This document shows, piece after piece, positions 1-64,000 of a stretch of DNA of 64,000 bases (positions within the stretch are counted from its first letter, which is position 1; each line of letters begins with the position of its first letter). Below the pieces are notes generated by a model. The model saw only the letters and a program-made list of their open reading frames with translations. It was not told the DNA's origin and did no database searches. The stretch lies in contig JACRAZ010000099.1 of NCBI GenBank assembly GCA_016213205.1, forward strand, positions 62,001 through 126,000, given 5' to 3'. The position numbers and the translations under genes were made by a program. Origin of the DNA: Burkholderiales bacterium. Lineage in GTDB: Bacteria; Pseudomonadota; Gammaproteobacteria; Burkholderiales; Burkholderiaceae_C.

Positions 1-105
1 GGCAAAGCCCATCGCCCGCGCCGGCTGCGCGGCCAGCAGGCCGCCGGCGCACACGGCCAGCAGCGCGGCGCGCAGGCCGCGGCGGATCTCGGCGGTGGCT
101 CGCAT
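1..105 (-). CDS. Probable outer-membrane TolC-family protein, N-terminus only (runs off the window)
   Basis: Only the first 35 codons are visible. They start at the ATG at 105-103, 2 nt after the stop of the HlyD adaptor. The peptide has a charged N-terminus (MRATAEIRR), a hydrophobic core (AALLAVCAGGLLAA) and a likely signal-peptidase site after QPARA, so the product is exported. A secreted protein placed directly behind two type I exporter ATPases and an HlyD adaptor is most often the TolC-like outer-membrane channel that completes the secretion duct. That assignment rests on position and signal peptide only, because no mature domain lies inside the window. Confidence 0.6.
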   Translation of the reverse strand, partial: MRATAEIRRGLRAALLAVCAGGLLAAQPARAMGFA

Positions 106-107
106 GC

Positions 108-1487
108 TCATTCCTCCGTCATCGCCGAGGCGACGCGCTTGATCAGCGGGTGCAGCAGGTAGGTCAGCAGCGAGCGTTCGCCGGTCTTGATCAGCACCTC
201 GGCCACCATGCCCGGCTGCAGGCTGCGGTCGCCCAGCGCCTTGCGACCCTCGGGCGTGAGTTCCACCCGCGCCAGGTAGAAGCTGATCGACCCCGCCCCC
301 ACCTGCTCGGTGACGGCGTCGCCCGACAGCGAGATCACCTTGCCGTGCACCACCAGCTGCGGCGAGTTGGCAAACGCCGAGAAGCGCACCTCGACCGCGT
401 CGCCGGTCTTGATGCGGTCGATCACGGTGGGCGGCACCCGCGCGTCGAGCAGCAGCGATTCGCCCTGCGGCACGATGTCCATCAGGCGCTGGCCGGGCGT
501 GACCACCGCACCAGGGCCCGCGATGGCCAGGCCGAGCACCTGGCCCGACACCGGCGCGCGGATGTGCGTACGGCCCAGCTCGGTGGTGATGGCGGCCAGC
601 CGCTCCTGGTTGGCCTGCACCTCGCGCCGCACTTCGGCGAGCTGGCCCGACACTTCCTTCACGTATTCCTGTTCACGCTGGGCGATGCGCAGCCGGGTTT
701 CGGCAATGGCGCTTTGCGTGCGCTGGATGTTGGTCTGCAGGTCGGCGAGCTGCGTGCGCAGCTCGGCCTGGGCCTGCTCCAGCTGCAGGGCCTGGTTGCG
801 CGGGGCAAAGCCTTCGTCGGCCAACGCCTGCACGTTGCCGAGCTGGCGGGTCTGGATGGCCGCCTGTGCCTTGCGGCTTTCCAGCATCTGCTGCATGCCA
901 GCCACCTGGCCCTCCAGCCCGGAGATCGACTGCCGGGCCGCGGAGATCTCCGCCGCCTGCGCCGCCCGGCGCGACGCGAACACCTGCTGCTGCACCGCGA
1001 TGTGCTGCCGGGCCTGCGGGTCCTTGTCGGTCAGCAGATCGGGGTGGAAGGTGATGCCGGCAGCGCCGGTCACCTCGGCCAGCAGCCGGCTCTCGAAGGC
1101 CCGCTGGGCCAGGTAGTTCTGGCGGATGGCCTCGTAGGCCGCGCGGGTGGCGGCATCGTCGAGCACGATCAAGGGATCGCCGGCCTTGACCTGCCCGCCC
1201 TCCTTGGCCAGCACCTGCTGCACCACACCGCCCTGCATGTGCTGCACGGTCTTGCGGCGGGTCTCGATCGACACCGTGGCCGGCGCCGAGACGCCTTCGT
1301 CCAGCGGGGCGAAGGCGGCCCACAGCAGGAACAGGCCGAAGCCCACCACCAGCACCCAGAAGCCCAGGCGGATCACCGGCTTGGTATCGGTTTTCAGTTC
1401 GACTTCGTCGACGTCGGTGACGTCGTTGGCTGCGCCGGCTGCGCCGGGGGCGAGGTCGGCTCGCGCTGCTTGCGTCATGGCACTCAT
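108..1487 (-). CDS. HlyD-family type I secretion periplasmic adaptor
   Basis: This is a 459-residue membrane-fusion protein that should bridge the inner-membrane ABC exporter and the outer-membrane channel of a type I secretion system. A Thr/Asp/Glu-rich cytoplasmic segment is followed by one membrane span at about residues 40-58 (LGFWVLVVGFGLFLLWAAF). A lipoyl-like half (ETRRKTVQHMQGGVVQQVLA), a long alpha-helical hairpin rich in Gln/Ala/Glu at about 170-300, the second lipoyl half (HIRAPVSGQVLGL, near 310) and a C-terminal beta domain follow. Length and order fit the PrtE/LapC type. It sits 7 nt after the second ABC gene and 2 nt before the putative tolC. An alternative ATG four codons in is possible. 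Confidence 0.93.
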   Translation of the reverse strand: MSAMTQAARADLAPGAAGAANDVTDVDEVELKTDTKPVIRLGFWVLVVGFGLFLLWAAFAPLDEGVSAPATVSIETRRKTVQHMQGGVVQQVLAKEGGQVKAGDPLIVLDDAATRAAYEAIRQNYLAQRAFESRLLAEVTGAAGITFHPDLLTDKDPQARQHIAVQQQVFASRRAAQAAEISAARQSISGLEGQVAGMQQMLESRKAQAAIQTRQLGNVQALADEGFAPRNQALQLEQAQAELRTQLADLQTNIQRTQSAIAETRLRIAQREQEYVKEVSGQLAEVRREVQANQERLAAITTELGRTHIRAPVSGQVLGLAIAGPGAVVTPGQRLMDIVPQGESLLLDARVPPTVIDRIKTGDAVEVRFSAFANSPQLVVHGKVISLSGDAVTEQVGAGSISFYLARVELTPEGRKALGDRSLQPGMVAEVLIKTGERSLLTYLLHPLIKRVASAMTEE

Positions 1488-1494
1488 GGGGCAC

Positions 1495-3198
1495 TCACTG
1501 GGGTTGGGGCGCCTGGGCGGGCGCAGGACTTGTCTGTACGACCACCGGCACGAAACGGCTGACCTGGCCCTGCTCGAGGATCAGCACGCGGTCGGCCGCG
1601 GCCAGCAGGTGCTGCTGGTGAACGATCATGAAGACCGACTTGCCGCGCGATTTCAGGTCGCGCACGGTGCGCAGCAGCGCAGCCTCGCCGGCGTCGTCGA
1701 GGTTGGCATTGGGCTCGTCCAGCACCACCAGCGCCGGGTCGCCGAGGATCGCGCGCGCCAGGCCGATGCGCTGGCGCTGGCCGCCCGAGAGCATGCCGCC
1801 GGCCTCGCCCATCTGGGTGTCGTAGCCCTTGGGCAGGCGCAGGATCATCTCGTGGATGCCGGTGCGCTGCGCCGCTTCGATGATGCGCTCGGCCGGCACC
1901 GGCGCGAAACGGGCGATGTTCTCGGCGATGCTGCCGTCGAACAGCTCGATGTCCTGCGGCAGGTAGCCGATGTGCGGGCCCAGCGCCTCGCGCGACCACT
2001 CGCTGATCGGGTGGCCGTCCAGCAGCACATGGCCGCTCACGTTGGGCCATATGCCGACGATGCAGCGCGCCAGCGTGGACTTGCCCGCGCCCGAGGGGCC
2101 CAGGATCGCCACCACCTCGCCGGCCTTGAACTCCACGTCCAGGCCCTTGAGGATGGGCGTCTGCCGCCCCGGTGCGGTGGCCTCGAGGCCCCGCAGCGTG
2201 ACCTGGCCGCGCACCTCGTCGCCCACGTGGCGGGCCTGGCGCTCGGGGTTGTCTTCGAGCAGTTTCTCCAGCCGGCCATAGGACTGGCGCGTGTCGATGA
2301 ACTGCTTCCAGGTCTGCACCACGATGCCGATGGGCCGCAGCGCGTTGCCCATCAGCGCATTACAGGCAATCATCGCGCCGGCGCTGATGTGGCCGTCGAT
2401 CGCCAGCAGGGCGCCCAGCGACAGCATCAGCGATTGCTGCGTGTACTGCACGAACTTGGTGGTGGCCTGCACACGGTGCGAGGTCTCGTGCGCGGCGTGC
2501 AGGCTGTCGCCCAGGCGCTCCTGGATCGCCAGCCAGTGGCGGCGCAGGTTGCCCAGCATGCCCAGGGCCTCCACCGTCTCGGCGTTGCGCAGCTTGCTCT
2601 GCAGGTAGCTGCCCGATTCGATCAGCACCTCCGACGCCTTTTCGTGCCGCGGCGCGGTGAGCCGGTGGCCGACGATGGCCATCGCCAGCATCAGCAGCGC
2701 GAAGCCGATCGAGGCCCAGCCCAGCCACGGGTGCATCATGAACAGCACCGCGATGTACACCGGCGTCCACGGCGTATCGACCAGCGCGAACACGCCATTG
2801 CCGGTGAGGAACTGGCGCAAGGCCGTGAGGTCATTGAAGGCCTGCATCGGGTTGCGTGCGTTGCCACCCAGGCTGGCCTCGAAGCTGGCGTTGAACACGT
2901 TGGTGTGCAGCGCCTGGTCGAAGCGCGCGCCGGCGCGCACCAGCAGGCGCGAACGCAGCCACTCCGAGAAGCCCATCACCAGGAAGAAGAACACGGCGAT
3001 CAGCGTCAGCGCCGCCAGCGTGTACAGGCTGCCGCTGGTCATCACCCGGTCGAAGACCTGCAGCATGTACAGCGTGGGCGTCAGCAGCAGCAGGTTGGCG
3101 AAGAAGCTGAACACGCCGATCCAGAACAGCTCCCGCCGGAAGCTCTTGAGCGTGCGTCCCAGCGCGCTGCGATCGAAAAATCCGCTTGTCGTGCTCAT
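1495..3198 (-). CDS. PrtD-type type I secretion ABC exporter, second copy
   Basis: This 567-residue half-transporter has a six-helix membrane domain (about 1-310) fused to an ATPase domain. The ATPase carries Walker A GPSGAGKST near residue 366, the signature LSGGQRQRIGLARA, Walker B LVVLDEPNANLD with the catalytic Glu, and an H-loop His (FMIVHQQH). All catalytic elements are present, so it should hydrolyse ATP. It belongs to the PrtD/AprD family that exports RTX proteins carrying uncleaved C-terminal signals. Its ATG overlaps the stop of the preceding ABC gene by 4 nt (ATGA), indicating translational coupling. Two consecutive PrtD-like genes suggest a heterodimer, or two homodimers sharing one HlyD/TolC pair. 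Confidence 0.93.
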   Translation of the reverse strand: MSTTSGFFDRSALGRTLKSFRRELFWIGVFSFFANLLLLTPTLYMLQVFDRVMTSGSLYTLAALTLIAVFFFLVMGFSEWLRSRLLVRAGARFDQALHTNVFNASFEASLGGNARNPMQAFNDLTALRQFLTGNGVFALVDTPWTPVYIAVLFMMHPWLGWASIGFALLMLAMAIVGHRLTAPRHEKASEVLIESGSYLQSKLRNAETVEALGMLGNLRRHWLAIQERLGDSLHAAHETSHRVQATTKFVQYTQQSLMLSLGALLAIDGHISAGAMIACNALMGNALRPIGIVVQTWKQFIDTRQSYGRLEKLLEDNPERQARHVGDEVRGQVTLRGLEATAPGRQTPILKGLDVEFKAGEVVAILGPSGAGKSTLARCIVGIWPNVSGHVLLDGHPISEWSREALGPHIGYLPQDIELFDGSIAENIARFAPVPAERIIEAAQRTGIHEMILRLPKGYDTQMGEAGGMLSGGQRQRIGLARAILGDPALVVLDEPNANLDDAGEAALLRTVRDLKSRGKSVFMIVHQQHLLAAADRVLILEQGQVSRFVPVVVQTSPAPAQAPQPQ

Positions 3199-4955
3199 GC
3201 TGCCCCTCCCGGCAGTGCGGGCCGCTGTGCGGCTGGCGCGAGCTGCGCGCGCGCCTGTTCGTTGGCCTTCTTCAGGGCGGCCAGCACGTCGTCGCGCGGG
3301 CCGAATGCGGCTGTCTGCCCTTCGTTGAGCACCAGCAGCTTGTCCACCGCCGACAGCAAGGTGGTGCGGTGGGTGATCACCACCGCCGTGGCGCCACGCG
3401 CCTTCAGGCCCTGCAACAGCAGCAGCAAGGCCTTTTCGCCGGCCTCATCGAGGTTGGAGTTGGGCTCGTCGAGCACCACGAACGACGGGTTGCCGTACAC
3501 CGCGCGCGCCAGGCCCAGCCGTTGGCGCTGGCCGCCCGAGAGCACCGCGCCTTCGTCGCCGATGCGCGTGTCGAAGCCCTGGGGCAGGGCCTCGATGGTG
3601 TCGGTGAGACCCACCTGGTCGGTGGCCAGGCGCACCTGCGCCATGTCCACGGTGCCGAAGCGGGCGATGTTCTCGGCCACCGTGCCGTCGAACAGCTCGA
3701 TGAACTGCGGCAGGTAGCCGATGTGCGGGCCGAGCTCGGCCTTGTTCCAGGCATAGACATCGGCACCGTCCAGGCGCACCTTGCCACTGGCCGCGGGCCA
3801 GATGCCCACCAGCAGGCGTGCGAGCGTGCTCTTGCCCGCCGCCGAAGGGCCGATGACCCCCACCACCTCACCCGGCCGGGCCGCGAACTGCACGCCCCGC
3901 AGGATGGGCAAGGGGCTGCCGGGCGCGCCGGCCACCACCGATTCCACCGACAAGGCCCCCTTGGGCGGCGGCAGCGGCATGCCGGCCACCGGCTGGCTGG
4001 CCTTGAGGAAAAGCTGGTTCAGGCGGCCATGGGCGTCGCGGACGCCGACCACCAGGCGCCACTGCGCCACCAACTGGGCCAGCGGGGCCAGCACGCGCCC
4101 ACCCAGGATGGAGGCCACGATCATCATGCCGCCACCGCCCCAGAGGCTGTTTTCCAGCACCAGCAGACAGGCCGCACCGAGCAGCAGCGAGCCCTGCATG
4201 CTCTGGATCAGCTTGGCCGCGGTGGCGCTGATGCCGCCGTAGTCCGAGGCCTCGGCCTGCTTGGCCAGGAAGCTGCGCTGCATGCGCATCCAGCGGCGGT
4301 GGATCTGGCCGAGCATGCCCATCGATTCGATCACCTGGGCATTGCGCAGCGAACTGCCGGCGTAGCTCTGGGCCTGGATCGAGGCCGTCATCGCGCCGGT
4401 GAGCAGGGGCATGGTGCGGCGCTCGGTCATCACGGCCAGGCCCACCTGCAGCAGCGCACCGATCAGCGCCATCACGCCCAGCCAGGGGCTCATCAGGAAC
4501 AGCAGCACCAGGCAGATCAGCGCCGCGGGAATGTCCATCACCGAGGTCACCGCGGGGGTGCTGAGGAAGTCCCGCAGCGTCTTCAGGTCGTTGAAGGGCT
4601 GGGTGGTGCCCCCCGGCAGCTTGCGCAGGTTGGCGTCGAACACCACATCGAACAGCCGCGCACGCAGTTGCCGGTCGACCGCCTCGCCGGCGCGGTACAG
4701 CAGGCGTCCGCGCACCAGCTCGAGCAGTTCCATCACGATGTAGACGCCCACCACCATCAGCAACAGCATGTTCAACGTGGTGACGTTGCGGCTGTTGAGC
4801 ACGCGGCCGTACACCTCGAACATGTACCAGGAGGGCGCCAGCCCCAGCAGGCCGGTGACCAGGCTGATCCAGGCCGCGTGGACGTACAGGCGTCGCTGGC
4901 TCAGCAGCGCTTCGCGGATCGGTGCGGCCGCAAGGGCACGGTTGGGTGCGTTCAT
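3195..4955 (-). CDS. PrtD-type type I secretion ABC exporter, first copy
   Basis: This 586-residue fused membrane/ATPase half-transporter is paralogous to the next gene. The membrane part spans about 20-310. The ATPase has Walker A GPSAAGKST near residue 367, LSGGQRQRLGLARA, Walker B FVVLDEPNSNLDEAG and an H-loop VVITHR, all intact. It overlaps the TnpB-like gene upstream and the second exporter downstream by 4 nt each (ATGA), so the three are made from one message. The Ala in place of Gly within Walker A (GPSAAGKS versus GPSGAGKS) is one visible difference between the copies. The likely substrate is an RTX/S-layer protein such as the one at 8844-16199. Confidence 0.93.
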   Translation of the reverse strand: MNAPNRALAAAPIREALLSQRRLYVHAAWISLVTGLLGLAPSWYMFEVYGRVLNSRNVTTLNMLLLMVVGVYIVMELLELVRGRLLYRAGEAVDRQLRARLFDVVFDANLRKLPGGTTQPFNDLKTLRDFLSTPAVTSVMDIPAALICLVLLFLMSPWLGVMALIGALLQVGLAVMTERRTMPLLTGAMTASIQAQSYAGSSLRNAQVIESMGMLGQIHRRWMRMQRSFLAKQAEASDYGGISATAAKLIQSMQGSLLLGAACLLVLENSLWGGGGMMIVASILGGRVLAPLAQLVAQWRLVVGVRDAHGRLNQLFLKASQPVAGMPLPPPKGALSVESVVAGAPGSPLPILRGVQFAARPGEVVGVIGPSAAGKSTLARLLVGIWPAASGKVRLDGADVYAWNKAELGPHIGYLPQFIELFDGTVAENIARFGTVDMAQVRLATDQVGLTDTIEALPQGFDTRIGDEGAVLSGGQRQRLGLARAVYGNPSFVVLDEPNSNLDEAGEKALLLLLQGLKARGATAVVITHRTTLLSAVDKLLVLNEGQTAAFGPRDDVLAALKKANEQARAQLAPAAQRPALPGGAA

Positions 4956-5629
4956 GTGGGCAGGCGGGCGTTGTCGGGGCGGGGCGCCATGGCCGGCATC
5001 GGCAAGGCGGGGTCGTCGTGCGTCACCAGCACGTATTCGGGCAGTTCGGCATCACGCGATCGTGCTTGGGGGCCCAGGTCGGCGGGCTCGGCGTCGGCGT
5101 CGTCGGCCTCGGCAAACGAGAAGCTGAGCTGGAACGCCCCTGCCTTGTTGGCGCTGAGCACGATCTCGCGCAGCTTCTCGGTGCGGAACCGGTTCTCATC
5201 GCTGACCGACAGGTCGAGCTGGAAGCGCATGCGGCCGTCGAGCGTGTACATCGACACCTGTCCGTCCTTGATGCTGAGCGTGTGGCGGTCGAAGTACACC
5301 GGCGACTGCGGCAGGAAGTGCAGCCGCGGCAACGCCTTGTCGCCAAGACGGGCAATGTTGAACGGGCTCTGGGGATGCTGGTACACGATGCGGCAGGAAC
5401 GGGAGACCGAATAGATGGCGTTGCACACCATTTGCGAGCCGATGCTCGGGAACTGCTGGCGCATCTGCTTGTAGGCCATGTGGTGCAGCGCCACGCGGTT
5501 CCAGCAGCGGGTCTGCTGCACCAGCGGCGCCAGTGCGTTGCAGACCGCGGCAAACGCATGCTGCAAGGCCACCAACCGCTGCACGTGCTGCGGCGTGGTG
5601 TTCTGCAGCACGCAGACCAAGGTTTTCAT
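4952..5629 (-). CDS. TnpB-derived protein without the RuvC nuclease domain (225 aa), first gene of the secretion operon
   Basis: I do not know a named family for this gene, but it reads like the N-terminal (WED/REC) half of a TnpB/IS605 OrfB protein. Residues 13-84 give the helical block typical of TnpB: VCN at 29-31, N44 followed by ALHHMAY at 47-53, then MRQQF and a QM pair at 66-67. Residues 112-133 match the WED strand block (YFDRHTLS, then VSMYTLDGR). In TnpB this leads into the RuvC domain starting GVDxG; here the fold ends near 172 and is followed by an acidic, Pro-rich tail. No RuvC catalytic residues or zinc finger are present. The ATG at 5629 is chosen because it lies just after a promoter-like sequence; further upstream the frame has no TnpB-like residues. 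It overlaps the first ABC gene by 4 nt. It is probably a domesticated DNA/RNA-binding protein, perhaps an autoregulator; that role is inference. Confidence 0.75.
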   Translation of the reverse strand: MKTLVCVLQNTTPQHVQRLVALQHAFAAVCNALAPLVQQTRCWNRVALHHMAYKQMRQQFPSIGSQMVCNAIYSVSRSCRIVYQHPQSPFNIARLGDKALPRLHFLPQSPVYFDRHTLSIKDGQVSMYTLDGRMRFQLDLSVSDENRFRTEKLREIVLSANKAGAFQLSFSFAEADDADAEPADLGPQARSRDAELPEYVLVTHDDPALPMPAMAPRPDNARLPT

Positions 5630-5668
5630 ATAGGACGCGTAATGTAGCAAAGTCCTATATGAAGTCAA
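5627..5668 (-). promoter_or_regulatory. Promoter with a 10-bp perfect inverted repeat covering the start codon of the TnpB-like gene
   Basis: On the minus strand a -35-like TTGACT (5668-5663) is followed after 16 nt by a -10-like TACATT (5646-5641). A perfect inverted repeat CATATAGGAC (5661-5652) / GTCCTATATG (5636-5627), spaced by 15 nt, places one arm between -35 and -10 and the other over the predicted transcription start and the ATG. It is strikingly AT-rich for this genome. The start site would be only about 5 nt before the ATG, so the message could be near-leaderless; no Shine-Dalgarno is visible. The layout fits a repressor operator controlling the whole secretion operon. Confidence 0.65.
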
Positions 5669-5714
5669 CCCAAGGCTGCCGATGCCCCTGCGCAGTGGGG
5701 CGACCGTCGGCGGA

Positions 5715-5733
5715 CGGCGCTCATCGAGCGCCG
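5715..5733. terminator. GC-rich hairpin after the methyltransferase gene
   Basis: CGGCGCTC (5715-5722) and GAGCGCCG (5726-5733) form an 8-bp stem with an ATC loop, 16 nt past the methyltransferase stop. There is no T-tract, so this may be only a partial or Rho-assisted terminator. It separates the methyltransferase from the secretion-operon promoter. Confidence 0.35.
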
Positions 5734-5748
5734 CCCGGCCGCCGGTGA

Positions 5749-7284
5749 TCAGGCCACCTGCAACGCCTTCAGCAACGGCAGTTGCTTCTCGGCAAAGGCC
5801 TGCGCCTGCACGGTGAGCTGGGCGATGTTGTCGGCCGCGGTGTGCAGGGGTTTGCCGTCCTTCATCAGCGTTTGTCCTTGCGCGGAAAGGATGTTCCACG
5901 CAAACCGGGCCCAGGCCTGCGGGTCGTCCTGGCCCTGTGCACGCGCCAGCAGGAACAGCTGGCTGGCGCGCAGCACGGTGAGGCCGCCGCCGGTGAGCGG
6001 GCTGGCCAGCGTGGTGATGTCCGCGCTGCCACAGGCGCGCCGTGTCAGGTGCTGGTTCAGTGCGTCGGTGCGCTGGCGCGCCTGCTGTGCTTCGCCCTTG
6101 GCGGCTGCCGGTTCCAGGCGCCCCTGCCCCACCAGCACCATCACGGCCTGCGCCAGCTGCGCAAAGCTGATCTGCCGCTTGGCCAGGTCCTGCTCCAGCT
6201 CGCCCAGGGTTCTGGGCCGGTGGTCGGCCAGCGCGTCGAGCAGCGGTGCGTAGATGGTCGGGTTGAGGTTGGCCTCACCGGTGATGCCGTTGACCTGCAG
6301 CGTGATGTCAGGACGATGCGCCGTCAGCACCACCCGCTGCTCGCGCAGCTGCGCCGATTGCTCGAAGGGCGTCAGCCGCCGCGCGCCCTTGATCCAGTAG
6401 TCCTTGCGGAACTGCTGGTTCACCATGAAATCGCGCACCGTTTGGCGCAGCGTGGGGTCGGCGATCTGGCCCAGCAACGCGTGTTGAGCGGGCGCGAGGT
6501 TCAGCGCCTCGATGTGATCCAGGTAGCGCGCCGAGCAGGCGTGCGCGAGCTTTGCCCGCGCCATCCAGGCGGCGAGTTCACTGAAGTACATCGGCTGCCA
6601 GGCCTGGTTGAAGTACTCGTGCGCCAGGTAGCTCTTGTCCAGCGTCTTCAGCGCGGCCACGCGTTGCAGCACATCGGCATGGGCGGCCTGAAACGCGGGC
6701 TGGGTGGCCAGCACCTTGTCGACGAAGGCCAATGCCGCGTCGATGCGGCCAGCCGGGCTTTCACCCGGCGCCACGGCGGTGGCCACATGGTCGGTCATGA
6801 GCCTGCGCACGGGCGCCAGCGTCGACCATCCGGGCAAGGTGTTCTGGCTCAGGTAGACCACGCCGCCCACCTTCAGCTTGCGACGGATGAAGTCGACGAT
6901 CACCTCGCGGTTGCCATCGTTCACCCAGGTCCAGATGCCATGCAGACCGATGAAGTCGAAATCGGGCAGGTCCTGTCGAGCGCAGAACTCGGCAAACGAA
7001 GCATCATGCAGCTGCGCTGCCGCGCCGGATGCACGCGCCAGTTCCTGGGCCAGCCCGGCCTGTTCGGGGTTGAAGTCAGTGCCATGCCATTGCACCGGTG
7101 ACGCGGCCGCATGCGCCGCCACGCTGATCCCCTGCCCGAAGCCGAGCTCACACGCGTTGCGCACCTCGGGGCAGACCAGGCCGCTGTACAGCAGCGCCAG
7201 CCGCATGCGCAGCGGGTTGAGCTCCGGGTAGTAGCCATAGGTGTAGCCGATGTCGGCCACGTAGCCTTCCGACCAGTTGTTCAA
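5749..7284 (-). CDS. Class I SAM-dependent methyltransferase with C-terminal regulatory domain
   Basis: The protein has 511 residues from a TTG start at 7284. I prefer this start because AGGAG sits 6 nt before it and the N-terminus then reads MNNWSEGYVADIGYTYGYY, the usual beginning of this family; an in-frame ATG at 7332 would add 16 unrelated residues. The SAM-binding loop is ELGFGQG at 46-52, with the acidic motif-II-like strand FDFIGLHGIW further on. The C-terminal half resembles the methyltransferase regulatory domain (PF10119 type), with a winged-helix-like segment near the end. The substrate is unknown. Its position between a type I secretion operon and a giant surface protein suggests modification of the exported protein, which is inference. 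Confidence 0.85.
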   Translation of the reverse strand: MNNWSEGYVADIGYTYGYYPELNPLRMRLALLYSGLVCPEVRNACELGFGQGISVAAHAAASPVQWHGTDFNPEQAGLAQELARASGAAAQLHDASFAEFCARQDLPDFDFIGLHGIWTWVNDGNREVIVDFIRRKLKVGGVVYLSQNTLPGWSTLAPVRRLMTDHVATAVAPGESPAGRIDAALAFVDKVLATQPAFQAAHADVLQRVAALKTLDKSYLAHEYFNQAWQPMYFSELAAWMARAKLAHACSARYLDHIEALNLAPAQHALLGQIADPTLRQTVRDFMVNQQFRKDYWIKGARRLTPFEQSAQLREQRVVLTAHRPDITLQVNGITGEANLNPTIYAPLLDALADHRPRTLGELEQDLAKRQISFAQLAQAVMVLVGQGRLEPAAAKGEAQQARQRTDALNQHLTRRACGSADITTLASPLTGGGLTVLRASQLFLLARAQGQDDPQAWARFAWNILSAQGQTLMKDGKPLHTAADNIAQLTVQAQAFAEKQLPLLKALQVA

Positions 7285-7362
7285 GGCGTTCTCCTGGAGC
7301 AGCCTGCTGGGCAAGACGCCGGCACTCGGCACGCCGGGGCGCGCGAGGTGCAGACAAGGACT

Positions 7363-7887
7363 TCAGTGCAAGGGCGATGCCGGTGGGCGGTGGGCCGCTG
7401 GCGCCTCGCTCGCGGTGGCCGGCAAGGACCAGCCCGCCACCTGCACGCGCCGGGACAGCGCATCCACCAAGGCATGCAGCGTCGGGTTGGACAACACCAG
7501 CGCCAGCGGCGCGCGACCACGCAGCTCGAACTTCAGCACCCACCGGCCATCGTTGCGACGCCTGCCGCAGACCACGCGCGTGACCAGGTGGGCCGCCACG
7601 GGCGCCGACTCGTCCGGCCGGGGTGCCGGCTCGGTGCGGGTGGGCACCTGGCTGGCCATGACCTGGTGATGCGCTGCCGAGACCACGGCTTTGGCCGCCT
7701 TGTCCAGCCGTGGGGGCAGTTCGGCCGACAGGTCCACCATGGCTTGCAGGTCCTGCCGCCAGGCAGCGCACACGCGCCGGGTGATCTGCAGCCAGTGCTC
7801 TTCGAGACCCGCGTCGGTCTTCAGCGACAGGCGCAGCATCAGCCGGTCTTCGACCGGGTCGTATCGGACGCTGATGTTCTGCAGCAT
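7363..7887 (-). CDS. Hypothetical protein (174 aa) of the secretion/S-layer locus
   Basis: I do not recognise this protein. It begins MLQNISVRYDPVEDRLMLRL, a beta-rich start, has a helical middle (about 30-75), a Pro/Glu linker (RTEPAPRPDES) and a second beta-rich part with GRWVLKFELRGR and a helix ending LVDALSRR. There is no signal peptide or membrane span, so it is predicted to be cytoplasmic. It lies between a strong intergenic hairpin upstream and the methyltransferase downstream, in the same direction as both. A chaperone or length-control partner of the large secreted protein is one possibility, with no direct evidence. Confidence 0.7.
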   Translation of the reverse strand: MLQNISVRYDPVEDRLMLRLSLKTDAGLEEHWLQITRRVCAAWRQDLQAMVDLSAELPPRLDKAAKAVVSAAHHQVMASQVPTRTEPAPRPDESAPVAAHLVTRVVCGRRRNDGRWVLKFELRGRAPLALVLSNPTLHALVDALSRRVQVAGWSLPATASEAPAAHRPPASPLH

Positions 7888-7894
7888 GACGGCT

Positions 7895-7928
7895 CAAGGC
7901 CCTGGCGGTTTGCACCGCCAGGGCCTTG
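7895..7928. terminator. Strong 14-bp intergenic hairpin just before the 174-aa gene
   Basis: CAAGGCCCTGGCGG (7895-7908) pairs perfectly with CCGCCAGGGCCTTG (7915-7928) around a six-base loop. It ends only 8 nt before the ATG at 7887 and lacks a T-tract in either direction. It may be a Rho-independent-like stop, an attenuator or an mRNA-stabilising structure that separates expression of the 95-aa gene from the downstream genes. Confidence 0.5.
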
Positions 7929-7946
7929 GAGGGTGCCCCGTGTCGA

Positions 7947-8234
7947 TCAGGCGGCGGGTGCTGCGGCAGCGGCGTCGTCCGCCTTGGCCGCCTTGGCATT
8001 GCGCTTCTGCTGGCGTGCCACCAGTTCCTGCACCAGCTTCTGCTGCATGGCCACGCCATTGACGAAGGCGTCCAACGGCAGCACCAGTTGGTGGGTGACG
8101 TCCAACTTCAGGCCGTCCTTGCCTTCCTTGTTCTTGGCCGGACCCGCGATGGTGGCGAGGTCGACGCGGACGAGGCCGTTCTGGACGGACAGGCCGACGA
8201 TGCGGTCGGCGAAAACTGTTTGCTTGTTTGCCAT
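7947..8234 (-). CDS. Hypothetical protein (95 aa), secretion/S-layer locus
   Basis: This small protein begins MANKQTVFADRIVGLSVQNG, continues with a short beta-rich segment (LVRVDLATIAG, KLDVTHQLVLPLDAFVNG), then a helix (AMQQKLVQELVARQQKR) and a low-complexity Lys/Ala/Asp tail. There is no signal peptide. I do not recognise the family. It lies upstream of the 174-aa gene and methyltransferase on the same strand, separated from the former by a 14-bp hairpin. The pattern LVLPLDAFVNGVAMQQKLV recalls small cytosolic proteins found beside type I secretion genes, but I cannot name one. Confidence 0.7.
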   Translation of the reverse strand: MANKQTVFADRIVGLSVQNGLVRVDLATIAGPAKNKEGKDGLKLDVTHQLVLPLDAFVNGVAMQQKLVQELVARQQKRNAKAAKADDAAAAAPAA

Positions 8235-8392
8235 GGTGCTGATGTGTGTTGTGCGGTTCGATCCCTGCCGGCCCGCGCGCTTTGCAGGGGCCTGCTCGTG
8301 GCGCTCAGGCCAACAGGGGCGTCGGATTGTAGTCGAGGCGATTTGCGCGCTGGTTCACCGCCTGCCAGGGCACACGCGCGCTGATCGCAGGC

Positions 8393-8584
8393 TTAAAGGC
8401 CCGCTTCGCGCAGGCGCTGCAGAAAGTCCTTGCCTTCATCGCGCTTTCGAAGCGACACCCGCCGCAGGCTGCCATCACGCGCACCCAGCTTGCGCGGTGC
8501 GGCGACTGTCGGCGGGCGGCACTCACGTTCCGGCGGGCAGGTGCTGCTGTTCAGGCTGGGGGGCATGGCGGGCTCACGGTTCAT
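8393..8584 (-). CDS. Possible small protein (63 aa), doubtful
   Basis: From an ATG at 8584 the frame encodes MNREPAMPPSLNSS followed by a basic stretch (RKLGARDGSLRRVSLRKRDE) and the end KDFLQRLREAGL. The charged C-terminus looks protein-like and the frame starts about 40 nt after a CRP-type palindrome. There is no clear Shine-Dalgarno, and a longer form from 8695 would run through that palindrome. It may be real or chance; no family is recognised. Confidence 0.3.
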   Translation of the reverse strand: MNREPAMPPSLNSSTCPPERECRPPTVAAPRKLGARDGSLRRVSLRKRDEGKDFLQRLREAGL

Positions 8585-8625
8585 GTGCGTATCGCGAGAT
8601 TGTGCTGAGGGCCCGCGGATGCCGG

Positions 8626-8641
8626 TGTGATGGGCGTCACC
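8626..8641. promoter_or_regulatory. CRP-type binding site (9/10 match)
   Basis: TGTGA-TGGGCG-TCACC matches the CRP consensus TGTGA-N6-TCACA at 9 of 10 positions. It lies 392 nt upstream of the 95-aa gene and just upstream of the doubtful 63-aa frame. Confidence 0.5.
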
Positions 8642-8751
8642 AGCTTGGGCGGCACTTGCAGTCCCCCATCGCAGCTGCAAGCGTGTTTGGGTCAAAACCC
8701 ACCGCCTTCAGTGCGTCCAGGCTTTGCGCGCACACAGGCCCGCGCAGGCAA

Positions 8752-8786
8752 GAAAAAACCGCCCCCGGTTTCCCGAGGGCGGTTTG
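8752..8786 (-). terminator. Rho-independent terminator of the S-layer gene
   Basis: Read on the minus strand, AAACCGCCCTCGG and CCGGGGGCGGTTT form a 13-bp stem (one T:G pair) around a GAAA-like loop, followed by a run of T ending TTTTTTCTT. It begins 58 nt after the stop of the giant RTX/S-layer gene and is the clearest intrinsic terminator in the window. Confidence 0.92.
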
Positions 8787-8843
8787 CAGGATGCCTGCCT
8801 TTGAACAAGCCGCCGTCTTGCGACGGCGACCGTTCGAGGCCGA

Positions 8844-11800
8844 TCAGACGAAGCTGTCGGTGCCGGTGAACAGGTCAGCGGCGTTCAGCTCGGTGGCGCT
8901 GTTGATCGTGCCAACCAGCGTCACGGCGAAGGTCTGAGCACCCACCGTGGCGTTGGTGTCTTCGACGTAGTACACCAGGTACGCGTTGATCGTCGCGTCG
9001 CTGGTGCCGTTGTCGTCGGCCGTGACCAGCACCACACGCTTGCTGTTGTCGGCGATGAACACTTCACCGTTGGTGGCCGTAGCGGCGCCCACCAGCTTGA
9101 CGTCGGACGCCGTCACCGAGCCCTTGTTGAACATCACGCCAACCAGGTTGGCGGTCAGGTCCAGGTCGCCCGTGCCGCCGTTGACCGCAGCACCGCCGGT
9201 CGTGGCCGCAGCGCCCAGGAAGGCGGTGAAGTCCAGCAGATCGTCGGTGGCCGCGTTGGCCGCGTTGAAGTTGTTGATCGTGTCAGCACCGTTCAGCGTG
9301 GCGGTCGACTCGAACACGTAGGTGTCCAGGCTCTGAACCGCAGCCGCACCGGCGGTGTTGCCCGCCACAGCCGTCATCGTACCGGCGGAAACCGCCGAGG
9401 CCAGGTTGGCCACGTCGCCGGCCGCTGCCGTGAAGTTCAGCGTGAACACGTTGCTGGACGCGTCGTACGTCTTCGACAGGATCGTACCGGCGGCATAGCC
9501 CAGTTCGGTCTCGAGGAAGGCGTTGGTCTGCGCGATCAGCAGGGCACCGATCTGGTCGGCGTCGGCCGTGGCGCTGGCGGTCTTGAGTTCGCCTGCACCA
9601 CCGCTGCCGGTGATCGTCAGCGTACCGACGTTGCCGGTCAGCGTCAGCACTTCAGCACCGGACAGCACCGCAGCACCGCCACCCAGCGTGACGGTGGCAA
9701 TTTCGCCCACGGCTGCGGTGAAGCCGCCGTTCAGGGTGTCGTTGCCAGAGCCGCCGCGCAGCGTGTCGTCACCGCCGTTGGTGGTGATGGTGTCGTTGCC
9801 GTTGCCGCCGGTGATGTTCACCGCTTCGTTGCCGACGATCGTCACCGTCACGCCGCTGGTGGCGTTCAGGTCGGTGGCCGCACGCAGGTGGTTCGGCGAA
9901 GCAGCCTGCTGCAGCACCGTGCCGCCGAAGCTCAGCGTGTTGGCACCGTTGGTCAGGGTGATCGTCTTGGCACCGGCGGTCACGCTGTTGGCCGTGGTGT
10001 TCAGCACGTAGGTCGTGCCGTTCTCCGTGACCGTGGCTTGCGTGAACACCACCGACTCGAACAGCAGCGCCGAGTTGATGTTGTTGATGGCGCCGAACAC
10101 GACTTCGTCGGTGTTGACATCGCCGGTGCCGGTGTTGGCACCGGTCACGGTCGTCACCGTGGTGTTGGTCACCTTGGTGACGTCCAGCACGTCGAAGTCG
10201 AAGCCAGCGGTGGCCAGCGTGCCGTTGTCACGGATCGCGCCCAGGCTGATTTCGGCCGCGCCGGCCAGAACTGCACCTGCGCCCATGGCGTTGGTACCGT
10301 CGAAGTCGATGGCGTCGTTGCCCACCTTCACCGTGTCGTGGTCGGTGTTGTCATCGATGAAGTTCAGGCCAGCACCAGCGTTCAGCAGCGAGCCGAAGTC
10401 ATAGACGTCGTTCGAGGCCGAGTCGGACACCAGCTCGAAGCCCGTGAGCACCACCGAGTTCTGAGCAGCGCCAGTACCCAGCTTCACCGTGATCTGGTTG
10501 TCCACGGTGCCGGTCTCGGCCACCAGGAACAGCTTCTCGGTCAGGCCGGAGAACTTGAGGGTGTCTTCCGCGTCTTGCGAAGCGGCAACACGCAGCGAGC
10601 CAGAGGCGATGCCGTTGTTGGCGGTGTAGCTGGTGATGGTGTGGGTACCACCCAGGAACGTGCCGGATTCAACACCCGCGCCTTGACCGTCTTGGAACAC
10701 CACCGTGCCCGTCACCTTGCCGGTGGTGAGCGCGCTGGCGGCCGAGAAGTCAGTGACCGACAGCGTCAGCGTGATCGACTTGGTCAGCTCGTTGTACTTG
10801 ACCTGGTTGGCACCACCACGCAGGTTGAACGCGTTGGTGTCGGTCGAGTGCGCGCTGTTGAGGATCAGCACTTCGGCGTTGTCGCTGCCTTCCAGGCGGC
10901 TCCAGGTGGCCTTGTTCTGCGTGACGGTGGCGCTCAGGCCGGCGTCGCGGTATTCAACGAACGTGCGCTGCAGCGGGCTGGCGGTCGTCAGGTCGGAGAT
11001 GCGCACCGAGTAGGTGTCGCGGTCCAGCGATGCGGTCTGGTTGGCCACATCGAAGGCGCTCCACTTGATTTCCAGGCCCTTGGTCGAGGAGGTCAGGTCA
11101 AGCACCGACTCGCCACGAGCAGCCACGATGCGCTCGACGCTGATGAGCTGGTCAACGCGGTCGCCCGCTTCTTCCAGGTCACCCACGGCGTCGTAGAAGG
11201 TCGCGCCGTCGCTGTCCACCAGCACGTACTGGTTGGGCTTGGTCGCGTCCAGTTCCACCACGACCGAGATGTTGTCAGTCGCGTTGCTGTAGTCCACCGT
11301 GTCGGAGTCAGCGCCCGAACCCGTCTTGCTCAGGTTGAACTTGAACTGGTTCTGGTTGATGACGTCTTCGATTTCGGCCGTCGTCTGGGTCAGGAACGTC
11401 TTGCGGGTGTTGTCCGTGCCAGGAGTCTTCAGCGTGTCGAAGTCGACGAAGGTGCCGAGTTGGACGTCCACATCGTTGGTGCCGGCAGCGGTGCCAGCGT
11501 CGGAACGCTGGTTGCCGTTCATCGTGGCAGAGCTGGCCACCAGAACGGTGTCGTTGCCGTCAGCCCAGATGTTTTCGATCTCGTCGATGCCGTCGATCGT
11601 CAGGTGCAGCGTGTTGTCCAGCGCGCGAACCGTGCCGTCCACATAGCTGACGATGGCGCCCGAGGTCATCGCGGTCACGTCCAGCACGTCGTCTTCACGG
11701 GTGCCAGCAGCGGTGCGCTCTTCCAGCGAGACGAACTCGACACCGTTGAGGGTGTCGGTCGCCACGGTCTGGCCGACGCGGCCACCGGTCATCGTGACGG

Positions 11801-14800
11801 TGTCGGTACCACCGACAGCAGCGGCGACCGTGTCCACCTTGATCGTCACGGTCGGCTCGGCAACGCCAGGGGTGGCTTCGCCGTCGAACTCGTTCTGGTA
11901 GATGATGCGGTCGTCACCGAGGTCGCCCGTGAACACGTTGTTCTTGGCGGCTTCGGATTCGTCGATGATCAGCAGATCGTCGCCGGTGCCGGCGATGACG
12001 CTTTCAACGCCGTCAACCTTGATCACCAGCGATTCGAAGTCGGCGATGGCCGGCTTGGTCAGGCTGGCGTGCGCGTTGGCGCTGTACATCACCGATCCGG
12101 GGGCGATACCGCTGACGGTGTCCACGCTCAGGTTGTACAGGATGCCGTTGGCGCCGGTGGTGGCCGACGACAGACCCGTGACGTTCAGCGTGTCATTGCC
12201 CTGGCCGCCGCTGTCCGCCACGCCGGGGGTTGCTGCGGTGGCAGCGCCCACGCCGGAAACGGTGCGGATGTTTTCGAAGTTGGTGAAGCGGGTCCAGTTG
12301 TCGATCGTGCCGTTGCCGTCGACGTCAACGCCCACGGTGCCCGCGCCGTCGTTGCGCAGTTCGACCACGCCGCCGGTGAGGGCGAAGTTGTCCAGCGTCA
12401 CGGTGAAGCGGGTGGTGCCAGCCGTGAACAGCTTCTGCGAGAACTGCAGGGTGTCGTCAAACACGCCGCTGGAAACGCCAGTACCGGTTTCGTTCTGGTC
12501 GATCAGCGTCAGCGACGAGATCACCAGGCCTTGCAGCGCCGTCACCTTGGTGGGGTTGGCAGCTTCCCACTTGTTCAGGATGTAGACGCGAGCTTGCGCT
12601 TCGCCCAGCACTTGAACAGCGTAGAAGTTCTTGCCGCCATCCAGGGTGTCCCAGGTGGTGGTGCCATTGCCGCCGATGGAGCCTTCAACGCGATCGTCAC
12701 CGGTGCCGCCGTTGATGGTGTCGAGGCCGTTGCCGCCGAGCAGGAAGTCATCGCCATGCACCGACCAGCCATTCGCGATGGTGGACAGCGGGAAGTTCGT
12801 GGCGGTGTTGTTCGGGATCGCGGTGGTGGTGCCGAAGACAACGTCTTGCAGGTTGTTCGGACCCACGTCGATCACCATGGCTTCGTAACCGGTCAGCGTG
12901 TCGCCGGCGTTCTTGGCCGTCGACAGCTCAGCGCGGTTCACGGCTTCCTGGCCCCAGAACAGCACGTTGGTTTCGTTCAGTTCGCCGTTGCGGCCGTCGA
13001 AGTCGAGCAGCTCGAGTTCGTGCTCGGACACGTTGGTGACCGTGACGGACCAGCGCTCGCCACCGGAGGCCTGGCCGCTGGTGTCAACCGTCGGCAGCGT
13101 CATGAACACGGTTTCTTCGCCGTTGTAGGCAACCTGGTTCACCGACAGACCGACGTTGTACGAGCCAATGGCTTCGAAGGCATCCAGCGTGTCGCCGTCG
13201 TTGTTACGGTCGATCGCGGTGGCGTTCGTGCGGATCGTGGCGTTCACCTGGCCGGCCGAGGTGTCATCGTCCATGTAGGTGTCGATGAACGAAACCAGGC
13301 GGGTCAGGAACGCGTTCTGGATCGAGACCTGATCGTCACCCACGCCGTCTTCAGCGGCGATCGTGTTGCCGTCGAGGTCCACACCGACTTGCAGCGTGTA
13401 CTTCACGCCGTTGATGTCGATCGTGACCTTGTCTTGCGTGGTCAGGTTCAGGAAGTCGATGTTGTAGAGCTGGTCTTCCGCGATGCGGGTGGTGGCCAGC
13501 CCGTCAGCATCTTCGTCGGCGAAGTTGATGACGTGGTCTTCAGCGTAGCTGTCGATGCCCAGGGAGATGATGCTGCCCAGCACGCTGTCGTCGTCGACGC
13601 CTTCGTTGTCCAGGCGGTCTTCGTACGACTTGTAGATCAGGCGGTCCTTCGTGACGGCCACCGCGGGGGCGCCGTACTCGAAGGTGTTCTGCGTGGCGGT
13701 GTTGGCGATCTGGTTCACCGAGACGCCGGCGCCCGGCACTTCGGAGGACGAGTCGGCCAGTTCACGGCCTTGGGCGTCAGCGATGTGGATCGTGAAGCCG
13801 TCGGCTTGCAGCGTGGCTTGCAGGTCGGCACCGAAGGCGGTGGCGTCCAGCGCCGCGTTGATCGCGTCGGTCAGGCCCTGGTAGGTGGTGGCAGCCTTGA
13901 TCGCGGCGGTGTTCAGCGTGATCGCGGTGAAGGTCGCGCCAACCTTGACGCCGGTGACGATTTCAGAGACGAAGTTGACGACCTGGTTCAGCTGCGTGCC
14001 AGCGGTGTTGCCGCCGGCCTTCTGCACCGCAACCTTCAGCACGGAGGCGCCAGTGGAGCTGGTGCCGCCGATGTTGAAATCGCGCTCGAAGTTGCCGCCG
14101 GTGCCGGTGATGTGGTTGAAGCCATCCCACAGGTTGTCGCCGTTGGCGTCGGACTGGCGATGGATCACGTCGACGCCGTCGCCGATGTCGCTGCCCGCGT
14201 CGCTGGTGCCGAAGTAGAAGTCGTCGTTGCCGTCACCGCCCGACAGGCGGTCGTTGCCGGCACGGCCTTCGAGCACGTCGATGCCGTTGGAGGCATACAG
14301 CGTGTTGGCGGTCTGGGTGCCACGCAGGTCGAGGTTGCCGGTGTAGCGACCCTGGTTCTGCACGTTGTTGAACAGCAGCTCAGGGTTGTTGGTACCAGCA
14401 GCAACGTAGTCGACACCGCCAAGGCCGGTGGCGATCACGTTTTCCATGTTCTGCACGGTCACGCGGGTGGCCGACGACTTGTAGTTCGTCTGGTCTTGCG
14501 TGTCGTCAGCCACGAAGTTGAAGCTGCCAACGTTCGCACCGCCGTAGCCATTGGCTTCGTCGATGTTCTGCGAACGCAGGTCGAGGCGCAGGTAGCCGTC
14601 GGTGGTGAGGTCGGTGGCGGTCTGGGTGCCCAGGGCCAGGTTGGTCAGCCACAGGGTGTCGGTGTCGGCGCCGCCGTCGATGATGCCGCCGTCGGCTTCG
14701 AAGACGATGTTGTCACCACCCGCGCCGCCGATCAGTTCGTCGCGGCCGTTGTTGACGATGCCAACCAGGTTCGGGTTGTTCAGGAAGGCCAGGTTGCCGC

Positions 14801-16199
14801 CCATCAGCAGGTCGGCGCCGCCAGCGCCTTCCAGACGGTCGTTGTCGTAGCCGCCGATGATCTTGTTGGCAACTTCGCTGCCGAACACGCGCACTTGCGC
14901 GGACGAACCGATGCCGTAGTTGTAGCCCACGGTGGCGGTGTCAGCGTCGCGGTCGTCGATGGCGCGGCCACCGATTTCGACGGCGACGTCGTTCAGGAAG
15001 CCATACAGGTTGCCCGACGCGTCGAAGTTTTCGACGTCGTCCAGCAGCATGCTCTCGCCAGCGCGCGACAGCACACGACCCATGTTGTCGGTGATGCCGT
15101 CACCCGGCTCGGCGGGGCCGCCGTTGTCGTCGTTCAGCCAGACCTGCACGGGCTCATCGTCGTCCGAGGCTTCGAACAGCAGCCAGTCGGAGTCTTGCGC
15201 GCTCTGGCCATTGCCAGCCGCGGTGTCGTCCGAGGTGTTGCCGCCGTCGACCAGCAGGCTGGTGCCGTCCTTGGCGTCCAGGCCCGAGAACTCGGCGAAG
15301 AAGAAGTCGGCGTTACGGCCGCCACGCAGGACGTCCGAGCCGGTGCGGCCTTGGGCGATGCCGCCGCCAGCCAGGAAGTCGTTGCCGATGCCGCCAAAGG
15401 CCTCGTCCACACCCAGGCCACCCAGGAAGATGTTGCCGTTGGTGTTGACGCCGTCACCCTTGAAGCCGGTGCCGTCGAAGTAGATGTCGCCTGTGAAGTT
15501 GTTGGCGATATCGGTGTGGTTCAGCGGGTTGCGCGGGTAGGCGTCGACGATCTCGAAGTCAGCCGCCATGCCGGTGATGTTGCGCTCGACACCGTTGAAC
15601 TCGATGGTGCCGTCGCCGTCGACGTCCAGGCCCACGATCTGGTTGGCCGGGTTGGTGAAGTCGATGCGGACGTCTTGGTTGCCGGTGAGGTGCATCACGT
15701 CGGCACCCGCCGCCGTTTCAGCCACCAGCGTGAAGAAGTTGGTCTGGACAACCGGCGGATGCACCGGCACGTCAGGCGTGTTGATGGAGGCGGAGTAGGT
15801 CAGCGCCTTGGTGATCTGCAGATTGAAGGCTGCAGCAGCGGCAGCGATCTCGGCCACCGGGTGCGTGGTGATGGTGGCAACACCATTCAGGATGGCGACG
15901 ATGGTGTCACCTTCCTTGCCGGCAGGCGCTGCGTCCAGCAGGCCCTTGATGTAGGCCGTGACGTCGGTGGCGACCGCGCCGGTCAGGCCGAGGTTCTTGG
16001 CCAGTGCCGCGGCAGCGGTGCTGTGCGTCAGGCCCTGGGCGGCGTAGAGCGACTGGGTGAAGGCCCCGACGCTACCGTTGTGGGTGACGCTGTTGACGGA
16101 CTGGACAGCCCAGCCCATGGTGGCGTTGCCCAGCTGGTAGTCGAACAGGCCTGCAGCGACGCGCGCAATGACAGCATTCAGGGTAGATGGCGTTGCCAT
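8844..16199 (-). CDS. Giant RTX / S-layer-like surface protein (2451 aa), probable type I secretion substrate
   Basis: The protein is acidic, Thr/Asn/Asp/Gly-rich and contains no cysteine that I could find, as is usual for S-layer and type I secreted proteins. There is no N-terminal signal peptide. Residues 1-150 form an Ala-rich helical domain like the surface-attachment domains of S-layer proteins. RTX nonapeptide-like blocks (GGxGxD) occur near 260-300 (GGIGNDFLAGG), 450-490, 645 (GRAGNDRLSGGDGNDDF), 1155 (GGNGLDTINGGTGDD) and 2140 (GGSGNDTLNGG); they should bind calcium. The last 300 residues include a DTINNFN segment and end LFTGTDSFV, a hydrophobic-ended tail typical of an uncleaved C-terminal secretion signal. 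AGGAG (16212-16208) precedes the ATG. The exporter genes at 1-5 kb are the likely export route. Confidence 0.9.
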   Translation of the reverse strand: MATPSTLNAVIARVAAGLFDYQLGNATMGWAVQSVNSVTHNGSVGAFTQSLYAAQGLTHSTAAAALAKNLGLTGAVATDVTAYIKGLLDAAPAGKEGDTIVAILNGVATITTHPVAEIAAAAAAFNLQITKALTYSASINTPDVPVHPPVVQTNFFTLVAETAAGADVMHLTGNQDVRIDFTNPANQIVGLDVDGDGTIEFNGVERNITGMAADFEIVDAYPRNPLNHTDIANNFTGDIYFDGTGFKGDGVNTNGNIFLGGLGVDEAFGGIGNDFLAGGGIAQGRTGSDVLRGGRNADFFFAEFSGLDAKDGTSLLVDGGNTSDDTAAGNGQSAQDSDWLLFEASDDDEPVQVWLNDDNGGPAEPGDGITDNMGRVLSRAGESMLLDDVENFDASGNLYGFLNDVAVEIGGRAIDDRDADTATVGYNYGIGSSAQVRVFGSEVANKIIGGYDNDRLEGAGGADLLMGGNLAFLNNPNLVGIVNNGRDELIGGAGGDNIVFEADGGIIDGGADTDTLWLTNLALGTQTATDLTTDGYLRLDLRSQNIDEANGYGGANVGSFNFVADDTQDQTNYKSSATRVTVQNMENVIATGLGGVDYVAAGTNNPELLFNNVQNQGRYTGNLDLRGTQTANTLYASNGIDVLEGRAGNDRLSGGDGNDDFYFGTSDAGSDIGDGVDVIHRQSDANGDNLWDGFNHITGTGGNFERDFNIGGTSSTGASVLKVAVQKAGGNTAGTQLNQVVNFVSEIVTGVKVGATFTAITLNTAAIKAATTYQGLTDAINAALDATAFGADLQATLQADGFTIHIADAQGRELADSSSEVPGAGVSVNQIANTATQNTFEYGAPAVAVTKDRLIYKSYEDRLDNEGVDDDSVLGSIISLGIDSYAEDHVINFADEDADGLATTRIAEDQLYNIDFLNLTTQDKVTIDINGVKYTLQVGVDLDGNTIAAEDGVGDDQVSIQNAFLTRLVSFIDTYMDDDTSAGQVNATIRTNATAIDRNNDGDTLDAFEAIGSYNVGLSVNQVAYNGEETVFMTLPTVDTSGQASGGERWSVTVTNVSEHELELLDFDGRNGELNETNVLFWGQEAVNRAELSTAKNAGDTLTGYEAMVIDVGPNNLQDVVFGTTTAIPNNTATNFPLSTIANGWSVHGDDFLLGGNGLDTINGGTGDDRVEGSIGGNGTTTWDTLDGGKNFYAVQVLGEAQARVYILNKWEAANPTKVTALQGLVISSLTLIDQNETGTGVSSGVFDDTLQFSQKLFTAGTTRFTVTLDNFALTGGVVELRNDGAGTVGVDVDGNGTIDNWTRFTNFENIRTVSGVGAATAATPGVADSGGQGNDTLNVTGLSSATTGANGILYNLSVDTVSGIAPGSVMYSANAHASLTKPAIADFESLVIKVDGVESVIAGTGDDLLIIDESEAAKNNVFTGDLGDDRIIYQNEFDGEATPGVAEPTVTIKVDTVAAAVGGTDTVTMTGGRVGQTVATDTLNGVEFVSLEERTAAGTREDDVLDVTAMTSGAIVSYVDGTVRALDNTLHLTIDGIDEIENIWADGNDTVLVASSATMNGNQRSDAGTAAGTNDVDVQLGTFVDFDTLKTPGTDNTRKTFLTQTTAEIEDVINQNQFKFNLSKTGSGADSDTVDYSNATDNISVVVELDATKPNQYVLVDSDGATFYDAVGDLEEAGDRVDQLISVERIVAARGESVLDLTSSTKGLEIKWSAFDVANQTASLDRDTYSVRISDLTTASPLQRTFVEYRDAGLSATVTQNKATWSRLEGSDNAEVLILNSAHSTDTNAFNLRGGANQVKYNELTKSITLTLSVTDFSAASALTTGKVTGTVVFQDGQGAGVESGTFLGGTHTITSYTANNGIASGSLRVAASQDAEDTLKFSGLTEKLFLVAETGTVDNQITVKLGTGAAQNSVVLTGFELVSDSASNDVYDFGSLLNAGAGLNFIDDNTDHDTVKVGNDAIDFDGTNAMGAGAVLAGAAEISLGAIRDNGTLATAGFDFDVLDVTKVTNTTVTTVTGANTGTGDVNTDEVVFGAINNINSALLFESVVFTQATVTENGTTYVLNTTANSVTAGAKTITLTNGANTLSFGGTVLQQAASPNHLRAATDLNATSGVTVTIVGNEAVNITGGNGNDTITTNGGDDTLRGGSGNDTLNGGFTAAVGEIATVTLGGGAAVLSGAEVLTLTGNVGTLTITGSGGAGELKTASATADADQIGALLIAQTNAFLETELGYAAGTILSKTYDASSNVFTLNFTAAAGDVANLASAVSAGTMTAVAGNTAGAAAVQSLDTYVFESTATLNGADTINNFNAANAATDDLLDFTAFLGAAATTGGAAVNGGTGDLDLTANLVGVMFNKGSVTASDVKLVGAATATNGEVFIADNSKRVVLVTADDNGTSDATINAYLVYYVEDTNATVGAQTFAVTLVGTINSATELNAADLFTGTDSFV

Positions 16200-16231
16200 T
16201 AATGAGACTCCTGTCTAGTTTAGGAAGTGAC

Positions 16232-16245
16232 TTCTTTGCAAAGAA
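16232..16245. promoter_or_regulatory. 14-bp perfect palindrome in the S-layer leader
   Basis: TTCTTTGCAAAGAA is perfectly symmetrical, lies 33 nt upstream of the start codon and is AT-rich relative to its surroundings. It overlaps a smaller symmetrical element GAAGTGACTTC (16224-16234). It could be an operator or an mRNA structure near the ribosome site. Confidence 0.4.
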
Positions 16246-16386
16246 ATCGAGCACGAGTGATCAGGCTATCACCCACACTCGACTGAAGGCCCTGGCCAGC
16301 CATGCAGCGGCCAAGGCATTCAGTCGAAAGGGGTGGGAGGCTGCCAATCATGTGCCCGAAGTGTCTGGCCCCGCGTTTGCGGGCCA

Positions 16387-16402
16387 TGTGATGACCATCA
16401 CA
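16387..16402. promoter_or_regulatory. Perfect CRP consensus site upstream of the S-layer gene
   Basis: TGTGA-TGACCA-TCACA matches the CRP consensus half-sites at 10 of 10 positions and lies 188 nt upstream of the S-layer start codon. The Crp/Fnr protein encoded at 21749-22447 has the matching recognition helix, so local control is plausible. Confidence 0.7.
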
Positions 16403-16457
16403 CGATGGCACTGGTTTTTGAAGGCGTTCAATTGGTAGGGGGCGGCAGAATGTGACC

Positions 16458-16475
16458 GAGGGCTCCGGAGCCCTC
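16458..16475. promoter_or_regulatory. 18-bp GC-rich perfect palindrome between the TPR and S-layer genes
   Basis: GAGGGCTCC/GGAGCCCTC is fully symmetrical without a spacer. It lies 115 nt past the stop of the TPR gene and may act as its terminator hairpin (7-bp stem, 4-nt loop) although no T-run follows, or as a protein-binding site upstream of the S-layer promoter. Confidence 0.35.
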
Positions 16476-16589
16476 AGTGCGCGCGATTATGTCACCTGGG
16501 TGAGGGGGGTCCAGCCGGTAAGCACGGAATGTTCCCAGGGTGTACCCGCAGCGTTGTTGCCCAAACGCAACAAGCTGGCACCTGATGGG

Positions 16590-18053
16590 CTACCAGCGCC
16601 AGCGCAGGCCTCCGTAAACCGAAAACCCGCGGTAATTGAACAGCGCCAGGTTGCTACCCTGGCGCAAGGCTTGCACCTGCACCTGTGCCTCAGCGCCACC
16701 CAGCCAGGGCCACGGCACGGGCCTCGCGAGTTCCAGCGAAAGCTGGGTCTGGTTCATCCGCCGGATTGCGTTGTTCTCGAGCAGCGGACTGTAGCCTTCG
16801 CTGTCCGTGACGCTGCCGATTCGCACACTGATGTCCAGCCGCGTGCCATTGTTCAAGGGCCCACCCGCGCGCAGGCCGAACGTGGATTGCCGCTGCACGC
16901 CGCCCGGTCGGCTGGGGTCGGACGGTCGGTCGGCATTGTGGCGGGCCGCGGCGCCCCAGCTCCACGTGGTGCTGCCCGGCCAAGGACACTGCAGGCTCCA
17001 CTGTCCGCCCAGAGATCGGCCGTCGGCACTTCGGGTGACCTGGTGCGAGCGCATCTCGGATTCGAGGCTGACACGGTGGCTGCAGCCGATCGCCTCTCGG
17101 TCGACCGATGCCCCCAGGCGGACCAGCCGGAACGCTTCATTGAGGGGACCGCCGATCCAGGTGGCGTTGCCGTGCAACTGCCCACGCCATTGTCCCCACT
17201 GTTGTGACACGCCCGCTGCCCATTGGACATGGTGCCAATCTGTCTCTCGCTCGGCGGGCGCGCGACGTGCGCTGCCCTGCAGGCCGGTTTGCACGATCAT
17301 GCCGGCGAGCGGGCTGTACGCCATCTGCCAGGACAGTTCGGCCACCATGGCCAGCGCCGACCGGGGCTTCAGCGGCGAGTCCAACGGCAGGCTGATCGGG
17401 CCGTCAGGCGGGGTCAGCGTCAGTTCGTTCAGCCGCGGCGAGTGGTCGAGGTTGCTCTCGTAGCCTGTGAGCAAGGCGGCTTCGCGGTAGAACACCCAAC
17501 CGTCCACGGTGTTCGCCGGGCGTTGCGCCGCGGCGGAGGCTGCCGCGGACCGTACGGTGGGCAGGGCCACCTTGCCCTGCAACCTCAGGCGCAGTGCCGG
17601 CGGCACATCGGCGCGCTCGCTCCAGAGCTGGGCCAAGGCATCGCGTGCCGTGGTGTCGCCCAGGGCTGCCAGGGCGAGCGAATGGTCGGCCAGCGCGCCG
17701 AGGTGGTCCGGGTTGAGCAGCAGCGCTCGCTCCAGCCAGACCAGGGCCTGCGCCGGCTCACCTTCCTCGAGCCAGAGAGCACCCAAGGTGGCGAGGAATC
17801 CCGCATGTTCCATGCAGTGCGACCGCAGGATCTCAAAGCGATGGAGCAATTCACGCCGGGCTGAGGGCGCCCGCGGCCAGGGCGTGGCAGCCAACGCGCC
17901 ACAGTAATCGGCAATGCGCAGCACGCTCACGGCAGGTGCCGCGCCATCGTCCATCGCCGATTGCGCCTGCGCAGCGATGGCAGGCGCGGCCAACAGCCAC
18001 GCCAGCAATCCCCGGCCGAGAGGTCCAGGCCACGATGGCACAACGCGATTCAC
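16590..18053 (-). CDS. Exported TPR protein with C-terminal outer-membrane beta-barrel
   Basis: The protein has 487 residues from a GTG at 18053 that overlaps the cyclase stop by 4 nt (GTGA). This start gives a proper signal peptide (LLAWLLAAPAIAAQA); a longer in-frame ATG at 18173 would run deep into the cyclase gene. Residues 70-170 are tetratricopeptide-like helices (GEPAQALVWLERALLLNPDH). From about 180 the sequence alternates polar and hydrophobic residues like a transmembrane beta-barrel and ends VYGGLRWRW, a typical barrel C-terminus with a terminal aromatic. It is probably an outer-membrane protein whose periplasmic TPR part contacts a partner, in the style of Slam-like or TPR-porin proteins. 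It is the last gene of the fecR-cyclase operon. Confidence 0.78.
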   Translation of the reverse strand: MNRVVPSWPGPLGRGLLAWLLAAPAIAAQAQSAMDDGAAPAVSVLRIADYCGALAATPWPRAPSARRELLHRFEILRSHCMEHAGFLATLGALWLEEGEPAQALVWLERALLLNPDHLGALADHSLALAALGDTTARDALAQLWSERADVPPALRLRLQGKVALPTVRSAAASAAAQRPANTVDGWVFYREAALLTGYESNLDHSPRLNELTLTPPDGPISLPLDSPLKPRSALAMVAELSWQMAYSPLAGMIVQTGLQGSARRAPAERETDWHHVQWAAGVSQQWGQWRGQLHGNATWIGGPLNEAFRLVRLGASVDREAIGCSHRVSLESEMRSHQVTRSADGRSLGGQWSLQCPWPGSTTWSWGAAARHNADRPSDPSRPGGVQRQSTFGLRAGGPLNNGTRLDISVRIGSVTDSEGYSPLLENNAIRRMNQTQLSLELARPVPWPWLGGAEAQVQVQALRQGSNLALFNYRGFSVYGGLRWRW

Positions 18054-20152
18054 GCGTCGCGCAGGTTGGCGGCTGATTGAATCTGCAGCGAGGCAGGCGA
18101 GCCCGTGTCGGACCAGCCCGCCCACTTCAAGCCATCGGTGCCACGCTCGGTGGCCGTGGCGGCACTCGCCCACAGCGGCTCTGCGGGCACCAGTTCTGCC
18201 CAGGCCGTGGGCGCATGCAACGCATACTGCCGGCTCAGGCCTTCGAGCAGGTATTCACCCAGCGGTTCGGTGCTGCCCTGGGGCAATTGCGATGCAAGCT
18301 GGGGGCCGATGAGAATCGGCATCGAAAGATCGAGCGTCATTTGTTGCAGTCGGGCAGCAACGCTCACTGGCTCGCCCAGTGCCGCATGGGCACGGCGCCT
18401 CGCCGGCCCGAAGGAGCCAACGACGGCAATGCCGGATTCAAGACCGACACCCAGCGCCAACGGCTGGACGGGGCTGTCTTCATGCGGAAGTTGGGACGGT
18501 GCAAGCAGCGTTCGGGTGGCACGCAGCAGTTCCTGTGCGGCAAGCAAGGCCTGCTTCGGATGATCTGGGCAGTCCGAATAGGCGTTCCACACGGCCAGCA
18601 CCGAATCACCGACCACATTCTCCACCACACCACCGTGCTGCTCGACCACATCGACAGCGATGCAACAGAATGCGTGCAGCATGGCTGCCGTCTCTTCAGC
18701 AGGTTTGTGGGCGGCAAACGACGAGAAATTGCGGATGTCGGCCACCAGCACGCTGATGTCACGCCGGTTGACCTGCACGCTGCCCGAGGGGTCGCTGGCC
18801 ATCAGGCGCTGCGCCACCGGTGCCGGAAGGTAGGCTCCCAGATGGGCTGACAGCCGCTCGCGCTGCGCGCGTGTGAGTGCATGCTCCGCGGCCGCCAGCG
18901 CCGACGATGACACCAGGGCGAAAACCGCCACCGATGCCCAGGGCAACCAGAGGTCGTGCTGAAGCAGCGCCCAGGCGGCGCCTGAATAGCAACCCACGGC
19001 CAGCAGCACGCCCGCCAGCGGCAAACGCTTGGCGGTGACGCCAGGCCGGCGACGCACCAGCGCCAGCAGTGCGGCAGCCACGAGCACCGCAGCGGCCGCC
19101 TGCAGCAGCGCTGCACTCGTCGGGGCATACGGGATGCGATGGTCCAGCAGGCCGACGATCGACTGGGCATGCACCTCGACGCCGGACGACACCGCGGCAT
19201 GGGGCGTGGCCACCCGATCGCCAAACCCGAAGGCGGTGGCACCGATCAGGGCGACGGTGCCGCGCAGCAGGCTGGCTTCCGCCGTGCCGTTGAGCACATC
19301 CGCCGCCGACACGGAGGCGAAGGCCCGACGCTCGGCACGGTACGGGACGATCATGTCGCCCTGCGCATCCACTGGCACCACCAGACCGGGCAGGCTCGGG
19401 CTGGTCAGCCAGCCGGCGGGCGCCAGACCCACGCCGTAGGCCTGCTCGCTGGCTTGGGACCACACCCAGTCAGGCGCCGGAACCGGACCGGTGCCGGTGG
19501 GTTGCGCAACCCGCCACAGGGTGGCCAGCGCGAGGCTCGGGTAGGCCCGCCCCTCATGGCACACCAACGCAGGCACCTTGCGCACGACGCCGTCCGACTC
19601 GACACGGGGCGTGATGTGCCCAAGCGCCGGCGCCGGCTCCAGCAGGCCCGGTGCAATGCCGTAGTGGCCCTGGCTGCGCGGTGCGAATGCGGGACATCCG
19701 CCAGCCGCCAGCGAGCCGGCGACCGTGCCGACCCGAGGCGTGACCTGCGCATCGAGCGAGAAGATCTGGCCCACCACCACCGGCGCCTGCGACCAGGTGG
19801 CCGCCAGTGCAGCGTCACCTTCCATCGGGTCGGAATAGGCGATGTCGTAGGCCTGCACCACGGCACCGGCCTCTTCGAGGCGCTGCGACAGCCGCGCCAT
19901 GGTGCTGCGGGGCCACGGCCAGGGGCCGACCTGCTTCAGGCTGGCTTCATCGATGTCGACGACGACGATGCGGCGCTCGGGCTTGGCGCTCGCGCCAAGG
20001 CGCCAGCTCCAGTCGCCCACGATCTGCTCGATGCGCATCAGGCCGCCCGGCGCCGCCACCTGCAGCAGCCCGACGACGAGCGCCGACAGCAGCAACACGG
20101 CCACACGCAGTCGCCAGGGATGGTTGCGCCAGAAGACCATCATGGGGGGCAC
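18050..20152 (-). CDS. CHASE2-domain class III nucleotide cyclase homologue
   Basis: The 700-residue membrane protein has an N-terminal span (about 13-31), a periplasmic CHASE2 sensor (about 35-330, with IVVVDIDEASLKQVGPWPWPR), three further spans (about 335-425) and a class III cyclase domain (about 450-630). Metal-binding Asp residues are present (VLVADIRNF and VVGDSVLAVW) and the Arg of AARL is kept. The adenine-selecting Lys is Asn (NVVGD), the second selector Asp appears to be Ala (RAHAALGE), and the transition-state Asn is Ser (VSVAARL). Activity or nucleotide choice may therefore be altered. The gene lies 31 nt after fecR and overlaps the TPR-barrel gene. ATG 20152 is used; ATG 20143 is equally possible. 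Confidence 0.85.
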   Translation of the reverse strand: MPPMMVFWRNHPWRLRVAVLLLSALVVGLLQVAAPGGLMRIEQIVGDWSWRLGASAKPERRIVVVDIDEASLKQVGPWPWPRSTMARLSQRLEEAGAVVQAYDIAYSDPMEGDAALAATWSQAPVVVGQIFSLDAQVTPRVGTVAGSLAAGGCPAFAPRSQGHYGIAPGLLEPAPALGHITPRVESDGVVRKVPALVCHEGRAYPSLALATLWRVAQPTGTGPVPAPDWVWSQASEQAYGVGLAPAGWLTSPSLPGLVVPVDAQGDMIVPYRAERRAFASVSAADVLNGTAEASLLRGTVALIGATAFGFGDRVATPHAAVSSGVEVHAQSIVGLLDHRIPYAPTSAALLQAAAAVLVAAALLALVRRRPGVTAKRLPLAGVLLAVGCYSGAAWALLQHDLWLPWASVAVFALVSSSALAAAEHALTRAQRERLSAHLGAYLPAPVAQRLMASDPSGSVQVNRRDISVLVADIRNFSSFAAHKPAEETAAMLHAFCCIAVDVVEQHGGVVENVVGDSVLAVWNAYSDCPDHPKQALLAAQELLRATRTLLAPSQLPHEDSPVQPLALGVGLESGIAVVGSFGPARRRAHAALGEPVSVAARLQQMTLDLSMPILIGPQLASQLPQGSTEPLGEYLLEGLSRQYALHAPTAWAELVPAEPLWASAATATERGTDGLKWAGWSDTGSPASLQIQSAANLRDA

Positions 20153-20183
20153 GGGTGCTTGGCTGCGATCGGCCGGCGCCGGC

Positions 20184-21554
20184 TCAGCGACCCCAGAGGG
20201 TCTTGCCGCGGAACAGGCCGCCGATCACCGAGCGCTCGAACAGGTAGCCGACCTCCTTGCTGTCGAACGACACGGCGCCACTGACCTTCTGCGCAGCATC
20301 GCGGACCGCGAAGGTGCCATCCGCGGCCACATCGCCAGCGGCCCGCAGTTCCGCCTTGCCACCGGTGGCCGACGACAGCGCCAGCGCGGTGGCAAAGGTG
20401 CGCTTGCTGAAATCGAGCGTCAGCGTGCCACCGTCGACATTGGCGGCCTCGGTGCGGCTGCCGGTCTCGAACGTGGCCATGGCCCGCGAAAGACGGAAGT
20501 CCACCTTGGCGTCGGTGCTGTTGTGCAGCAGGCCGTCGGAATTTGCAGGATCGGTCGCACGGAACAGGGTGCCGTACTTGCTGTCATGGGCAGGCGTGAC
20601 GTCACGCCCCAACCGGGCAAAGGCGTAGGGCATGCTGACGTTGTCGTTGGTGGTGGCGCCGATGCCCCAGTGGCCCCAGGCCAGCTGCGCGGTCTGCTCG
20701 GGCCGTGAATTCAGGTTCACAGCGCTGGGCGAGATGATTGCCAGGACGTCGGCGGCCGAGCGGTCGCTGTCGCGCATCTGCGCGAAACCCTTGGCATCGG
20801 CTGCCTGTTGGGCTGCCGTCCGCGCTGCGGATTCGGCCGCATGCAGCGCCGCAACACGTTCTTCTGCACCGCCGGTGGCGGCCTCGGCCGCGTTGCCGAT
20901 CGGCACCACGCGCGCCACACGGTCGCCGGGGCGGACCTCGGCCATCAGGCGGCCCATGTCGGCCGAGAGCACTCTTGAATCCGACCCGGAACACGGCCCC
21001 AACCCGGTTGCGCTGCAGCTGCCGCCGAGCGCACCCACGACGATGGCGCCATCGGCCACCGTGGCACGCATGCCCTTGGCATCGGTGTGCACGATGAAAT
21101 CAGTGCCACGCACGCCGATGGCGGCGATCGGGGTGTTCAGGCGGAACCGGTTCTTGTCCACCTCGGTGGCAGCACCGGAGATCGAGCGGCTGGTGCCCTG
21201 CTCCACCTTCAGCCGCACTTCGTTCGCGTGGGGCTTGTCGGCGTCGTAGCGGTAGGCCTGCACTTCCAGCACGCTGTCGGGCCGCACGCTGACGGCGCCG
21301 TTGTCGATGAATCGCAGGTGCACATGCCCGTTGGCGGAGGTCTCAACCCGATCCCCCACCTGGATCGGCGCGCCGCGGCGCAGCGGTTCGCTGCTGCCAT
21401 CCATGTGGATGACACGTGCGACGCCGATCAGCAAGCTGACCTGGCCGATGGCCTGCTCGCTGGCAAACGACACCGCCGGCAGGCCCAAGGCGCAGGCTGC
21501 CACGACGGCCGTGACGAGCGGTCGGACGCTGCAGACAAACGGTTGACGATTCAT
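20184..21554 (-). CDS. Periplasmic FecR-domain protein
   Basis: The protein has 456 residues. AGGAG lies 7 nt before the ATG at 21554 and the N-terminus is a clear signal peptide ending LPAVSFA, so this start is preferred over the longer frame to 21743. The FecR core spans about 60-210 (DRVETSANGHVHLRFIDNG; LNTPIAAIGVRGTDFIVHTD). There is no N-terminal anti-sigma helix and no membrane helix before it, so this is the free periplasmic type, not an anti-sigma factor for an ECF sigma. A helical middle and a beta-rich C-terminal part follow. It is the first gene of the fecR - CHASE2 cyclase - TPR-barrel operon and is divergent from the Crp/Fnr gene. Confidence 0.87.
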   Translation of the reverse strand: MNRQPFVCSVRPLVTAVVAACALGLPAVSFASEQAIGQVSLLIGVARVIHMDGSSEPLRRGAPIQVGDRVETSANGHVHLRFIDNGAVSVRPDSVLEVQAYRYDADKPHANEVRLKVEQGTSRSISGAATEVDKNRFRLNTPIAAIGVRGTDFIVHTDAKGMRATVADGAIVVGALGGSCSATGLGPCSGSDSRVLSADMGRLMAEVRPGDRVARVVPIGNAAEAATGGAEERVAALHAAESAARTAAQQAADAKGFAQMRDSDRSAADVLAIISPSAVNLNSRPEQTAQLAWGHWGIGATTNDNVSMPYAFARLGRDVTPAHDSKYGTLFRATDPANSDGLLHNSTDAKVDFRLSRAMATFETGSRTEAANVDGGTLTLDFSKRTFATALALSSATGGKAELRAAGDVAADGTFAVRDAAQKVSGAVSFDSKEVGYLFERSVIGGLFRGKTLWGR

Positions 21555-21695
21555 CGCTTCACTCCTGAGGGCCCCGAAGCCTGGCTCACGGCCATCTGCC
21601 ACAACAGCTGACGGACCAGGCATGGCCTGGTTCCGAGAAGTCCGCTGGGGCGAGATGCGGGACAATTGATCTTGCACCGCGCCATCCCATGTTGG

Positions 21696-21711
21696 TGTGT
21701 TGTGCATCACA
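21696..21711. promoter_or_regulatory. CRP-type site in the fecR/crp divergent gap
   Basis: TGTGT-TGTGCA-TCACA matches the CRP consensus at 9 of 10 positions. It lies between the divergent fecR (start 21554) and Crp/Fnr (start 21749) genes, 38 nt upstream of the latter, where it could control both and allow autoregulation. Confidence 0.65.
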
Positions 21712-21724
21712 TGCCTGACCGCTT

Positions 21725-21736
21725 TGTGCATGCACA
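21725..21736. promoter_or_regulatory. 12-bp perfect palindrome near the Crp/Fnr start
   Basis: TGTGCATGCACA is fully symmetrical and contains TGTG/CACA half-sites without the 6-bp CRP spacing. It lies 13 nt before the ATG at 21749 and could be a second operator for autorepression. Confidence 0.4.
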
Positions 21737-21748
21737 GTTCCACCCCCG

Positions 21749-22447
21749 ATGCCGATCCTCATCCCGATCCTGCAGGGCCTGCGCCTGTTCGACAGCCTGC
21801 CCGCCGCCAAGCTGGCGGAGGTGTCGACGACCATGAACGAGCGACGCGTCGAGCGTCGCGAGGTGGTGATCAAGCGCGGGGAAACCGATGCGGGGTTGGG
21901 TTTCCTGATCGAGGGGCGACTGCAGACCGTGAATTTTACGCTCGACGGTCGCGAGGTCGGCATCGACTTCATCGAAGATGGCGACTTCTTCGGTGAACTC
22001 TCTGTCATCGACGGGCAACCCGCGCCGGAGTTCATCATCGCGGTGGCGCCGTCCCGGGTGGTGTTCCTCGACCGCGAGCGGGCCCGTGACCTGATGTTCT
22101 CGACCCCACGCGCCGCAGCGGCGGTGGCTGAGCGCCTGGCAGCACGCATGCGGCGAGCCGCAAGCCACCGCTCACTTCTGGCACTGCCGAGCTCGTTCCA
22201 GCGGGTGTGCGCGCAACTGGCGCTGCTGGCACAGAAGAACGGTGCGGGCCAGGTGGTGATCGTGATGCCGCCCACCCACCAGGAAATCGCGATCATGGTG
22301 AACACCAGCCGTGAGACCGTCACCCGCACGCTGCAGTTCCTGCAGGGCCTGAAGGTGCTGGCGCGTGACGGCAACCTGCTGGTGGTGCACCAGCCTGACA
22401 CGCTGCAACAGGCGGCCGACGGCAAGGTGGCGCCGGCCAAGGCCTGA
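21749..22447 (+). CDS. Crp/Fnr-family transcriptional regulator
   Basis: The 232-residue protein has an N-terminal cyclic-nucleotide-binding fold (about 10-125), a dimerisation helix and a winged helix. The recognition helix SRETVTRTL (near 186-194) keeps the Arg, Glu and Arg that in CRP read TGTGA half-sites, and such sites occur in this neighbourhood. The phosphate-binding cassette has FFGELSVIDG (80-89), but the following segment PAPEFIIA lacks the Arg-Ser/Thr pair that grips cAMP phosphate in CRP. There are no FNR-type cysteines. It may bind another ligand or none. It is transcribed divergently from the fecR/cyclase operon. Confidence 0.88.
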   Translation: MPILIPILQGLRLFDSLPAAKLAEVSTTMNERRVERREVVIKRGETDAGLGFLIEGRLQTVNFTLDGREVGIDFIEDGDFFGELSVIDGQPAPEFIIAVAPSRVVFLDRERARDLMFSTPRAAAAVAERLAARMRRAASHRSLLALPSSFQRVCAQLALLAQKNGAGQVVIVMPPTHQEIAIMVNTSRETVTRTLQFLQGLKVLARDGNLLVVHQPDTLQQAADGKVAPAKA

Positions 22448-22597
22448 AATTCCTGGAAGGGCCTCGCAGCGTCCGACATTGCATGCGGCTGAGCACACCT
22501 CGTCCGCGCGGGAGTGGTCGGTGGCGGCTTGCCCGACGCAGCCAGGCCGCCCACCTCGACCCCTGGCGGCAGGTTTGCGGGCTGCCGCCGCCCCCCA

Positions 22598-23515
22598 TCA
22601 GCAGGATGTCTTCGAGGCGGGCATGTGGTCGCGGTGCACCCTGCCCTCAGCATCCACCGCGAGGTAGGGCAAGCCCTGTTCGGCCAGGAAGGCTAGCGCC
22701 TGGTCCCCCATCAGCATGGCAATGCTGCTGACAGCACCGGCGGCAACGCAGGCTGGCGCCTGCACGCTCACCGACTGCCAGCCCTGGGCTGGCCAGCCGG
22801 TGCGTGCATCGAGCAGGTGGCTGTAGCGGCGACCCCCATCGTCGATGAAGCGTTCATAGTCGCCGCTGGTGGCCAGTGCTCCGTGGGTAAGTTCGAGCTG
22901 CGCGATGCACCGGCCGGCGTCGCGCGGGTGGCGGATGCCAAAGGACCAGGCGCTGCCATCGGGCCGCGGGCCCAGCACGCGGATGTCGCCGCCAAGGTTC
23001 ACCCAGCCCTGTCGCACCCCGGCCTGCAGCAGCAGCGCGGCGCAGCGATCGGCTGCGTACTCCTTCCCCAGGCCGCCAAGGTCGATTTCCATGCCGGCAT
23101 CGGGCAGCAGCAGGTCACGGCCGTCCCACACCAGCCGCGGCCAGCCGACCAGCGGCAGCAGCGCATCGACCGCCACGGAAGACGGCAAGGCCGGCCCGCG
23201 AAAGTTCCAGGCCCGGCGCAACACGCCGCTGGTGATGTCGAAGCGGCCCCCGCTGAGCGCATGCAGTTGCGCCGCCAGCCCGATCAACGCGGCCGTTTCT
23301 CCATCCACCCGGGTCGGCACGCCGAACCCGGCCGCCGCGTTGATGCGCGACACCACGCTGTCCGGCCGGTAGCGCGAGTACTTGGTCTCGATGCGCCGCA
23401 CTTCGGCCATGCCCTGCTGCGCCGCGGCACGCAGCGTGGGCTCATCGGCCCCGGCCAGGCGCAGCTCGCAAGCGCAGGCCATGGCCTGGAAGTCAAAACC
23501 CAGCACCAGCGCCAC
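22598..23515 (-). CDS. apbE: FAD:protein FMN transferase (ApbE family)
   Basis: The 305-residue protein starts at GTG 23515, which shares one base with the stop of the DUF3570 gene. ApbE enzymes cleave FAD and attach FMN to Ser/Thr of exported proteins, using Mg2+. Family motifs are visible: DLGGLGKEYAADR, GWVNLGGDIRVLG, GALATSGDYERF and HLLDARTGWPA. A short hydrophobic start (VALVLGFDFQAMACACEL) is compatible with export but no clean signal peptide or lipobox is seen. It ends the redox gene set TlpA - DUF4266 - DUF3570 - ApbE, and its target may be one of these neighbours. Confidence 0.9.
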   Translation of the reverse strand: MALVLGFDFQAMACACELRLAGADEPTLRAAAQQGMAEVRRIETKYSRYRPDSVVSRINAAAGFGVPTRVDGETAALIGLAAQLHALSGGRFDITSGVLRRAWNFRGPALPSSVAVDALLPLVGWPRLVWDGRDLLLPDAGMEIDLGGLGKEYAADRCAALLLQAGVRQGWVNLGGDIRVLGPRPDGSAWSFGIRHPRDAGRCIAQLELTHGALATSGDYERFIDDGGRRYSHLLDARTGWPAQGWQSVSVQAPACVAAGAVSSIAMLMGDQALAFLAEQGLPYLAVDAEGRVHRDHMPASKTSC

Positions 23516-24660
23516 TAGAACGCCCTGGACAACCCGAACTGCACGAAGCGCGCCCGCAGGGGCGCGAGCCCCGGTGAGCCGGCACCGCCAACGCGCCAGT
23601 GGCTGCGCTGTTCGTAGCGCTCGACCTTGAGGTCGCTGCGCCAGCCCTCGGGCAGTTGCAGGGCGAGCTTCAAGCCCAGCGTGACGGCGCCGAAAGAAGC
23701 CAGCCGAGCGTCCGGTGAAAGGTAGCGCGGCGGGTCGGTGAAGTAGCCCGGCGGATACGGCGCGCCGGCAAACGAGTAGACGGGGTCGTAGTAAAACCAG
23801 GCGGCACGCTGCGAGTACAGGCGCGCCGATGGTGTCAGCACCAGGCGCTGCGAGAGCGGTTGCACCCATTCGGCCGCCAGCGTGTGCGAACGGATGCCGA
23901 AAGAATCACGGTAGTGGCGGTAGCTGCCGCGCAAGGTGCCACGCACGGCCTCGACATGGTGGTTCCAGCGCAACAGCACCGCGGCGCTGTGGCGGCTGGC
24001 CGGCCGCTGGTCCAGCCGCTTGTAGGGATCGGAGAAATGGCCTTGCCCATCGGCCAGCGTGACGGTGGCCTGCACCAGGTCCAGCCGCGACAGCACCTGC
24101 GTGAGGCCCGCGCTGAGCTCCCGCGTTCGGCGCTGTTCGTGCAGCGATGGATCGTCCGTGGAGCCGATGCGGTCGCGGGTGAGGCCCAGGCCCAGGTTGA
24201 CGCTGCGGTTGTTGTCCTCGCTGGAGAACGTGGCCTCGAAGGACATCGCCCGCGACCGGAAGTCGTGCTCGGTGGAGCCGGCCGCACCGAGCGTCCAGCT
24301 GCCGCGGTCGAGGTAACGCGTGACCTTCAGGTCGCCGGCGCGTCGCTCGTCGCGCATCTGGGAGGCACCGGAGACCGCGCTGTGATATCGCGGCGACGCG
24401 CCCGAGACGCTGTCCTCCGTGGCGCTGCCTTCCACCTGCCAGCGTTCGCCCAGCGGCAGGCGCAGCAGCACCGAGGGCGCGTGCACTGCCACGCGCTGCA
24501 GGCCGGGCTGCCAGTCGCGGTAGTCCAACCATTTGAAGCCGACCAGGCCCGGGCCGCCCGCTTCGGCCTGTGCCGCAGCCGGCATCACACCCGGCAGGGC
24601 CAGCGCTGCGCAGACCACACGGCCCCAGCCCGGCGCGCGCGGCGCCTCAGTTACACCCAC
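23515..24660 (-). CDS. DUF3570 outer-membrane beta-barrel-like protein
   Basis: The protein has 381 residues from GTG 24660, which overlaps the DUF4266 stop by 14 nt and gives a signal peptide ending AAAQA; ATG 24687 is the alternative. The mature part is rich in amphipathic strands and aromatic residues and ends RFVQFGLSRAF, a classic barrel end with a terminal Phe. The family hallmark DSVSGAS is present near residue 83, with a second SGAS eleven residues later. Both resemble the (S/T)GA(S/T) core at which ApbE attaches FMN. The gene is coupled to apbE downstream and to a DUF4266 lipoprotein upstream, as is usual for this family. Confidence 0.85.
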   Translation of the reverse strand: MGVTEAPRAPGWGRVVCAALALPGVMPAAAQAEAGGPGLVGFKWLDYRDWQPGLQRVAVHAPSVLLRLPLGERWQVEGSATEDSVSGASPRYHSAVSGASQMRDERRAGDLKVTRYLDRGSWTLGAAGSTEHDFRSRAMSFEATFSSEDNNRSVNLGLGLTRDRIGSTDDPSLHEQRRTRELSAGLTQVLSRLDLVQATVTLADGQGHFSDPYKRLDQRPASRHSAAVLLRWNHHVEAVRGTLRGSYRHYRDSFGIRSHTLAAEWVQPLSQRLVLTPSARLYSQRAAWFYYDPVYSFAGAPYPPGYFTDPPRYLSPDARLASFGAVTLGLKLALQLPEGWRSDLKVERYEQRSHWRVGGAGSPGLAPLRARFVQFGLSRAF

Positions 24661-24856
24661 AGCCGCCGCCGCCCACGGCGCCGCCACCGGCGCTGTTTTC
24701 CTTGCTGGCGTAGATGTGCTGCGTGAAGCGGCTGTCCAGCGGGTCGGCGTCCATCGTCATCTCGGGCCTGGCGAGGATGCCTTTTTCCCAGGGCTGCGGT
24801 GGCATCGGGCTGCAACCGGCGAGCGCCAGCGCCAGGCAGACGGTGGCTGCCCTCAC
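24647..24856 (-). CDS. DUF4266 lipoprotein
   Basis: This 69-residue protein starts at GTG 24856, 4 nt after the TlpA-like gene. The lipobox LALAGC puts the acylated Cys near residue 15. The conserved DUF4266 core follows (PWEKGILARPEM, then FTQHIYASKE), and the protein ends in a Gly-rich tail with two Cys (GGGGCGCN). It is anchored to a membrane and is almost always encoded with a DUF3570 barrel and ApbE. The tail cysteines suggest metal or disulfide chemistry together with the TlpA-like protein; that part is inference. Confidence 0.87.
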   Translation of the reverse strand: MRAATVCLALALAGCSPMPPQPWEKGILARPEMTMDADPLDSRFTQHIYASKENSAGGGAVGGGGCGCN

Positions 24857-24860
24857 GCCC

Positions 24861-25433
24861 TCACCCCGCCGCCACGGTCGGCCGTGGCGCCGCGGCGGGC
24901 CGGGCCACGACGAGCGCGGCCTGGATGCGGCGTTCGAGCGCGCTGCGGTCGTCGCGACGAAAGCCACGGTGCACCCACAGCACGCGGCGGTCGGCACCGA
25001 TCAGGTACGAGCTGGGCATGGCCTTGACGCCGAACGCGCGGCCGCTGATGGCACCGGTGTCGAAGGCCAGCGCAAAACGCGCCGGTACCTGCTGCAGGAA
25101 GGCCATCGCGTCCTGCACTTGGGTGTCCAGGCTGATGGCCACGACTCGGAGGCCGGCGCTGCCCAGACGATCATGCAGCTCGTTCATCCACGGGAACGAT
25201 TGCCGGCAGGGGCCGCACCAGGACGCCCAGAAGTCGAGCCAGGTGGCACGCCAGGGCCCGGGTGCCAAGGCGGGCGCCCCATCGGTGGCCGGCAGGTCCA
25301 GCCAGGGGGCAGAGTCGCCGGTTTCGACGGCCCGGCCCTGGGCCTGGGCCGGCCGGGCCAGCTGGCCCGACCACAACCCGCCGGCGGCCAGCAGGCAGTG
25401 GCGGCGGCTCAGCGAAGGGGCGGCGTGGCGCAT
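24861..25433 (-). CDS. TlpA-type thioredoxin-fold protein, exported
   Basis: The 190-residue protein uses the ATG at 25433, overlapping the cytochrome gene by 25 nt; a longer frame reaches 25460. The N-terminus SRRHCLLAAGG looks like a twin-arginine signal and is followed by an Ala/Gln cleavage region. The thioredoxin active site is WCGPC at residues 72-76, with the cis-Pro loop MPSSYLIG later in the chain. It is expected to be a periplasmic thiol reductant, for example for cytochrome c maturation or for the Cys-bearing neighbour DUF4266. It belongs to the redox end of the long minus-strand operon. Confidence 0.88.
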   Translation of the reverse strand: MRHAAPSLSRRHCLLAAGGLWSGQLARPAQAQGRAVETGDSAPWLDLPATDGAPALAPGPWRATWLDFWASWCGPCRQSFPWMNELHDRLGSAGLRVVAISLDTQVQDAMAFLQQVPARFALAFDTGAISGRAFGVKAMPSSYLIGADRRVLWVHRGFRRDDRSALERRIQAALVVARPAAAPRPTVAAG

Positions 25434-27844
25434 GGCGCCGATTCTCGCCGTCCCCGCCACAGCGCGGCAATGGCCAGCCCCAGTGCCGTCAACAGGGCCG
25501 GGTCAAGCGCGCCCCCACCGCCTTGGTTGCCGGGCATCGCGCGCGCTTCCACCACCGACAGCGGCAGCCGCAGCGCAGTGAACGCCTCGTCCTCCGCCTG
25601 CACCACCAGCTGGCCGCCGGCCACGGCCTCGGCGCTGCCGGTCCAGGCCACCGCCAGTGCGCAGGCCTGGCCCGGCATCAGCACCATGTCGGCCAGCGCG
25701 CAGGCCGACGCCTCGGCCCCCAGCAGCACGAACCCGCGGCCCTGCAGGCCGATGCTGCGGATCGGCAGCGGGGCCGCGCCCTGGTTACGCAGCCACACAC
25801 GCTGCTGGCTGCCTGGCGCCGACACCGCACCCGCCGCCACCGAGAGCACCACCGCCGGCGGCTCGGCGCGCAGCAACGGCACGGCCGGTGCCAGCGCTTG
25901 CGCCTGCAAGGGCATCAGCGCATCGGCCATGCCGGCCACCTGCGCGGCCAGCAAGGCCGCCCGGGTGCCCGGCGCCTGGGGCGCAAACGCCAGCAGCACG
26001 CTGCACCGGCCGCCCGAAGCCAGCACGGCACCGGCACGGCAGGTGCTGCCGGCCAGCAGCCGGTAGTCGGCCAGTGCCGGGCCGGCGAAGGCCAGCCCCT
26101 CCAGCGTGACCGGCGCCGGGCCCGGGTTGCGCAGCCACCGCTGTTGCGGCGCCGACTCGGCCCCGACATCGGTGCGGGCGATGCCGGGAGCGCCTGCCGC
26201 GTCGTCCCAGGCCAGCCTGGCCGGCGGTGCCGCCGGTCCCGGGGGCAGGGGCGCCGTCAATGCGCGCCCTTGCAGGCTGAGCCACAGTTCGCTCGCCGCC
26301 ATGGCCACGCGCAGGCTTGCGCTGCGCAGCCCCGGGCCCCGTGCGCCGAAGCCGAGCACCAACTCGCACTCGGCCGCAGGCGCCAGGACCAGGCCGACGC
26401 GGCAGCTGCCACCCAGGCTGAAATCCGCCGCGGCGCTGCCGACCCAGTCGATGGCACCGAGGGTCGCAGCAGCCGCCCCCCGATTGACGATGGCCACCCG
26501 CTGCGCACCGCTGCCGTCGAAGTCCAGGCGGGTCGCGTCGGCCCACAGCGGCACAGGCCGCACCGGCGCCCCGCCGACGGTTGCCGCGTTGCCCTCCCCC
26601 AGACCCCAGGCCACCAGAGGCGTGCCGCCCGCCGCGCCGGGTGTGCCCAGCGGCAACTCGGCCACGTGCACGCCCGCGCGGTGCGGCGCAAACCGCAGCC
26701 CCAGCCAGCACGCCGCCCCGGGCGCGAGCGCGCCCTGCTCGGCGCAACCGCCTGGCATGAGCGCAAAACCGTCTTGCGACGGCGCCAGCGGGGGCAAGGC
26801 GAGCGCGGCGGCACCGAGGTTGCGCACCAGCGTCGCCTGGGGCACGGCCTGCTGCCCCGGTGCAACGCCGCCCCAGGCCAGCACATCGGGCTGCAACAGC
26901 AGTTGCGGCGCCGGCTCCGCGAGGCCCGCGCCCGACAGCATCACCTGTGAGACGCCGTCGACCCCATCGTGCGGCAGCCGCAGCGCGCCGTCGCGGGCGC
27001 CCGCGGACTGCGGTGCGAAGCGCAGCGCCAACACACAGGCCTGCTCCGCCTCGAGCATGCGGCCGGCATGGCAGGTGCCGCCGGCGATCACGAAATCGGA
27101 GCCCGCCAGTGCAGGCGCTCCCAGCAGCAGTGCTTGCCGCGACCGGTTGGACAGGCGAACCTGACGCTCTTCGCTGGCGTTGCCCACCGGCGTGGGCATG
27201 AAGGCCAGCGCTGACGTGCTGAGCGCCACCACCGCCGGCGGCCTGGCGCGGCCAATCCCGCTGAGCGCCACGCGCGCCGGCGTGGGCAGGCCGCTGTGCG
27301 CCACCTGCAGGCTGCCGGCCAGTGGCCCGCCGGCCGAGGGCGCGAACACGATGTCCACGTCGCACCGGTCGAAGGCCAGCAGCTCGCCAGCGCAGTTGCT
27401 GGCCAGGATGGCAAAGTCGCCTTGCACGGCCAGGCTCAGGCCGGTGAGACCGGTCTTGCTGCTGGCACTGATGGTGACGCGTTGCGGCGCGCTGCGTTGC
27501 CCCAGCGCGGTCTCGGCAAAGTCCAGCACCGTGGGTGTGTTGCCCAGGTAGGCGGCGATGTCGGCCAGCTCCGCCGGTCCGTAGTAGCGGTTGAACACGC
27601 CCATGCCGCCGGTGTTCAGGCCCACCGCGCGTTGAATCAAGGCCACTGCGTTGCGGCCGGACCAGATGTTGCCGAAGTTGTTGACGGTGGGGTTCTCGCT
27701 GTGGCAATCGGCACAGGCCAGCTCACCCGTGGCCGGGGGGGTGGCAAACAGGCGAGCGCCGCGGGCCGGGTCGGTGGCGCCGGCGCCGCTGGCGGCCAGT
27801 GCGCACCACAGCGCCAATGCAGCCGAGCGGCAGCCCCACCGCAC
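25409..27844 (-). CDS. Exported cytochrome c domain fused to choice-of-anchor D repeats, with C-terminal sorting tail
   Basis: The protein has 811 residues from GTG 27844, close to the stop of the dehydratase gene; it starts with a signal peptide ending GAGA. A single heme motif CADCH lies at 44-48, with a Met about 35 residues later as possible sixth ligand (LNTGGMGVF) and the usual cytochrome helix (ELADIAAYLGNTP). From about residue 110 there are roughly six Ig-like choice-of-anchor D (Hydin/ASPM-type) repeats, each with a C-x(n)-C pair and a phrase like CxLxLRFAPQSAG. The end is tripartite: GGGGALDP, a hydrophobic helix (LLTALGLAIAALW) and RGRR, like GlyGly-CTERM-type sorting tails. It is probably a surface electron-transfer protein. 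Confidence 0.82.
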   Translation of the reverse strand: MRWGCRSAALALWCALAASGAGATDPARGARLFATPPATGELACADCHSENPTVNNFGNIWSGRNAVALIQRAVGLNTGGMGVFNRYYGPAELADIAAYLGNTPTVLDFAETALGQRSAPQRVTISASSKTGLTGLSLAVQGDFAILASNCAGELLAFDRCDVDIVFAPSAGGPLAGSLQVAHSGLPTPARVALSGIGRARPPAVVALSTSALAFMPTPVGNASEERQVRLSNRSRQALLLGAPALAGSDFVIAGGTCHAGRMLEAEQACVLALRFAPQSAGARDGALRLPHDGVDGVSQVMLSGAGLAEPAPQLLLQPDVLAWGGVAPGQQAVPQATLVRNLGAAALALPPLAPSQDGFALMPGGCAEQGALAPGAACWLGLRFAPHRAGVHVAELPLGTPGAAGGTPLVAWGLGEGNAATVGGAPVRPVPLWADATRLDFDGSGAQRVAIVNRGAAAATLGAIDWVGSAAADFSLGGSCRVGLVLAPAAECELVLGFGARGPGLRSASLRVAMAASELWLSLQGRALTAPLPPGPAAPPARLAWDDAAGAPGIARTDVGAESAPQQRWLRNPGPAPVTLEGLAFAGPALADYRLLAGSTCRAGAVLASGGRCSVLLAFAPQAPGTRAALLAAQVAGMADALMPLQAQALAPAVPLLRAEPPAVVLSVAAGAVSAPGSQQRVWLRNQGAAPLPIRSIGLQGRGFVLLGAEASACALADMVLMPGQACALAVAWTGSAEAVAGGQLVVQAEDEAFTALRLPLSVVEARAMPGNQGGGGALDPALLTALGLAIAALWRGRRESAPCATPPLR

Positions 27845-27846
27845 GC

Positions 27847-29736
27847 TCAAGGCTCGCGGTATTCGGGCACCAGCTCGCGCAGGAACTGCCGCACGGTGAT
27901 GCCATCCAGGCGTTCGGTCTGCTGGGCCCGGCGCACCCAATCGAGCACCGCGCCGGCATCCTCGTCGTGCAGGCGGGCCACGCGCAATCGGCTCACCGGG
28001 GTGGGCAGCGTGGTGTCGGCGTCGGCCAGCAGTTCCTCGTACAGCTTTTCGCCGGGGCGCAGGCCGGAAAACACGATCGGGATCTCGTCCAGCGCATGGC
28101 CGGACAGCCGGATCATGTCCCGGGCCAGGTCGACGATCTTCACCGGCTCGCCCATGTCGAGCACCAGCACCTGCCCGCTCTCGCCAATGGCCGCGGCCTG
28201 CAGCACCAGGCGCGCCGCTTCGGGGATGGTCATGAAGTAGCGAATGATGTCCGGGTGCGTGACGGTGACCGGGCCGCCGCGTGCGATCTGCTCCTTGAAC
28301 TTCGGGATCACGCTGCCGCTGGAGCCCAGCACGTTGCCGAAGCGCACGGCCATGAAGCGGGTGCGCGTGTGCTGCGCGGCCAGTGCCGACACCACCCGCT
28401 CGGCGGCCCGCTTGGTGGCCCCCATCACGTTGGTCGGGTTCACCGCCTTGTCGGTGCTGATCAGCACGAAGCGCTCGGCCCCGCCCTCGGCCGCGGCCAG
28501 CGCGGCGTGGAAGGTGCCCAGCGTGTTGTTGCGCAACGCGACCCAGGCGTTGTGCTCCTCCATCAGCGGCACATGCTTGTAGGCCGCGGCATGGAACACC
28601 ACCTGCGGGCGCCAGTGGCCGAACAGCTCGCGCATCGCGGCCAGGTCCTTCACATCGGCCACCAGGCGCACCAGCGGCAGCTGCGGGAATTCGACCCCCA
28701 GCGCCTGCTCCACGCTGTAGAGGTTGAACTCGCTCTGCTCCACCAGCACCAACCGGGCCGGCCCGTACATCGCCACCTGGCGGCACAGCTCGCTGCCGAT
28801 GGAGCCCCCAGCGCCGGTGACGAGCACCGTCTTGCCCGACAGCACCTCGGCGATGCCGGCTTCGTCCAGTTGCACCGGCTCACGGCCGAGCAGGTCTTCG
28901 GGTTCGATGTCACGCACGCGCTCGATGGCGGCGCGACCGGTGTGCAGCTCGGCCGCCGAGGGCACGGTGAGCACCGGCAGGCCGGTGGGCGCGGCCAGCT
29001 CCAGCGCGCGCCGCCGCTGCGCGCCGCGGGCGGCCGGCATCGCGACGATCAGGTGCGTGGCCAGGCCGCGCACGGCGATCTCCTGCACCGCGGCCAGGGT
29101 GCCCAGCACCGGCACGCCGGCGATCCGGGCGCCTTGCTTGGCGGGGTCGTCGTCGAGCAGCCCGATGACGCGCCAGCCCTGGTGGTGGATGCCGGCGATC
29201 AGGCGCCGCGCGGCCTCGCCGGCGCCGAGGATGATGGCGCGCTTGACCTCGGCATCGCTGCCGGTGATGCGGGCGCGCGCATGCTCGTACAGCATGCGGT
29301 AGGCCAGGCGCACCAGCGCCAGCGCCATCAACGCCACCACCGGGTGCAAGGCCAGCACCGCGCGCGGCACGGCCTGCAGCTTCAACATCAGCACCACCAC
29401 CGCCGAACCCAGCCCGGCCAGCGCGCAGGCCCAGGCCAGCCGCTTGATCTCGCCGAAGCCTGCAAAACGCCACATGCCCTGCGGCACCCGCAGTGCGGCA
29501 AAGGCCAGCCAGTAGGCAACGACGATGCCCACCATCACCCAGCCATCGTAGGCCGGGCGTGCGCTGAGCCAGCGCTCGAAGCCGAGCCGGAACAGGTAGG
29601 TCACGTTCCAGGCCAGCGCGACGACCGAACCGTCGATCAGCAGACTCAGCGGCACCCGGTGTGGCCGCAACCGCGCGAGAAACTGGTCCAGCCACAGCCA
29701 GAAGGAGAAGTCGGACGGGGAAGCGTGGTCGCGCAT
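27847..29736 (-). CDS. Membrane-bound nucleoside-diphosphate-sugar 4,6-dehydratase (WbpM/PglF/FlaA1 type)
   Basis: The 629-residue enzyme has four N-terminal membrane helices (about 15-130), a CoA-binding-like domain and a C-terminal extended SDR domain. The NAD(P) loop TGAGGSIGSEL lies near residue 307. The catalytic region reads STDKAVNPTNVMGATK, with Met in place of Tyr, as in the S-M-K triads of WbpM and PglF. The expected reaction is conversion of UDP-GlcNAc to the 4-keto-6-deoxy sugar, the first step to bacillosamine/QuiNAc-type sugars. The next upstream gene encodes the initiating phosphoglycosyl transferase, and a DegT aminotransferase lies just beyond it. Confidence 0.92.
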   Translation of the reverse strand: MRDHASPSDFSFWLWLDQFLARLRPHRVPLSLLIDGSVVALAWNVTYLFRLGFERWLSARPAYDGWVMVGIVVAYWLAFAALRVPQGMWRFAGFGEIKRLAWACALAGLGSAVVVLMLKLQAVPRAVLALHPVVALMALALVRLAYRMLYEHARARITGSDAEVKRAIILGAGEAARRLIAGIHHQGWRVIGLLDDDPAKQGARIAGVPVLGTLAAVQEIAVRGLATHLIVAMPAARGAQRRRALELAAPTGLPVLTVPSAAELHTGRAAIERVRDIEPEDLLGREPVQLDEAGIAEVLSGKTVLVTGAGGSIGSELCRQVAMYGPARLVLVEQSEFNLYSVEQALGVEFPQLPLVRLVADVKDLAAMRELFGHWRPQVVFHAAAYKHVPLMEEHNAWVALRNNTLGTFHAALAAAEGGAERFVLISTDKAVNPTNVMGATKRAAERVVSALAAQHTRTRFMAVRFGNVLGSSGSVIPKFKEQIARGGPVTVTHPDIIRYFMTIPEAARLVLQAAAIGESGQVLVLDMGEPVKIVDLARDMIRLSGHALDEIPIVFSGLRPGEKLYEELLADADTTLPTPVSRLRVARLHDEDAGAVLDWVRRAQQTERLDGITVRQFLRELVPEYREP

Positions 29737-29781
29737 GGGTGGCGGGATGCTAACGGGCTTCGGTCCCGGCGCGGCCGGTGT

Positions 29782-30378
29782 TCATCGCACCAGCAGCAGG
29801 CGCAGCGTGCGCAGCAGCACGCGCAGGTCGGAGGCCAGCGTGGCGCGCGCCGCGTAATCGGCCTGCGCGCGCAGCTTGCGCGGCAGGATCACCTCGATGT
29901 ACTCACGCTCGGGGTCGGCGGCCGCGGCCAGCAGGCCGGCCTCGTCCAGGTAGGCCAGCGAGGCCGGATCGGTGATGCCCGGGCGCACCGAGAGCACCTG
30001 CTCGCGCAGGCCCGGTGGGTAGTGCGCCACGTAGCGAGGCACCTCGGGGCGCGGGCCGACCAGGCTCATGTCGCCACGCAGCACGTCGATGAACTGCGGC
30101 AGTTCGTCCAGCCGGTAGTGGCGCAGCACATGGCCGATGCGGGTGATGCGGGCATCGCGCCCCACCGTGACGGCCGGGCCCCGCGCGGGCGCATCGGACG
30201 CCATGGTGCGGAACTTGTGGATGCGGAACAGCCGGCCCTGGCGGCCCACCCGTTCCTGGCGGAAGAACACCGGGCCGGGTGAATCCAGGCGCACGGCCAG
30301 GCCAATGGCCAGCAGCACCGGCGCCAGCAACAGCAGCGCCAGCAAGGCCACCATCAGATCGAACAGGCGCTTGGCCAT
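29782..30378 (-). CDS. Initiating sugar-1-phosphate transferase (PglC-type phosphoglycosyl transferase)
   Basis: The 198-residue small-form polyprenyl-phosphate phosphoglycosyl transferase has a single re-entrant N-terminal helix (LMVALLALLLLAPVLLAIGL), the block FRQERVGRQGRLF, IHKFRTM, and the catalytic signature RLDELPQF / LRGDMSLVGPRPE. It transfers a phospho-sugar from UDP-sugar to undecaprenyl phosphate and so starts glycan assembly on the cytoplasmic face. The length matches PglC (about 200) and lacks the extra membrane domain of WbaP. With the adjacent PglF-type dehydratase and DegT aminotransferase, a diacetamido-trideoxyhexose or similar is the likely first sugar. Confidence 0.92.
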   Translation of the reverse strand: MAKRLFDLMVALLALLLLAPVLLAIGLAVRLDSPGPVFFRQERVGRQGRLFRIHKFRTMASDAPARGPAVTVGRDARITRIGHVLRHYRLDELPQFIDVLRGDMSLVGPRPEVPRYVAHYPPGLREQVLSVRPGITDPASLAYLDEAGLLAAAADPEREYIEVILPRKLRAQADYAARATLASDLRVLLRTLRLLLVR

Positions 30379-30397
30379 CGGCCGTCCCGGCGGTGGC

Positions 30398-31558
30398 TCA
30401 GGCCCCGAGCGTGGCCTTCACGGCATCGACCACGCGCGCGACATCGGCATCGGTCATGCGGGTGTAGATCGGCAGGCTCGCCATCTGCTCGTACGCGTGC
30501 TGGCTGTGCGGAAAGTCGGTCGCCTGGAGCTGGTAGCGCTCACGCCAGTAGGGCTGCAGGTGCAGCGGGATGTAGTGCACGCTGCAGCCGATGCCCTGCG
30601 CGAACAGCCGCTCGATGAAGGCATCCCGGCCCAGCCCGGCACCTGCGGCCAGCCGCACCGGGTACAGGTGCCAGGCATGCAGCTCGCCCTGGGGCGCCAG
30701 CGGCGCAGGCAGCAGCGGCAGCCCGGTGAAGGCGGCGTGGTACTGCGCCGCGATCTCGGCGCGGCGCCGTTGGAAGGCGTGCGCCTTCTTCAGCTGGTGC
30801 AGGCCCAGCGCGGCGGCGATGTCGGTGAGGTTGTACTTGAAGCCTGGTGCCACGATCTCGTAGTACCAGCTCGGTGTCTTGGCGGTGAAGCGGTCGAACG
30901 CATCGCGGTTGATGCCGTGCAGGCGCATCACCTTGGCGCGCTGGGCCAGCGCCTCGTCGCGCGTGACCAGCATGCCGCCCTCGCCGGTGGTGATGGTCTT
31001 GTTGGCATAGAAGCTGAACACCGTGGCGTCGCTGGCCAGCGTGCCGACCAGCGCGCCGTGGCAGGTGGTGGGCAGCGCATGGGCGGCGTCTTCCACCGCC
31101 TTCAGGCCGTGGCGCCGGGCAATTGACATCAGCGCCGGCATGTCGGCCGCCAGGCCGCCGTAGTGCACCGGGATGATCGCCTTGGTGCGCGGCGTGATCG
31201 CGGCTTCCACCAGTGCCGGGTCGACGTTCAGCGTGACGGGGTCGATGTCGACCAGCCGCACGTCGGCCCCGAGGTAGCGCACCACCTCGGCCGTGGCGGT
31301 GAAGGTGTGGGTGGTGGTGATGACCTCGTCGCCAGGGCCGATGCCGATGGCCTCCAGCGCCAGGTGCAGGCCGGCGGTGGCCGAATTGACCGAGATGCAG
31401 TGCAGGCCGCTGTCGCCGAGGAAGGCGGCGAAGTCGTCCTCGAAGCGCTTGGCCTTGGGGCCGGTGGTGATCCAGCCGGATTTCAGCGTGTCGACGACTT
31501 CGGCGATCTCGTCGTCACCGATCTCGGGCAGGGCAAAGGGCAGGAAGGCAGCAGTCAT
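30398..31558 (-). CDS. DegT/DnrJ/EryC1-family sugar aminotransferase
   Basis: The 386-residue PLP enzyme starts at ATG 31558, which overlaps the methyltransferase stop by 4 nt (ATGA); the longer frame to 31885 is not used. Family features are [13 protein letters not shown] near the start, [20 protein letters not shown] and the PLP Lys in [13 protein letters not shown]. It resembles PglE-type aminotransferases that make the 4-amino sugar from the 4-keto-6-deoxy product of the PglF-type dehydratase. No separate acetyltransferase of the PglD type is adjacent, so the final sugar is uncertain. Confidence 0.92.
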
Positions 31559-32259
31559 GTCGGTGGTTTCTCCAGCCAGGCCAGCACATGCGTGCGCAGC
31601 AGCGGCAGGGCATTGAACACAGGGTACAGCGCAGGGTGGACGCGGCACACCGCGCGCGCCAGCGGCGGCGCGAGCGTCAGCCGCTGGTACCGGATGCGTG
31701 CCTGCGGGAACAGCGCGCGCACGCGCCGCATCGGCACACCACTCACGTCCGGGTTGCGCGGATTGTCCATGGTGAAGTCGTACCAGAGCACACCGCCGCC
31801 CGGGGCCACCCAGGACCACATGGCATCGGCCAGCCGCTGCTGGAAGGCCGCGTCGAGCAGCGACGAGAACACCGTGTGCTGGCACACCAGGTCCAGGCTG
31901 CCCGGCGCGATGGACAGAGTGCTCGCATCACCCTGCCACAGCGTCACCAGGGGCGGCAGCAGCTCGCGTGCGGTCGCGAAGCGCTCAGGCAGCAGCTCGA
32001 CGCCGGCCAGGTGCCGGGGCGCGAAGCCCATGCGCAGCAGCTCCAGCAGGTTGCCGCCCGCGCCACAGCCCACCTCGAGCGCGCGCCGCTGCGACAGATC
32101 GAACCAGCCGAGGCGGGCAAACAGCCGCAGCATGGCACGCTGGCGTTCCTGCACCGTCTGCCACACGTCGGGCTGCAGCAGGCTGTAGCGGTCGGGCGAG
32201 GCCCGGCGTGCGTAGCGCTCGGCCACGGCCTGGGTCTCGGGGGCCTGGGGGGCGTTCAT
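31555..32259 (-). CDS. Class I SAM-dependent methyltransferase of the glycan operon
   Basis: The protein has 234 residues from ATG 32259 (4-nt overlap with the glycosyltransferase stop). The SAM loop is [16 protein letters not shown] near 65-80, with ELLPER and WQGDAS marking strands 2 and 3 and [12 protein letters not shown] strand 5. The family is methyltransferase 11/25 type. In a polysaccharide operon such enzymes cap or decorate sugars, but the acceptor cannot be read from the sequence. The C-terminal part ([19 protein letters not shown]) looks amphipathic and may contact the membrane. Confidence 0.85.
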
Positions 32260-33473
32260 CGGGCCATCGCCTGCAGGAAGCGCTGCGCGAGCACCGGGTA
32301 GGTGTGATGCGCCAGCACGAACGCGCGGCCCCGTTCGCCCATCGCGCGGCGCTCGGCGGCCGGCACCGCGGCCAGCCGGCGCAGGCCATCGGCCACCGCC
32401 TCGGGTGATTGCGGGGCCACGGTGAAGCCGCAGCCGCTCTCGGCCACCGGGTCGTTGCCGGCGGCCACCGAGTGCAGCACCGCGCAGCCGGCCATCATGT
32501 AGTCCATCAGCTTGTTCGGCGCGATGCCGAAGCGGTAGATCGGCACCCGCTGCCAGCCGATGTAGGCGATGTCCAGCGCGCGCAGGAAGCTCGGGATCTG
32601 GGCCTTCGGGATCGGTGGCAGCAGCGTCACGTTGGCCAGTCCTTCGTCGGCCACGCGGCGGGCCAGGCGTTCGCGTTCGAGACCGTCTCCCACCATGACG
32701 ATGGCCATCGGCTCGCCGCGCAGCAACGCCGCGGCATCGAGCAGCACGTCCAGTGCATTGGGCAGGCCCATCGAGCCTGCGTAACCCACCACCGTGCGCC
32801 CGGCCGCGCGCTGCAGCGCCAGCGCCGCGGCCACGTCCTCGCGCAGCGGCGGGGCCGTGCCTTCCCATTCATCGAGCGTGATGCCGTTGGGCACCACCGT
32901 CAGGCGCTTGAGGTCCAGCCCGCGCGAGGCCATGTAGTCATGCACCACCGGCAGCATCGACACCACGCGGTCGGATTCGCGGTAGGCCGTGCTTTCGGCC
33001 GCGTGGCACAGGCGGATGAAGGGATGGTTCGGCGAGATGCCCGACAGCTCGATCGGCGACAGCGGCCACAGGTCGTGCACCTCGAACACCAGCAGCGCCC
33101 GGGCCTTGCGGGCGATGCGCCGCGCCACCCAGATGTCCATCGGGTAGGTGCTGGAGGCGATCACCACGTCGGGCCGGAACTCCGCGGCCCAGCGCGCGGC
33201 CTGGCGCCACAAGGGCGCGAGGTAGCGGAAGATGTTCCAGGCCCGGCCGACGCCGTTGCCCTGGTAGGGCGGTGTCGGCAGCCAGCGGTAGGCGATGCCG
33301 TCGATCAGCTCGTCGCCGGCCGCCGGCTGGCGTGCGCGCACGTGCGACCAGTTCGCCGCGACGATCTGCACCCGGTGGCCCAGCCGCACCCATTCGCGCG
33401 ACAGGTAGTAGGGCCGGTATTCCATGCCCAGCGCCGGGCTGCCGGCGTAGTGGTTCAGGTACAGGATGTTCAT
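32256..33473 (-). CDS. Glycosyltransferase family 4 (WbuB-like)
   Basis: The 405-residue GT-B enzyme starts at ATG 33473 (ATGA overlap with the upstream GT). It begins MNILYLNHYAGSPALGMEYR, with NHYAGSP typical of the N-acetyl-fucosamine/WbuB branch. The middle has FEVHDLWPLSP and VPNGITLDEW, and the C-terminal half has VVGYAGSMGLPNALDVLLDA and FGIAPNKLMDYMMAG, the nucleotide-sugar site with its conserved Lys. It should transfer a nucleotide-activated sugar to a lipid-linked intermediate in the cytoplasm. Confidence 0.9.
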   Translation of the reverse strand: MNILYLNHYAGSPALGMEYRPYYLSREWVRLGHRVQIVAANWSHVRARQPAAGDELIDGIAYRWLPTPPYQGNGVGRAWNIFRYLAPLWRQAARWAAEFRPDVVIASSTYPMDIWVARRIARKARALLVFEVHDLWPLSPIELSGISPNHPFIRLCHAAESTAYRESDRVVSMLPVVHDYMASRGLDLKRLTVVPNGITLDEWEGTAPPLREDVAAALALQRAAGRTVVGYAGSMGLPNALDVLLDAAALLRGEPMAIVMVGDGLERERLARRVADEGLANVTLLPPIPKAQIPSFLRALDIAYIGWQRVPIYRFGIAPNKLMDYMMAGCAVLHSVAAGNDPVAESGCGFTVAPQSPEAVADGLRRLAAVPAAERRAMGERGRAFVLAHHTYPVLAQRFLQAMAR

Positions 33474-34570
33474 GCGGCACGCGCCCGGCCGGGCTGGCCG
33501 GCATCGGCGGCCTGCAGCGCTTCGAGCCGGGCGACGAAGCGCTCGACCGCAGGCGCGAACAGCGCGTGCCGCGCCACCCACTCGTGGTTGCCCAGTGCGA
33601 TGGTCTCGGCGCGCGCGGCCAGCGCCTGCAGGACTGCCGGCGCTGGCGATGCGCCGTCGCGCAGGATCAGGCCGTTGTCGCCATCGCGCACCAGCTCGCG
33701 GTTGGCCGGCAGGTCCGACAGCAGCGGAATGCAGCCGTGCGCCATGGCCTCCAGCACCGACACCGAGACCGAATCGCTGCGCGGCAGGCTGAGGTACCAG
33801 CGGGCGCGCGCATACCAGGTGGCCTGGGCCTGCGCGTCGAGCCGGCCGACGAAACGCACCCGTGCGCCGACGCTGCTGGCGCGGGCCTGCTCGACGAGTG
33901 CCGCCTGCAACGAGCCCTCGTTGGCCACCACCAGTTCGGCCTCGGGCCAGGCGCGTGCGATGACCTCGAAGGCCGCCAGCACGCGTTCGGGTGCGTAGAT
34001 CGGCTCCAGCCCGCGGTTGGCAAAACACAGGGCCGGCTGCTTGGCATCGGGCAAGGGCGGCAGCGCTTCGAGGCCGAACGGAAAGGTCATCACCTCGCCC
34101 GCGCCAAGCACGCGCATCGCTGCGGCCATGTGCTGCGAATCGCTGGTGCACAGGCTGCAGGCGCGCAGCACGCGGCGCGTGAGCATGCGCATCAGCGCGC
34201 TGCGCTGCGGGGTGACGAGGATGTCCGAGCCCCAGGCCGAGCCGGCGATGCGGTAGTCCAGCCGCCACAGCGCCCGTGCCGCCCAGGCCAGCGTGCCGTG
34301 CGAGGTGAGGTAGTGCGCGTGCACCCAGTCCGGCTGCACCTGGCGCAGCCAGGCCGCCAGCCTTGGCAAGCAGCGCAGCACGCCGACGTTGCCGCCCTCG
34401 AACGCAGGCCGGGTGCCCAGCGACAAGCGGCGCTCGGCCGGCAGCAGCGCCGCCAGGGCCGGTGCGAAGCCGCGCGAGGAGGCCGCGAACAGCGTGACCC
34501 GGGGCGCCAGCGCGCGCGCCCACTTCAGCAGGTGCGGGCTCTCGCCATCGCCCAGCAGCACGAGCTTCAT
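33470..34570 (-). CDS. Glycosyltransferase (GT-B, family 4 type)
   Basis: The 366-residue protein starts MKLVLLGDGESPHLLKWARA at ATG 34570, overlapping the acyltransferase stop by 4 nt. The N-terminal Rossmann half includes WVHAHYLTSHGTLAW and GSAWGSDILV; the C-terminal half has FANRGLEPIYAPERVLAAF, RFVGRLDAQ and SVSVLEAMAHGCIPLLSDL, which holds the usual catalytic/diphosphate Glu. It fits enzymes that add a sugar to a lipid-linked oligosaccharide; donor and acceptor are unknown. A longer frame to 34849 runs over the acyltransferase and is rejected. Confidence 0.88.
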   Translation of the reverse strand: MKLVLLGDGESPHLLKWARALAPRVTLFAASSRGFAPALAALLPAERRLSLGTRPAFEGGNVGVLRCLPRLAAWLRQVQPDWVHAHYLTSHGTLAWAARALWRLDYRIAGSAWGSDILVTPQRSALMRMLTRRVLRACSLCTSDSQHMAAAMRVLGAGEVMTFPFGLEALPPLPDAKQPALCFANRGLEPIYAPERVLAAFEVIARAWPEAELVVANEGSLQAALVEQARASSVGARVRFVGRLDAQAQATWYARARWYLSLPRSDSVSVSVLEAMAHGCIPLLSDLPANRELVRDGDNGLILRDGASPAPAVLQALAARAETIALGNHEWVARHALFAPAVERFVARLEALQAADAGQPGRARAA

Positions 34571-35151
34571 GCGGGCCGCCTGCCGGCCCAGGCCTCGTAG
34601 TGGGCCTGCAGTTCGGGGTGCTGGGCGAGCCAGCGCTGATCGGCCGCGCGGGCATCGCCCACCACCTGGGCCGGGTTGCCGGCGATGACCGAGAACTCCG
34701 GAAACTCGCCGCGCAGCACGCTGCCGGCGCGCACCACGCAGCCACGGCCCAGGCGCGAGCCGGCCTCGATCAGGCTGTGCGGGCCGATGAAGCAGTACGC
34801 ACCGATGTCCACCGGGCCTGCGACCCAGCCCGGCCGCGGACCCTGCCATTCCACATAGCGACGGCCCAGCAGGCGCTGCGCGCGGTGCGAGCTGTGGGTC
34901 ACGATGCTGGCATGGTGCGTGATCTGCGTGCCCTCGCCGATGACCACGCCGCCACTGGCCTCGATGAAGTTGAAGGGCCCGATGTAGACATGGTCGGCCA
35001 GCGTCAACCGGTCTTCATGCTCGATGCAGGTGGAGGGCGCGATGCGGGTGTTCGGCAGCCAGCGCCCCTGCGATCGTTCACCGAACACCATGCGGTGCCA
35101 GAGCCAGCGCGCGAGCCAGCGGCGCAGGCGGTTGAACGCTGCCCGCATCAT
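34567..35151 (-). CDS. Left-handed beta-helix (hexapeptide) acyltransferase
   Basis: The 194-residue protein has a basic amphipathic N-terminus (MMRAAFNRLRRWLARWLWHR) and hexapeptide turns (ADHVYIGPFNFIEASGGVVIGEG, split over about 50-75; DIGAYCFIGPHSLIEAGSRLG). His residues in THHASIVTHSSH are candidate catalytic bases. The C-terminus is helical. It most resembles WcaF/WbbJ-type O-acetyltransferases, which acetylate sugars at the membrane surface. The tandem ATGATG overlaps the flippase stop, so either ATG may start translation. Confidence 0.85.
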   Translation of the reverse strand: MMRAAFNRLRRWLARWLWHRMVFGERSQGRWLPNTRIAPSTCIEHEDRLTLADHVYIGPFNFIEASGGVVIGEGTQITHHASIVTHSSHRAQRLLGRRYVEWQGPRPGWVAGPVDIGAYCFIGPHSLIEAGSRLGRGCVVRAGSVLRGEFPEFSVIAGNPAQVVGDARAADQRWLAQHPELQAHYEAWAGRRPA

Positions 35152-36377
35152 GGGGTGCCCTCGCCCGCCGCCACATCCAGCGGCCAGTGCGCCAGCCGCC
35201 AGAAGTACCAGCCGAAGTACGCGGCCGTGACGCCCGAGACCACCCAGCCCGCGGCCGCCAGGCTGCCCAGCTGCAGGCCCACCGCCAGCGCCAGCACGAA
35301 GGCCCCCTGCCCCACCAGCGCCAGACGCAGGGCCCAGGCCTGGGCCTGCCAGGCCATCGTGACCACCGCCAGCGGCGAGGCAACGAAGTGCACGCCGATG
35401 TACAGGCCCAGCGCGCGGGCGAGTTCACCCGCCTCGCGCCAGCGCTCGCCAAAGGCCCAGGCAAAGAGTTCCGGGCCGAACACCCACAGCCCGACCACCA
35501 AGGGCGCCGCCAGCGCCGCCAGCGTGAGCATGGCCTGCCGCACCGTGGCACGCGCCTGGGCGTCGATGCGGCCGCCGCCGGCCGCCAGCCGCGGGTACAG
35601 CGCCTGCGACAGCGCGCCGCCCACCAGCGTGGCCGGTGCCTTCAGGTAGCGCAGCGCCAGGCCCCAGGCGCCGGCGGCGGCCGAGCCGAGCTGGGCGGTG
35701 ATCAAGGCCACCGTGACCGTGTCCTGCAACGCGCCCAGGAACGCATGCGGCGTGTTCAGCAGCGGGAACTCGCGGTGCCGGCGCGCGGCGGCGGCCAGCG
35801 CGGGCCGCGGGGTGGCCCCGTTCCGGCCCAGGGGCAGGCGCAGCGCGGCCAGCGCGGCCAGCGCGGCGCCGATCGGCGCCACGATCAGGCCGTGCACGCC
35901 GGCCTGTGCCAGCCCCGCGGCCACCTGCGCCACCGCGCCGCCACCGTGCTGCAGCACGCGCGCCGCCGCCAGGGCCTTGAAGCGCTGGCCACGGGTGGCC
36001 CACAGCGTGGCCAGCGACACCGCACCCAGCACCGCCACCGACAGCGGCAGCCACAAGGGCCACATCGCCGCGGCCACCGTGGCCCACACCGCCGCGGCCA
36101 GCGCGCACACCACCGTCACGCCGGCCAGGATCACCAGGCACAACGTGCGCAGCGCATCGGCCTCCTGTGCGTCGGCCGCCAGCGGCAGCGCAAATTCGTA
36201 ACGGGCGCAGGCCACCACCGCGAGGTTGGCCGCCACGGCGGCGAACAGGTGGTACAGGCCGAACTCCTGCGGGCTGTACAGCCGCGCGAGCCAGGGGCCC
36301 AGCAGTAGCGGCAGGGCCTGCGCCAGGGCGCCGCCGGTCAGCAGCGTCAAGGTGGGGCGCAGCAGACCTGCGGCCAT
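35148..36377 (-). CDS. Polysaccharide flippase (Wzx/MATE-like)
   Basis: The 409-residue integral membrane protein has about 12 predicted spans, starting MAAGLLRPTLTLLTGGALAQ. ATG 36377 is preferred because the 35 residues of the longer frame (to 36482) are Arg/Pro-rich and would overlap the wbpE-like gene. The sequence PWLARLYSPQEFGLYHLFAA is typical of the RfbX/Wzx family. It should flip lipid-linked oligosaccharide to the periplasmic side. No Wzy polymerase, Wzz length regulator or ABC export pair is seen in the operon, so the glycan may be a single short unit or be finished elsewhere. Confidence 0.88.
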   Translation of the reverse strand: MAAGLLRPTLTLLTGGALAQALPLLLGPWLARLYSPQEFGLYHLFAAVAANLAVVACARYEFALPLAADAQEADALRTLCLVILAGVTVVCALAAAVWATVAAAMWPLWLPLSVAVLGAVSLATLWATRGQRFKALAAARVLQHGGGAVAQVAAGLAQAGVHGLIVAPIGAALAALAALRLPLGRNGATPRPALAAAARRHREFPLLNTPHAFLGALQDTVTVALITAQLGSAAAGAWGLALRYLKAPATLVGGALSQALYPRLAAGGGRIDAQARATVRQAMLTLAALAAPLVVGLWVFGPELFAWAFGERWREAGELARALGLYIGVHFVASPLAVVTMAWQAQAWALRLALVGQGAFVLALAVGLQLGSLAAAGWVVSGVTAAYFGWYFWRLAHWPLDVAAGEGTP

Positions 36378-36393
36378 GCCGGGCGCCCGCTGC

Positions 36394-37515
36394 TCAGGCC
36401 GCGGCCGGCGCCGCTGTGTTGGCCAGCGCGGCGGCCAGCGCGGAGACCACACGTTCCTGATCGGCCTCGGTGAGGTCGGCACTCATCGGCAGGCTCAGCA
36501 CCCGCTGCGCGGCGCGGATGCTGTTCGGGCAGGCCGCCGGGTCCTGGCCCGCCGCGTAGGCCGGCTGGTGGTGCAGCGGCTTCGGGTAGTGCACCGCCGT
36601 GGGCACGCCGGCCGCCTGCAGCGCCTGCTGCACCCGCGGCCGCTCGTCCACCAGCACCGTGTACTGGGCCCAGACGCAATCGCGGTCCGGCCGCACGGTG
36701 AGCAACTGCACCGGGGCGCCCGCAGCGCGCAACAGCTCGCCATACCGCGCACCCAGTGCCCGGCGGCGCTCGAGTTCCCAGCCAAAACGCTCCAGCTTGG
36801 CGAGCACCACCGCGCACTGCAGCGTGTCCATGCGGCCGCCAAGGCCGATGCGCGTGTGGTGGTAACGCCCGCTCTGGCCGTGCACGCGGATCTCGCGGCA
36901 GGCCTGGGCCAGCGCGTCGTCGCTGGTGAACAGCGCGCCACCATCGCCGTAGCAGCCCAGCGGCTTGCTCGGGAAGAAGCTGGTGCAACCAAAGGTCGAG
37001 AGGTTGCAGCTCGCAGCGCCCTGGTAGCGGGCGCCGAAGCTCTGCGCCGCATCCTCGATCACCGCCAGGCCATGGCGCTGCGCGAGGGCGTTGATCTCGG
37101 CCATGTCGGCCACCTGCCCATACAGGCTGACCGGCATGATGGCGCGGGTGCGGGGCGTGAGCGCGGCCTCGATCAGCGAGGCGTCGATGTTGCAGGTGTC
37201 GGGCTCGATGTCCACGTACACCGGCTTCGCGCCGGCGAGCACGATGGTCTCGGCGGTGGCGGCAAAGGTGAAGGGCGTGGTGATGACCTCGTCGCCGGGT
37301 TGCAGCTCCAGCGCCATCAGCGCGATCAGCAGCGCCTCGGTGCCGCTGGCGACCGCGACGCAGTGCTTCGCACCGGTGAAGCGGGCCAGGGCCTGTTCCA
37401 TCTCGGCCACCTCGGGGCCCATGATGTACTGGCCGTGGTCGAGCACACGCTGGATGCGTGCGTCGATCGCGCTCTTCAGCGCGGCGTACTGCGCCTTCAG
37501 GTCGGTGAACTGCAT
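36394..37515 (-). CDS. wbpE: WbpE-type UDP-3-keto-uronate aminotransferase
   Basis: The 373-residue DegT-family PLP enzyme starts [20 protein letters not shown]. The PLP Lys is in [16 protein letters not shown], and [13 protein letters not shown] and [11 protein letters not shown] are as in WbpE/WlbC. It should aminate UDP-2-acetamido-3-keto-glucuronate. The gene is directly downstream of a WbpD-like acetyltransferase (19-nt overlap) and a WbpB-like dehydrogenase, which is the complete three-step set for UDP-GlcNAc(3NAc)A. The preceding C6 dehydrogenase (WbpA) is not in the window. Confidence 0.9.
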
Positions 37516-38099
37516 GGACGGAGCGTGTTGCCTTCGAGGAGATAGGTTTCGCCCGTGGCCGGGCAGCGGGCTTCGCGCCGCTGGCCTGCAGGCAGCGTGG
37601 CGGGCAGGTCCAGGCGCTCGCCGTGACGGCTCATCCAGCCGATGCGGCGCGCCGGCACGCCCACCACCAGCGCATAGGCCGGCACGTCGCGGCTCACCAC
37701 CGCGCCAGCGCCCACGAAGGCATGCTCGCCGATCGTGATGCCGCAGACGATGGTGCTGTTGGCGCCCAGCGTGGCCCCGCGCCGGACCAGCGTGCGGCGG
37801 TATTCGTTCTTGCGTGGCACGGCCGATCGTGGGTTGTGCACGTTGGTGAACACCATGCTCGGGCCGCAGAACACGTCGTCTTCCAGCGTGACGGCGTCGT
37901 ACACCGAGACATTGTTCTGCACCTTCACGTTGTGGCCGATGACCACATCGTTGCCCACGTACACGCCCTGCCCGAACGAGCAGCCCGCCCCGATGCGCGC
38001 GCCGGCGCTGATGTGCACGAAGTGCCAGACCCGGCAGCCCTCGCCGAGCTGCGCGCCCTCGTCGACGATGGCGCTGGGGTGGATGACGGTGGCGGCCAT
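37497..38099 (-). CDS. wbpD: WbpD-type UDP-3-amino-uronate N-acetyltransferase
   Basis: The 200-residue left-handed beta-helix protein has many hexapeptide repeats ([40 protein letters not shown]). Conserved WbpD/WlbB features are [30 protein letters not shown] and [15 protein letters not shown]. It should acetylate the 3-amino group made by the WbpE-type enzyme, with acetyl-CoA. It starts at ATG 38099, sharing one base with the dehydrogenase stop (TGATG). Length and order match the Pseudomonas and Bordetella enzymes. Confidence 0.93.
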
Positions 38100-39181
38100 C
38101 AGTATTCGAGCGGCAGGTTCACACGCTTGCCGTCGCGTGCCGAGCGGTACATCGCAATCAGCAGTTCGAGCGACTTCAGGCCCTCTCGGCCATCGGTCTC
38201 GGGCTCGCATTCGCCGCGCAGGGTGCGGATCACGTTGTCGTAGTACAGCGGGTGGCCGAAGCCGTAGACCGAGGTGGTCTGGTAGCTTGCATCGTCGAGC
38301 TGCGCGTCCATGTCGTGGCCATCGGCGAACTCCCAGTGCTCGATCTTGTTCACCGCCACGCCGCCCACCCGCACGGTGCCCTTCTCGCCCAGGATGGTGA
38401 TCGAGCCTTCGAAGTTCTTCGGGTGGGTGAGCATCGTCACGTTCACCGTGCCCATCGCGCCGTTGCGCCATTTCAGCGCGGCCACGCCGGTGTCTTCCAC
38501 TTCGATGTTGCGTGCCAGCGTGCCGGTGTAGGCCATCACGCTTTCCACCGGGCCGATCAGCCAATCCAGCAGGTCGATGTAGTGGCTGGCCTGGTTCATG
38601 AACGCGCCACCGTCGAATTCCCAGGTGCCACGCCAGGCGGCGCTGTCGTAGTAGCTCTGCGGCCGCGACCAGAACACGTTGACCGTGACCATGTAGATGC
38701 GGCCGAAGCGCCCGAGCTGAAGCGCCTGGCGCAGCAGCTGCAGCGTGCGGTTGCGCCGGTTCTGCTTGACGACGAACAGGCGCACGCGCGCCTCGTCGCA
38801 GGCCTTGACCATGGCCAGGCCGTCGGCCCAGCGGGTGGCCATCGGCTTTTCGGTCATCACGTGGCGGCGCGCCTGCGCGGCCTCGATCGCCTGCTGCGGG
38901 TGCAGGCCGCTGGGCGTGGCCAGCACCACGCAATCGGCAGCGGCTTCGGCCAGCATCCGGCTGTAGCTCGGGAAACCCTTGGCGCCGGTGCGCTGCACGG
39001 CAGCGGCCAGCGCATCGGCGTCGGTGTCGCACACCGCCACCAGCTCGGCGCGGTCGGCGTGGCGCGCGATCGACTCCATGTGGTTGGCCGCGATGCGGCC
39101 GCAGCCGGCCAGCGCAAAGCGGATCTTGCGATCGGTGACGGGAGCGTGATGGAGTTGCATGCAGCGACTGGCCCCTTGCAA
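38099..39181 (-). CDS. wbpB: WbpB/WlbA-type UDP-N-acetylglucosaminuronate 3-dehydrogenase
   Basis: The 360-residue Gfo/Idh/MocA oxidoreductase has the nucleotide loop [19 protein letters not shown], the catalytic MTEKPMA motif and [17 protein letters not shown] with the family His. It oxidises C3 of UDP-GlcNAcA, providing the 3-keto substrate for the adjacent aminotransferase. ATG 39181 gives [18 protein letters not shown] 39160 (MQLHHAPV) may be the true start. This appears to be the first gene of the long glycan/redox operon, divergent from lysS with less than 110 nt between them. Confidence 0.9.
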
Positions 39182-39268
39182 CAGGGGCGGGACGAGGGCG
39201 AATTATCGCCGAGGGACCAGACGGGCCTGCCTACAATCAAGAGTTTCCCCAAGCCGCCCTGGCTCACC

Positions 39269-40783
39269 ATGACGAACGACGCCCTGCCCCCCGACGACGA
39301 CAACAAGCTGATCGCCGAGCGGCGCGAAAAACTTGCCGCCATCCGCCAGCAGGGCATCGCGTTCCCGAACGACTTCAGGCCCCGGCACCACGCGGCCGAC
39401 CTGCAGGCCAAGTACGGTGAGCTGCCCAACGAGGAACTGGAGCCCCAGGCCGTGCAGGTGTCGGTGGGCGGGCGCATGATGCTCAAGCGCATCATGGGCA
39501 AGGCCAGCTTCGCCACGCTGCAGGATGGCTCGATCGGCAAGACCCATGGCCGCATCCAGCTCTTCGTCAGCAAGGAGGTCGTCGGCGAGGCGGCCTACGA
39601 GGCCTTCAAGCGCTGGGACCTGGGCGACATCCTCGGCGCCGAGGGCACGCTGTTCAAGACCCGCACCGGCGAGCTCTCGATCAAGGTGAGCACCCTGCGC
39701 CTGCTGACCAAGAACCTGCGCCCGTTGCCGGACAAGTTCCACGGCATGGCGGACCAGGAGATGAAGTACCGCCAGCGTTACGCCGACCTGATCACCGACG
39801 AGCAGGCCCGCGCCCGCTTCATCGCACGCAGCAAGGCGGTGAGCTCGATCCGCAGCTTCATGGTCGAGCATGGTTTCCTCGAGGTCGAGACGCCGATGCT
39901 GCACCCGATCCCGGGCGGTGCGAACGCCAAGCCCTTCGTCACGCACCACAACGCGCTGGACCAGCAGATGTTCCTGCGCATCGCGCCGGAGCTCTACCTG
40001 AAGCGCCTGATCGTCGGCGGCTTCGAGCGCGTGTTCGAGATCAACCGCAGCTTCCGCAACGAAGGCATCTCGGTGCGTCACAACCCCGAGTTCACGATGA
40101 TGGAGTTCTATGCGGCGTACTGGAACTACCACGACCTGATGGACTTCACCGAGCAGTTGCTGCGCCACGCGGCCCGCATGGCCACCGGCACCGCCAGCCT
40201 CACCTACGCCGGCAAGCCGGTGGAACTGGACAAGCCCTTCGCCCGCCTCACGGTGCGCGAGGCGCTGGTGGTGCATGCAGGCGTCAGCGAGGCCGAATCC
40301 ACCGATGCCGCTGCCCTGCACGCCCGGCTCAAGGCGCTGGGCGAGGAGCCGCCCGCGCACTGGAAGCTCGCCGAGCTGCAGTTCGGCCTGTTCGAGGCGG
40401 TGGTCGAAGAGAAGCTGTGGCAGCCCACCTTCATCATCGACTATCCCGTGGAGGTGTCCCCGCTGGCACGCGCCTCGGACACCAACCCCGCCGTCACCGA
40501 GCGCTTCGAGCTCTTCATCACCGGCCGTGAATACGCCAACGGCTTTTCGGAGCTGAATGACGCCGAGGACCAGGCCGCGCGCTTCCAGGCCCAGGTGGCC
40601 AACAAGGAGGCCGGCGACGAGGAGGCGATGTACTACGACGCCGACTTCATCCGCGCGCTCGAATACGGCATGCCGCCCACCGGCGGCTGCGGCGTGGGCC
40701 TGGACCGGCTGGTGATGCTGCTGACCGACAGCCCGAGCATCCGCGACGTGATCCTGTTCCCCGCGCTGCGGCGCGAGTCCTGA
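39269..40783 (+). CDS. lysS: Lysyl-tRNA synthetase, class II
   Basis: The 504-residue enzyme charges tRNA-Lys in the cytoplasm. An N-terminal helical extension precedes the OB-fold anticodon domain ([30 protein letters not shown]). Class II motif 2 is [20 protein letters not shown] and motif 3 is [16 protein letters not shown] 39269 ([12 protein letters not shown]) is chosen since residues before it in the long frame are antisense to the dehydrogenase gene. Length is normal for bacterial LysS (about 500). Confidence 0.97.
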
Positions 40784-40813
40784 ACGCCCGCGCCAACGCG
40801 ACCGGCCCGATCG

Positions 40814-41374
40814 ATGAACTCCCGCATCTCATCGCTGCACCTGGTCGAGTCGGCCTGCTGGCGCGAGCTCGAGCGCGCCTCGCACGACCGCGACCACGAA
40901 TGGCGGGTGATGTCGCTGGCCACCCTGGGCACCGACGGGGGCGAGGCCACGGCGGAGCTGCGCCTGGTGGTGCTGCGCGAATGCAGTGCCGATGCGCGGC
41001 AGCTGATGTTCTTCACCGACTCGCGGTCAGCCAAGGTGGCCCAGCTCAGCGCCAATCCGCAGGCCTCGCTGCTGGTGTGGTCGCGGCGCCTGGGCTGGCA
41101 GCTGCGGCTGCGCTGCCGCATGACGATCGAGACCTCCGGGCTGGCCGTCTCGTCACGCTGGGCGCGCATGAAGATGACGCCCGGGGCGCAGGACTACCTC
41201 TCGCCGCTGCCACCGGGCACGCCGGTGGAGCGCTTCGAACCCGAGCGCGGCACCCGCGAGCACTTTGCGGTGGTCACGGCCCAGGTGCAGGTGATGGATT
41301 GGCTCGAGCTGCATGCCGACGGCCACCGGCGCGCCGTGTTCGGCCCGCCGGAGCCGCGCTGGGTCAGCCCCTGA
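40814..41374 (+). CDS. Pyridoxamine 5'-phosphate oxidase-like FMN-binding protein
   Basis: The 186-residue split-barrel flavoprotein follows lysS after 30 nt. It has ELRLVVLRECSADARQLMFF, TDSRSAKVAQLSANPQASL and a C-terminal WLELHADGHRRAVF, the layout of the Alr4036/PNPOx-like family (pyridoxamine oxidase N-terminal fold). It is shorter than PdxH and lacks its C-terminal dimerisation motif, so vitamin B6 activity is doubtful; a general FMN-dependent oxidoreductase is safer. Confidence 0.85.
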   Translation: MNSRISSLHLVESACWRELERASHDRDHEWRVMSLATLGTDGGEATAELRLVVLRECSADARQLMFFTDSRSAKVAQLSANPQASLLVWSRRLGWQLRLRCRMTIETSGLAVSSRWARMKMTPGAQDYLSPLPPGTPVERFEPERGTREHFAVVTAQVQVMDWLELHADGHRRAVFGPPEPRWVSP

Positions 41375-41383
41375 GCCCTGCGC

Positions 41384-42181
41384 CTACCGGTGCTTGAAGG
41401 CAGGCTTGCGCTTGCCGACGAAGGCGTTCATGCCTTCCTTCTGGTCTTCGGTGGCGAACAGCGCGTGGAACATGCGGCGCTCGTACATCACGCCGTCGCT
41501 CAGCGTGCCTTCATAGGCGCGGTTCACGCATTCCTTGGCCATCATCACGCTGGGCAGGCTGAACCCGTTGATGGTGGCGGCCGCGGCCAGCGCCTCGTCC
41601 AGCAGGGCCTCGGCCGGCACCACGCGCGAGACGAGACCGGCGCGCTCGGCCTCGGCCGCATCCATCATGCGCGAGGTGAGCACCAGGTCCATCGCCTTGG
41701 CCTTGCTCACCGCACGCGGCAGGCGCTGCGTGCCGCCCGCGCCGGGGATGATGCCCAGCTTGATCTCGGGCTGGCCGAACTTGGCGGTCTCGGCGGCGAT
41801 GATGAAGTCGCACATCATCGCCAGCTCGCAGCCGCCGCCCAGCGCGAAGCCCGCCACCGCGGCGATCACCGGCTTGCGCACCTGGCGGATCTGCTCCCAG
41901 TTGCGGGTGATGTAGTCGCCCTGGTAGACATCGACAAAGCCGTAGCTGGCCATCGCGCCGATGTCGGCGCCGGCCGCGAAGGCCTTCTCGCTGCCGGTGA
42001 TCACCATGCAGCCGATGTCGGCATCGGCGTCGAAGGCCTTCAGCGCGTGGCCGAGCTCGTCCATCAGCGCATCGTTCAGCGCGTTGAGCTGCTTCGGCCG
42101 GTTCAGGGTGATCAGGCCGGTGCGGCGCTCGCCGTCACCGCGCACGTCGACCAGGATGTGTTGGTAGTCCATCGTGTTCAA
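41384..42181 (-). CDS. Enoyl-CoA hydratase
   Basis: The 265-residue crotonase-fold protein hydrates enoyl-CoA in fatty-acid or amino-acid degradation. The oxyanion-hole segments are [14 protein letters not shown] and [17 protein letters not shown], and both catalytic Glu residues are present ([30 protein letters not shown]). The end [17 protein letters not shown] is typical of short-chain enoyl-CoA hydratases. It is convergent with the PNPOx-like gene, 9 nt apart. The second ATG at 42172 is possible. Confidence 0.95.
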
Positions 42182-42200
42182 GCCTCCAGGGGTCGGGGGG

Positions 42201-43388
42201 TCATTTCGCGGCCTGCAGCGGGGGTTTGACCAGCATCAGGTCCACGAAGGTGGATTCGTCCTGCCGGATCAAGATGCGCACCGGCAGGTACTGCAGTGTG
42301 GGCGCAAACCAGATCTCGGCGGTCATCTCGCCGCCCTTGGCCTCGCGCCGCGGTTTGACATAGAAGGTGGGCACGCTGCCGAAAGGCAGCTGCAGGGTCT
42401 GCTCTTCCTTCACGTCGTAGATCCAGCGGTCGACCCGGCGATTCAGCGCCAGCGGGATGTCGATCGAGCGGCCCACCTGCAGCAGGCCCGGCTGGGTGGT
42501 GAACAGCCAGGTGAGCTGCACGAACTGGCTGGCCTCGTCCTGCACGCCGGCCTGGGTGTCGACCTCGCGCCCATCGGCCAGCGTGATGCGCTCCGGCGTG
42601 AACTGCAGGGCCCAGCGACGTGGTGAGCGCAGCAGCACCTTCTGCTCGCCCTCGAACCGGCGCGGCACGAGGCCGCGCTCGGTGAGCTCACCATCGCTGG
42701 TGACGCGGCGCGACATCATCGGGCCGACCGAGGTTTCCAGGTGCACCTGGTAGCGGCTGCCCGAGCGCAACCAGTCCACCTGCGCCCGGCCACCTTCGAT
42801 CGGGCCGCGGTAGTAGCCGTTGAGTGAATAGCTCAGCCGGGTGGAGGGCGGCCATTCGAAGGCCTCGGCCACCGGCAGCGCGGGCGTGGAGGCCGCCGCG
42901 GCGGGCGGCGGCACCGGGGCGGTGGCCAAGGCGGGCGCCGGCTCCACTGGCCGGGGCAGCGGTGCGGGCTCGGGCAGCGGCGGCATCGGTTCGGGCGGGG
43001 CGGCGGCCTGCAGCGGGGTGGCAGCGGGTTCCACCCGGGGCACCACCGGGGCCGCCACTTCGGGCGCGCGGGCCTCGACCGCAGGCGCCGAGGCGGGCCG
43101 GGCCGGCTTCTCGGCCACCGCCGGCAATGCGCGCTGCGCCGCGGCCGCCGGCGCCACGGCAGGTGCCTGCGCCGGCGTGGCCTGCGCCAGCTCGCGCACG
43201 AAGGCCACCTCGATGCGGGGCGTGGGCTTCTCGCCGCTGCCCCATCCGAAACGGTCGCTCACCAGCTCGTTCATCGCGAACAGGTGCACCAGCGAGACGG
43301 CGCCCAGCAAGAGCCAGCCCGCACGCCGATGCAGCAGTGGCAGCCCGGGCCCAGGGCCCGGCGCGGCCACGCTGAGCATCTCAGCCAT
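42201..43388 (-). CDS. DUF3108 protein with TonB-like Pro/Ala-rich stalk
   Basis: The 395-residue protein has an N-terminal signal anchor ([19 protein letters not shown]), then a long Pro/Ala/Glu/Val-rich stretch at about 70-190 that could span the periplasm, and a beta-rich DUF3108 domain (about 195-390, ending [16 protein letters not shown]). The domain includes [20 protein letters not shown] and [14 protein letters not shown]. The function of DUF3108 is not established; the lipid-binding-like fold suggests envelope transport. It overlaps the M61 peptidase stop by 8 nt, so the two are co-expressed. Confidence 0.88.
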
Positions 43389-45111
43389 CGAGCCAGGCGC
43401 GGCGGCGTGCCATCACGGCGCGGGCCGGCTTTTCCACCAGTTGCAGCGTGACCGCCTGGGCCAGCGCGTTGTCGGCCTGGGGTACGAGCTTGAGCGACTG
43501 GATGCGTTGGTCGCGCACCAGCAGCAGCTCGAACGGTGCGCCGCGCGCCACCCAGCCCAGCAGGTCGTCGAATCGGCGCAGGCGCCAGCCGTCGGCGGCC
43601 AGCAGTTCGTCGCCAGCCGACAAGCCGGCCGCCGCGGCGGCGCTGCCAGCCAGCACCGCCTTCACCTGCACGCCGCTGACCGGCCCTTCGGACAGGCGCA
43701 GGCCCAGCGATGCCGCCAGGCCGGCGCGCTCGGTGCCCCAGCTCACGCCCACGCTGTCCAGCAGTTCCGCCAACGGCAGCTCCTCGCGGCCGCGCACCCA
43801 GGCCTGCAGCTCGGGCTCGAAGGAGCGGCCTCCCACGGCCTCGAAGGCGGCCGCGATGTCGGCCTCGCTCACCGGGCCGCCACCCGAGCGTTGCCAGAGC
43901 AGGCGCATCACCGCGTCGAGCGAGCCGCCGATGGCCCGCAATCGCAGGTCCAGCGCCAGTGCCACCAGCGAGCCCTTGAGGTAGTAGCTCACCGTCGCAT
44001 TGGGCGTGTTCTCGTCGGCGCGGTAGTACTTGACCCAGGCATCGAAGCTCGATTCGGCCACGCTCTGCACCTGCCGGCCCGGCGTGGCCGCGACGGCATT
44101 GATGGTCTTGGCCAGCAGCTTCAGGTAGCGCGCACTGTCGATCAGGCCGGCGCGCAGCAGCACCAGGTCGTCGTAGTAGGAGGTGAAGCCCTCGAAGAAC
44201 CACAACAGCCGGGTGTAGTTTTCGCGCTCGTAGTCATAACGCGCAAATTCAGCGGGTTTGAGACGCTTGACGTTCCAGGTGTGGAAGTACTCGTGGCTGA
44301 TCAACCCCAGCAGCGTGGCATAGCCCTCGTGCACGCCTTCCATGCGCTCGCGCGGCAGGTCGCGCCGGGTGCTGATCAGCGCGGTGCTGGCGCGGTGTTC
44401 GAGGCCGCCATAACCTTCGTCCACCGCGTTGAGCATGAACACATAGCGCTCGAAGGGCGGCCGGGTGCGCGACTCGGCATGCCAGAAGCGGATCTGCTGT
44501 TCGCAGATGCGGCGTGTGTCGTTGAGCAGGCGCTGGCCGTCGAAGCCCGGCCAGGCCCCGGCCACGACGAATTCGTGCGGCACGCCGCCGGCCTGGAAGC
44601 TGCCGCGCCAGAAGCGGCCCAGCTCGAATGGGTGGTCGACCAGCTCGTCGTAGTCCGCGGCCTCGAAGCTGCGCGGCCCCAGCGCTGGCATCGCGGTGGC
44701 GATGTCCCAGCCCTCGGGCAGGCGGCCAATCGTCACGCGGTGCGCCTCGGCCTCGCGGCCCGGCGCACGCAGGAAGAGGCTGGTGCCGTTGAAGAACCCG
44801 CGCCGCGGGTCCAGGAAGGCTGCCCGCACCGAGGTGTCGAACGCATAGACCCGGTAGCTCAGCGTCAGCGCCGCGCGGCCGCTGCAGCGCGCGAGCCAGG
44901 TGGTCTTGTCCAGTTGCTCCAGCGGCACCACGCGCTGGCCCTGGCGGGCTTCCAGGGCGCAGAGGTGGCGGCCGAATTCACGCACCATGTAGCTGCCGGG
45001 AATCCACACCGGCAAGGCCAGCTGCTGCTCGGCCGCGGGCTGCGGCAGCGTGAGCGTGACGAGGTAGTGATGGGCCGCGGCGTCGGCAACGTCGACTCGG
45101 TAGCTGATCAT
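43381..45111 (-). CDS. M61-family metallopeptidase with PDZ domain
   Basis: The 576-residue protein has an N-terminal beta domain (VWIPGSYMVREFGRH near 40), a catalytic domain with the zinc motif HEYFH near 272-276 (LISHEYFHTWNVKRLKP) and a downstream Glu region (LWFFEGFTSYYDDL), and a C-terminal PDZ domain (about 470-550; LAGSAAAAAGLSAGDELLAA). M61 enzymes are glycyl-aminopeptidase-like. No clear signal peptide is seen. It lies between DUF3429 and DUF3108 genes. Confidence 0.93.
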   Translation of the reverse strand: MISYRVDVADAAAHHYLVTLTLPQPAAEQQLALPVWIPGSYMVREFGRHLCALEARQGQRVVPLEQLDKTTWLARCSGRAALTLSYRVYAFDTSVRAAFLDPRRGFFNGTSLFLRAPGREAEAHRVTIGRLPEGWDIATAMPALGPRSFEAADYDELVDHPFELGRFWRGSFQAGGVPHEFVVAGAWPGFDGQRLLNDTRRICEQQIRFWHAESRTRPPFERYVFMLNAVDEGYGGLEHRASTALISTRRDLPRERMEGVHEGYATLLGLISHEYFHTWNVKRLKPAEFARYDYERENYTRLLWFFEGFTSYYDDLVLLRAGLIDSARYLKLLAKTINAVAATPGRQVQSVAESSFDAWVKYYRADENTPNATVSYYLKGSLVALALDLRLRAIGGSLDAVMRLLWQRSGGGPVSEADIAAAFEAVGGRSFEPELQAWVRGREELPLAELLDSVGVSWGTERAGLAASLGLRLSEGPVSGVQVKAVLAGSAAAAAGLSAGDELLAADGWRLRRFDDLLGWVARGAPFELLLVRDQRIQSLKLVPQADNALAQAVTLQLVEKPARAVMARRRAWLDG

Positions 45112-45114
45112 CGT

Positions 45115-45561
45115 TCAGGTTCCGGCCGCTCCGATGAAGCAGCTCAGCGCGGCCACCGCCGAGAGCCGGAAGCGCAGCGTGAGCCAGCGCGCCACGCCTT
45201 GCGCCACGTAGACCTTGCGGTCGACCAGGTAGCACAGCACCAGTGCCACGCCGTTGACCACCAGCCCGGCGCTGGCGGGCATCATCACCGCCACCCAGGC
45301 CATGGCCGATGGCACGACGCCCCAGATGAACAAAGAGGCCGGCGGGTCCGCATGGCGGAAGCCCAGGCCCCAGTGGATGCCACCGAGGAAGGAGACGACC
45401 ATGGCCGCGTAGGCCGACAAGGCCAGCGTGACGTAGGGGTGGGCCTGGTCGTTGACCAGCCACACCAGCACGGCACCCAGCACGAACGGCAGCAGTCCGG
45501 CATGGCCGAGGCGGCGTGCCACGATCGACAGGCGAGGAACGGTCAGCTCAGGCGCACTCAT
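45115..45561 (-). CDS. DUF3429 membrane protein
   Basis: The 148-residue inner-membrane protein has four to five hydrophobic spans, beginning after RLSIVARRLGHAGLLPFVLG. The segment VVSFLGGIHWGLGF is a hallmark of the family. Function is unknown. The gene ends 3 nt before the M61 peptidase start and is probably in the same transcript as the peptidase and DUF3108 genes. Confidence 0.9.
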   Translation of the reverse strand: MSAPELTVPRLSIVARRLGHAGLLPFVLGAVLVWLVNDQAHPYVTLALSAYAAMVVSFLGGIHWGLGFRHADPPASLFIWGVVPSAMAWVAVMMPASAGLVVNGVALVLCYLVDRKVYVAQGVARWLTLRFRLSAVAALSCFIGAAGT

Positions 45562-45603
45562 GGTGCCCTGATTGTGACTGCAGCCGAAGGGGCCGGCAGG
45601 CGC

Positions 45604-46338
45604 TCAGCTCTTCTTGGCGGCCGCGGCCATGCGCGCCTCGATCTGCGCTGCCGGCATCGCGCCGGGCGAGCGCGAGCCGTCCTCGAACACCACCGCCGGC
45701 GTGCCTTGCACGCGGTACTTCTGGCCCAGCTTCAGGTTGCGGTCGAGTGCGGCGACGTCGCAGTCGGCGCCTGCCTTGGCCGGCGCCACGCCGTCGACCA
45801 TCCAGGCACGCCAGGCCTTGCCCGCATCCTTGGCGCACCAGATGTCGCGCGATTTCGCGGTCGACTCCGGCCCGAGGATGGGCAGCAGGAAGGTGTAGAT
45901 CGAGATGTCCTTCAGCGTGATCAGGTCGCGTTCGATGCGCTTGCAGTAGCCGCAGTTCGGGTCGGCGAACACCACCAGCTTGCGCGCACCGCTGCCCTGC
46001 TTGATGAGCACGGCATCCTTCAGCGGCAGGCTGGCGAAGTCGATCGCGGTGAGCTTGTCGATGCGGGCCTGGGTCAGGTCGGTGCGGGTCTTGGTCTCGA
46101 TGATCGCGCCCTGGATCACGTACTGGCCGTTCTCGTCGGTGTAGATGATCTCGGTGCCGCCGAAGCGCACCTCGTAGACGCCCGGAATCGGCGACTTGCT
46201 CACCTCGTCGATCTTGGGCAGGTTGGGCAGCCGCTCGGCCAGGTTCTTGCGGATCGCGGCTTCATCGGCCTGCGCCAGCGTGGCGGCGGCCAGGGCGAGC
46301 GAGAGTGCGCCCAGGCGCAGGGAATGGATCGACATCAT
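45604..46338 (-). CDS. DsbC-family periplasmic thiol:disulfide interchange protein
   Basis: The 244-residue protein has a signal peptide (ALSLALAAATLAQA), an N-terminal cystatin-like dimerisation domain (about 25-100; GVYEVRFGGTEIIYTDENG) and a thioredoxin domain with the active site CGYC (VFADPNCGYCKRIE, near 125). The cis-Pro is in VQGTPAVVFEDG. DsbC proteins isomerise wrong disulfides in the periplasm. A second Cys pair (WCAKD; GADCDVAAL) is as in E. coli DsbC. It follows the UbiH-like gene by 10 nt. Confidence 0.93.
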   Translation of the reverse strand: MMSIHSLRLGALSLALAAATLAQADEAAIRKNLAERLPNLPKIDEVSKSPIPGVYEVRFGGTEIIYTDENGQYVIQGAIIETKTRTDLTQARIDKLTAIDFASLPLKDAVLIKQGSGARKLVVFADPNCGYCKRIERDLITLKDISIYTFLLPILGPESTAKSRDIWCAKDAGKAWRAWMVDGVAPAKAGADCDVAALDRNLKLGQKYRVQGTPAVVFEDGSRSPGAMPAAQIEARMAAAAKKS

Positions 46339-46348
46339 CAGGGGTCCT

Positions 46349-47467
46349 TCAGGCGTCCAGCGCCCGGGCTGTGAGCAGGCGCTTGATGGGCGCCAAGTGG
46401 TTGAGCAGAGTCATGCCGCGGTTGCGAAGTTCCCGCACCACCGGCTGCTGGCTGGCAAACAGGTGCAGCAGGCCGTCGGTGAGGCCGGCCATGGCCTGCG
46501 TGGGCCAGGCGCGCTGGCGCACGTAGCGGCGCAGCAGAAGCTCGTCGCCGAGGCCGCGCCAGGGCTCGCGCTCGGCCAGCACCCGGGCGAGCACCAGCAC
46601 GTCGGCCAGGCCGAGGTTCAGCCCCTGGCCCGCCAGCGGGTGCACCACGTGCGCGGCATCCCCCACCAAGGCCCAGCCGGGGCCGCAGAGCCGGTCGGCG
46701 CGGGCGATCGACAAGGGCCAGGTCGCGCGCGTGCTGCCCAGCCGCAGCGTGCCGGCAGCGCCACCGGTGGCCTCGTTCAGGGCCTGTTCGAAATCGGCCG
46801 CTGGCGCGGCGGCCATGGTCAGCGCCTGCTCATGCGGCAGCGACCACACCAGGCCCAGGCTGTGCGCCGGCTGCGGCCGGTCCAGCGGCAGCAGCGCCAG
46901 GATGTCCGGCGACTTGAACCACTGCCGCGCCACGCCCCCATGGGCCGCGCTGGCCGTGAGCCGGGCCGCAACGGCCGTCTGCCCGTAGGCGTGGCGCTCG
47001 AAGCGCACGCCCAGGGCCTGGCGGGCGGCTGATTCCTTGCCTTCGGCCAGCACCGTCAAGGCCGCGGGCACCTCGCCGCAGGCCAGGTGCAGGTGGGGCG
47101 CAAAACGCGCCGCCGTGCGCAGTGCGGTGTCCAGCTCGGCCGCGTCGACGATCCAGGCCAGCGCCGCCACGCCCTGGCGCCAGGCCGAGAAGTCGATCGC
47201 TGCATCGGGCGCATCGCCCTGCACGTGCATGTCGTACACCGGTGTCACCGCGTCGGCGGGCAGGGCATCCCACACCCGCAGGTCGGCCAGCAGCGCGCGC
47301 GACGCGGCGTTCAGGGCGTAGGCCCGCACGTCGGGTTCGGCCGAGGGCGGCAACACCACCGGCAGGGCCACGCGCAGCCCCTGGCGCGACAAGGCCAGCG
47401 CGAGGCTGAACGCCACCGCGCCGCTGCCGCGGATGCATACGTCGACCGATTCCATCAGGGGCGCCAT
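46349..47467 (-). CDS. UbiH/COQ6-family FAD-dependent monooxygenase
   Basis: The protein has 372 residues from ATG 47467 (MAPLMESVDV); the ATG at 47455 is also possible. The FAD loop CIRGSGAVAFSLALALSRQG departs from the standard GxGxxG by Ala at the third Gly. The GD motif region WALVGDAAHVVHPLAGQGLN is the classic UbiH/UbiF/VisC pattern. It probably hydroxylates an aromatic ring in ubiquinone synthesis, but which position cannot be told. It is divergent from ychF. Confidence 0.88.
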   Translation of the reverse strand: MAPLMESVDVCIRGSGAVAFSLALALSRQGLRVALPVVLPPSAEPDVRAYALNAASRALLADLRVWDALPADAVTPVYDMHVQGDAPDAAIDFSAWRQGVAALAWIVDAAELDTALRTAARFAPHLHLACGEVPAALTVLAEGKESAARQALGVRFERHAYGQTAVAARLTASAAHGGVARQWFKSPDILALLPLDRPQPAHSLGLVWSLPHEQALTMAAAPAADFEQALNEATGGAAGTLRLGSTRATWPLSIARADRLCGPGWALVGDAAHVVHPLAGQGLNLGLADVLVLARVLAEREPWRGLGDELLLRRYVRQRAWPTQAMAGLTDGLLHLFASQQPVVRELRNRGMTLLNHLAPIKRLLTARALDA

Positions 47468-47556
47468 GGCCGCGATTGTAGGAAGCACCGGTGCCACCGC
47501 ATAAACTTGCCGGCTTTGGCCGCGCAAACGTGCCGGCCTTGCCCCGAAAGTTCCTC

Positions 47557-48651
47557 ATGAGCCTGAAATGCGGCATCGTGGGCCTGCCCAACGTGGGCAA
47601 GTCCACCCTCTTCAACGCGCTGACCAAGGCCGGCATCGCGGCCGAGAACTACCCGTTCTGCACCATCGAGCCCAATGTCGGCGTGGTCGAGCTGCCCGAC
47701 CCGCGGCTGAGCAAGCTGGCCGAGATCGTGAAGCCCGAGCGGGTGGTGCCGGCCATCGTGGAGTTCGTCGACATCGCGGGCCTGGTGGCGGGGGCCAGCA
47801 AGGGCGAAGGCCTGGGCAACCAGTTCCTCTCGCACATCCGCGAGACCGACGCCATCGTCAACGTAGTGCGCTGCTTCGAGGACGAGAACGTGATCCACGT
47901 GGCCGGCAAGGTGGACCCGATCGCCGACATCGAAGTGATCCAGACCGAGCTCTGCCTGGCCGACCTGGCCACGGTGGAGAAGAGCCTGGTGCGCTATTCC
48001 AAGGTGGCCAAGGCCGGCGGCGACAAGGAAGCCCAGCGCCTGGTGGATGTGCTGAAGAAATGCCAGGCCGCACTGGACGAGGCCAGGCCCGTGCGCAGCA
48101 TCGACTTCAGCAAGGAAGAGCAGGTGGTGCTCAAGCCGCTGTGCCTGATCACCGCCAAGCCGGCGATGTTCGTCGGCAACGTCAGCGAAACCGGCTTCGA
48201 GAACAACCCCTTCCTCGAACGGCTGCGTGAATACGCTGCCCGCCAGAACGCACCGGTGGTGGCGATCTGCGCCAAGACCGAAGCCGAGCTGGCCGACATG
48301 GGCGACGAGGACCGCGCGCTGTTCCTGCACGAGATGGGGCAGGACGAGCCCGGCCTGAACCGCCTGATCCGCGCCGCCTTCACGCTGCTGGGCCTGCAGA
48401 CCTACTTCACCGCCGGCGTGAAGGAAGTGCGGGCCTGGACCATCCACATCGGCGACACCGCGCCGCAGGCGGCCGGCGTGATCCACACCGACTTCGAGCG
48501 CGGCTTCATCCGCGCGCAGACCATCGCCTACGACGATTTCGTGGCCCACGGTGGCGAGCAGGGTGCCAAGGACGCCGGCCGCATGCGAGCCGAGGGCAAG
48601 GAGTACGTGGTGAAGGATGGCGACGTGATGAACTTCCTGTTCAACGTCTGA
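47557..48651 (+). CDS. ychF: Redox-regulated ribosome-associated ATPase YchF
   Basis: The 364-residue OBG-family P-loop protein has the standard family length. ATG 47557 ([17 protein letters not shown]) is chosen over the longer frame to 47491. G1 is GLPNVGKST; the switch region reads [35 protein letters not shown] is G3; the coiled coil (about 130-200) and the C-terminal TGS domain ([32 protein letters not shown]) are present. YchF prefers ATP and acts in translation and oxidative stress response. Confidence 0.97.
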
Positions 48652-48763
48652 CAGATCGCAGCGCCGGGCGCAATCACCCGGCCGGCGGCGACCGCGGCCA
48701 CCCCTCGGTGTTAGTCTTCGGGCTCTTTCAGATGGGGGGCGCCCGCCGCGCGGCGTCCGATCC

Positions 48764-51700
48764 GTGATGCCGGTTGCCGGACCGCTCGCCCTGCTGCTGC
48801 CCGCGGTGCTGACCGCGCTGGCCTACGTCGCGGCCGGCCAGTTGGCCATGCTGCTGGCGATCCCGCCCGCGTATGCCGCCCCGATCTACCCTTCGGCGGG
48901 CATCGCGCTGGCCGCGGTCATGGTGCATGGCCGCGGCGCCCTGATCGGCGTGCTGGCCGGCGCCTACGTCGTGAATGCGCTGCTGGGGCAACCGCGCGGC
49001 ATGCCGGTGCTGCAGGCCCACGCGCTGGCCTTCGCCATCGCGCTGGGCGCCACCGCCCAGGCCTGGATCGGTGCCTGGCTGGTGCGCCAGCGCAGCGTCT
49101 CCCGCGCGATGGCCGAGCCACGCGACGTGCTGGCCTTCTTCCTCTTCGGTGCGGCCCTGGCCTGCCTGACCAGCGCCAGCGTGGCCACGGTGGCGTTGTC
49201 GATCGCCGGTGTGCTGGCGCCTGAGGGGCGCGCCTTCAGCTGGTGGACCTGGTGGGCGGGCGACACGCTGGGGGTGCTGATCGGCGCGCCTGCCGTGCTG
49301 AGCCTGATCGGCCGGCCGCGGGCCGACTGGGCGCCCCGCCGCCTGGCCCTGGCCGTGCCCCTGCTGGCGGCACTGGCCCTGCTGGCACTGGCCACCGCGC
49401 AGGTGACGCGGCTGGACCAGTTGCGCGCCCGGGCCGTGTTCGAGCAGGCCTCGGCCGCGGCGGCCGACGCCATCGACAACCAGCTGCAGCAGGCCACCTA
49501 CGCGCTGCAGGCCCTGCACGGGCTGCACCTGGCCTCGAAGGACGTCACGCGCGACGAGATGCGCCGCGCTTCCGAGCCCTGGCTGTCGCTGCCGATCAAG
49601 CTGCAAGCGGTGGGCTTCAGCGAGCGGGTGGCGCGTGAGGACTTCGCCGCCTTCGAGGCGAAGGCCAGCCGCGAAGACGGCCGCAACCTGCGCATCTTCG
49701 AGCGTCGCGAGCGCGGCGCGGCGCCGATATCGGCGGCCGATCCGGATGCCGTGGTCATCCGCTACGTCGAGCCTTATGACAAGAACCTCACGGCCGTCGG
49801 TGTCAATGTGCTGTCGATCCCCGCCGCACGCGGGGCGATCGAGCGTGCGGTCCGCACCGATCAGGCCAGCGCCTCGGCCGGCTTTCGCCTGACCCAGGAG
49901 GTGGGCGACCAGACCGGCGTGGTGCTGTACCGCGCGCTGTACCACGGCGAGCCGGCGTCCGCCGACCGCCCGTCGGCGTTCCGTGCCCTGGTGTTCGTGA
50001 CACTGCGCATGGACCAATCGCTGGCGGCGGCCATGAAGGACCAACCTGCCTACCTGCGCTGGTGCCTGGTGGACGCCGACCCCGCCGCGCCCCGGCCGCG
50101 CCTGGCCGGCGCGCCCGGGTGCGATGCGGCACCCGCGCACAAGCACGAGTACCGCCGCCTGCTGGCGTTTGCGGGCCGCCAGTGGCTAGTGCGCCTGTCG
50201 GCCAGCGAGCGCGACTTCGCCGAGGCCGGCCATGTGAATGCCTGGTTGTTCTCGAGTGCCGGCCTGCTCTCGACCGCGTTGCTGTCGGTGCTGCTGCTGA
50301 CGGTGACCGGGCGCACCCGTCGCATCGAATCCGCGGTGGCGCAACGCACGGCCGACCTGGAACGCGAGATGGGTGAGCGCGCGCGCACCGAGCAGGCCCT
50401 GCGCGAGAGTGAACAGCGCCTGCGCAACATCCTGGACCATGCGCCGATCGGCATCGTCTATGCCGACCTGGCCGGGCGGGTGCGCGAGGCCAACCCGAAG
50501 TTCCGCGACATGCTGGGCTACAGCGCCGAGGCGCTGGCGGGCCGTTCGCTGACCGAGTTCACGCCGATGGCCGACCGCGCCGGCGATGCCGAATCGCTGG
50601 TGGAGCTGCTGCGCGGCGGTGGCCCCCCGCAGCGGCGCCGCAAGCGCCTGCAGCGGCAAGACGGCGAGGCGGTGTGGGTGCAGATGATCCTGAGCGTGCT
50701 GCGCGACAGCAGCGGCAAGCCGCAGCGTCTGCTCGCGGTGGTAGAGGACATCACCGAGCACCTGAAGCTGCAGGAAGCCGAGCGCGGGCGCGAACTGGCC
50801 GAATCGGCCAACCAGGCCAAGAGCGAGTTCCTGTCACGCATGAGCCACGAGCTGCGCACGCCCCTGAACGCCATGCTCGGCTTCGCGCAGCTGCTCGAGC
50901 TGGACCGCCAGCCCCCGCTGGCAGCGCACCAGCGCGAGTGGATCGCGCAGGTGCAGCACGCCGGCTGGCACCTGCTGGAAATGATCAACGACACGCTGGA
51001 CCTGTCACGCATCGAATCCGGCATGATCCGCCTCGAGGCGGTGCCGGTGGAGCTGGCGCCCTTGCTGCGCAGCTGCCTGGCGATGATCGAGCCCGCCGCC
51101 ACGCAGCATGGCATCACACTGCACGAGCAGGTGGCCGCCGGCGCCGGCATGGTGACGGCCGACGCCACCCGGCTGAAGCAGGTGCTGACCAACCTGCTGT
51201 CCAACGCGGTCAAGTACAACGTCGAGCGCGGCCGGGTGGAGATCGACTGCCGCCCGGGCGTGCCCGGCATGGTGGAGATACGCGTCACCGACACCGGGCT
51301 GGGCCTGTCGCCAGCCCAGCTGGGCGAACTGTTCCAGCCGTTCAACCGCCTGGGGCGCGAGCGCAGCGGTGTCGAGGGCACCGGCATCGGCCTGGTCATC
51401 AGCCGCCGCCTGGCTGAGCTGATGGGCGGCAGCCTGCAGGCCCAAAGCCTCGAGGGCCACGGCTCCACCTTCGTGCTGTGCCTGCCAGCGGCCAGCGGCC
51501 AGGCCGTGGCCGACACCGCCGAAGGCCAGCTCGATCCGCTGTCGGCTCCATACCGCAAGCGGCTGGTGCACTACGTGGAGGACAACGAGACCAACGCCGA
51601 GGTCATGCGCGGCATCCTGTCGCAGCGGCCACAGGTCACGATGACGGTGTCCGCCACTGGCCTGGATGGCCTGGCCGCCATCCGCTCCAACCCGCCGGAC

Positions 51701-51943
51701 CTGATCCTGCTGGACATGCACCTGCCCGACATCGACGGCCTCGAACTGCTGCGCCATCTGAAGCAAGACGTGCGGACCTCCGGCGTGCCGATCGTCGTGG
51801 TGTCGGCCGACGCCACCGCCAGCCGGATCAACGAAGCCACCGCCGCTGGCGCCGCGCATTACCTCACCAAGCCACTGAACCTGGGCGCCTTCCTGGCCCT
51901 GATCGACCAGATGCTGGGCGAGATGGACACGCGTTTCGGTTGA
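48764..51943 (+). CDS. MASE1-CHASE-PAS hybrid sensor histidine kinase with receiver
   Basis: The 1059-residue membrane kinase has an N-terminal MASE1-type domain of about eight spans (about 5-215), a periplasmic CHASE domain (about 225-480; IRYVEPYDKNLTAVGVNVLS), another span near 490-510, a PAS domain (about 545-660; ILDHAPIGIVYADLAGRV), HisKA with phospho-acceptor His (FLSRMSHELRTPLNAML, near 697), HATPase (NLLSNAVKYN; DTGLGLSP; GTGIGLVI) and a C-terminal receiver with phospho-acceptor Asp in ILLDMHLPDIDG. The signal is unknown. It starts at GTG 48764 or ATG 48767. No response-regulator gene is adjacent; rpoH follows 147 nt later. Confidence 0.93.
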   Translation: MMPVAGPLALLLPAVLTALAYVAAGQLAMLLAIPPAYAAPIYPSAGIALAAVMVHGRGALIGVLAGAYVVNALLGQPRGMPVLQAHALAFAIALGATAQAWIGAWLVRQRSVSRAMAEPRDVLAFFLFGAALACLTSASVATVALSIAGVLAPEGRAFSWWTWWAGDTLGVLIGAPAVLSLIGRPRADWAPRRLALAVPLLAALALLALATAQVTRLDQLRARAVFEQASAAAADAIDNQLQQATYALQALHGLHLASKDVTRDEMRRASEPWLSLPIKLQAVGFSERVAREDFAAFEAKASREDGRNLRIFERRERGAAPISAADPDAVVIRYVEPYDKNLTAVGVNVLSIPAARGAIERAVRTDQASASAGFRLTQEVGDQTGVVLYRALYHGEPASADRPSAFRALVFVTLRMDQSLAAAMKDQPAYLRWCLVDADPAAPRPRLAGAPGCDAAPAHKHEYRRLLAFAGRQWLVRLSASERDFAEAGHVNAWLFSSAGLLSTALLSVLLLTVTGRTRRIESAVAQRTADLEREMGERARTEQALRESEQRLRNILDHAPIGIVYADLAGRVREANPKFRDMLGYSAEALAGRSLTEFTPMADRAGDAESLVELLRGGGPPQRRRKRLQRQDGEAVWVQMILSVLRDSSGKPQRLLAVVEDITEHLKLQEAERGRELAESANQAKSEFLSRMSHELRTPLNAMLGFAQLLELDRQPPLAAHQREWIAQVQHAGWHLLEMINDTLDLSRIESGMIRLEAVPVELAPLLRSCLAMIEPAATQHGITLHEQVAAGAGMVTADATRLKQVLTNLLSNAVKYNVERGRVEIDCRPGVPGMVEIRVTDTGLGLSPAQLGELFQPFNRLGRERSGVEGTGIGLVISRRLAELMGGSLQAQSLEGHGSTFVLCLPAASGQAVADTAEGQLDPLSAPYRKRLVHYVEDNETNAEVMRGILSQRPQVTMTVSATGLDGLAAIRSNPPDLILLDMHLPDIDGLELLRHLKQDVRTSGVPIVVVSADATASRINEATAAGAAHYLTKPLNLGAFLALIDQMLGEMDTRFG

Positions 51944-52020
51944 AGTTTGCGCACGCTTACTGGTTCGGTCAACATATCCGGTGTCATTTCCTGTCGCCCA
52001 GCAAGTTCAGCGCGGGCGGC

Positions 52021-52047
52021 TTAGCACTCGATGGCCGCGAGTGCTAA
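52021..52047. promoter_or_regulatory. CIRCE element (HrcA operator) upstream of rpoH
   Basis: TTAGCACTC-N9-GAGTGCTAA is a perfect match to the CIRCE inverted repeat bound by the heat-shock repressor HrcA. It ends 43 nt before the rpoH ATG, and a -10-like TAATAT (52045-52050) overlaps its right arm, so repressor binding would block transcription initiation. Confidence 0.96.
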
Positions 52048-52089
52048 TATTCTTGGAACCAAGCCGCTGATCGCTTGTCTGAAAGTGAC

Positions 52090-53013
52090 ATGAACCTCTC
52101 CAACACCACCGCGCTGTCAGTCCGTGACCCCTGGGCCGTGGTGCCCTCGCTGGGCAACCTGGACGCCTACATCACGGCCGTGAACCGCCTGCCGCTGCTG
52201 ACGCAGGAAGAAGAAGTGTCCTTTGCCCGCCGCCTGCGTGAACAGGGCGACCTGGAGGCCGCCGGCCGGCTGGTGCTGTCGCACCTGCGGCTGGTTGTCT
52301 CGGTGTCGCGCCAGTACCTGGGTTACGGCCTGCCGCACGGCGACCTGATCCAGGAAGGCAATGTGGGCCTGATGAAGGCCGTCAAGCGATTCGACCCGGA
52401 CCAGGGTGTGCGCCTGGTGAGCTACGCGCTGCACTGGATCAAGGCCGAGATCCATGAATACATCCTGCGCAACTGGCGCATGGTGAAGCTGGCCACCACC
52501 AAGGCCCAGCGCAAGCTGTTCTTCAACCTGCGCTCGATGAAGCAGAGCCTCAAGAGCGATGCCACCGACGCCAATGCGCACCGGGGCACGCTGTCGGCGG
52601 CCGAGATCGAGCAGGTCGCGCGCGACCTGAACGTGAAGCCGGCCGAAGTGATCGAGATGGAAACCCGCTTGTCCGGCGGTGATGTGGCACTGGAGCCGCA
52701 GTCCGACGACAACGAGGAAAGCTTCGCACCGATCGCCTACCTGGCTGACGACAGCGGCGAGCCGACCCAGGTGCTGGAAGCCCGCCGTCGTGACGCGATG
52801 TCCAGCGACGGCCTGGCGCAGGCACTCAATGTGTTGGACGACCGAAGCCGGCGCATCGTCGAAGAGCGCTGGCTCAAGGTGAATGACGACTCGACCGGTG
52901 GCATGACGCTGCACCAGCTGGCCGCCGAGTACGGCGTCAGCGCCGAGCGCATCCGCCAGATCGAGGTGGCGGCGATGAAGAAGATGCGCAAGGCACTCGA
53001 GACGACCAGCTGA
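52090..53013 (+). CDS. rpoH: RNA polymerase heat-shock sigma factor (sigma-32)
   Basis: The protein has 307 residues from ATG 52090 (MNLSNTTALSVRD); an upstream TTG at 52075 is less likely. Region 2 includes DLIQEGNVGLMKAVKRFDPD and VSYALHWIKAEIHEYILRNW; the RpoH box lies near 135 (TTKAQRKLFFNLR); region 4.2 is VSAERIRQIEVAAMKKMRKAL. It directs polymerase to heat-shock promoters. Control by HrcA is shown by the CIRCE operator just upstream, linking the sigma-32 and HrcA regulons. Confidence 0.96.
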   Translation: MNLSNTTALSVRDPWAVVPSLGNLDAYITAVNRLPLLTQEEEVSFARRLREQGDLEAAGRLVLSHLRLVVSVSRQYLGYGLPHGDLIQEGNVGLMKAVKRFDPDQGVRLVSYALHWIKAEIHEYILRNWRMVKLATTKAQRKLFFNLRSMKQSLKSDATDANAHRGTLSAAEIEQVARDLNVKPAEVIEMETRLSGGDVALEPQSDDNEESFAPIAYLADDSGEPTQVLEARRRDAMSSDGLAQALNVLDDRSRRIVEERWLKVNDDSTGGMTLHQLAAEYGVSAERIRQIEVAAMKKMRKALETTS

Positions 53014-53045
53014 GGTGCCGCCGCCCTGCGCGGCCTCACCAACGA

Positions 53046-53071
53046 CACGGGCAGCCTGCGGGCTGCCCGTG
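53046..53071. terminator. Hairpin between rpoH and the PEP-CTERM gene
   Basis: CACGGGCAGCC and GGCTGCCCGTG form an 11-bp perfect stem around a TGCG tetraloop, 33 nt after the rpoH stop and between convergent genes. No strong T-run follows in either direction, so it may serve both strands weakly. Confidence 0.6.
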
Positions 53072-53128
53072 CTGCATTCAGAGGCCCCTACCGCACGCCA
53101 TGCGCGCGGCAGGACTACCGGCAGGGGC

Positions 53129-53761
53129 TCAGGCCCGGCGGCGTGCCGTGGCCCCTGCGGCCAGCAGGCCCAGGGCCGCCAGCAGCGCGCTTGCCGGCTC
53201 GGGCACGCTGCTGCCGATCTGGATGTTGTCGAAGGCGGTGATCTCGACGATGCCGTTCTGGAACTCGCCCGAGATCTCGAAGTACGCCACATCGGCCAGC
53301 ACGCTGGCCAGCTGCGCGCCCCACACGGCCTCGGTCAGGCTGACGCTGAAGGTCTTCCATGCGCCATCGGCGGGCGGATCGTCACCGGGCGCCGCATCGA
53401 CGACCAAGGTGACGCCATTGGCACCACGCAAGGTGATCGTGCCGAACCCGGACCAGTAGTCGAGGTTCTGGACGGGCACGTTCGTGTTGCGCGCGTCGAA
53501 CGAGATCTCGCTGCCAAGGTAGGCCGACCAGTTGCCCAGCGCCGAAGTGGGCGCCACTGCCGCCAGATCGCCGCTGCTGCCGTCGGCAATGCGCAGCACG
53601 CCATCACCCCAGGCCTGCAGGACGCCGTGCGGGTCGTTGGCCGTCCAGCCCTGATTGCCATTGTTGAAATCGAACACCAGCCCTGCCTGCGCAGGCAGGG
53701 TGACGACAACGGCCGCAGCGGCCAACACGCGTTTCAATGGGGTCTTCACGGCGGTCCTCAT
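53129..53761 (-). CDS. PEP-CTERM sorted exported protein
   Basis: The 210-residue protein has a signal peptide (VKTPLKRVLAAAAVVVTLPAQA), a jelly-roll-like middle (FDFNNGNQGWTANDPHG; WKTFSVSLTEAVWG; FDNIQIGS, resembling carbohydrate-binding/laminin-G folds) and the C-terminal sorting signal VPEPASALLAALGLLAAGA followed by ARRRA. PEP-CTERM proteins are processed by exosortase, whose gene is not in the window. ATG 53761 is used; the longer frame overlaps the sco gene antisense to sense order and is rejected. Confidence 0.9.
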   Translation of the reverse strand: MRTAVKTPLKRVLAAAAVVVTLPAQAGLVFDFNNGNQGWTANDPHGVLQAWGDGVLRIADGSSGDLAAVAPTSALGNWSAYLGSEISFDARNTNVPVQNLDYWSGFGTITLRGANGVTLVVDAAPGDDPPADGAWKTFSVSLTEAVWGAQLASVLADVAYFEISGEFQNGIVEITAFDNIQIGSSVPEPASALLAALGLLAAGATARRRA

Positions 53762-53819
53762 GGTGCGAGGCCGCGAAATTAGCACGCAGGCCTTGCGACC
53801 CACCCCCCAAGAACAGAGG

Positions 53820-54446
53820 TCACTTGGTTTCCGCGAGTAACACCCGGAGGTCGTCCGCCAGGGCCTTGGCACCGGTGCCATACCGGGTGAAGAGCCGCAC
53901 CCGGCCCTGCGCGTCGAAGACATACGAGCCGGCCGTGTGGTCCACGGTGTAGCTGTTTTCGGTCTTGCCTGGCGCCTTGCTGTAAAACACCTTGAACTCG
54001 CGCGCCACCTCGCGAATCTGCTCGGGCGTACCACGCAGGCCGACGATGTCCGGACCGAAATTCGCCACGTAGGCCTTGAGCAACTCGGCCGTGTCGCGTT
54101 CGGGATCGACGGTGATGAACAGCCCCTGCACGCGGGCGCCATCGGCACCGAGTGAGCGTTTCACCTCGGCCAGTTCGGCCATGGTGGTCGGGCACACATC
54201 CGGACACTGGGTGTAGCCGAAGAACACGACCACCACCCTGCCCTTGAAATCGGCCAAGGTGCGTACCCGTCCCTCGGGGTCGGGCAAGGCGAACTGGCGC
54301 GCATACTCGGCCCCGGTGATGTCGATCCCCTTGAAGGCGGGCTTGGAGGCGAAGCGCTGACCGTCGCAGCCGCCGGCCAGCCCCACCAGGCTGCCCACGG
54401 CAGCCACCAGGAGCAGGCGTCGGCGCGCCGCGGGCGATGGGTTCAT
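53820..54446 (-). CDS. SCO1/SenC-family copper chaperone for cytochrome oxidase
   Basis: The protein has 208 residues from ATG 54446, which overlaps the ctaB stop by 4 nt (ATGA). It is a lipoprotein (VGLAGGC lipobox). The copper site is the CPDVC motif ([17 protein letters not shown]) plus the distant His in [15 protein letters not shown] proteins deliver copper to the CuA centre of oxidase subunit II and act as thiol reductants. It closes the assembly gene string surf1 - SCO-like - ctaA - ctaB - sco. Confidence 0.93.
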
Positions 54447-55348
54447 CGGAGCCATGGCATCAGGTAGTGGTCCACGAGCAGCGCTGCAAACAGCAGCGAC
54501 AGGTGCAGGATCGAGAAGCGAAAGGTCTTGCGGGCCAGGGCATCACTGTAGTCGCGCCACAGCACGAAGGCATGCAGGATGAACCAGCCACCGAGCACCA
54601 CCGCCACCAGCAGGTAGAGCCAACCGCTCATGCCGATGATGAAAGGCAGCAGGGTCGCCGCGAACAGCACCAGCGTGTACAGCAGCACGTTCAGCCGCGT
54701 GAAGTCGGAGCCATGGGTGACCGGCAGCATCGGCAGGCCCGAACGGCGGTAGTCCTCCACCCGGTACAACGCCAGCGCCCAGAAGTGCGGCGGCGTCCAC
54801 AGGAAGATGATGAGGCACATCGCCAGCGCCTCGGGACCGACGTCGTTGCGCATCGCGGCCCAGCCCAGCACCGGCGGCATCGCGCCGGAGGCGCCACCGA
54901 TCACGATGTTCTGGGGCGTCAGCGGCTTCAGCACCACGGTATAGATCACCGCGTAGCCCACGAAGGTGGCGAAGGTCAGCCACATCGTCAGCGGGTTCAC
55001 CCAGAAGTACAACAACCCACTGCCGGCGCCGCCCAGCAGCATCGAGAACACCAGCGCCTGGGTGTTGCTGAGCTCGCCCTTGGCCGTGGGGCGCCATGCG
55101 GTGCGGGCCATCTTGCGATCGATCTGCTGCTCGACCAGGCAGTTGAACGCGGCGGCCGCGCTGGCCACCAGCCAGATGCCCACCGTGGCCGGCACTGCCA
55201 GGCGCAGATCGGGCCAGCCCGGCTCGGCCAGCAGCATGCCGATGACGGCACAGAACACGATGAGCTGCACCACACGGGGCTTGGTCAGCACCATGTACTG
55301 CGACCAGCGCGAGGCGGGCCGCTGCGGAGTGGCGAGCGTCTGGGTCAT
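54443..55348 (-). CDS. ctaB: Protoheme IX farnesyltransferase (heme o synthase)
   Basis: The 301-residue UbiA-family membrane enzyme has nine hydrophobic spans. The prenyl-diphosphate motif is [19 protein letters not shown] near 83-101, and a second conserved loop is [18 protein letters not shown]. It attaches a farnesyl group to heme b to make heme o, the precursor of heme a. It lies 14 nt after ctaA and overlaps sco. Confidence 0.96.
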
Positions 55349-55362
55349 GGGGAGGGCAGATT

Positions 55363-56487
55363 CTAGGCAGTGCGCCCGTTCGACGCCGGTGCGGTGGCAC
55401 CGGCTCGCAGGCGTGCGGCCAGCGAGGTCAGCACGCCCACCAGCGCGGCGGCACCGCCGCTGTGGGCCAGCGCCGCGGCGATCGGCCAGTCGAGCACGAT
55501 GTTGGACAGGCCGCTGGCCAGTTGGGCCAGCGCAAGCAGCGCCAGGGCCGTGGCATAGCGTCGCAACGCGTCGCTGCCGTCACGCCGCAGGCGCAGGACC
55601 AGCCACACGATGCCACCGAAGGCCACCAGCGCGAACAGCCGGTGTGCCAGGTGAATGGCCACCAGCGCCTCGAAGGGCAGGTAGCCGCCGTGGCCGGCAC
55701 GGCCCAGCTCCCGCAGCAGCGTGAAACCATGGCCCGCATCCATCGGCGGCCACCACTGGCCGTTGCAGGTGGGGAAGCCCTGGCAGGCCAACACGGCGTA
55801 GTTGGTGCTGACCCAGCCGCCCAGCGCGATCTGCACCAGCACCCCGGCCAGCACCAGCACCACGGCGCGCCAGGACACGCGGGGCGCCAGGGGCCTGTCC
55901 CGGAACGACTCATGCTGCAGCACCAGCAGCACCAGCAGCACCACGGCGCCCAGCAGGTGCAGCGTGACGATGGCCGGGTACAGCTTCCACGTGACCGTGT
56001 ACTTGCCGAACAAGCCCTGCACCACCACCCACACGAGCGTGATGGTCGAGAACCAGGGCGAGTGCGGCAGTTGCCGCCGGATGCGCCAGCTGAAGATGGC
56101 GGACACCAGGATCAGCAGGCCCACCACCATCGCGAGGTACCGATGGATCATCTCGATCCAGGCTTTGGCAAACGTGACCGGCCCGGTGGGTTGCGCATGC
56201 TGGGCGGCCCGGATGTCCGCATGGGCATCGAGCGGGCTGGCTTCGCCATAGCAGCCCGGCCAATCCGGGCAGCCGAGTCCGGAATCGGTGAGGCGGGTGA
56301 AGGCCCCGAAGACGATCAGGTCGAAAGTGAGGAACAGCGTGATCGCGGTCAATGCGGCCAGGCGAGCCCGGCTGGACGCGCCGCGCTGCCGCAGCCACCA
56401 CCACGACAGCGGCAGCAGTGCCACCAGCAGCGCCATCGAGGCGAGCTTGAGCATCGATGACATCGACGTCGCAGTATCGGCATCCAT
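55363..56487 (-). CDS. ctaA: Heme A synthase (COX15/CtaA)
   Basis: The 374-residue membrane enzyme oxidises the methyl group of heme o to the formyl of heme a. Eight spans are visible. Conserved segments are [37 protein letters not shown] and [15 protein letters not shown] with the heme-ligand His residues, and [21 protein letters not shown]. The Cys pairs in CPDWPGC and ACQGFPTC are typical. It starts 6 nt after the SCO-like gene. Confidence 0.95.
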
Positions 56488-56493
56488 CTTCGT

Positions 56494-57201
56494 TCAGCGC
56501 CCCGCCTTGTCCCAGCCTGCTGCGGCACGCAGCAGGCGATCGATGTCACGCTTGAGCTTGGACGGGTCGGGTTCGGCCGGCGCTCGCATCATCCACTCGC
56601 CCACCGGATCGACCACGTACAGATGCTCGTCCAATGCCCTGCCCTGGTCCGGTCGCAGCCAGGCCGCCACGGCGGCGCGCGGCATGCGCAGCAGGTGCAT
56701 GGCAGGGGTGGCCTCGAGCGCCGCGCGCAGGGCCGGCGCAGGCTCACCGTCGTCGGTGATCAGCCAGACCTTGTCGATCCGGTCGCGCTCGCGCCCCATC
56801 ATCTCGCGCAGCTGGCGCTGCAGGTACAGGCGCTTCTCGCAGGCTTCGCCACACCGGCTGTCGGCCACCACGAGCAGCAGCCACTGGCCCTTCAACGAGG
56901 CCAGTGGCAGCGTGCGACCATCGAGCGTGCGCACGTCGATGGCAGGCAGCGGCACCGTGGGCTGGACGATGTGGCTGTACGCCGCCCCCTGGCCACTGGG
57001 GCGGACGACGTAGTAGGTGAAATAACTGGCCACCACCGGCAGCGCGCACACCAGCAGCACCAGCATCATCTTCAGCCGCCCGCGACGCAGGCGCTCGCGG
57101 TCTTCGGGCACGAGCCCGGGCTGCGGCATCGAGTGCACAGTCAAGCCCAGCGGTTCAGCGGGCGAGCCGTCGTCGGGGGAGGATGTGTTGGAACCAGACA
57201 T
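56494..57201 (-). CDS. Membrane-anchored SCO/thioredoxin-like protein of the oxidase assembly cluster
   Basis: The protein has 235 residues with a cytoplasmic start ending LTVHSMPQPG, one membrane span (MMLVLLVCALPVVASYFTYYVV, about residues 45-66) and a periplasmic thioredoxin-like domain. Within it are RCGEACEKRL, a C-x3-C pair like the SCO copper site, and DEHLYVVDPVGEWMMR, where the His sits where SCO has its third ligand (compare DHTAGSYVF in the neighbour). It is usually annotated hypothetical. The start at 57201 overlaps surf1 by 47 nt; ATG 57129 is an alternative but would drop the conserved LTVHSMP start. Confidence 0.75.
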   Translation of the reverse strand: MSGSNTSSPDDGSPAEPLGLTVHSMPQPGLVPEDRERLRRGRLKMMLVLLVCALPVVASYFTYYVVRPSGQGAAYSHIVQPTVPLPAIDVRTLDGRTLPLASLKGQWLLLVVADSRCGEACEKRLYLQRQLREMMGRERDRIDKVWLITDDGEPAPALRAALEATPAMHLLRMPRAAVAAWLRPDQGRALDEHLYVVDPVGEWMMRAPAEPDPSKLKRDIDRLLRAAAGWDKAGR

Positions 57202-57886
57202 AGAGACCCGCGATCAGCGCACTGAGCGCGAACCATTGAAATGCATACCCGTGGTTCTTGGCCACGTCCACCGCCGGCAAAGGCCAGCGGCGCTGGAGCG
57301 GTTGCGCCGGCTCGGGCCGCAGGTCGAGCTGCTGCACCGTCACCGGCCGCAGCGCCACGCCGATCTCGCGCGAGAACGCATCCAGGGCCAGATTCTGCCG
57401 GATCGTGCCAGCATCCCCTTCGCCCAGGGACAACATGGCACTCGGTGGCGGCGCCACGCGGCCGTCGATCGTCACTTCCCCCTGCGGCGTGGACACGGCC
57501 ACGAGGCGGGTGCGTTGCTGCGCATCGCGCGGCACCCAGCCGCGCTGCACCAGCACGGCATCACCCGGCGCCAGCAGCAATGGCGTGACCACGATGAAAC
57601 CGGCGCGGCCATCGAGCGGCCGGTTGTCGAGGTAGACCGTGTGCTTGCCCAGCCAGTGGCCGCTCAGGCGCACCAGGCGGTGCTGCTGGTCGTGTGCCTG
57701 CCCGGTGCTGCGCGCCAGCGCCGGCAGGTCCAGCGCCGGCTGGTTCGCGCGTTGCTCGATCTCGGCCTGCAGCGCGAGCTTCTGGCGTGCCCGATCCAGC
57801 TGCCAGACGCCCAGCCGTGCCGTCACGGCCACGCCCACCAGGGTGGCCAGCAGGATCAGCCAGCGGCGTCTCGCCAACCGGGTCAT
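57155..57886 (-). CDS. surf1: SURF1-family cytochrome oxidase assembly protein
   Basis: The protein has 243 residues from ATG 57886 (MTRLARRRWL); ATG 57901 would add five residues. There is one span at each end (WLILLATLVGVAVTARLGVW and FQWFALSALIAGLYVWF), with a periplasmic beta domain between. Family motifs are LGVWQLDRARQKLAL, GRAGFIVVTPL, VQRGWVPRD and NHGYAFQWFALS. SURF1 helps heme a insertion into subunit I. The gene is divergent from the DUF2909 gene with only 36 nt between starts, which include the palindrome ATCGGCGCCGAT (57900-57911). Confidence 0.92.
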   Translation of the reverse strand: MTRLARRRWLILLATLVGVAVTARLGVWQLDRARQKLALQAEIEQRANQPALDLPALARSTGQAHDQQHRLVRLSGHWLGKHTVYLDNRPLDGRAGFIVVTPLLLAPGDAVLVQRGWVPRDAQQRTRLVAVSTPQGEVTIDGRVAPPPSAMLSLGEGDAGTIRQNLALDAFSREIGVALRPVTVQQLDLRPEPAQPLQRRWPLPAVDVAKNHGYAFQWFALSALIAGLYVWFQHILPRRRLAR

Positions 57887-57922
57887 CGGAGGATGCCGCA
57901 TCGGCGCCGATAATCGACAACG

Positions 57923-58144
57923 ATGAAGGTACTCATGGTGGTGATGCTGTTGCTGGTGCTGCTGGCGCTGGGCAGTGCCGGCCTGTTCATGCTGCGCAAG
58001 GGCGCGGACAAGGGCACGCGTGACAAGCGCATGGCCAGGGCCCTGGCGCTGCGCGTGGGCCTGTCGATCGCGCTGTTCCTGTTCATCCTGCTGGCCTGGC
58101 ACCAGGGCTGGATCCAGCCGCGTGGCCTGCCCATGGGGCGCTGA
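57923..58144 (+). CDS. Twin-transmembrane protein (DUF2909)
   Basis: The 73-residue protein is MKVLMVVMLLLVLLALGSAG, then a short basic cytoplasmic loop (LRKGADKGTRDKRMARALAL) and a second span (LSIALFLFILLAWHQGW). It matches the DUF2909 family, which occurs beside surf1 in aa3 oxidase clusters of beta- and gammaproteobacteria. The role is unknown but linkage suggests oxidase assembly. It is the only plus-strand gene in the oxidase region. Confidence 0.9.
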   Translation: MKVLMVVMLLLVLLALGSAGLFMLRKGADKGTRDKRMARALALRVGLSIALFLFILLAWHQGWIQPRGLPMGR

Positions 58145-58161
58145 AGCCGGGCTGGAAACGA

Positions 58162-58188
58162 CAACGCCGCCCGTGCGAGGCGGCGTTG
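58162..58188. terminator. Hairpin between the convergent DUF2909 and coxC genes
   Basis: CAACGCCGCC (58162-58171) and GGCGGCGTTG (58179-58188) form a 10-bp perfect stem with a 7-nt loop, followed on the plus strand by CTGCTTCTTC. The position, 18 nt after the plus-strand stop, fits a terminator for DUF2909, possibly also used by the minus-strand transcript. Confidence 0.65.
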
Positions 58189-58264
58189 CTGCTTCTTCAG
58201 GCGTGGGCAGGACATCCGGGTCCCCGCATGGGCCAGGCCAGGCACCGCCCGGCCCGCAGCCGGC

Positions 58265-59149
58265 TCAAAGCCAGTAGACCAGGAAGTACAGGCCCAGCCA
58301 GACCACGTCCACGAAGTGCCAGTACCAGGCAGCGCCTTCGAAACCGAAGTGCCGTTGCGGCGTGAAGTGGCCCTTCATCAGCCGCAGCGTGATGAAGGTG
58401 AGCATCAGCATGCCCACGAACACGTGGAAGCCATGGAAGCCGGTGAGCATGAAGAAGGTCGAGCCGAAGATGCCCGAGCTGAGCTTCAGGTTCAGGTCGC
58501 GGTAGGCATGGATGTACTCGTAGGCCTGGAAGCCGACGAAGGTGATGCCCAGCAGCACCGTGATCCACATCCACAGGATCGTCTTGGCGCGCTGATTGGC
58601 GATCAATGCATGGTGCGCGATCGTCAGCGTGGCGCCCGAGGTCAGCAGAATGGCCGTGTTGATGGTGGGAATCGGCCACGGGCCCATGGTCTGGAACGGC
58701 TCCACCACGCCGGCCGGCGATGCCGTGAGGCCACCGCCAGCGCTCGGCCAGATGGCCTTGAAATCGGGCCACAGCAGCTGGTGGTCGAGGTTGCCCAGCA
58801 TCGGCAGCGCGTGGGCGCGGGCCCAGTACAAGGCGCCGAAGAATGCCGCGAAGAACATCACCTCGGAGAAGATGAACCAGCTCATGCTCCAGCGGTAGGA
58901 GACGTCCACCCGCTCGGAGTACAGGCCTCCTTCGCTCTCGCCGATGGCGTCGCGGAACCACACGAACAGGGTCGACAGCCAGATCACCATGCCCAGCAGC
59001 AGGGACCACTTTCCCCAGTCGACGCCATTGACCCATTGGCCGGCACCGAGGATGACGAAGAACAGGCCGAGCGCGGCCATCGCCGGATGCCGCGAAGGGC
59101 TCGGCACGAAGTAGTAGGGCGTTTGCCCGTGGGGCGTCGCTGCGGACAT
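58265..59149 (-). CDS. coxC: Cytochrome c oxidase subunit III
   Basis: The 294-residue seven-span membrane protein starts at ATG 59149 (MSAATPHGQTPYYFVPSPSR) with GAGGAG about 10 nt upstream. Conserved features are SWFIFSEVMFFAAFFGALYW, the Glu-containing helix II, and TGFHGFHVFVGMLML with the family His. The C-terminus WYWHFVDVVWLGLYFLVYW is typical. Subunit III stabilises the oxidase and its proton uptake. The longer N-terminal frame (to 59173) has no Shine-Dalgarno. Confidence 0.95.
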   Translation of the reverse strand: MSAATPHGQTPYYFVPSPSRHPAMAALGLFFVILGAGQWVNGVDWGKWSLLLGMVIWLSTLFVWFRDAIGESEGGLYSERVDVSYRWSMSWFIFSEVMFFAAFFGALYWARAHALPMLGNLDHQLLWPDFKAIWPSAGGGLTASPAGVVEPFQTMGPWPIPTINTAILLTSGATLTIAHHALIANQRAKTILWMWITVLLGITFVGFQAYEYIHAYRDLNLKLSSGIFGSTFFMLTGFHGFHVFVGMLMLTFITLRLMKGHFTPQRHFGFEGAAWYWHFVDVVWLGLYFLVYWL

Positions 59150-59200
59150 CTTGTGTGCTCTCCTCGAAACCAAAACCAGTCTTGTGTCGGGCCCGGCCGC

Positions 59201-59431
59201 CTAGGTGGCGACGCCGCTGCCCACTACCCATTGAACCAGCAACACCAGCGCGCCGACGAAGATGGCAGCGCCGATGATGCCGGCGATGATCACGTGCACC
59301 GGGTTGAGCTGCGACACGTCGCGCTCGTAGTCGGCCGAGCGGCGGATGCCGAAGAACGACCAGGCCACTGCCCGCATCGTCTGCAGCGGCGAAGCCTTGC
59401 GGCCGCTGGCCTCGCGCAGATCGCCGCTCAC
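59201..59431 (-). CDS. DUF2970 protein
   Basis: This 76-residue protein reads SPLQTMRAVAWSFFGIRRSADYERD, then one membrane span (HVIIAGIIGAAIFVGALVLLVQWVV). This is the DUF2970 pattern, a small protein found between ctaG and coxC in Burkholderiales oxidase operons. It overlaps the ctaG stop by 4 nt. Function is unknown; context suggests oxidase assembly or stability. Confidence 0.9.
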   Translation of the reverse strand: MSGDLREASGRKASPLQTMRAVAWSFFGIRRSADYERDVSQLNPVHVIIAGIIGAAIFVGALVLLVQWVVGSGVAT

Positions 59432-60051
59432 GACGCGCCCCCGGCCGCCGGCCCGAGGGCCGCCTTGGGCGCTGCCGGCACCTTGCCGCCCACCTCGAAG
59501 AAGGTGTAGGACAGCGTGATCGTGGTCACGTCCTTCGGCAGCTTGGGGTCAACATAGAAGACCACCGGCCACTGCCTGCTTTCGCCCGCCTTCAGCGTGT
59601 ACTCGTTGAAGCAGAAGCACTCGAGCTTGTTGAAATGCGGCGAGGCCTGCATCGGCGCATAGCTCGGGATGGCCTGCGCGGCCATCGTCCGGTTCTGCAT
59701 GTTGCGAAACTCGTACATCACGGTGGTGAGTTCACCCGGATGTACCTGCAGCGAACGCACTGCGGGCTTGAAGTCCCAGGGCCCGCGCGCATTGGCATCG
59801 AACTCGACGGTGATCGTGCGCGAGTAGTCGACCTGCGTGCTGCCACGGCGCTCGCCGGTGCCCGCGGCACCGGGCGAAGTGCGCTGCTCGGCCAGGCTGA
59901 GGACGTTGATGCCCAGTGCATCGCAGATCGTGCGGTACATCGGCACCAGCGCGTAGCCGAAGCCGAACATCGACACCACCACGACCGCGAGCTTGCCCAG
60001 CATGCGCCGGTTCTCGCGACGCAGGAGTCCGAGCTTCGGTGGCTTGGGCAT
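59428..60051 (-). CDS. ctaG: Cytochrome c oxidase assembly protein CtaG/Cox11
   Basis: The 207-residue protein has a single N-terminal span (LAVVVVSMFGFGYALVPMY) and a periplasmic Ig-like copper-binding domain. The Cu(I) motif is CFCF in NKLECFCFNEYTL (near 150), and YRTICDALGIN carries the third Cys. The end DVTTITLSYTFFEVG is typical. It delivers copper to CuB of subunit I. It lies 10 nt after the small assembly gene. Confidence 0.95.
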   Translation of the reverse strand: MPKPPKLGLLRRENRRMLGKLAVVVVSMFGFGYALVPMYRTICDALGINVLSLAEQRTSPGAAGTGERRGSTQVDYSRTITVEFDANARGPWDFKPAVRSLQVHPGELTTVMYEFRNMQNRTMAAQAIPSYAPMQASPHFNKLECFCFNEYTLKAGESRQWPVVFYVDPKLPKDVTTITLSYTFFEVGGKVPAAPKAALGPAAGGAS

Positions 60052-60061
60052 TGCGGGCTCT

Positions 60062-60178
60062 TCAGCGGCCGAACAGCACGATCTTGGCCACGAAGCCCAG
60101 GCCGAAGATCAACGCCACCGACGCCAAGGTCAGCGCCAGTTTCAGGTTGGCCTTGCGTTGCGAATCACCACGATGCAT
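60062..60178 (-). CDS. Cytochrome oxidase small assembly protein (38 aa)
   Basis: This very short gene fills the gap between coxA and ctaG. From ATG 60178 it encodes MHRGDSQRKANLKLALTL followed by ASVALIFGLGFVAKIVLFGR and a TGA at 60064-60062. A basic N-terminus and a single membrane span ending in the FVAKIVL-type motif match the small oxidase assembly proteins annotated in this position in Burkholderiales. It ends 10 nt before ctaG and starts 16 nt after coxA. Confidence 0.85.
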   Translation of the reverse strand: MHRGDSQRKANLKLALTLASVALIFGLGFVAKIVLFGR

Positions 60179-60194
60179 GGCGTGCGCTCCGGCC

Positions 60195-61823
60195 TCAGCC
60201 GATCACCTTGGTGGCGGTGGCGTCCAGCTTGGGCGGCGTCTCGAACGAGTGCCACGGCGCCGGCGACGGCACCTCCCATTCCAGACCTTCGGCGCCCTCC
60301 CAGGGCTTCTGCGGCGCGGGGGCGCCCTTGCCGCGCATCATCGGGATGCAGACGAACAGGAAGAAGTACACCTGCATCAGGCCGAAGCCGAAGGCACCGA
60401 TCGAGGCGATCGCGTTGAAGTCGGCGAACTGCATCGGGTAGTCGGCATAGCGGCGCGGCATGCCCGCCAGCCCGAGGAAGTGCATCGGGAAGAAGGTGAC
60501 GTTGAAGAAGATCAGCGAGCCCCAGAAGTGGATCTTGCCGCGCGTCTCGGAGTACATCACGCCGGTCCACTTCGGGCCCCAGTAGTAGACGCCGGCGAAC
60601 AGTGCATACAGCGAGCCGGCCACCAGCACGTAGTGGAAGTGCGCCACCACGTAGTAGGTGTCCTGGATCTGCATGTCGATCGGCGCCATCGCGCAGATCA
60701 GGCCGGTGAAGCCACCCATCGTGAACACGAAGATGAAGCCCACGGCCCACAGCATCGGGGTCTCGAAGGTCATCGAGCCGCGCCACATGGTGGCGATCCT
60801 GTTGAAGATCTTCACGCCGGTGGGCACCGCGATCAGCATCGTCGCGTACATGAAGAACAGCTGGCCCGTCACCGGCATGCCGGTGGCGTACATGTGGTGC
60901 GCCCAGACGATGAAGGACAGGATCGCGATCGACGCGGTGGCGTACACCATCGAGGTGTAGCCGAACAGCTTCTTGCGCGCGAAGGCCGGCACGATGGCGC
61001 TGACGATGCCGAACGCGGGCAGGATCATGATGTAGACCTCGGGGTGCCCGAAGAACCAGAAGATGTGCTGGTACATGATCGGGTCGCCGCCGCCGGCCGG
61101 GGTGAAGAAGCTGGTGCCGAAGTGGCGGTCGGTCAGCGTCATCGTGATGGCGCCGGCCAGCACCGGCATCACCGCGATCAGCAGGTAGGCGGTGATCAGC
61201 CAGGTCCAGGCGAACAGCGGCATCTTCATCAGCGTCATGCCGGGCGCGCGCATGTTCAGGATCGTCACGATGATGTTGATCGAGCCCATGATCGACGAGG
61301 CGCCCATGATGTGCATCGCGAAGATGCCGGCGTCCATCGAGGGGCCCATCTGCAGCGTGAGTGGCGCGTAGAGCGTCCAGCCCGCGGCCGGTGCGCCGCC
61401 GGGCATGAAGAACGAACCCGCGAGCATGATGGCCGCCGGGATCAGCAGCCAGAAGCTCAGGTTGTTCATGCGCGCGAAGGCCATGTCCGCGGCACCGATC
61501 TGCAGCGGGATCATCCAGTTCGCGAAGCCGACGAAGGCCGGCATGATCGCGCCGAACACCATGATCAGCCCGTGCATCGTGGTGAACGAGTTGAACAACT
61601 CGGGGTTGAAGAACTGCAACCCGGGCTGGAACAACTCGGCGCGGATGCACAGGGCGAGCACGCCACCGATCATCAGCATCGTGAACGAGAACAACAGGTA
61701 CATCGTGCCGATGTCCTTGTGGTTCGTCGCGAACACCCAGCGCCGCCAGCCGTGCTGCGGGCCGTGGTGGTCATGGTCGTGATCGTGGTCGTGGGCGGCG
61801 GGATGCGGGAGGACGGCGCTCAT
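60195..61823 (-). CDS. coxA: Cytochrome c oxidase subunit I
   Basis: The 542-residue heme-copper oxidase core has twelve spans. An unusual His/Asp-rich start (HDHDHDHDHHGPQHG) may be a metal-rich N-terminus. Catalytic features are FNSFTTMHGLIMVFGAIMP (heme a His), WFFGHPEVYIMILPAFGIVS (CuB His and cross-linked Tyr, K-channel), FIVWAHHMYATGM (CuB His pair) and HFHYVLVAGS (heme ligands). PNWMIPLQIGAADMAF and the D-channel Asp region are intact. This is an aa3-type enzyme reducing O2 to water at the inner membrane. Confidence 0.97.
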   Translation of the reverse strand: MSAVLPHPAAHDHDHDHDHHGPQHGWRRWVFATNHKDIGTMYLLFSFTMLMIGGVLALCIRAELFQPGLQFFNPELFNSFTTMHGLIMVFGAIMPAFVGFANWMIPLQIGAADMAFARMNNLSFWLLIPAAIMLAGSFFMPGGAPAAGWTLYAPLTLQMGPSMDAGIFAMHIMGASSIMGSINIIVTILNMRAPGMTLMKMPLFAWTWLITAYLLIAVMPVLAGAITMTLTDRHFGTSFFTPAGGGDPIMYQHIFWFFGHPEVYIMILPAFGIVSAIVPAFARKKLFGYTSMVYATASIAILSFIVWAHHMYATGMPVTGQLFFMYATMLIAVPTGVKIFNRIATMWRGSMTFETPMLWAVGFIFVFTMGGFTGLICAMAPIDMQIQDTYYVVAHFHYVLVAGSLYALFAGVYYWGPKWTGVMYSETRGKIHFWGSLIFFNVTFFPMHFLGLAGMPRRYADYPMQFADFNAIASIGAFGFGLMQVYFFLFVCIPMMRGKGAPAPQKPWEGAEGLEWEVPSPAPWHSFETPPKLDATATKVIG

Positions 61824-61856
61824 TGGCGTGGCCTTTCAGCGGTCTGATTTTTGGGA

Positions 61857-63035
61857 TTACTTGCGAGCCGCGACGATGTCGGCGGGCTGGACGATCTGGC
61901 CGGTCTTGTTGGACCAGGCATTCTTCGTGTACGTGATGACCGCTGCGAGCTCGGTGTCCGACAGCTGCTTCCACGCCGGCATGGCCCCGTTGAGGCGCCC
62001 CTTCAGCAGGACGTCGATCTGCTGGGCCTTGTCGGCGTCCGCCACGATGGCCGAACCATCGAGCGGCTTGATCGGACCGGCACCCTTGCCATCCGGCCGG
62101 TGGCACACGGCGCAGTTGGCGGCGTAGACCTTCTCGCCACGCGCGGCCAACTCCTCGAGCTTCCATACCTTGCTCGGATCGTCGGCCTTGGCCGCCATTT
62201 CCTTCTTCTTGCCTTCGACCCACTTGGTGTAGTCGGCAGCCGACAGCACCTTCACGTGGATCGGCATGTAGGCGTGTTCCTTGCCGCACAGCTCGACGCA
62301 CTGGCCGTAGAAGTCGCCCGTCTTCTCGGCGCGGAACCAGGTGTCGCGCACGAAGCCCGGGATCGCGTCCTGCTTGACGGCGAAGGCCGGCACCATCCAC
62401 GAGTGGATCACGTCGTTGGCGGTGGTGATGATGCGGATCTTCTTGTTGACCGGCACGACCAGCGGGTTGTCCACCTTCAGCAGGTAGTTGTCACCCTCGG
62501 GCTTGCCGGCGTCGGACATCTGGCGCTGTGCCACGTCCAGCGTGGACAGGAAGCCGATGCCCTCGCCCTCGCCCTTGAGGTAGTCGTAGCCCCACTTCCA
62601 CTGGTAGCCGGTGGTCTTGATGGTGAGGTCGGCATTGCTGGTGTCCTTCATCGCCACCACGGTCTTGGTGGCGGCCAGGCCCATCACGATGACGATCAGC
62701 AGCGGCACCACGGTCCAGGCGATCTCGACCGCAACGCTCTCGTGGAAGTTGGCCGACTTGTGGCCCACGGACTTGCGATGCTTGATGATCGAATAGAACA
62801 TCACGCCGAACACGGCGATGAAGATCACCAGGCAGATGATCAGCATGAAGTTGTGCAGGCCCTGCACCTCGGTGGCGATCTTCGTGACCGGCGGGTGCAG
62901 GTCAAGCTGATTCTTCGCCGGCCCCCCCGGCAGGTCTCCCACTGCCCAGGCGGCGTGCGATGCCAGCGTCAGGGCCAGGCCGGCCAGACCGCCGCCGATG
63001 CGATGCCAAAGCTTCTTTGTCGTGTTCATCGTCAT
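61857..63035 (-). CDS. coxB: Cytochrome c oxidase subunit II with fused cytochrome c domain
   Basis: The 392-residue protein has a signal peptide (AGLALTLASHAAWA), two spans (about 60-80 and 105-125; EIAWTVVPLLIVIVMG), then the CuA domain with VIHSWMVPAF and GQCVELCGKEHAYMP (both Cys, His and Met ligands). After the usual subunit II end a linker leads to a class I cytochrome c: CAVCH near 308-312, with an axial Met in NGAMPAWKQLSD. Such a fusion brings its own electron donor, as in caa3-like enzymes. It is the first clear oxidase gene of the operon. Confidence 0.96.
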   Translation of the reverse strand: MTMNTTKKLWHRIGGGLAGLALTLASHAAWAVGDLPGGPAKNQLDLHPPVTKIATEVQGLHNFMLIICLVIFIAVFGVMFYSIIKHRKSVGHKSANFHESVAVEIAWTVVPLLIVIVMGLAATKTVVAMKDTSNADLTIKTTGYQWKWGYDYLKGEGEGIGFLSTLDVAQRQMSDAGKPEGDNYLLKVDNPLVVPVNKKIRIITTANDVIHSWMVPAFAVKQDAIPGFVRDTWFRAEKTGDFYGQCVELCGKEHAYMPIHVKVLSAADYTKWVEGKKKEMAAKADDPSKVWKLEELAARGEKVYAANCAVCHRPDGKGAGPIKPLDGSAIVADADKAQQIDVLLKGRLNGAMPAWKQLSDTELAAVITYTKNAWSNKTGQIVQPADIVAARK

Positions 63036-63607
63036 GCTTTAAGTTCGTGATCCAAAACCCGCTCGCCCGCTGCACGAGACAGCCGCAACGCCCGGCGCAG
63101 TTCCTGTGCCAATTCGAATCGCAGTTCAGGTCGCACATGGCGACCGATGCGAACCCTCCGCCCCTCGCCGGAGAGTTCAACCAGCGAGCCTTCGGCCGCG
63201 GCCGGTTCCACCCGCACCCGCTCCGCACGGAACGAGGTGCGTTCGACCGTGCGGCCCACATGCTGCTCGACTGCCATCTGGCGGCCCGACAGCGTGATGA
63301 CCTCGCGGTCTCGTGCATGCCGCGCCATCAGCAGCATGCCCATGCCCACCACCAGCAACTCGATGCCGGCCAGCAGCATCACCAGTTGCACGCCATGCCA
63401 CCAATAGCCCACCGCCACCAGCAGGGCCAGCGCGCACAGCAGCGCGTAGGCCAGCATCATCTGGCGCGGCGTGAGCGCACCGTTGCGCCGCAGTTCCCAC
63501 AACCAGCTCACCGCCGGCGAGCCGAGGGCTCGGCCGAAGCGCCACTCGGCATCGCGCCGCATCGTTGCGGTCGCAGGCCAAGGGCGGGGTGCAAAGGTGG
63601 CTGTCAT
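63032..63607 (-). CDS. DUF2244 membrane protein
   Basis: The protein has 191 residues from ATG 63607 (MTATFAPRPWPATATM); the longer frame to 63685 is unsupported. It reads WLWELRRNGALTPRQMMLAY, then two spans (LLCALALLVAVGYWWHGV; MLLAGIELLVVGMGMLLM) and a C-terminal cytoplasmic part with VEQHVGRTVERTSFRAERVRV. This is the DUF2244 pattern, commonly next to coxB. Function is unknown. The gene overlaps the start of coxB by 4 nt, so they are co-translated. Confidence 0.9.
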   Translation of the reverse strand: MTATFAPRPWPATATMRRDAEWRFGRALGSPAVSWLWELRRNGALTPRQMMLAYALLCALALLVAVGYWWHGVQLVMLLAGIELLVVGMGMLLMARHARDREVITLSGRQMAVEQHVGRTVERTSFRAERVRVEPAAAEGSLVELSGEGRRVRIGRHVRPELRFELAQELRRALRLSRAAGERVLDHELKA

Positions 63608-63734
63608 GTCGATTGGTGGACTTCTGGCTTGAGCAAAGTCAACCGAATCGTGGCTGCAAACAGCTTGCAGCCCAACGCTGCACACGACATGCGATTGCCT
63701 TAAGGTAGCTCAACCGAAGAATTCTAGCGGAGTG

Positions 63735-64000
63735 CTACAAGCCGTCCGGTTTGGCACGCTTGGCGCGCAGGCTGGCACGCACCTGATCGAGCGGCACCGC
63801 CACCGGCGCGCCCGCTGCCGCGCGCGGTGCGGCCTTCACGGCATGGCCGTAGACGACCTCGAAGCTCAGGCTCAGCCGGCCCTGCCCGTCGACACGCTCG
63901 CGCAGCAGGGCCAGCAGGCGTTCACGCCAGCGCGGCGTTCGCAGACCCGCATGCCGAGACGGGTCGACGTTGCCTCCCAGGCCGCGCAATTCAGCCAATA
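63735..64000 (-). CDS. C-terminal end of a probable BioC-like SAM methyltransferase (cut by window edge)
   Basis: About 88 residues are visible, with the 5' part beyond the window. The sequence LAELRGLGGNVDPSRHAGLR and the end LSFEVVYGHAVKAAPR resemble the C-terminus of BioC-like/methyltransferase-11 proteins encoded before the oxidase operon in Burkholderiales; the catalytic domain is not visible. A basic tail (ASLRAKRAKPDGL) follows. The stop lies 127 nt upstream of the DUF2244 start. Confidence 0.5.
   Translation of the reverse strand, partial: LAELRGLGGNVDPSRHAGLRTPRWRERLLALLRERVDGQGRLSLSFEVVYGHAVKAAPRAAAGAPVAVPLDQVRASLRAKRAKPDGL

What the first reader, a model, noticed from the sequence alone, without database searches (positions are those of the whole stretch)
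4952..5629. Nuclease-less TnpB relative is the first gene of a type I secretion operon
Residues 13-84 and 112-133 carry the helical block and the DRHTLS...VSMYTLDGR strand block of TnpB N-terminal halves, but the RuvC domain and zinc finger are absent and replaced by an acidic tail. Nuclease-dead TnpB relatives (TldR type) are known as RNA-guided transcription repressors near transporter and flagellin genes. This one is shorter, is coupled by a 4-nt overlap to an ABC exporter, and has no transposon around it. It may be a new class of domesticated TnpB that controls surface-protein export.
Basis: partly seen in the sequence, partly recalled or inferred. Interest (0 to 1): 0.88.

Follow-up and report, generated by a model that had tools for sequence, protein, structure and literature searches.

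The report
TnpB fragment turned secretion-operon repressor
A bacterium appears to have kept only the DNA-reading half of an RNA-guided transposon nuclease and turned it into a small gene switch that sits at the head of a protein-export operon and reads a short DNA motif at its own promoter.

Summary
Window 4952-5629 (minus) encodes a 225-aa protein made of the WED and REC halves of TnpB, without RuvC or zinc finger. TnpB descent is supported by sequence (family profile to a full-length TnpB, E 2.4e-39; BLASTP E 2e-28), by fold (25 best PDB matches all Cas12f or TnpB) and by a tree. It is not a broken tnpB: 33 distinct loci, the window's included, hold short stand-alone genes followed by a type I secretion ABC gene, and seven of eight tested pairs show purifying selection. 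New here: an operator. TTCATATAGGA stands at the promoter and start codon, with at least one exact copy in 29 of 33 loci and both arms exact in 20. Of 32 exact copies elsewhere in 299 genomes, 31 are unpaired. Nine of ten related TnpBs without tnpA carry one half-site over their own start codon, and transposon left ends imply a TAM of TCAT, contained in the operator. Best reading: a domesticated TAM-reading module that represses its own export operon, probably without guide RNA. Binding, repression and RNA independence are inferred.

The parts
4952..5629 (-). TnpB-derived WED-REC protein (225 aa), here called TLR
   Evidence: homologues; TnpB match; fold
5345..5593 (-). REC helical bundle, residues 13-95 (helices 13-40, 45-59, 61-84, 92-95)
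   Evidence: AF2 model; conservation; domain name by comparison with TnpB/Cas12f, inference
5114..5326 (-). WED strands after the REC insertion, residues 102-172 (plus first strand, residues 2-7)
   Evidence: AF2 model; Foldseek to Cas12f/TnpB
4952..5113 (-). acidic tail of lower model confidence in place of RuvC and zinc finger, with conserved P.Y..V motif (residues 197-202), and stop codon
5652..5663 (-). operator arm 1, TTCATATAGGAC, between -35 and -10 (shares one base with the -35)
5625..5636 (+). operator arm 2, TTCATATAGGAC read on the + strand, overlapping the start codon
5663..5668 (-). -35 hexamer TTGACT
   Evidence: consensus scan; shuffles mean 0.0
5641..5646 (-). -10 hexamer TACATT (TG before it), between the two operator arms; predicted 5' leader about 5-6 nt
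   Evidence: leader length is inference
3195..4955 (-). type I secretion ABC permease/ATPase 1 (PrtD-like), 4-nt overlap with the TnpB-derived gene
   Evidence: TIGR01842, 609.7 bits; cut-off 510.15
1495..3198 (-). type I secretion ABC permease/ATPase 2 (PrtD-like)
   Evidence: TIGR01842, 643.7 bits; cut-off 510.15
108..1487 (-). HlyD-family periplasmic adaptor
   Evidence: TIGR01843, 333.3 bits; cut-off 208.65
8844..16199 (-). 2451-aa protein with RTX repeats, candidate cargo upstream of the operon
   Evidence: PF00353; neighbour also in L031/L038 and L039

Best explanation
The gene is a domesticated remnant of an IS200/IS605-type TnpB. Only the half that in TnpB recognises the TAM in duplex DNA (WED plus REC) was kept. 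I think it works as a guide-free, sequence-specific repressor of its own operon. Copies of the protein bind two convergent TTCATATAGGA sites, one lying between -35 and -10 and one over the transcription start and start codon. They thereby block RNA polymerase and set the level of the twin-ABC/HlyD exporter encoded behind it. The TCAT within the site is the TAM of the ancestral TnpB. The half-site over the start codon was already present in the promoters of related TnpB genes, and the second arm was added at domestication. Shown by computation: TnpB descent, loss of nuclease domains, purifying selection, operon order, conservation of the operator, and the near absence of the paired motif elsewhere in the sampled genomes.
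For: Descent. Stand-alone and selected; dN/dS 0.11-0.26 in the 7 of 8 tested pairs that gave a value. Secretion ABC gene directly downstream in all 34 loci examined: the window and 31 more with a full gene in the host's family, one of another family (G593), one cut by a contig end (G124). Operator: at least one exact arm in 29 of 33 loci, both exact in 20, a convergent pair with at most three mismatches in all in 25; 1 of 6600 shuffled segments has an exact arm; TCATA does not vary in the 50 arms of those pairs, which were chosen for likeness to the consensus. In 299 genomes of the family, 24 of the 27 with a strong homologue have the exact motif at its promoter; outside those promoters there are 32 exact copies, 29 of them in 28 of the other 272 genomes. 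31 of the 32 have no second arm within 60 bases. Three exporters related to ABC1 in genomes without the gene, one of them a twin-ABC pair, also lack the site within the fetched flanks. Same reader in TnpB: 9 of 10 distinct related TnpBs without tnpA have the half-site at the same place over the start codon (4 exact, 3 with one and 2 with two mismatches); 0 of 4 tnpA-coupled relatives and 0 of 6 outgroup TnpBs do. TAM: TCAT 13 or 15 bases before a left-end block in 8 of 11 elements; 1000 shuffles reached at most 2. In ISDra2 TnpB the TAM duplex is read by WED and REC residues (passages of PMC10097598). Promoter hexamers flank or sit between the arms in the window.
Against: No binding or expression data. 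The start codon itself supplies the CAT of arm 2, so TAM identity is partly constrained there; arm 1 has no such constraint. Of the three TnpBs that the tree puts nearest, only L101 has the half-site; G623 and the Methylomarinovum TnpB, both behind tnpA, lack it. The left-end test used a block and offsets chosen after looking, and three of its eight positives are closely related elements. Arm spacing varies (offset 22-36), so a rigid dimer on both arms is unlikely. Eight of 33 loci (L004, L012, L018, L022, L024, L026, L027, L071) have no called convergent pair. In TnpB a TAM alone is thought to bind only weakly without an R-loop (general knowledge). Of four sampled congeners two (G011, G296) have no homologue and no ABC1 match at E 1e-120, so the system is dispensable. 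The promoter was scanned by tool in the window only; elsewhere it was read by eye.
Confidence: 0.7

Rival explanations
1. RNA-guided repressor like TldR: the WED-REC protein still holds a small RNA whose seed reads ATAGGA next to the TAM TCAT at its own promoter.
For: TldRs are nuclease-dead TnpBs that repress transcription with a guide, and mutations in seed positions 1-6 relieve repression (passages of PMC13418256). The site has the form TAM plus a few bases. Net charge of the WED-REC part is lowered but still positive (mean +8.4 in 32 rows against +12.9 in 14 TnpB relatives).
Against: No spacer for a guide RNA 3' of the gene (4-nt overlap). No Rfam match near its gathering score in window 4500-6200; the only listed one has E 0.66 and 19 of 64.5 bits. 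A guide and its target could drift together, yet the bases hardly vary across genera. The same bases stand at the start codons of TnpBs whose guides should differ by insertion site (general knowledge of TnpB, not tested here). The omega-RNA scaffold is held mainly by WED and RuvC (legend in PMC10097598), and RuvC is gone.
Confidence: 0.15
2. The conserved site is read by another regulator, and the TnpB-derived protein has another job in secretion, for example an accessory part of the exporter.
For: Constant linkage to the ABC gene; conserved C-terminal motif after a flexible tail.
Against: A half-site follows the same protein family into TnpB genes on viral contigs, where an exporter was not looked for. 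Exact copies elsewhere in the family's genomes look like background. A third-party regulator with a single target in each genome is unlikely.
Confidence: 0.1
3. RNA-level control: read-through transcripts form a hairpin from the two arms that hides the start codon, and the protein binds that hairpin.
For: The arms are a perfect inverted repeat in the window; TnpB binds RNA (known).
Against: The predicted -10 lies between the arms, so the main transcript should lack arm 1. Changes in one arm are not matched in the other in L009, L010 and L023. L004 and L016 have tandem direct copies.
Confidence: 0.04
4. Degenerate tnpB fragment with no function.
For: The nuclease half is missing.
Against: 33 distinct loci with a full-length short gene, dN/dS 0.11-0.26 in seven pairs, constant position.
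Confidence: 0.01

Closest known systems
TnpB of IS200/IS605-type elements (TnpBs without tnpA on viral contigs such as L089/L097 and L101, and P0002 in G623)
   Same: WED and REC sequence; start-codon half-site in 9 of 10 of those without tnpA; TCAT as inferred TAM
   Different: no RuvC, no zinc ribbon, no transposon ends noticed, chromosomal operon gene, second operator arm
TldR (TnpB-like nuclease-dead repressors)
   Same: TnpB descent, nuclease lost, stable link to host genes, inferred transcriptional repression
   Different: TldRs are described as having the nuclease domain inactivated by mutation, with guide RNA and DNA binding kept (passages of PMC13418256); here the whole nuclease half is gone and no guide RNA is seen
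Cas12f
   Same: best structural matches; dimerises through REC (passages of PMC13186708); PAM-reading WED-REC lobe
   Different: CRISPR nuclease with guide RNA; 9-16% identity and query TM-score 0.37-0.60 in the 25 best Foldseek matches (two of them TnpB)
PrtD/HlyD-type type I secretion operons
   Same: ABC and adaptor genes meet NCBIfam cut-offs
   Different: two tandem ABC genes and a TnpB-derived first gene

Membership tests
TnpB (IS200/IS605 OrfB) | WED-REC N-terminal half | tested here: met
TnpB (IS200/IS605 OrfB) | RuvC nuclease domain (PF01385) and C-terminal TNB/zinc domain (PF07282) | tested here: not met
   no Pfam match at E 1, while the full-length relative P0002 has both
TnpB (IS200/IS605 OrfB) | omega-RNA overlapping the 3' end and transposon ends | tested here: inconclusive
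   4-nt overlap with the ABC gene leaves no 3' spacer; no Rfam match near its cut-off; transposon ends were not searched for at this locus
TldR | TnpB protein with RuvC present but inactivated | tested here: not met
   the domain is absent, not mutated
TldR | guide RNA that directs binding | not testable with these tools
   needs RIP-seq; no candidate seen
TldR | stable association with a non-transposon gene | tested here: met
   ABC gene next to it in all 34 loci examined
autoregulatory DNA-binding repressor | conserved operator at its own promoter, overlapping RNA polymerase sites | tested here: met
   (promoter scanned in the window only)
autoregulatory DNA-binding repressor | protein binds the operator | not testable with these tools
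   needs EMSA or footprinting
type I secretion (PrtD/HlyD) | ABC permease/ATPase and HlyD adaptor over curated cut-offs | tested here: met

The most novel reading that the evidence does not exclude
The TAM-reading module of an RNA-guided nuclease has become an autonomous, guide-free transcription factor whose operator contains its ancestor's TAM. The TnpBs from which it came already bound the same half-site at their own promoter, independently of the guide, so TnpB itself has an unrecognised autoregulatory, protein-read DNA specificity longer than the TAM.
Probability: 0.55. Interest if true: 0.92.

Novelty: new variant of a known kind. Interest (0 to 1): 0.87.

Why it matters
TldRs, the domesticated TnpB repressors described in the paper passages seen here, keep guide RNA and an inactivated nuclease domain. 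A family that discards the nuclease half and keeps only TAM reading would show a path from programmable nuclease to fixed-sequence transcription factor. It makes two questions directly testable: whether TnpB autoregulates through a TAM-containing site without a guide, and whether WED-REC alone can bind DNA specifically. It also gives a regulator, with a defined candidate operator, to a type I secretion operon found in about a tenth of the family's sampled genomes (strong homologue in 27 of 299).

Tried and rejected
Frameshifted tnpB: rejected, relatives are short stand-alone genes. Chance palindrome: rejected. Regulon beyond the own operon: not seen for the exact 11-mer; of the 32 exact copies outside these promoters 31 are single. 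Two of the 32 stretches (L122, L141) hold an ABC-ATPase-like match at 27-28% identity, which I take as generic; none holds this gene. RNA hairpin: disfavoured by promoter position and unmatched changes. Profile A2 against PDB sequences found nothing at E 0.01; the fold search did find Cas12f and TnpB. More copies of one left end were sought in viral contigs and only the same three elements came back. A search of 74 genomes of G623's family for its TnpB gave only G623 itself at E 1e-30. My first automatic hairpin finder for left ends was poor and was replaced by an anchored test; the anchor and the two offsets were chosen after looking at the sequences. The residue-by-residue match to the ISDra2 TAM contacts noted was made by eye against a recalled sequence and is not used as evidence. 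The weak hits L029/L030 (L062/L061) are proteins of about 95 aa and were left aside. Of the 36 genomes that matched, nine have no strong full homologue: eight weak ones (E 5.7e-5 to 0.009) and G124, whose gene is cut by a contig end. L015 and L011 come from one genus and are near-identical; both are counted, and L015 was left out of the tree. Rows left out of the tree: L001, L002, L007, L015, L028 (duplicates, near-duplicate, partial). L031/L038 and L032/L043 are the same contigs and are counted once in the totals. Left ends of L099, L100 and L104 did not show TCAT.
Full report
What is there. Window 4952-5629 on the minus strand is a gene of 225 codons plus stop. Its last four bases overlap the first gene of a type I secretion set: two PrtD-like ABC permease/ATPases (3195-4955, 1495-3198) and a HlyD adaptor (108-1487), all above NCBIfam cut-offs. 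Upstream on the same strand lie a methyltransferase (5749-7332), two genes without family match and a 2451-aa RTX protein (8844-16199). The named relative L031 is Aquabacterium humicola; it lies on a contig of the same length as that of G143, which belongs to the window's genus, so the window is probably from that genus.

TnpB descent. The single protein has no family match (Pfam, NCBIfam, PHROGs, PADLOC) and only chance-level PDB sequence matches. In 299 genomes of the host's family 36 match at E 0.01; 27 of these strongly (E below 1e-50), eight weakly, and one gene is cut by a contig end. A further 7 loci came from named genomes, two of which are the same contigs as two already found. A profile of 21 members (A1) was run over 321 genomes of the class and 299 of the phylum. 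Outside the host's own family it found one short relative in another family of the class (G593, E 5.1e-52), one full-length 374-aa TnpB in another class (G623, E 2.4e-39), and four weak hits, E 1.2e-5 to 0.007. The full-length relative has Pfam RuvC-type and TNB domains, the short one none. BLASTP of the window protein to the full TnpB: 35% over 178 aa, E 2e-28. The AlphaFold2 model has mean pLDDT 86.9 and pTM 0.82. The 25 best Foldseek matches in the PDB are all Cas12f or TnpB, 22 of them at E of 0.001 or less, with 9-16% identity and query TM-scores of 0.37-0.60, some with large rmsd. Viral contigs gave nine loci at 32-44% identity, eight of them full-length TnpBs (two with the same protein) and one cut by a contig end. 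In a tree of 52 WED-REC sequences the 32 short proteins form one group (100/100). With 13 TnpBs they share a branch (88/88) apart from the outgroups, next to G623, the Methylomarinovum plasmid TnpB and L101; support for that neighbourhood is modest (86/52), the root is drawn at the midpoint, and TLR_L071 is a long branch. I read this as a single domestication.

Selection and operon. Seven of eight tested pairs gave dN/dS of 0.11-0.26; one gave no value. In all 27 large loci L031-L057 (25 distinct) the order is this gene, ABC1, ABC2, HlyD. Six further short loci, a contig-cut one (G124) and the G593 locus also have the ABC gene directly after it; G593 has one ABC gene and HlyD. Of 22 genomes without the gene, 21 of them from genera in which another sampled genome has it, 3 have an ABC1-like match at E 1e-120; one of these (L116) is a twin-ABC pair. 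All three lack the gene, and no site with at most one mismatch lies in the stretches fetched, about 1.5 kb either side.

The operator. In the window two perfect 12-base arms, TTCATATAGGAC at 5652-5663 (minus) and at 5625-5636 (plus), face each other. They are the only two matches at up to two mismatches in the window; shuffles expect 0.2. A sigma-70-like promoter TTGACT-16-TACATT (5668 to 5641, minus) places arm 1 between -35 and -10 and arm 2 over the presumed transcription start and the ATG. Across 33 loci, 29 have at least one exact 11-base arm, 20 have both exact, and 25 have a convergent pair with at most three mismatches in all; offsets run from 22 to 36, 15 of the 25 being 27 or 28. Of 6600 shuffled segments one had an exact arm. 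In the 50 arms of those pairs positions 2-6 (TCATA) never vary; the pairs were chosen for likeness to the consensus, which inflates this. The eight loci without a called pair are L004 (two tandem copies, one exact), L012, L018, L022, L024, L026, L027 and L071; four of them still have one exact arm (L004, L018, L024, L027). Over 299 genomes 52 have the exact 11-mer: 24 of the 27 with a strong homologue have it at its promoter. There are 32 exact copies elsewhere, 29 of them in 28 of the remaining 272 genomes, close to a background; the pattern read backwards gave 4. I fetched all 32: 31 have no second arm at up to two mismatches within 60 bases. Two of the stretches hold a generic ABC-ATPase match at 27-28% identity; none holds this gene or its close ABC1.

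Where the operator came from. Related full-length TnpBs carry one half-site at the same place. Of ten distinct TnpBs without tnpA in the stretches held, nine have it over the start codon (four exact, three with one and two with two mismatches; L100 lacks it). None of four tnpA-coupled relatives (G623, L080, L081, L105) and none of six outgroup TnpBs has it. That includes two of the three TnpBs that the tree puts nearest to the short proteins; a tnpB translated behind tnpA may simply lack a promoter of its own. The left ends of these elements have TCAT 13 or 15 bases before a GA(A/T)A(C/T)C block in 8 of 11; 1000 shuffles reached at most 2 (block and offsets chosen after inspection; L097, L098 and L107 are close relatives with different flanks). 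A twelfth element, L105, also shows it but was searched over a different stretch. By the rule that the TAM abuts the left end, recalled for IS200/IS605, the TAM of this group is TCAT, which is contained in the operator. Caveat: in arm 2 the ATG codon itself gives CAT; arm 1 is free of that constraint.

Mechanism. In ISDra2 TnpB the TAM duplex lies in the cleft of WED and REC, and mutation of contact residues there abolishes or lowers cleavage (passages of PMC10097598). This protein consists of just those two domains and a tail. The site is found at promoters of genes that encode this fold, in chromosomes and on viral contigs alike, so the encoded protein is its most likely reader. Guides of TnpBs should differ with insertion site (general knowledge) while the half-site does not, so reading by protein is more likely than by guide. 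Position over the promoter argues for repression. Cas12f dimerises through REC (passages of PMC13186708), which is a possible mode here; variable spacing argues against a rigid two-arm dimer. The signal that lifts repression is unknown.

Known relatives. TldRs are RNA-guided, nuclease-inactivated TnpBs (passages of PMC13418256; the paper it cites as their first description, PMC11702177, is not held). This family differs in lacking the nuclease half altogether and in having a fixed operator. Text searches for TnpB with TldR (2 papers), with type I secretion (4), with domesticated, transcription, RuvC and autoregulation (1), with four of five terms on nuclease-dead transcriptional repressors and TAM (11), with autoregulation, TAM and promoter (5), and with three of five terms on WED domain, truncation, DNA-binding protein and exaptation (68, of which 12 were listed) showed no title or abstract start that describes such a family (listings only, apart from the papers cited). 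The library lacks most subscription papers and the two TnpB papers I tried to open, so this is weak evidence of novelty.

Noticed in passing
L083:2480-2947 (+), IMG/VR contig of 75,572 bases: A second nuclease-less TnpB half: a 155-aa open frame on a viral contig that matches only residues 4-163 of a full TnpB (E 6e-16), with no Pfam match, no tnpB C-terminal match in the 5.4 kb held and no half-site at its start. Possibly an independent phage case, or a truncated gene.
   Followed up: partly
L061:7140-7427 (+), L062:7147-7443 (-): Two 95- and 98-aa proteins in family genomes match the REC part of the profile (E 9.1e-5 and 5.7e-5 per genome; 6.7e-12 and 4.7e-11 in small ORF sets with filters off). 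In L061 the gene stands before a large ORF that looks like a polyphosphate kinase (recalled, not searched). Possibly an even smaller REC-only derivative, or chance.
   Followed up: partly
L013 / L047 (G009): Both operator arms are exact but lie about 250-290 bases upstream of the conserved part, with an ATG in arm 2 in frame with it, which suggests an N-terminal insertion of about 75 residues.
   Followed up: no
window 1495-4955: Two tandem PrtD-like ABC genes in one export operon, while the distant G593 locus has one; may form a heterodimeric exporter.
   Followed up: no
window 5749-7332: Methyltransferase with PF10119 regulatory domain between the RTX gene and the exporter operon; also near the operon in L053; could modify the exported protein. 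Weak PADLOC match to mad2 (E 5.8e-7).
   Followed up: no
L097-L108 start codons: Related TnpBs without tnpA seem, by eye, to have a -10-like box just before the half-site and so nearly leaderless transcripts.
   Followed up: partly
L031/L038, L039, window 7363-8234: Two small genes without family match (174 and 95 aa) sit between the exporter operon and the RTX gene in the window, L031/L038 and L039; no match in the other loci.
   Followed up: no
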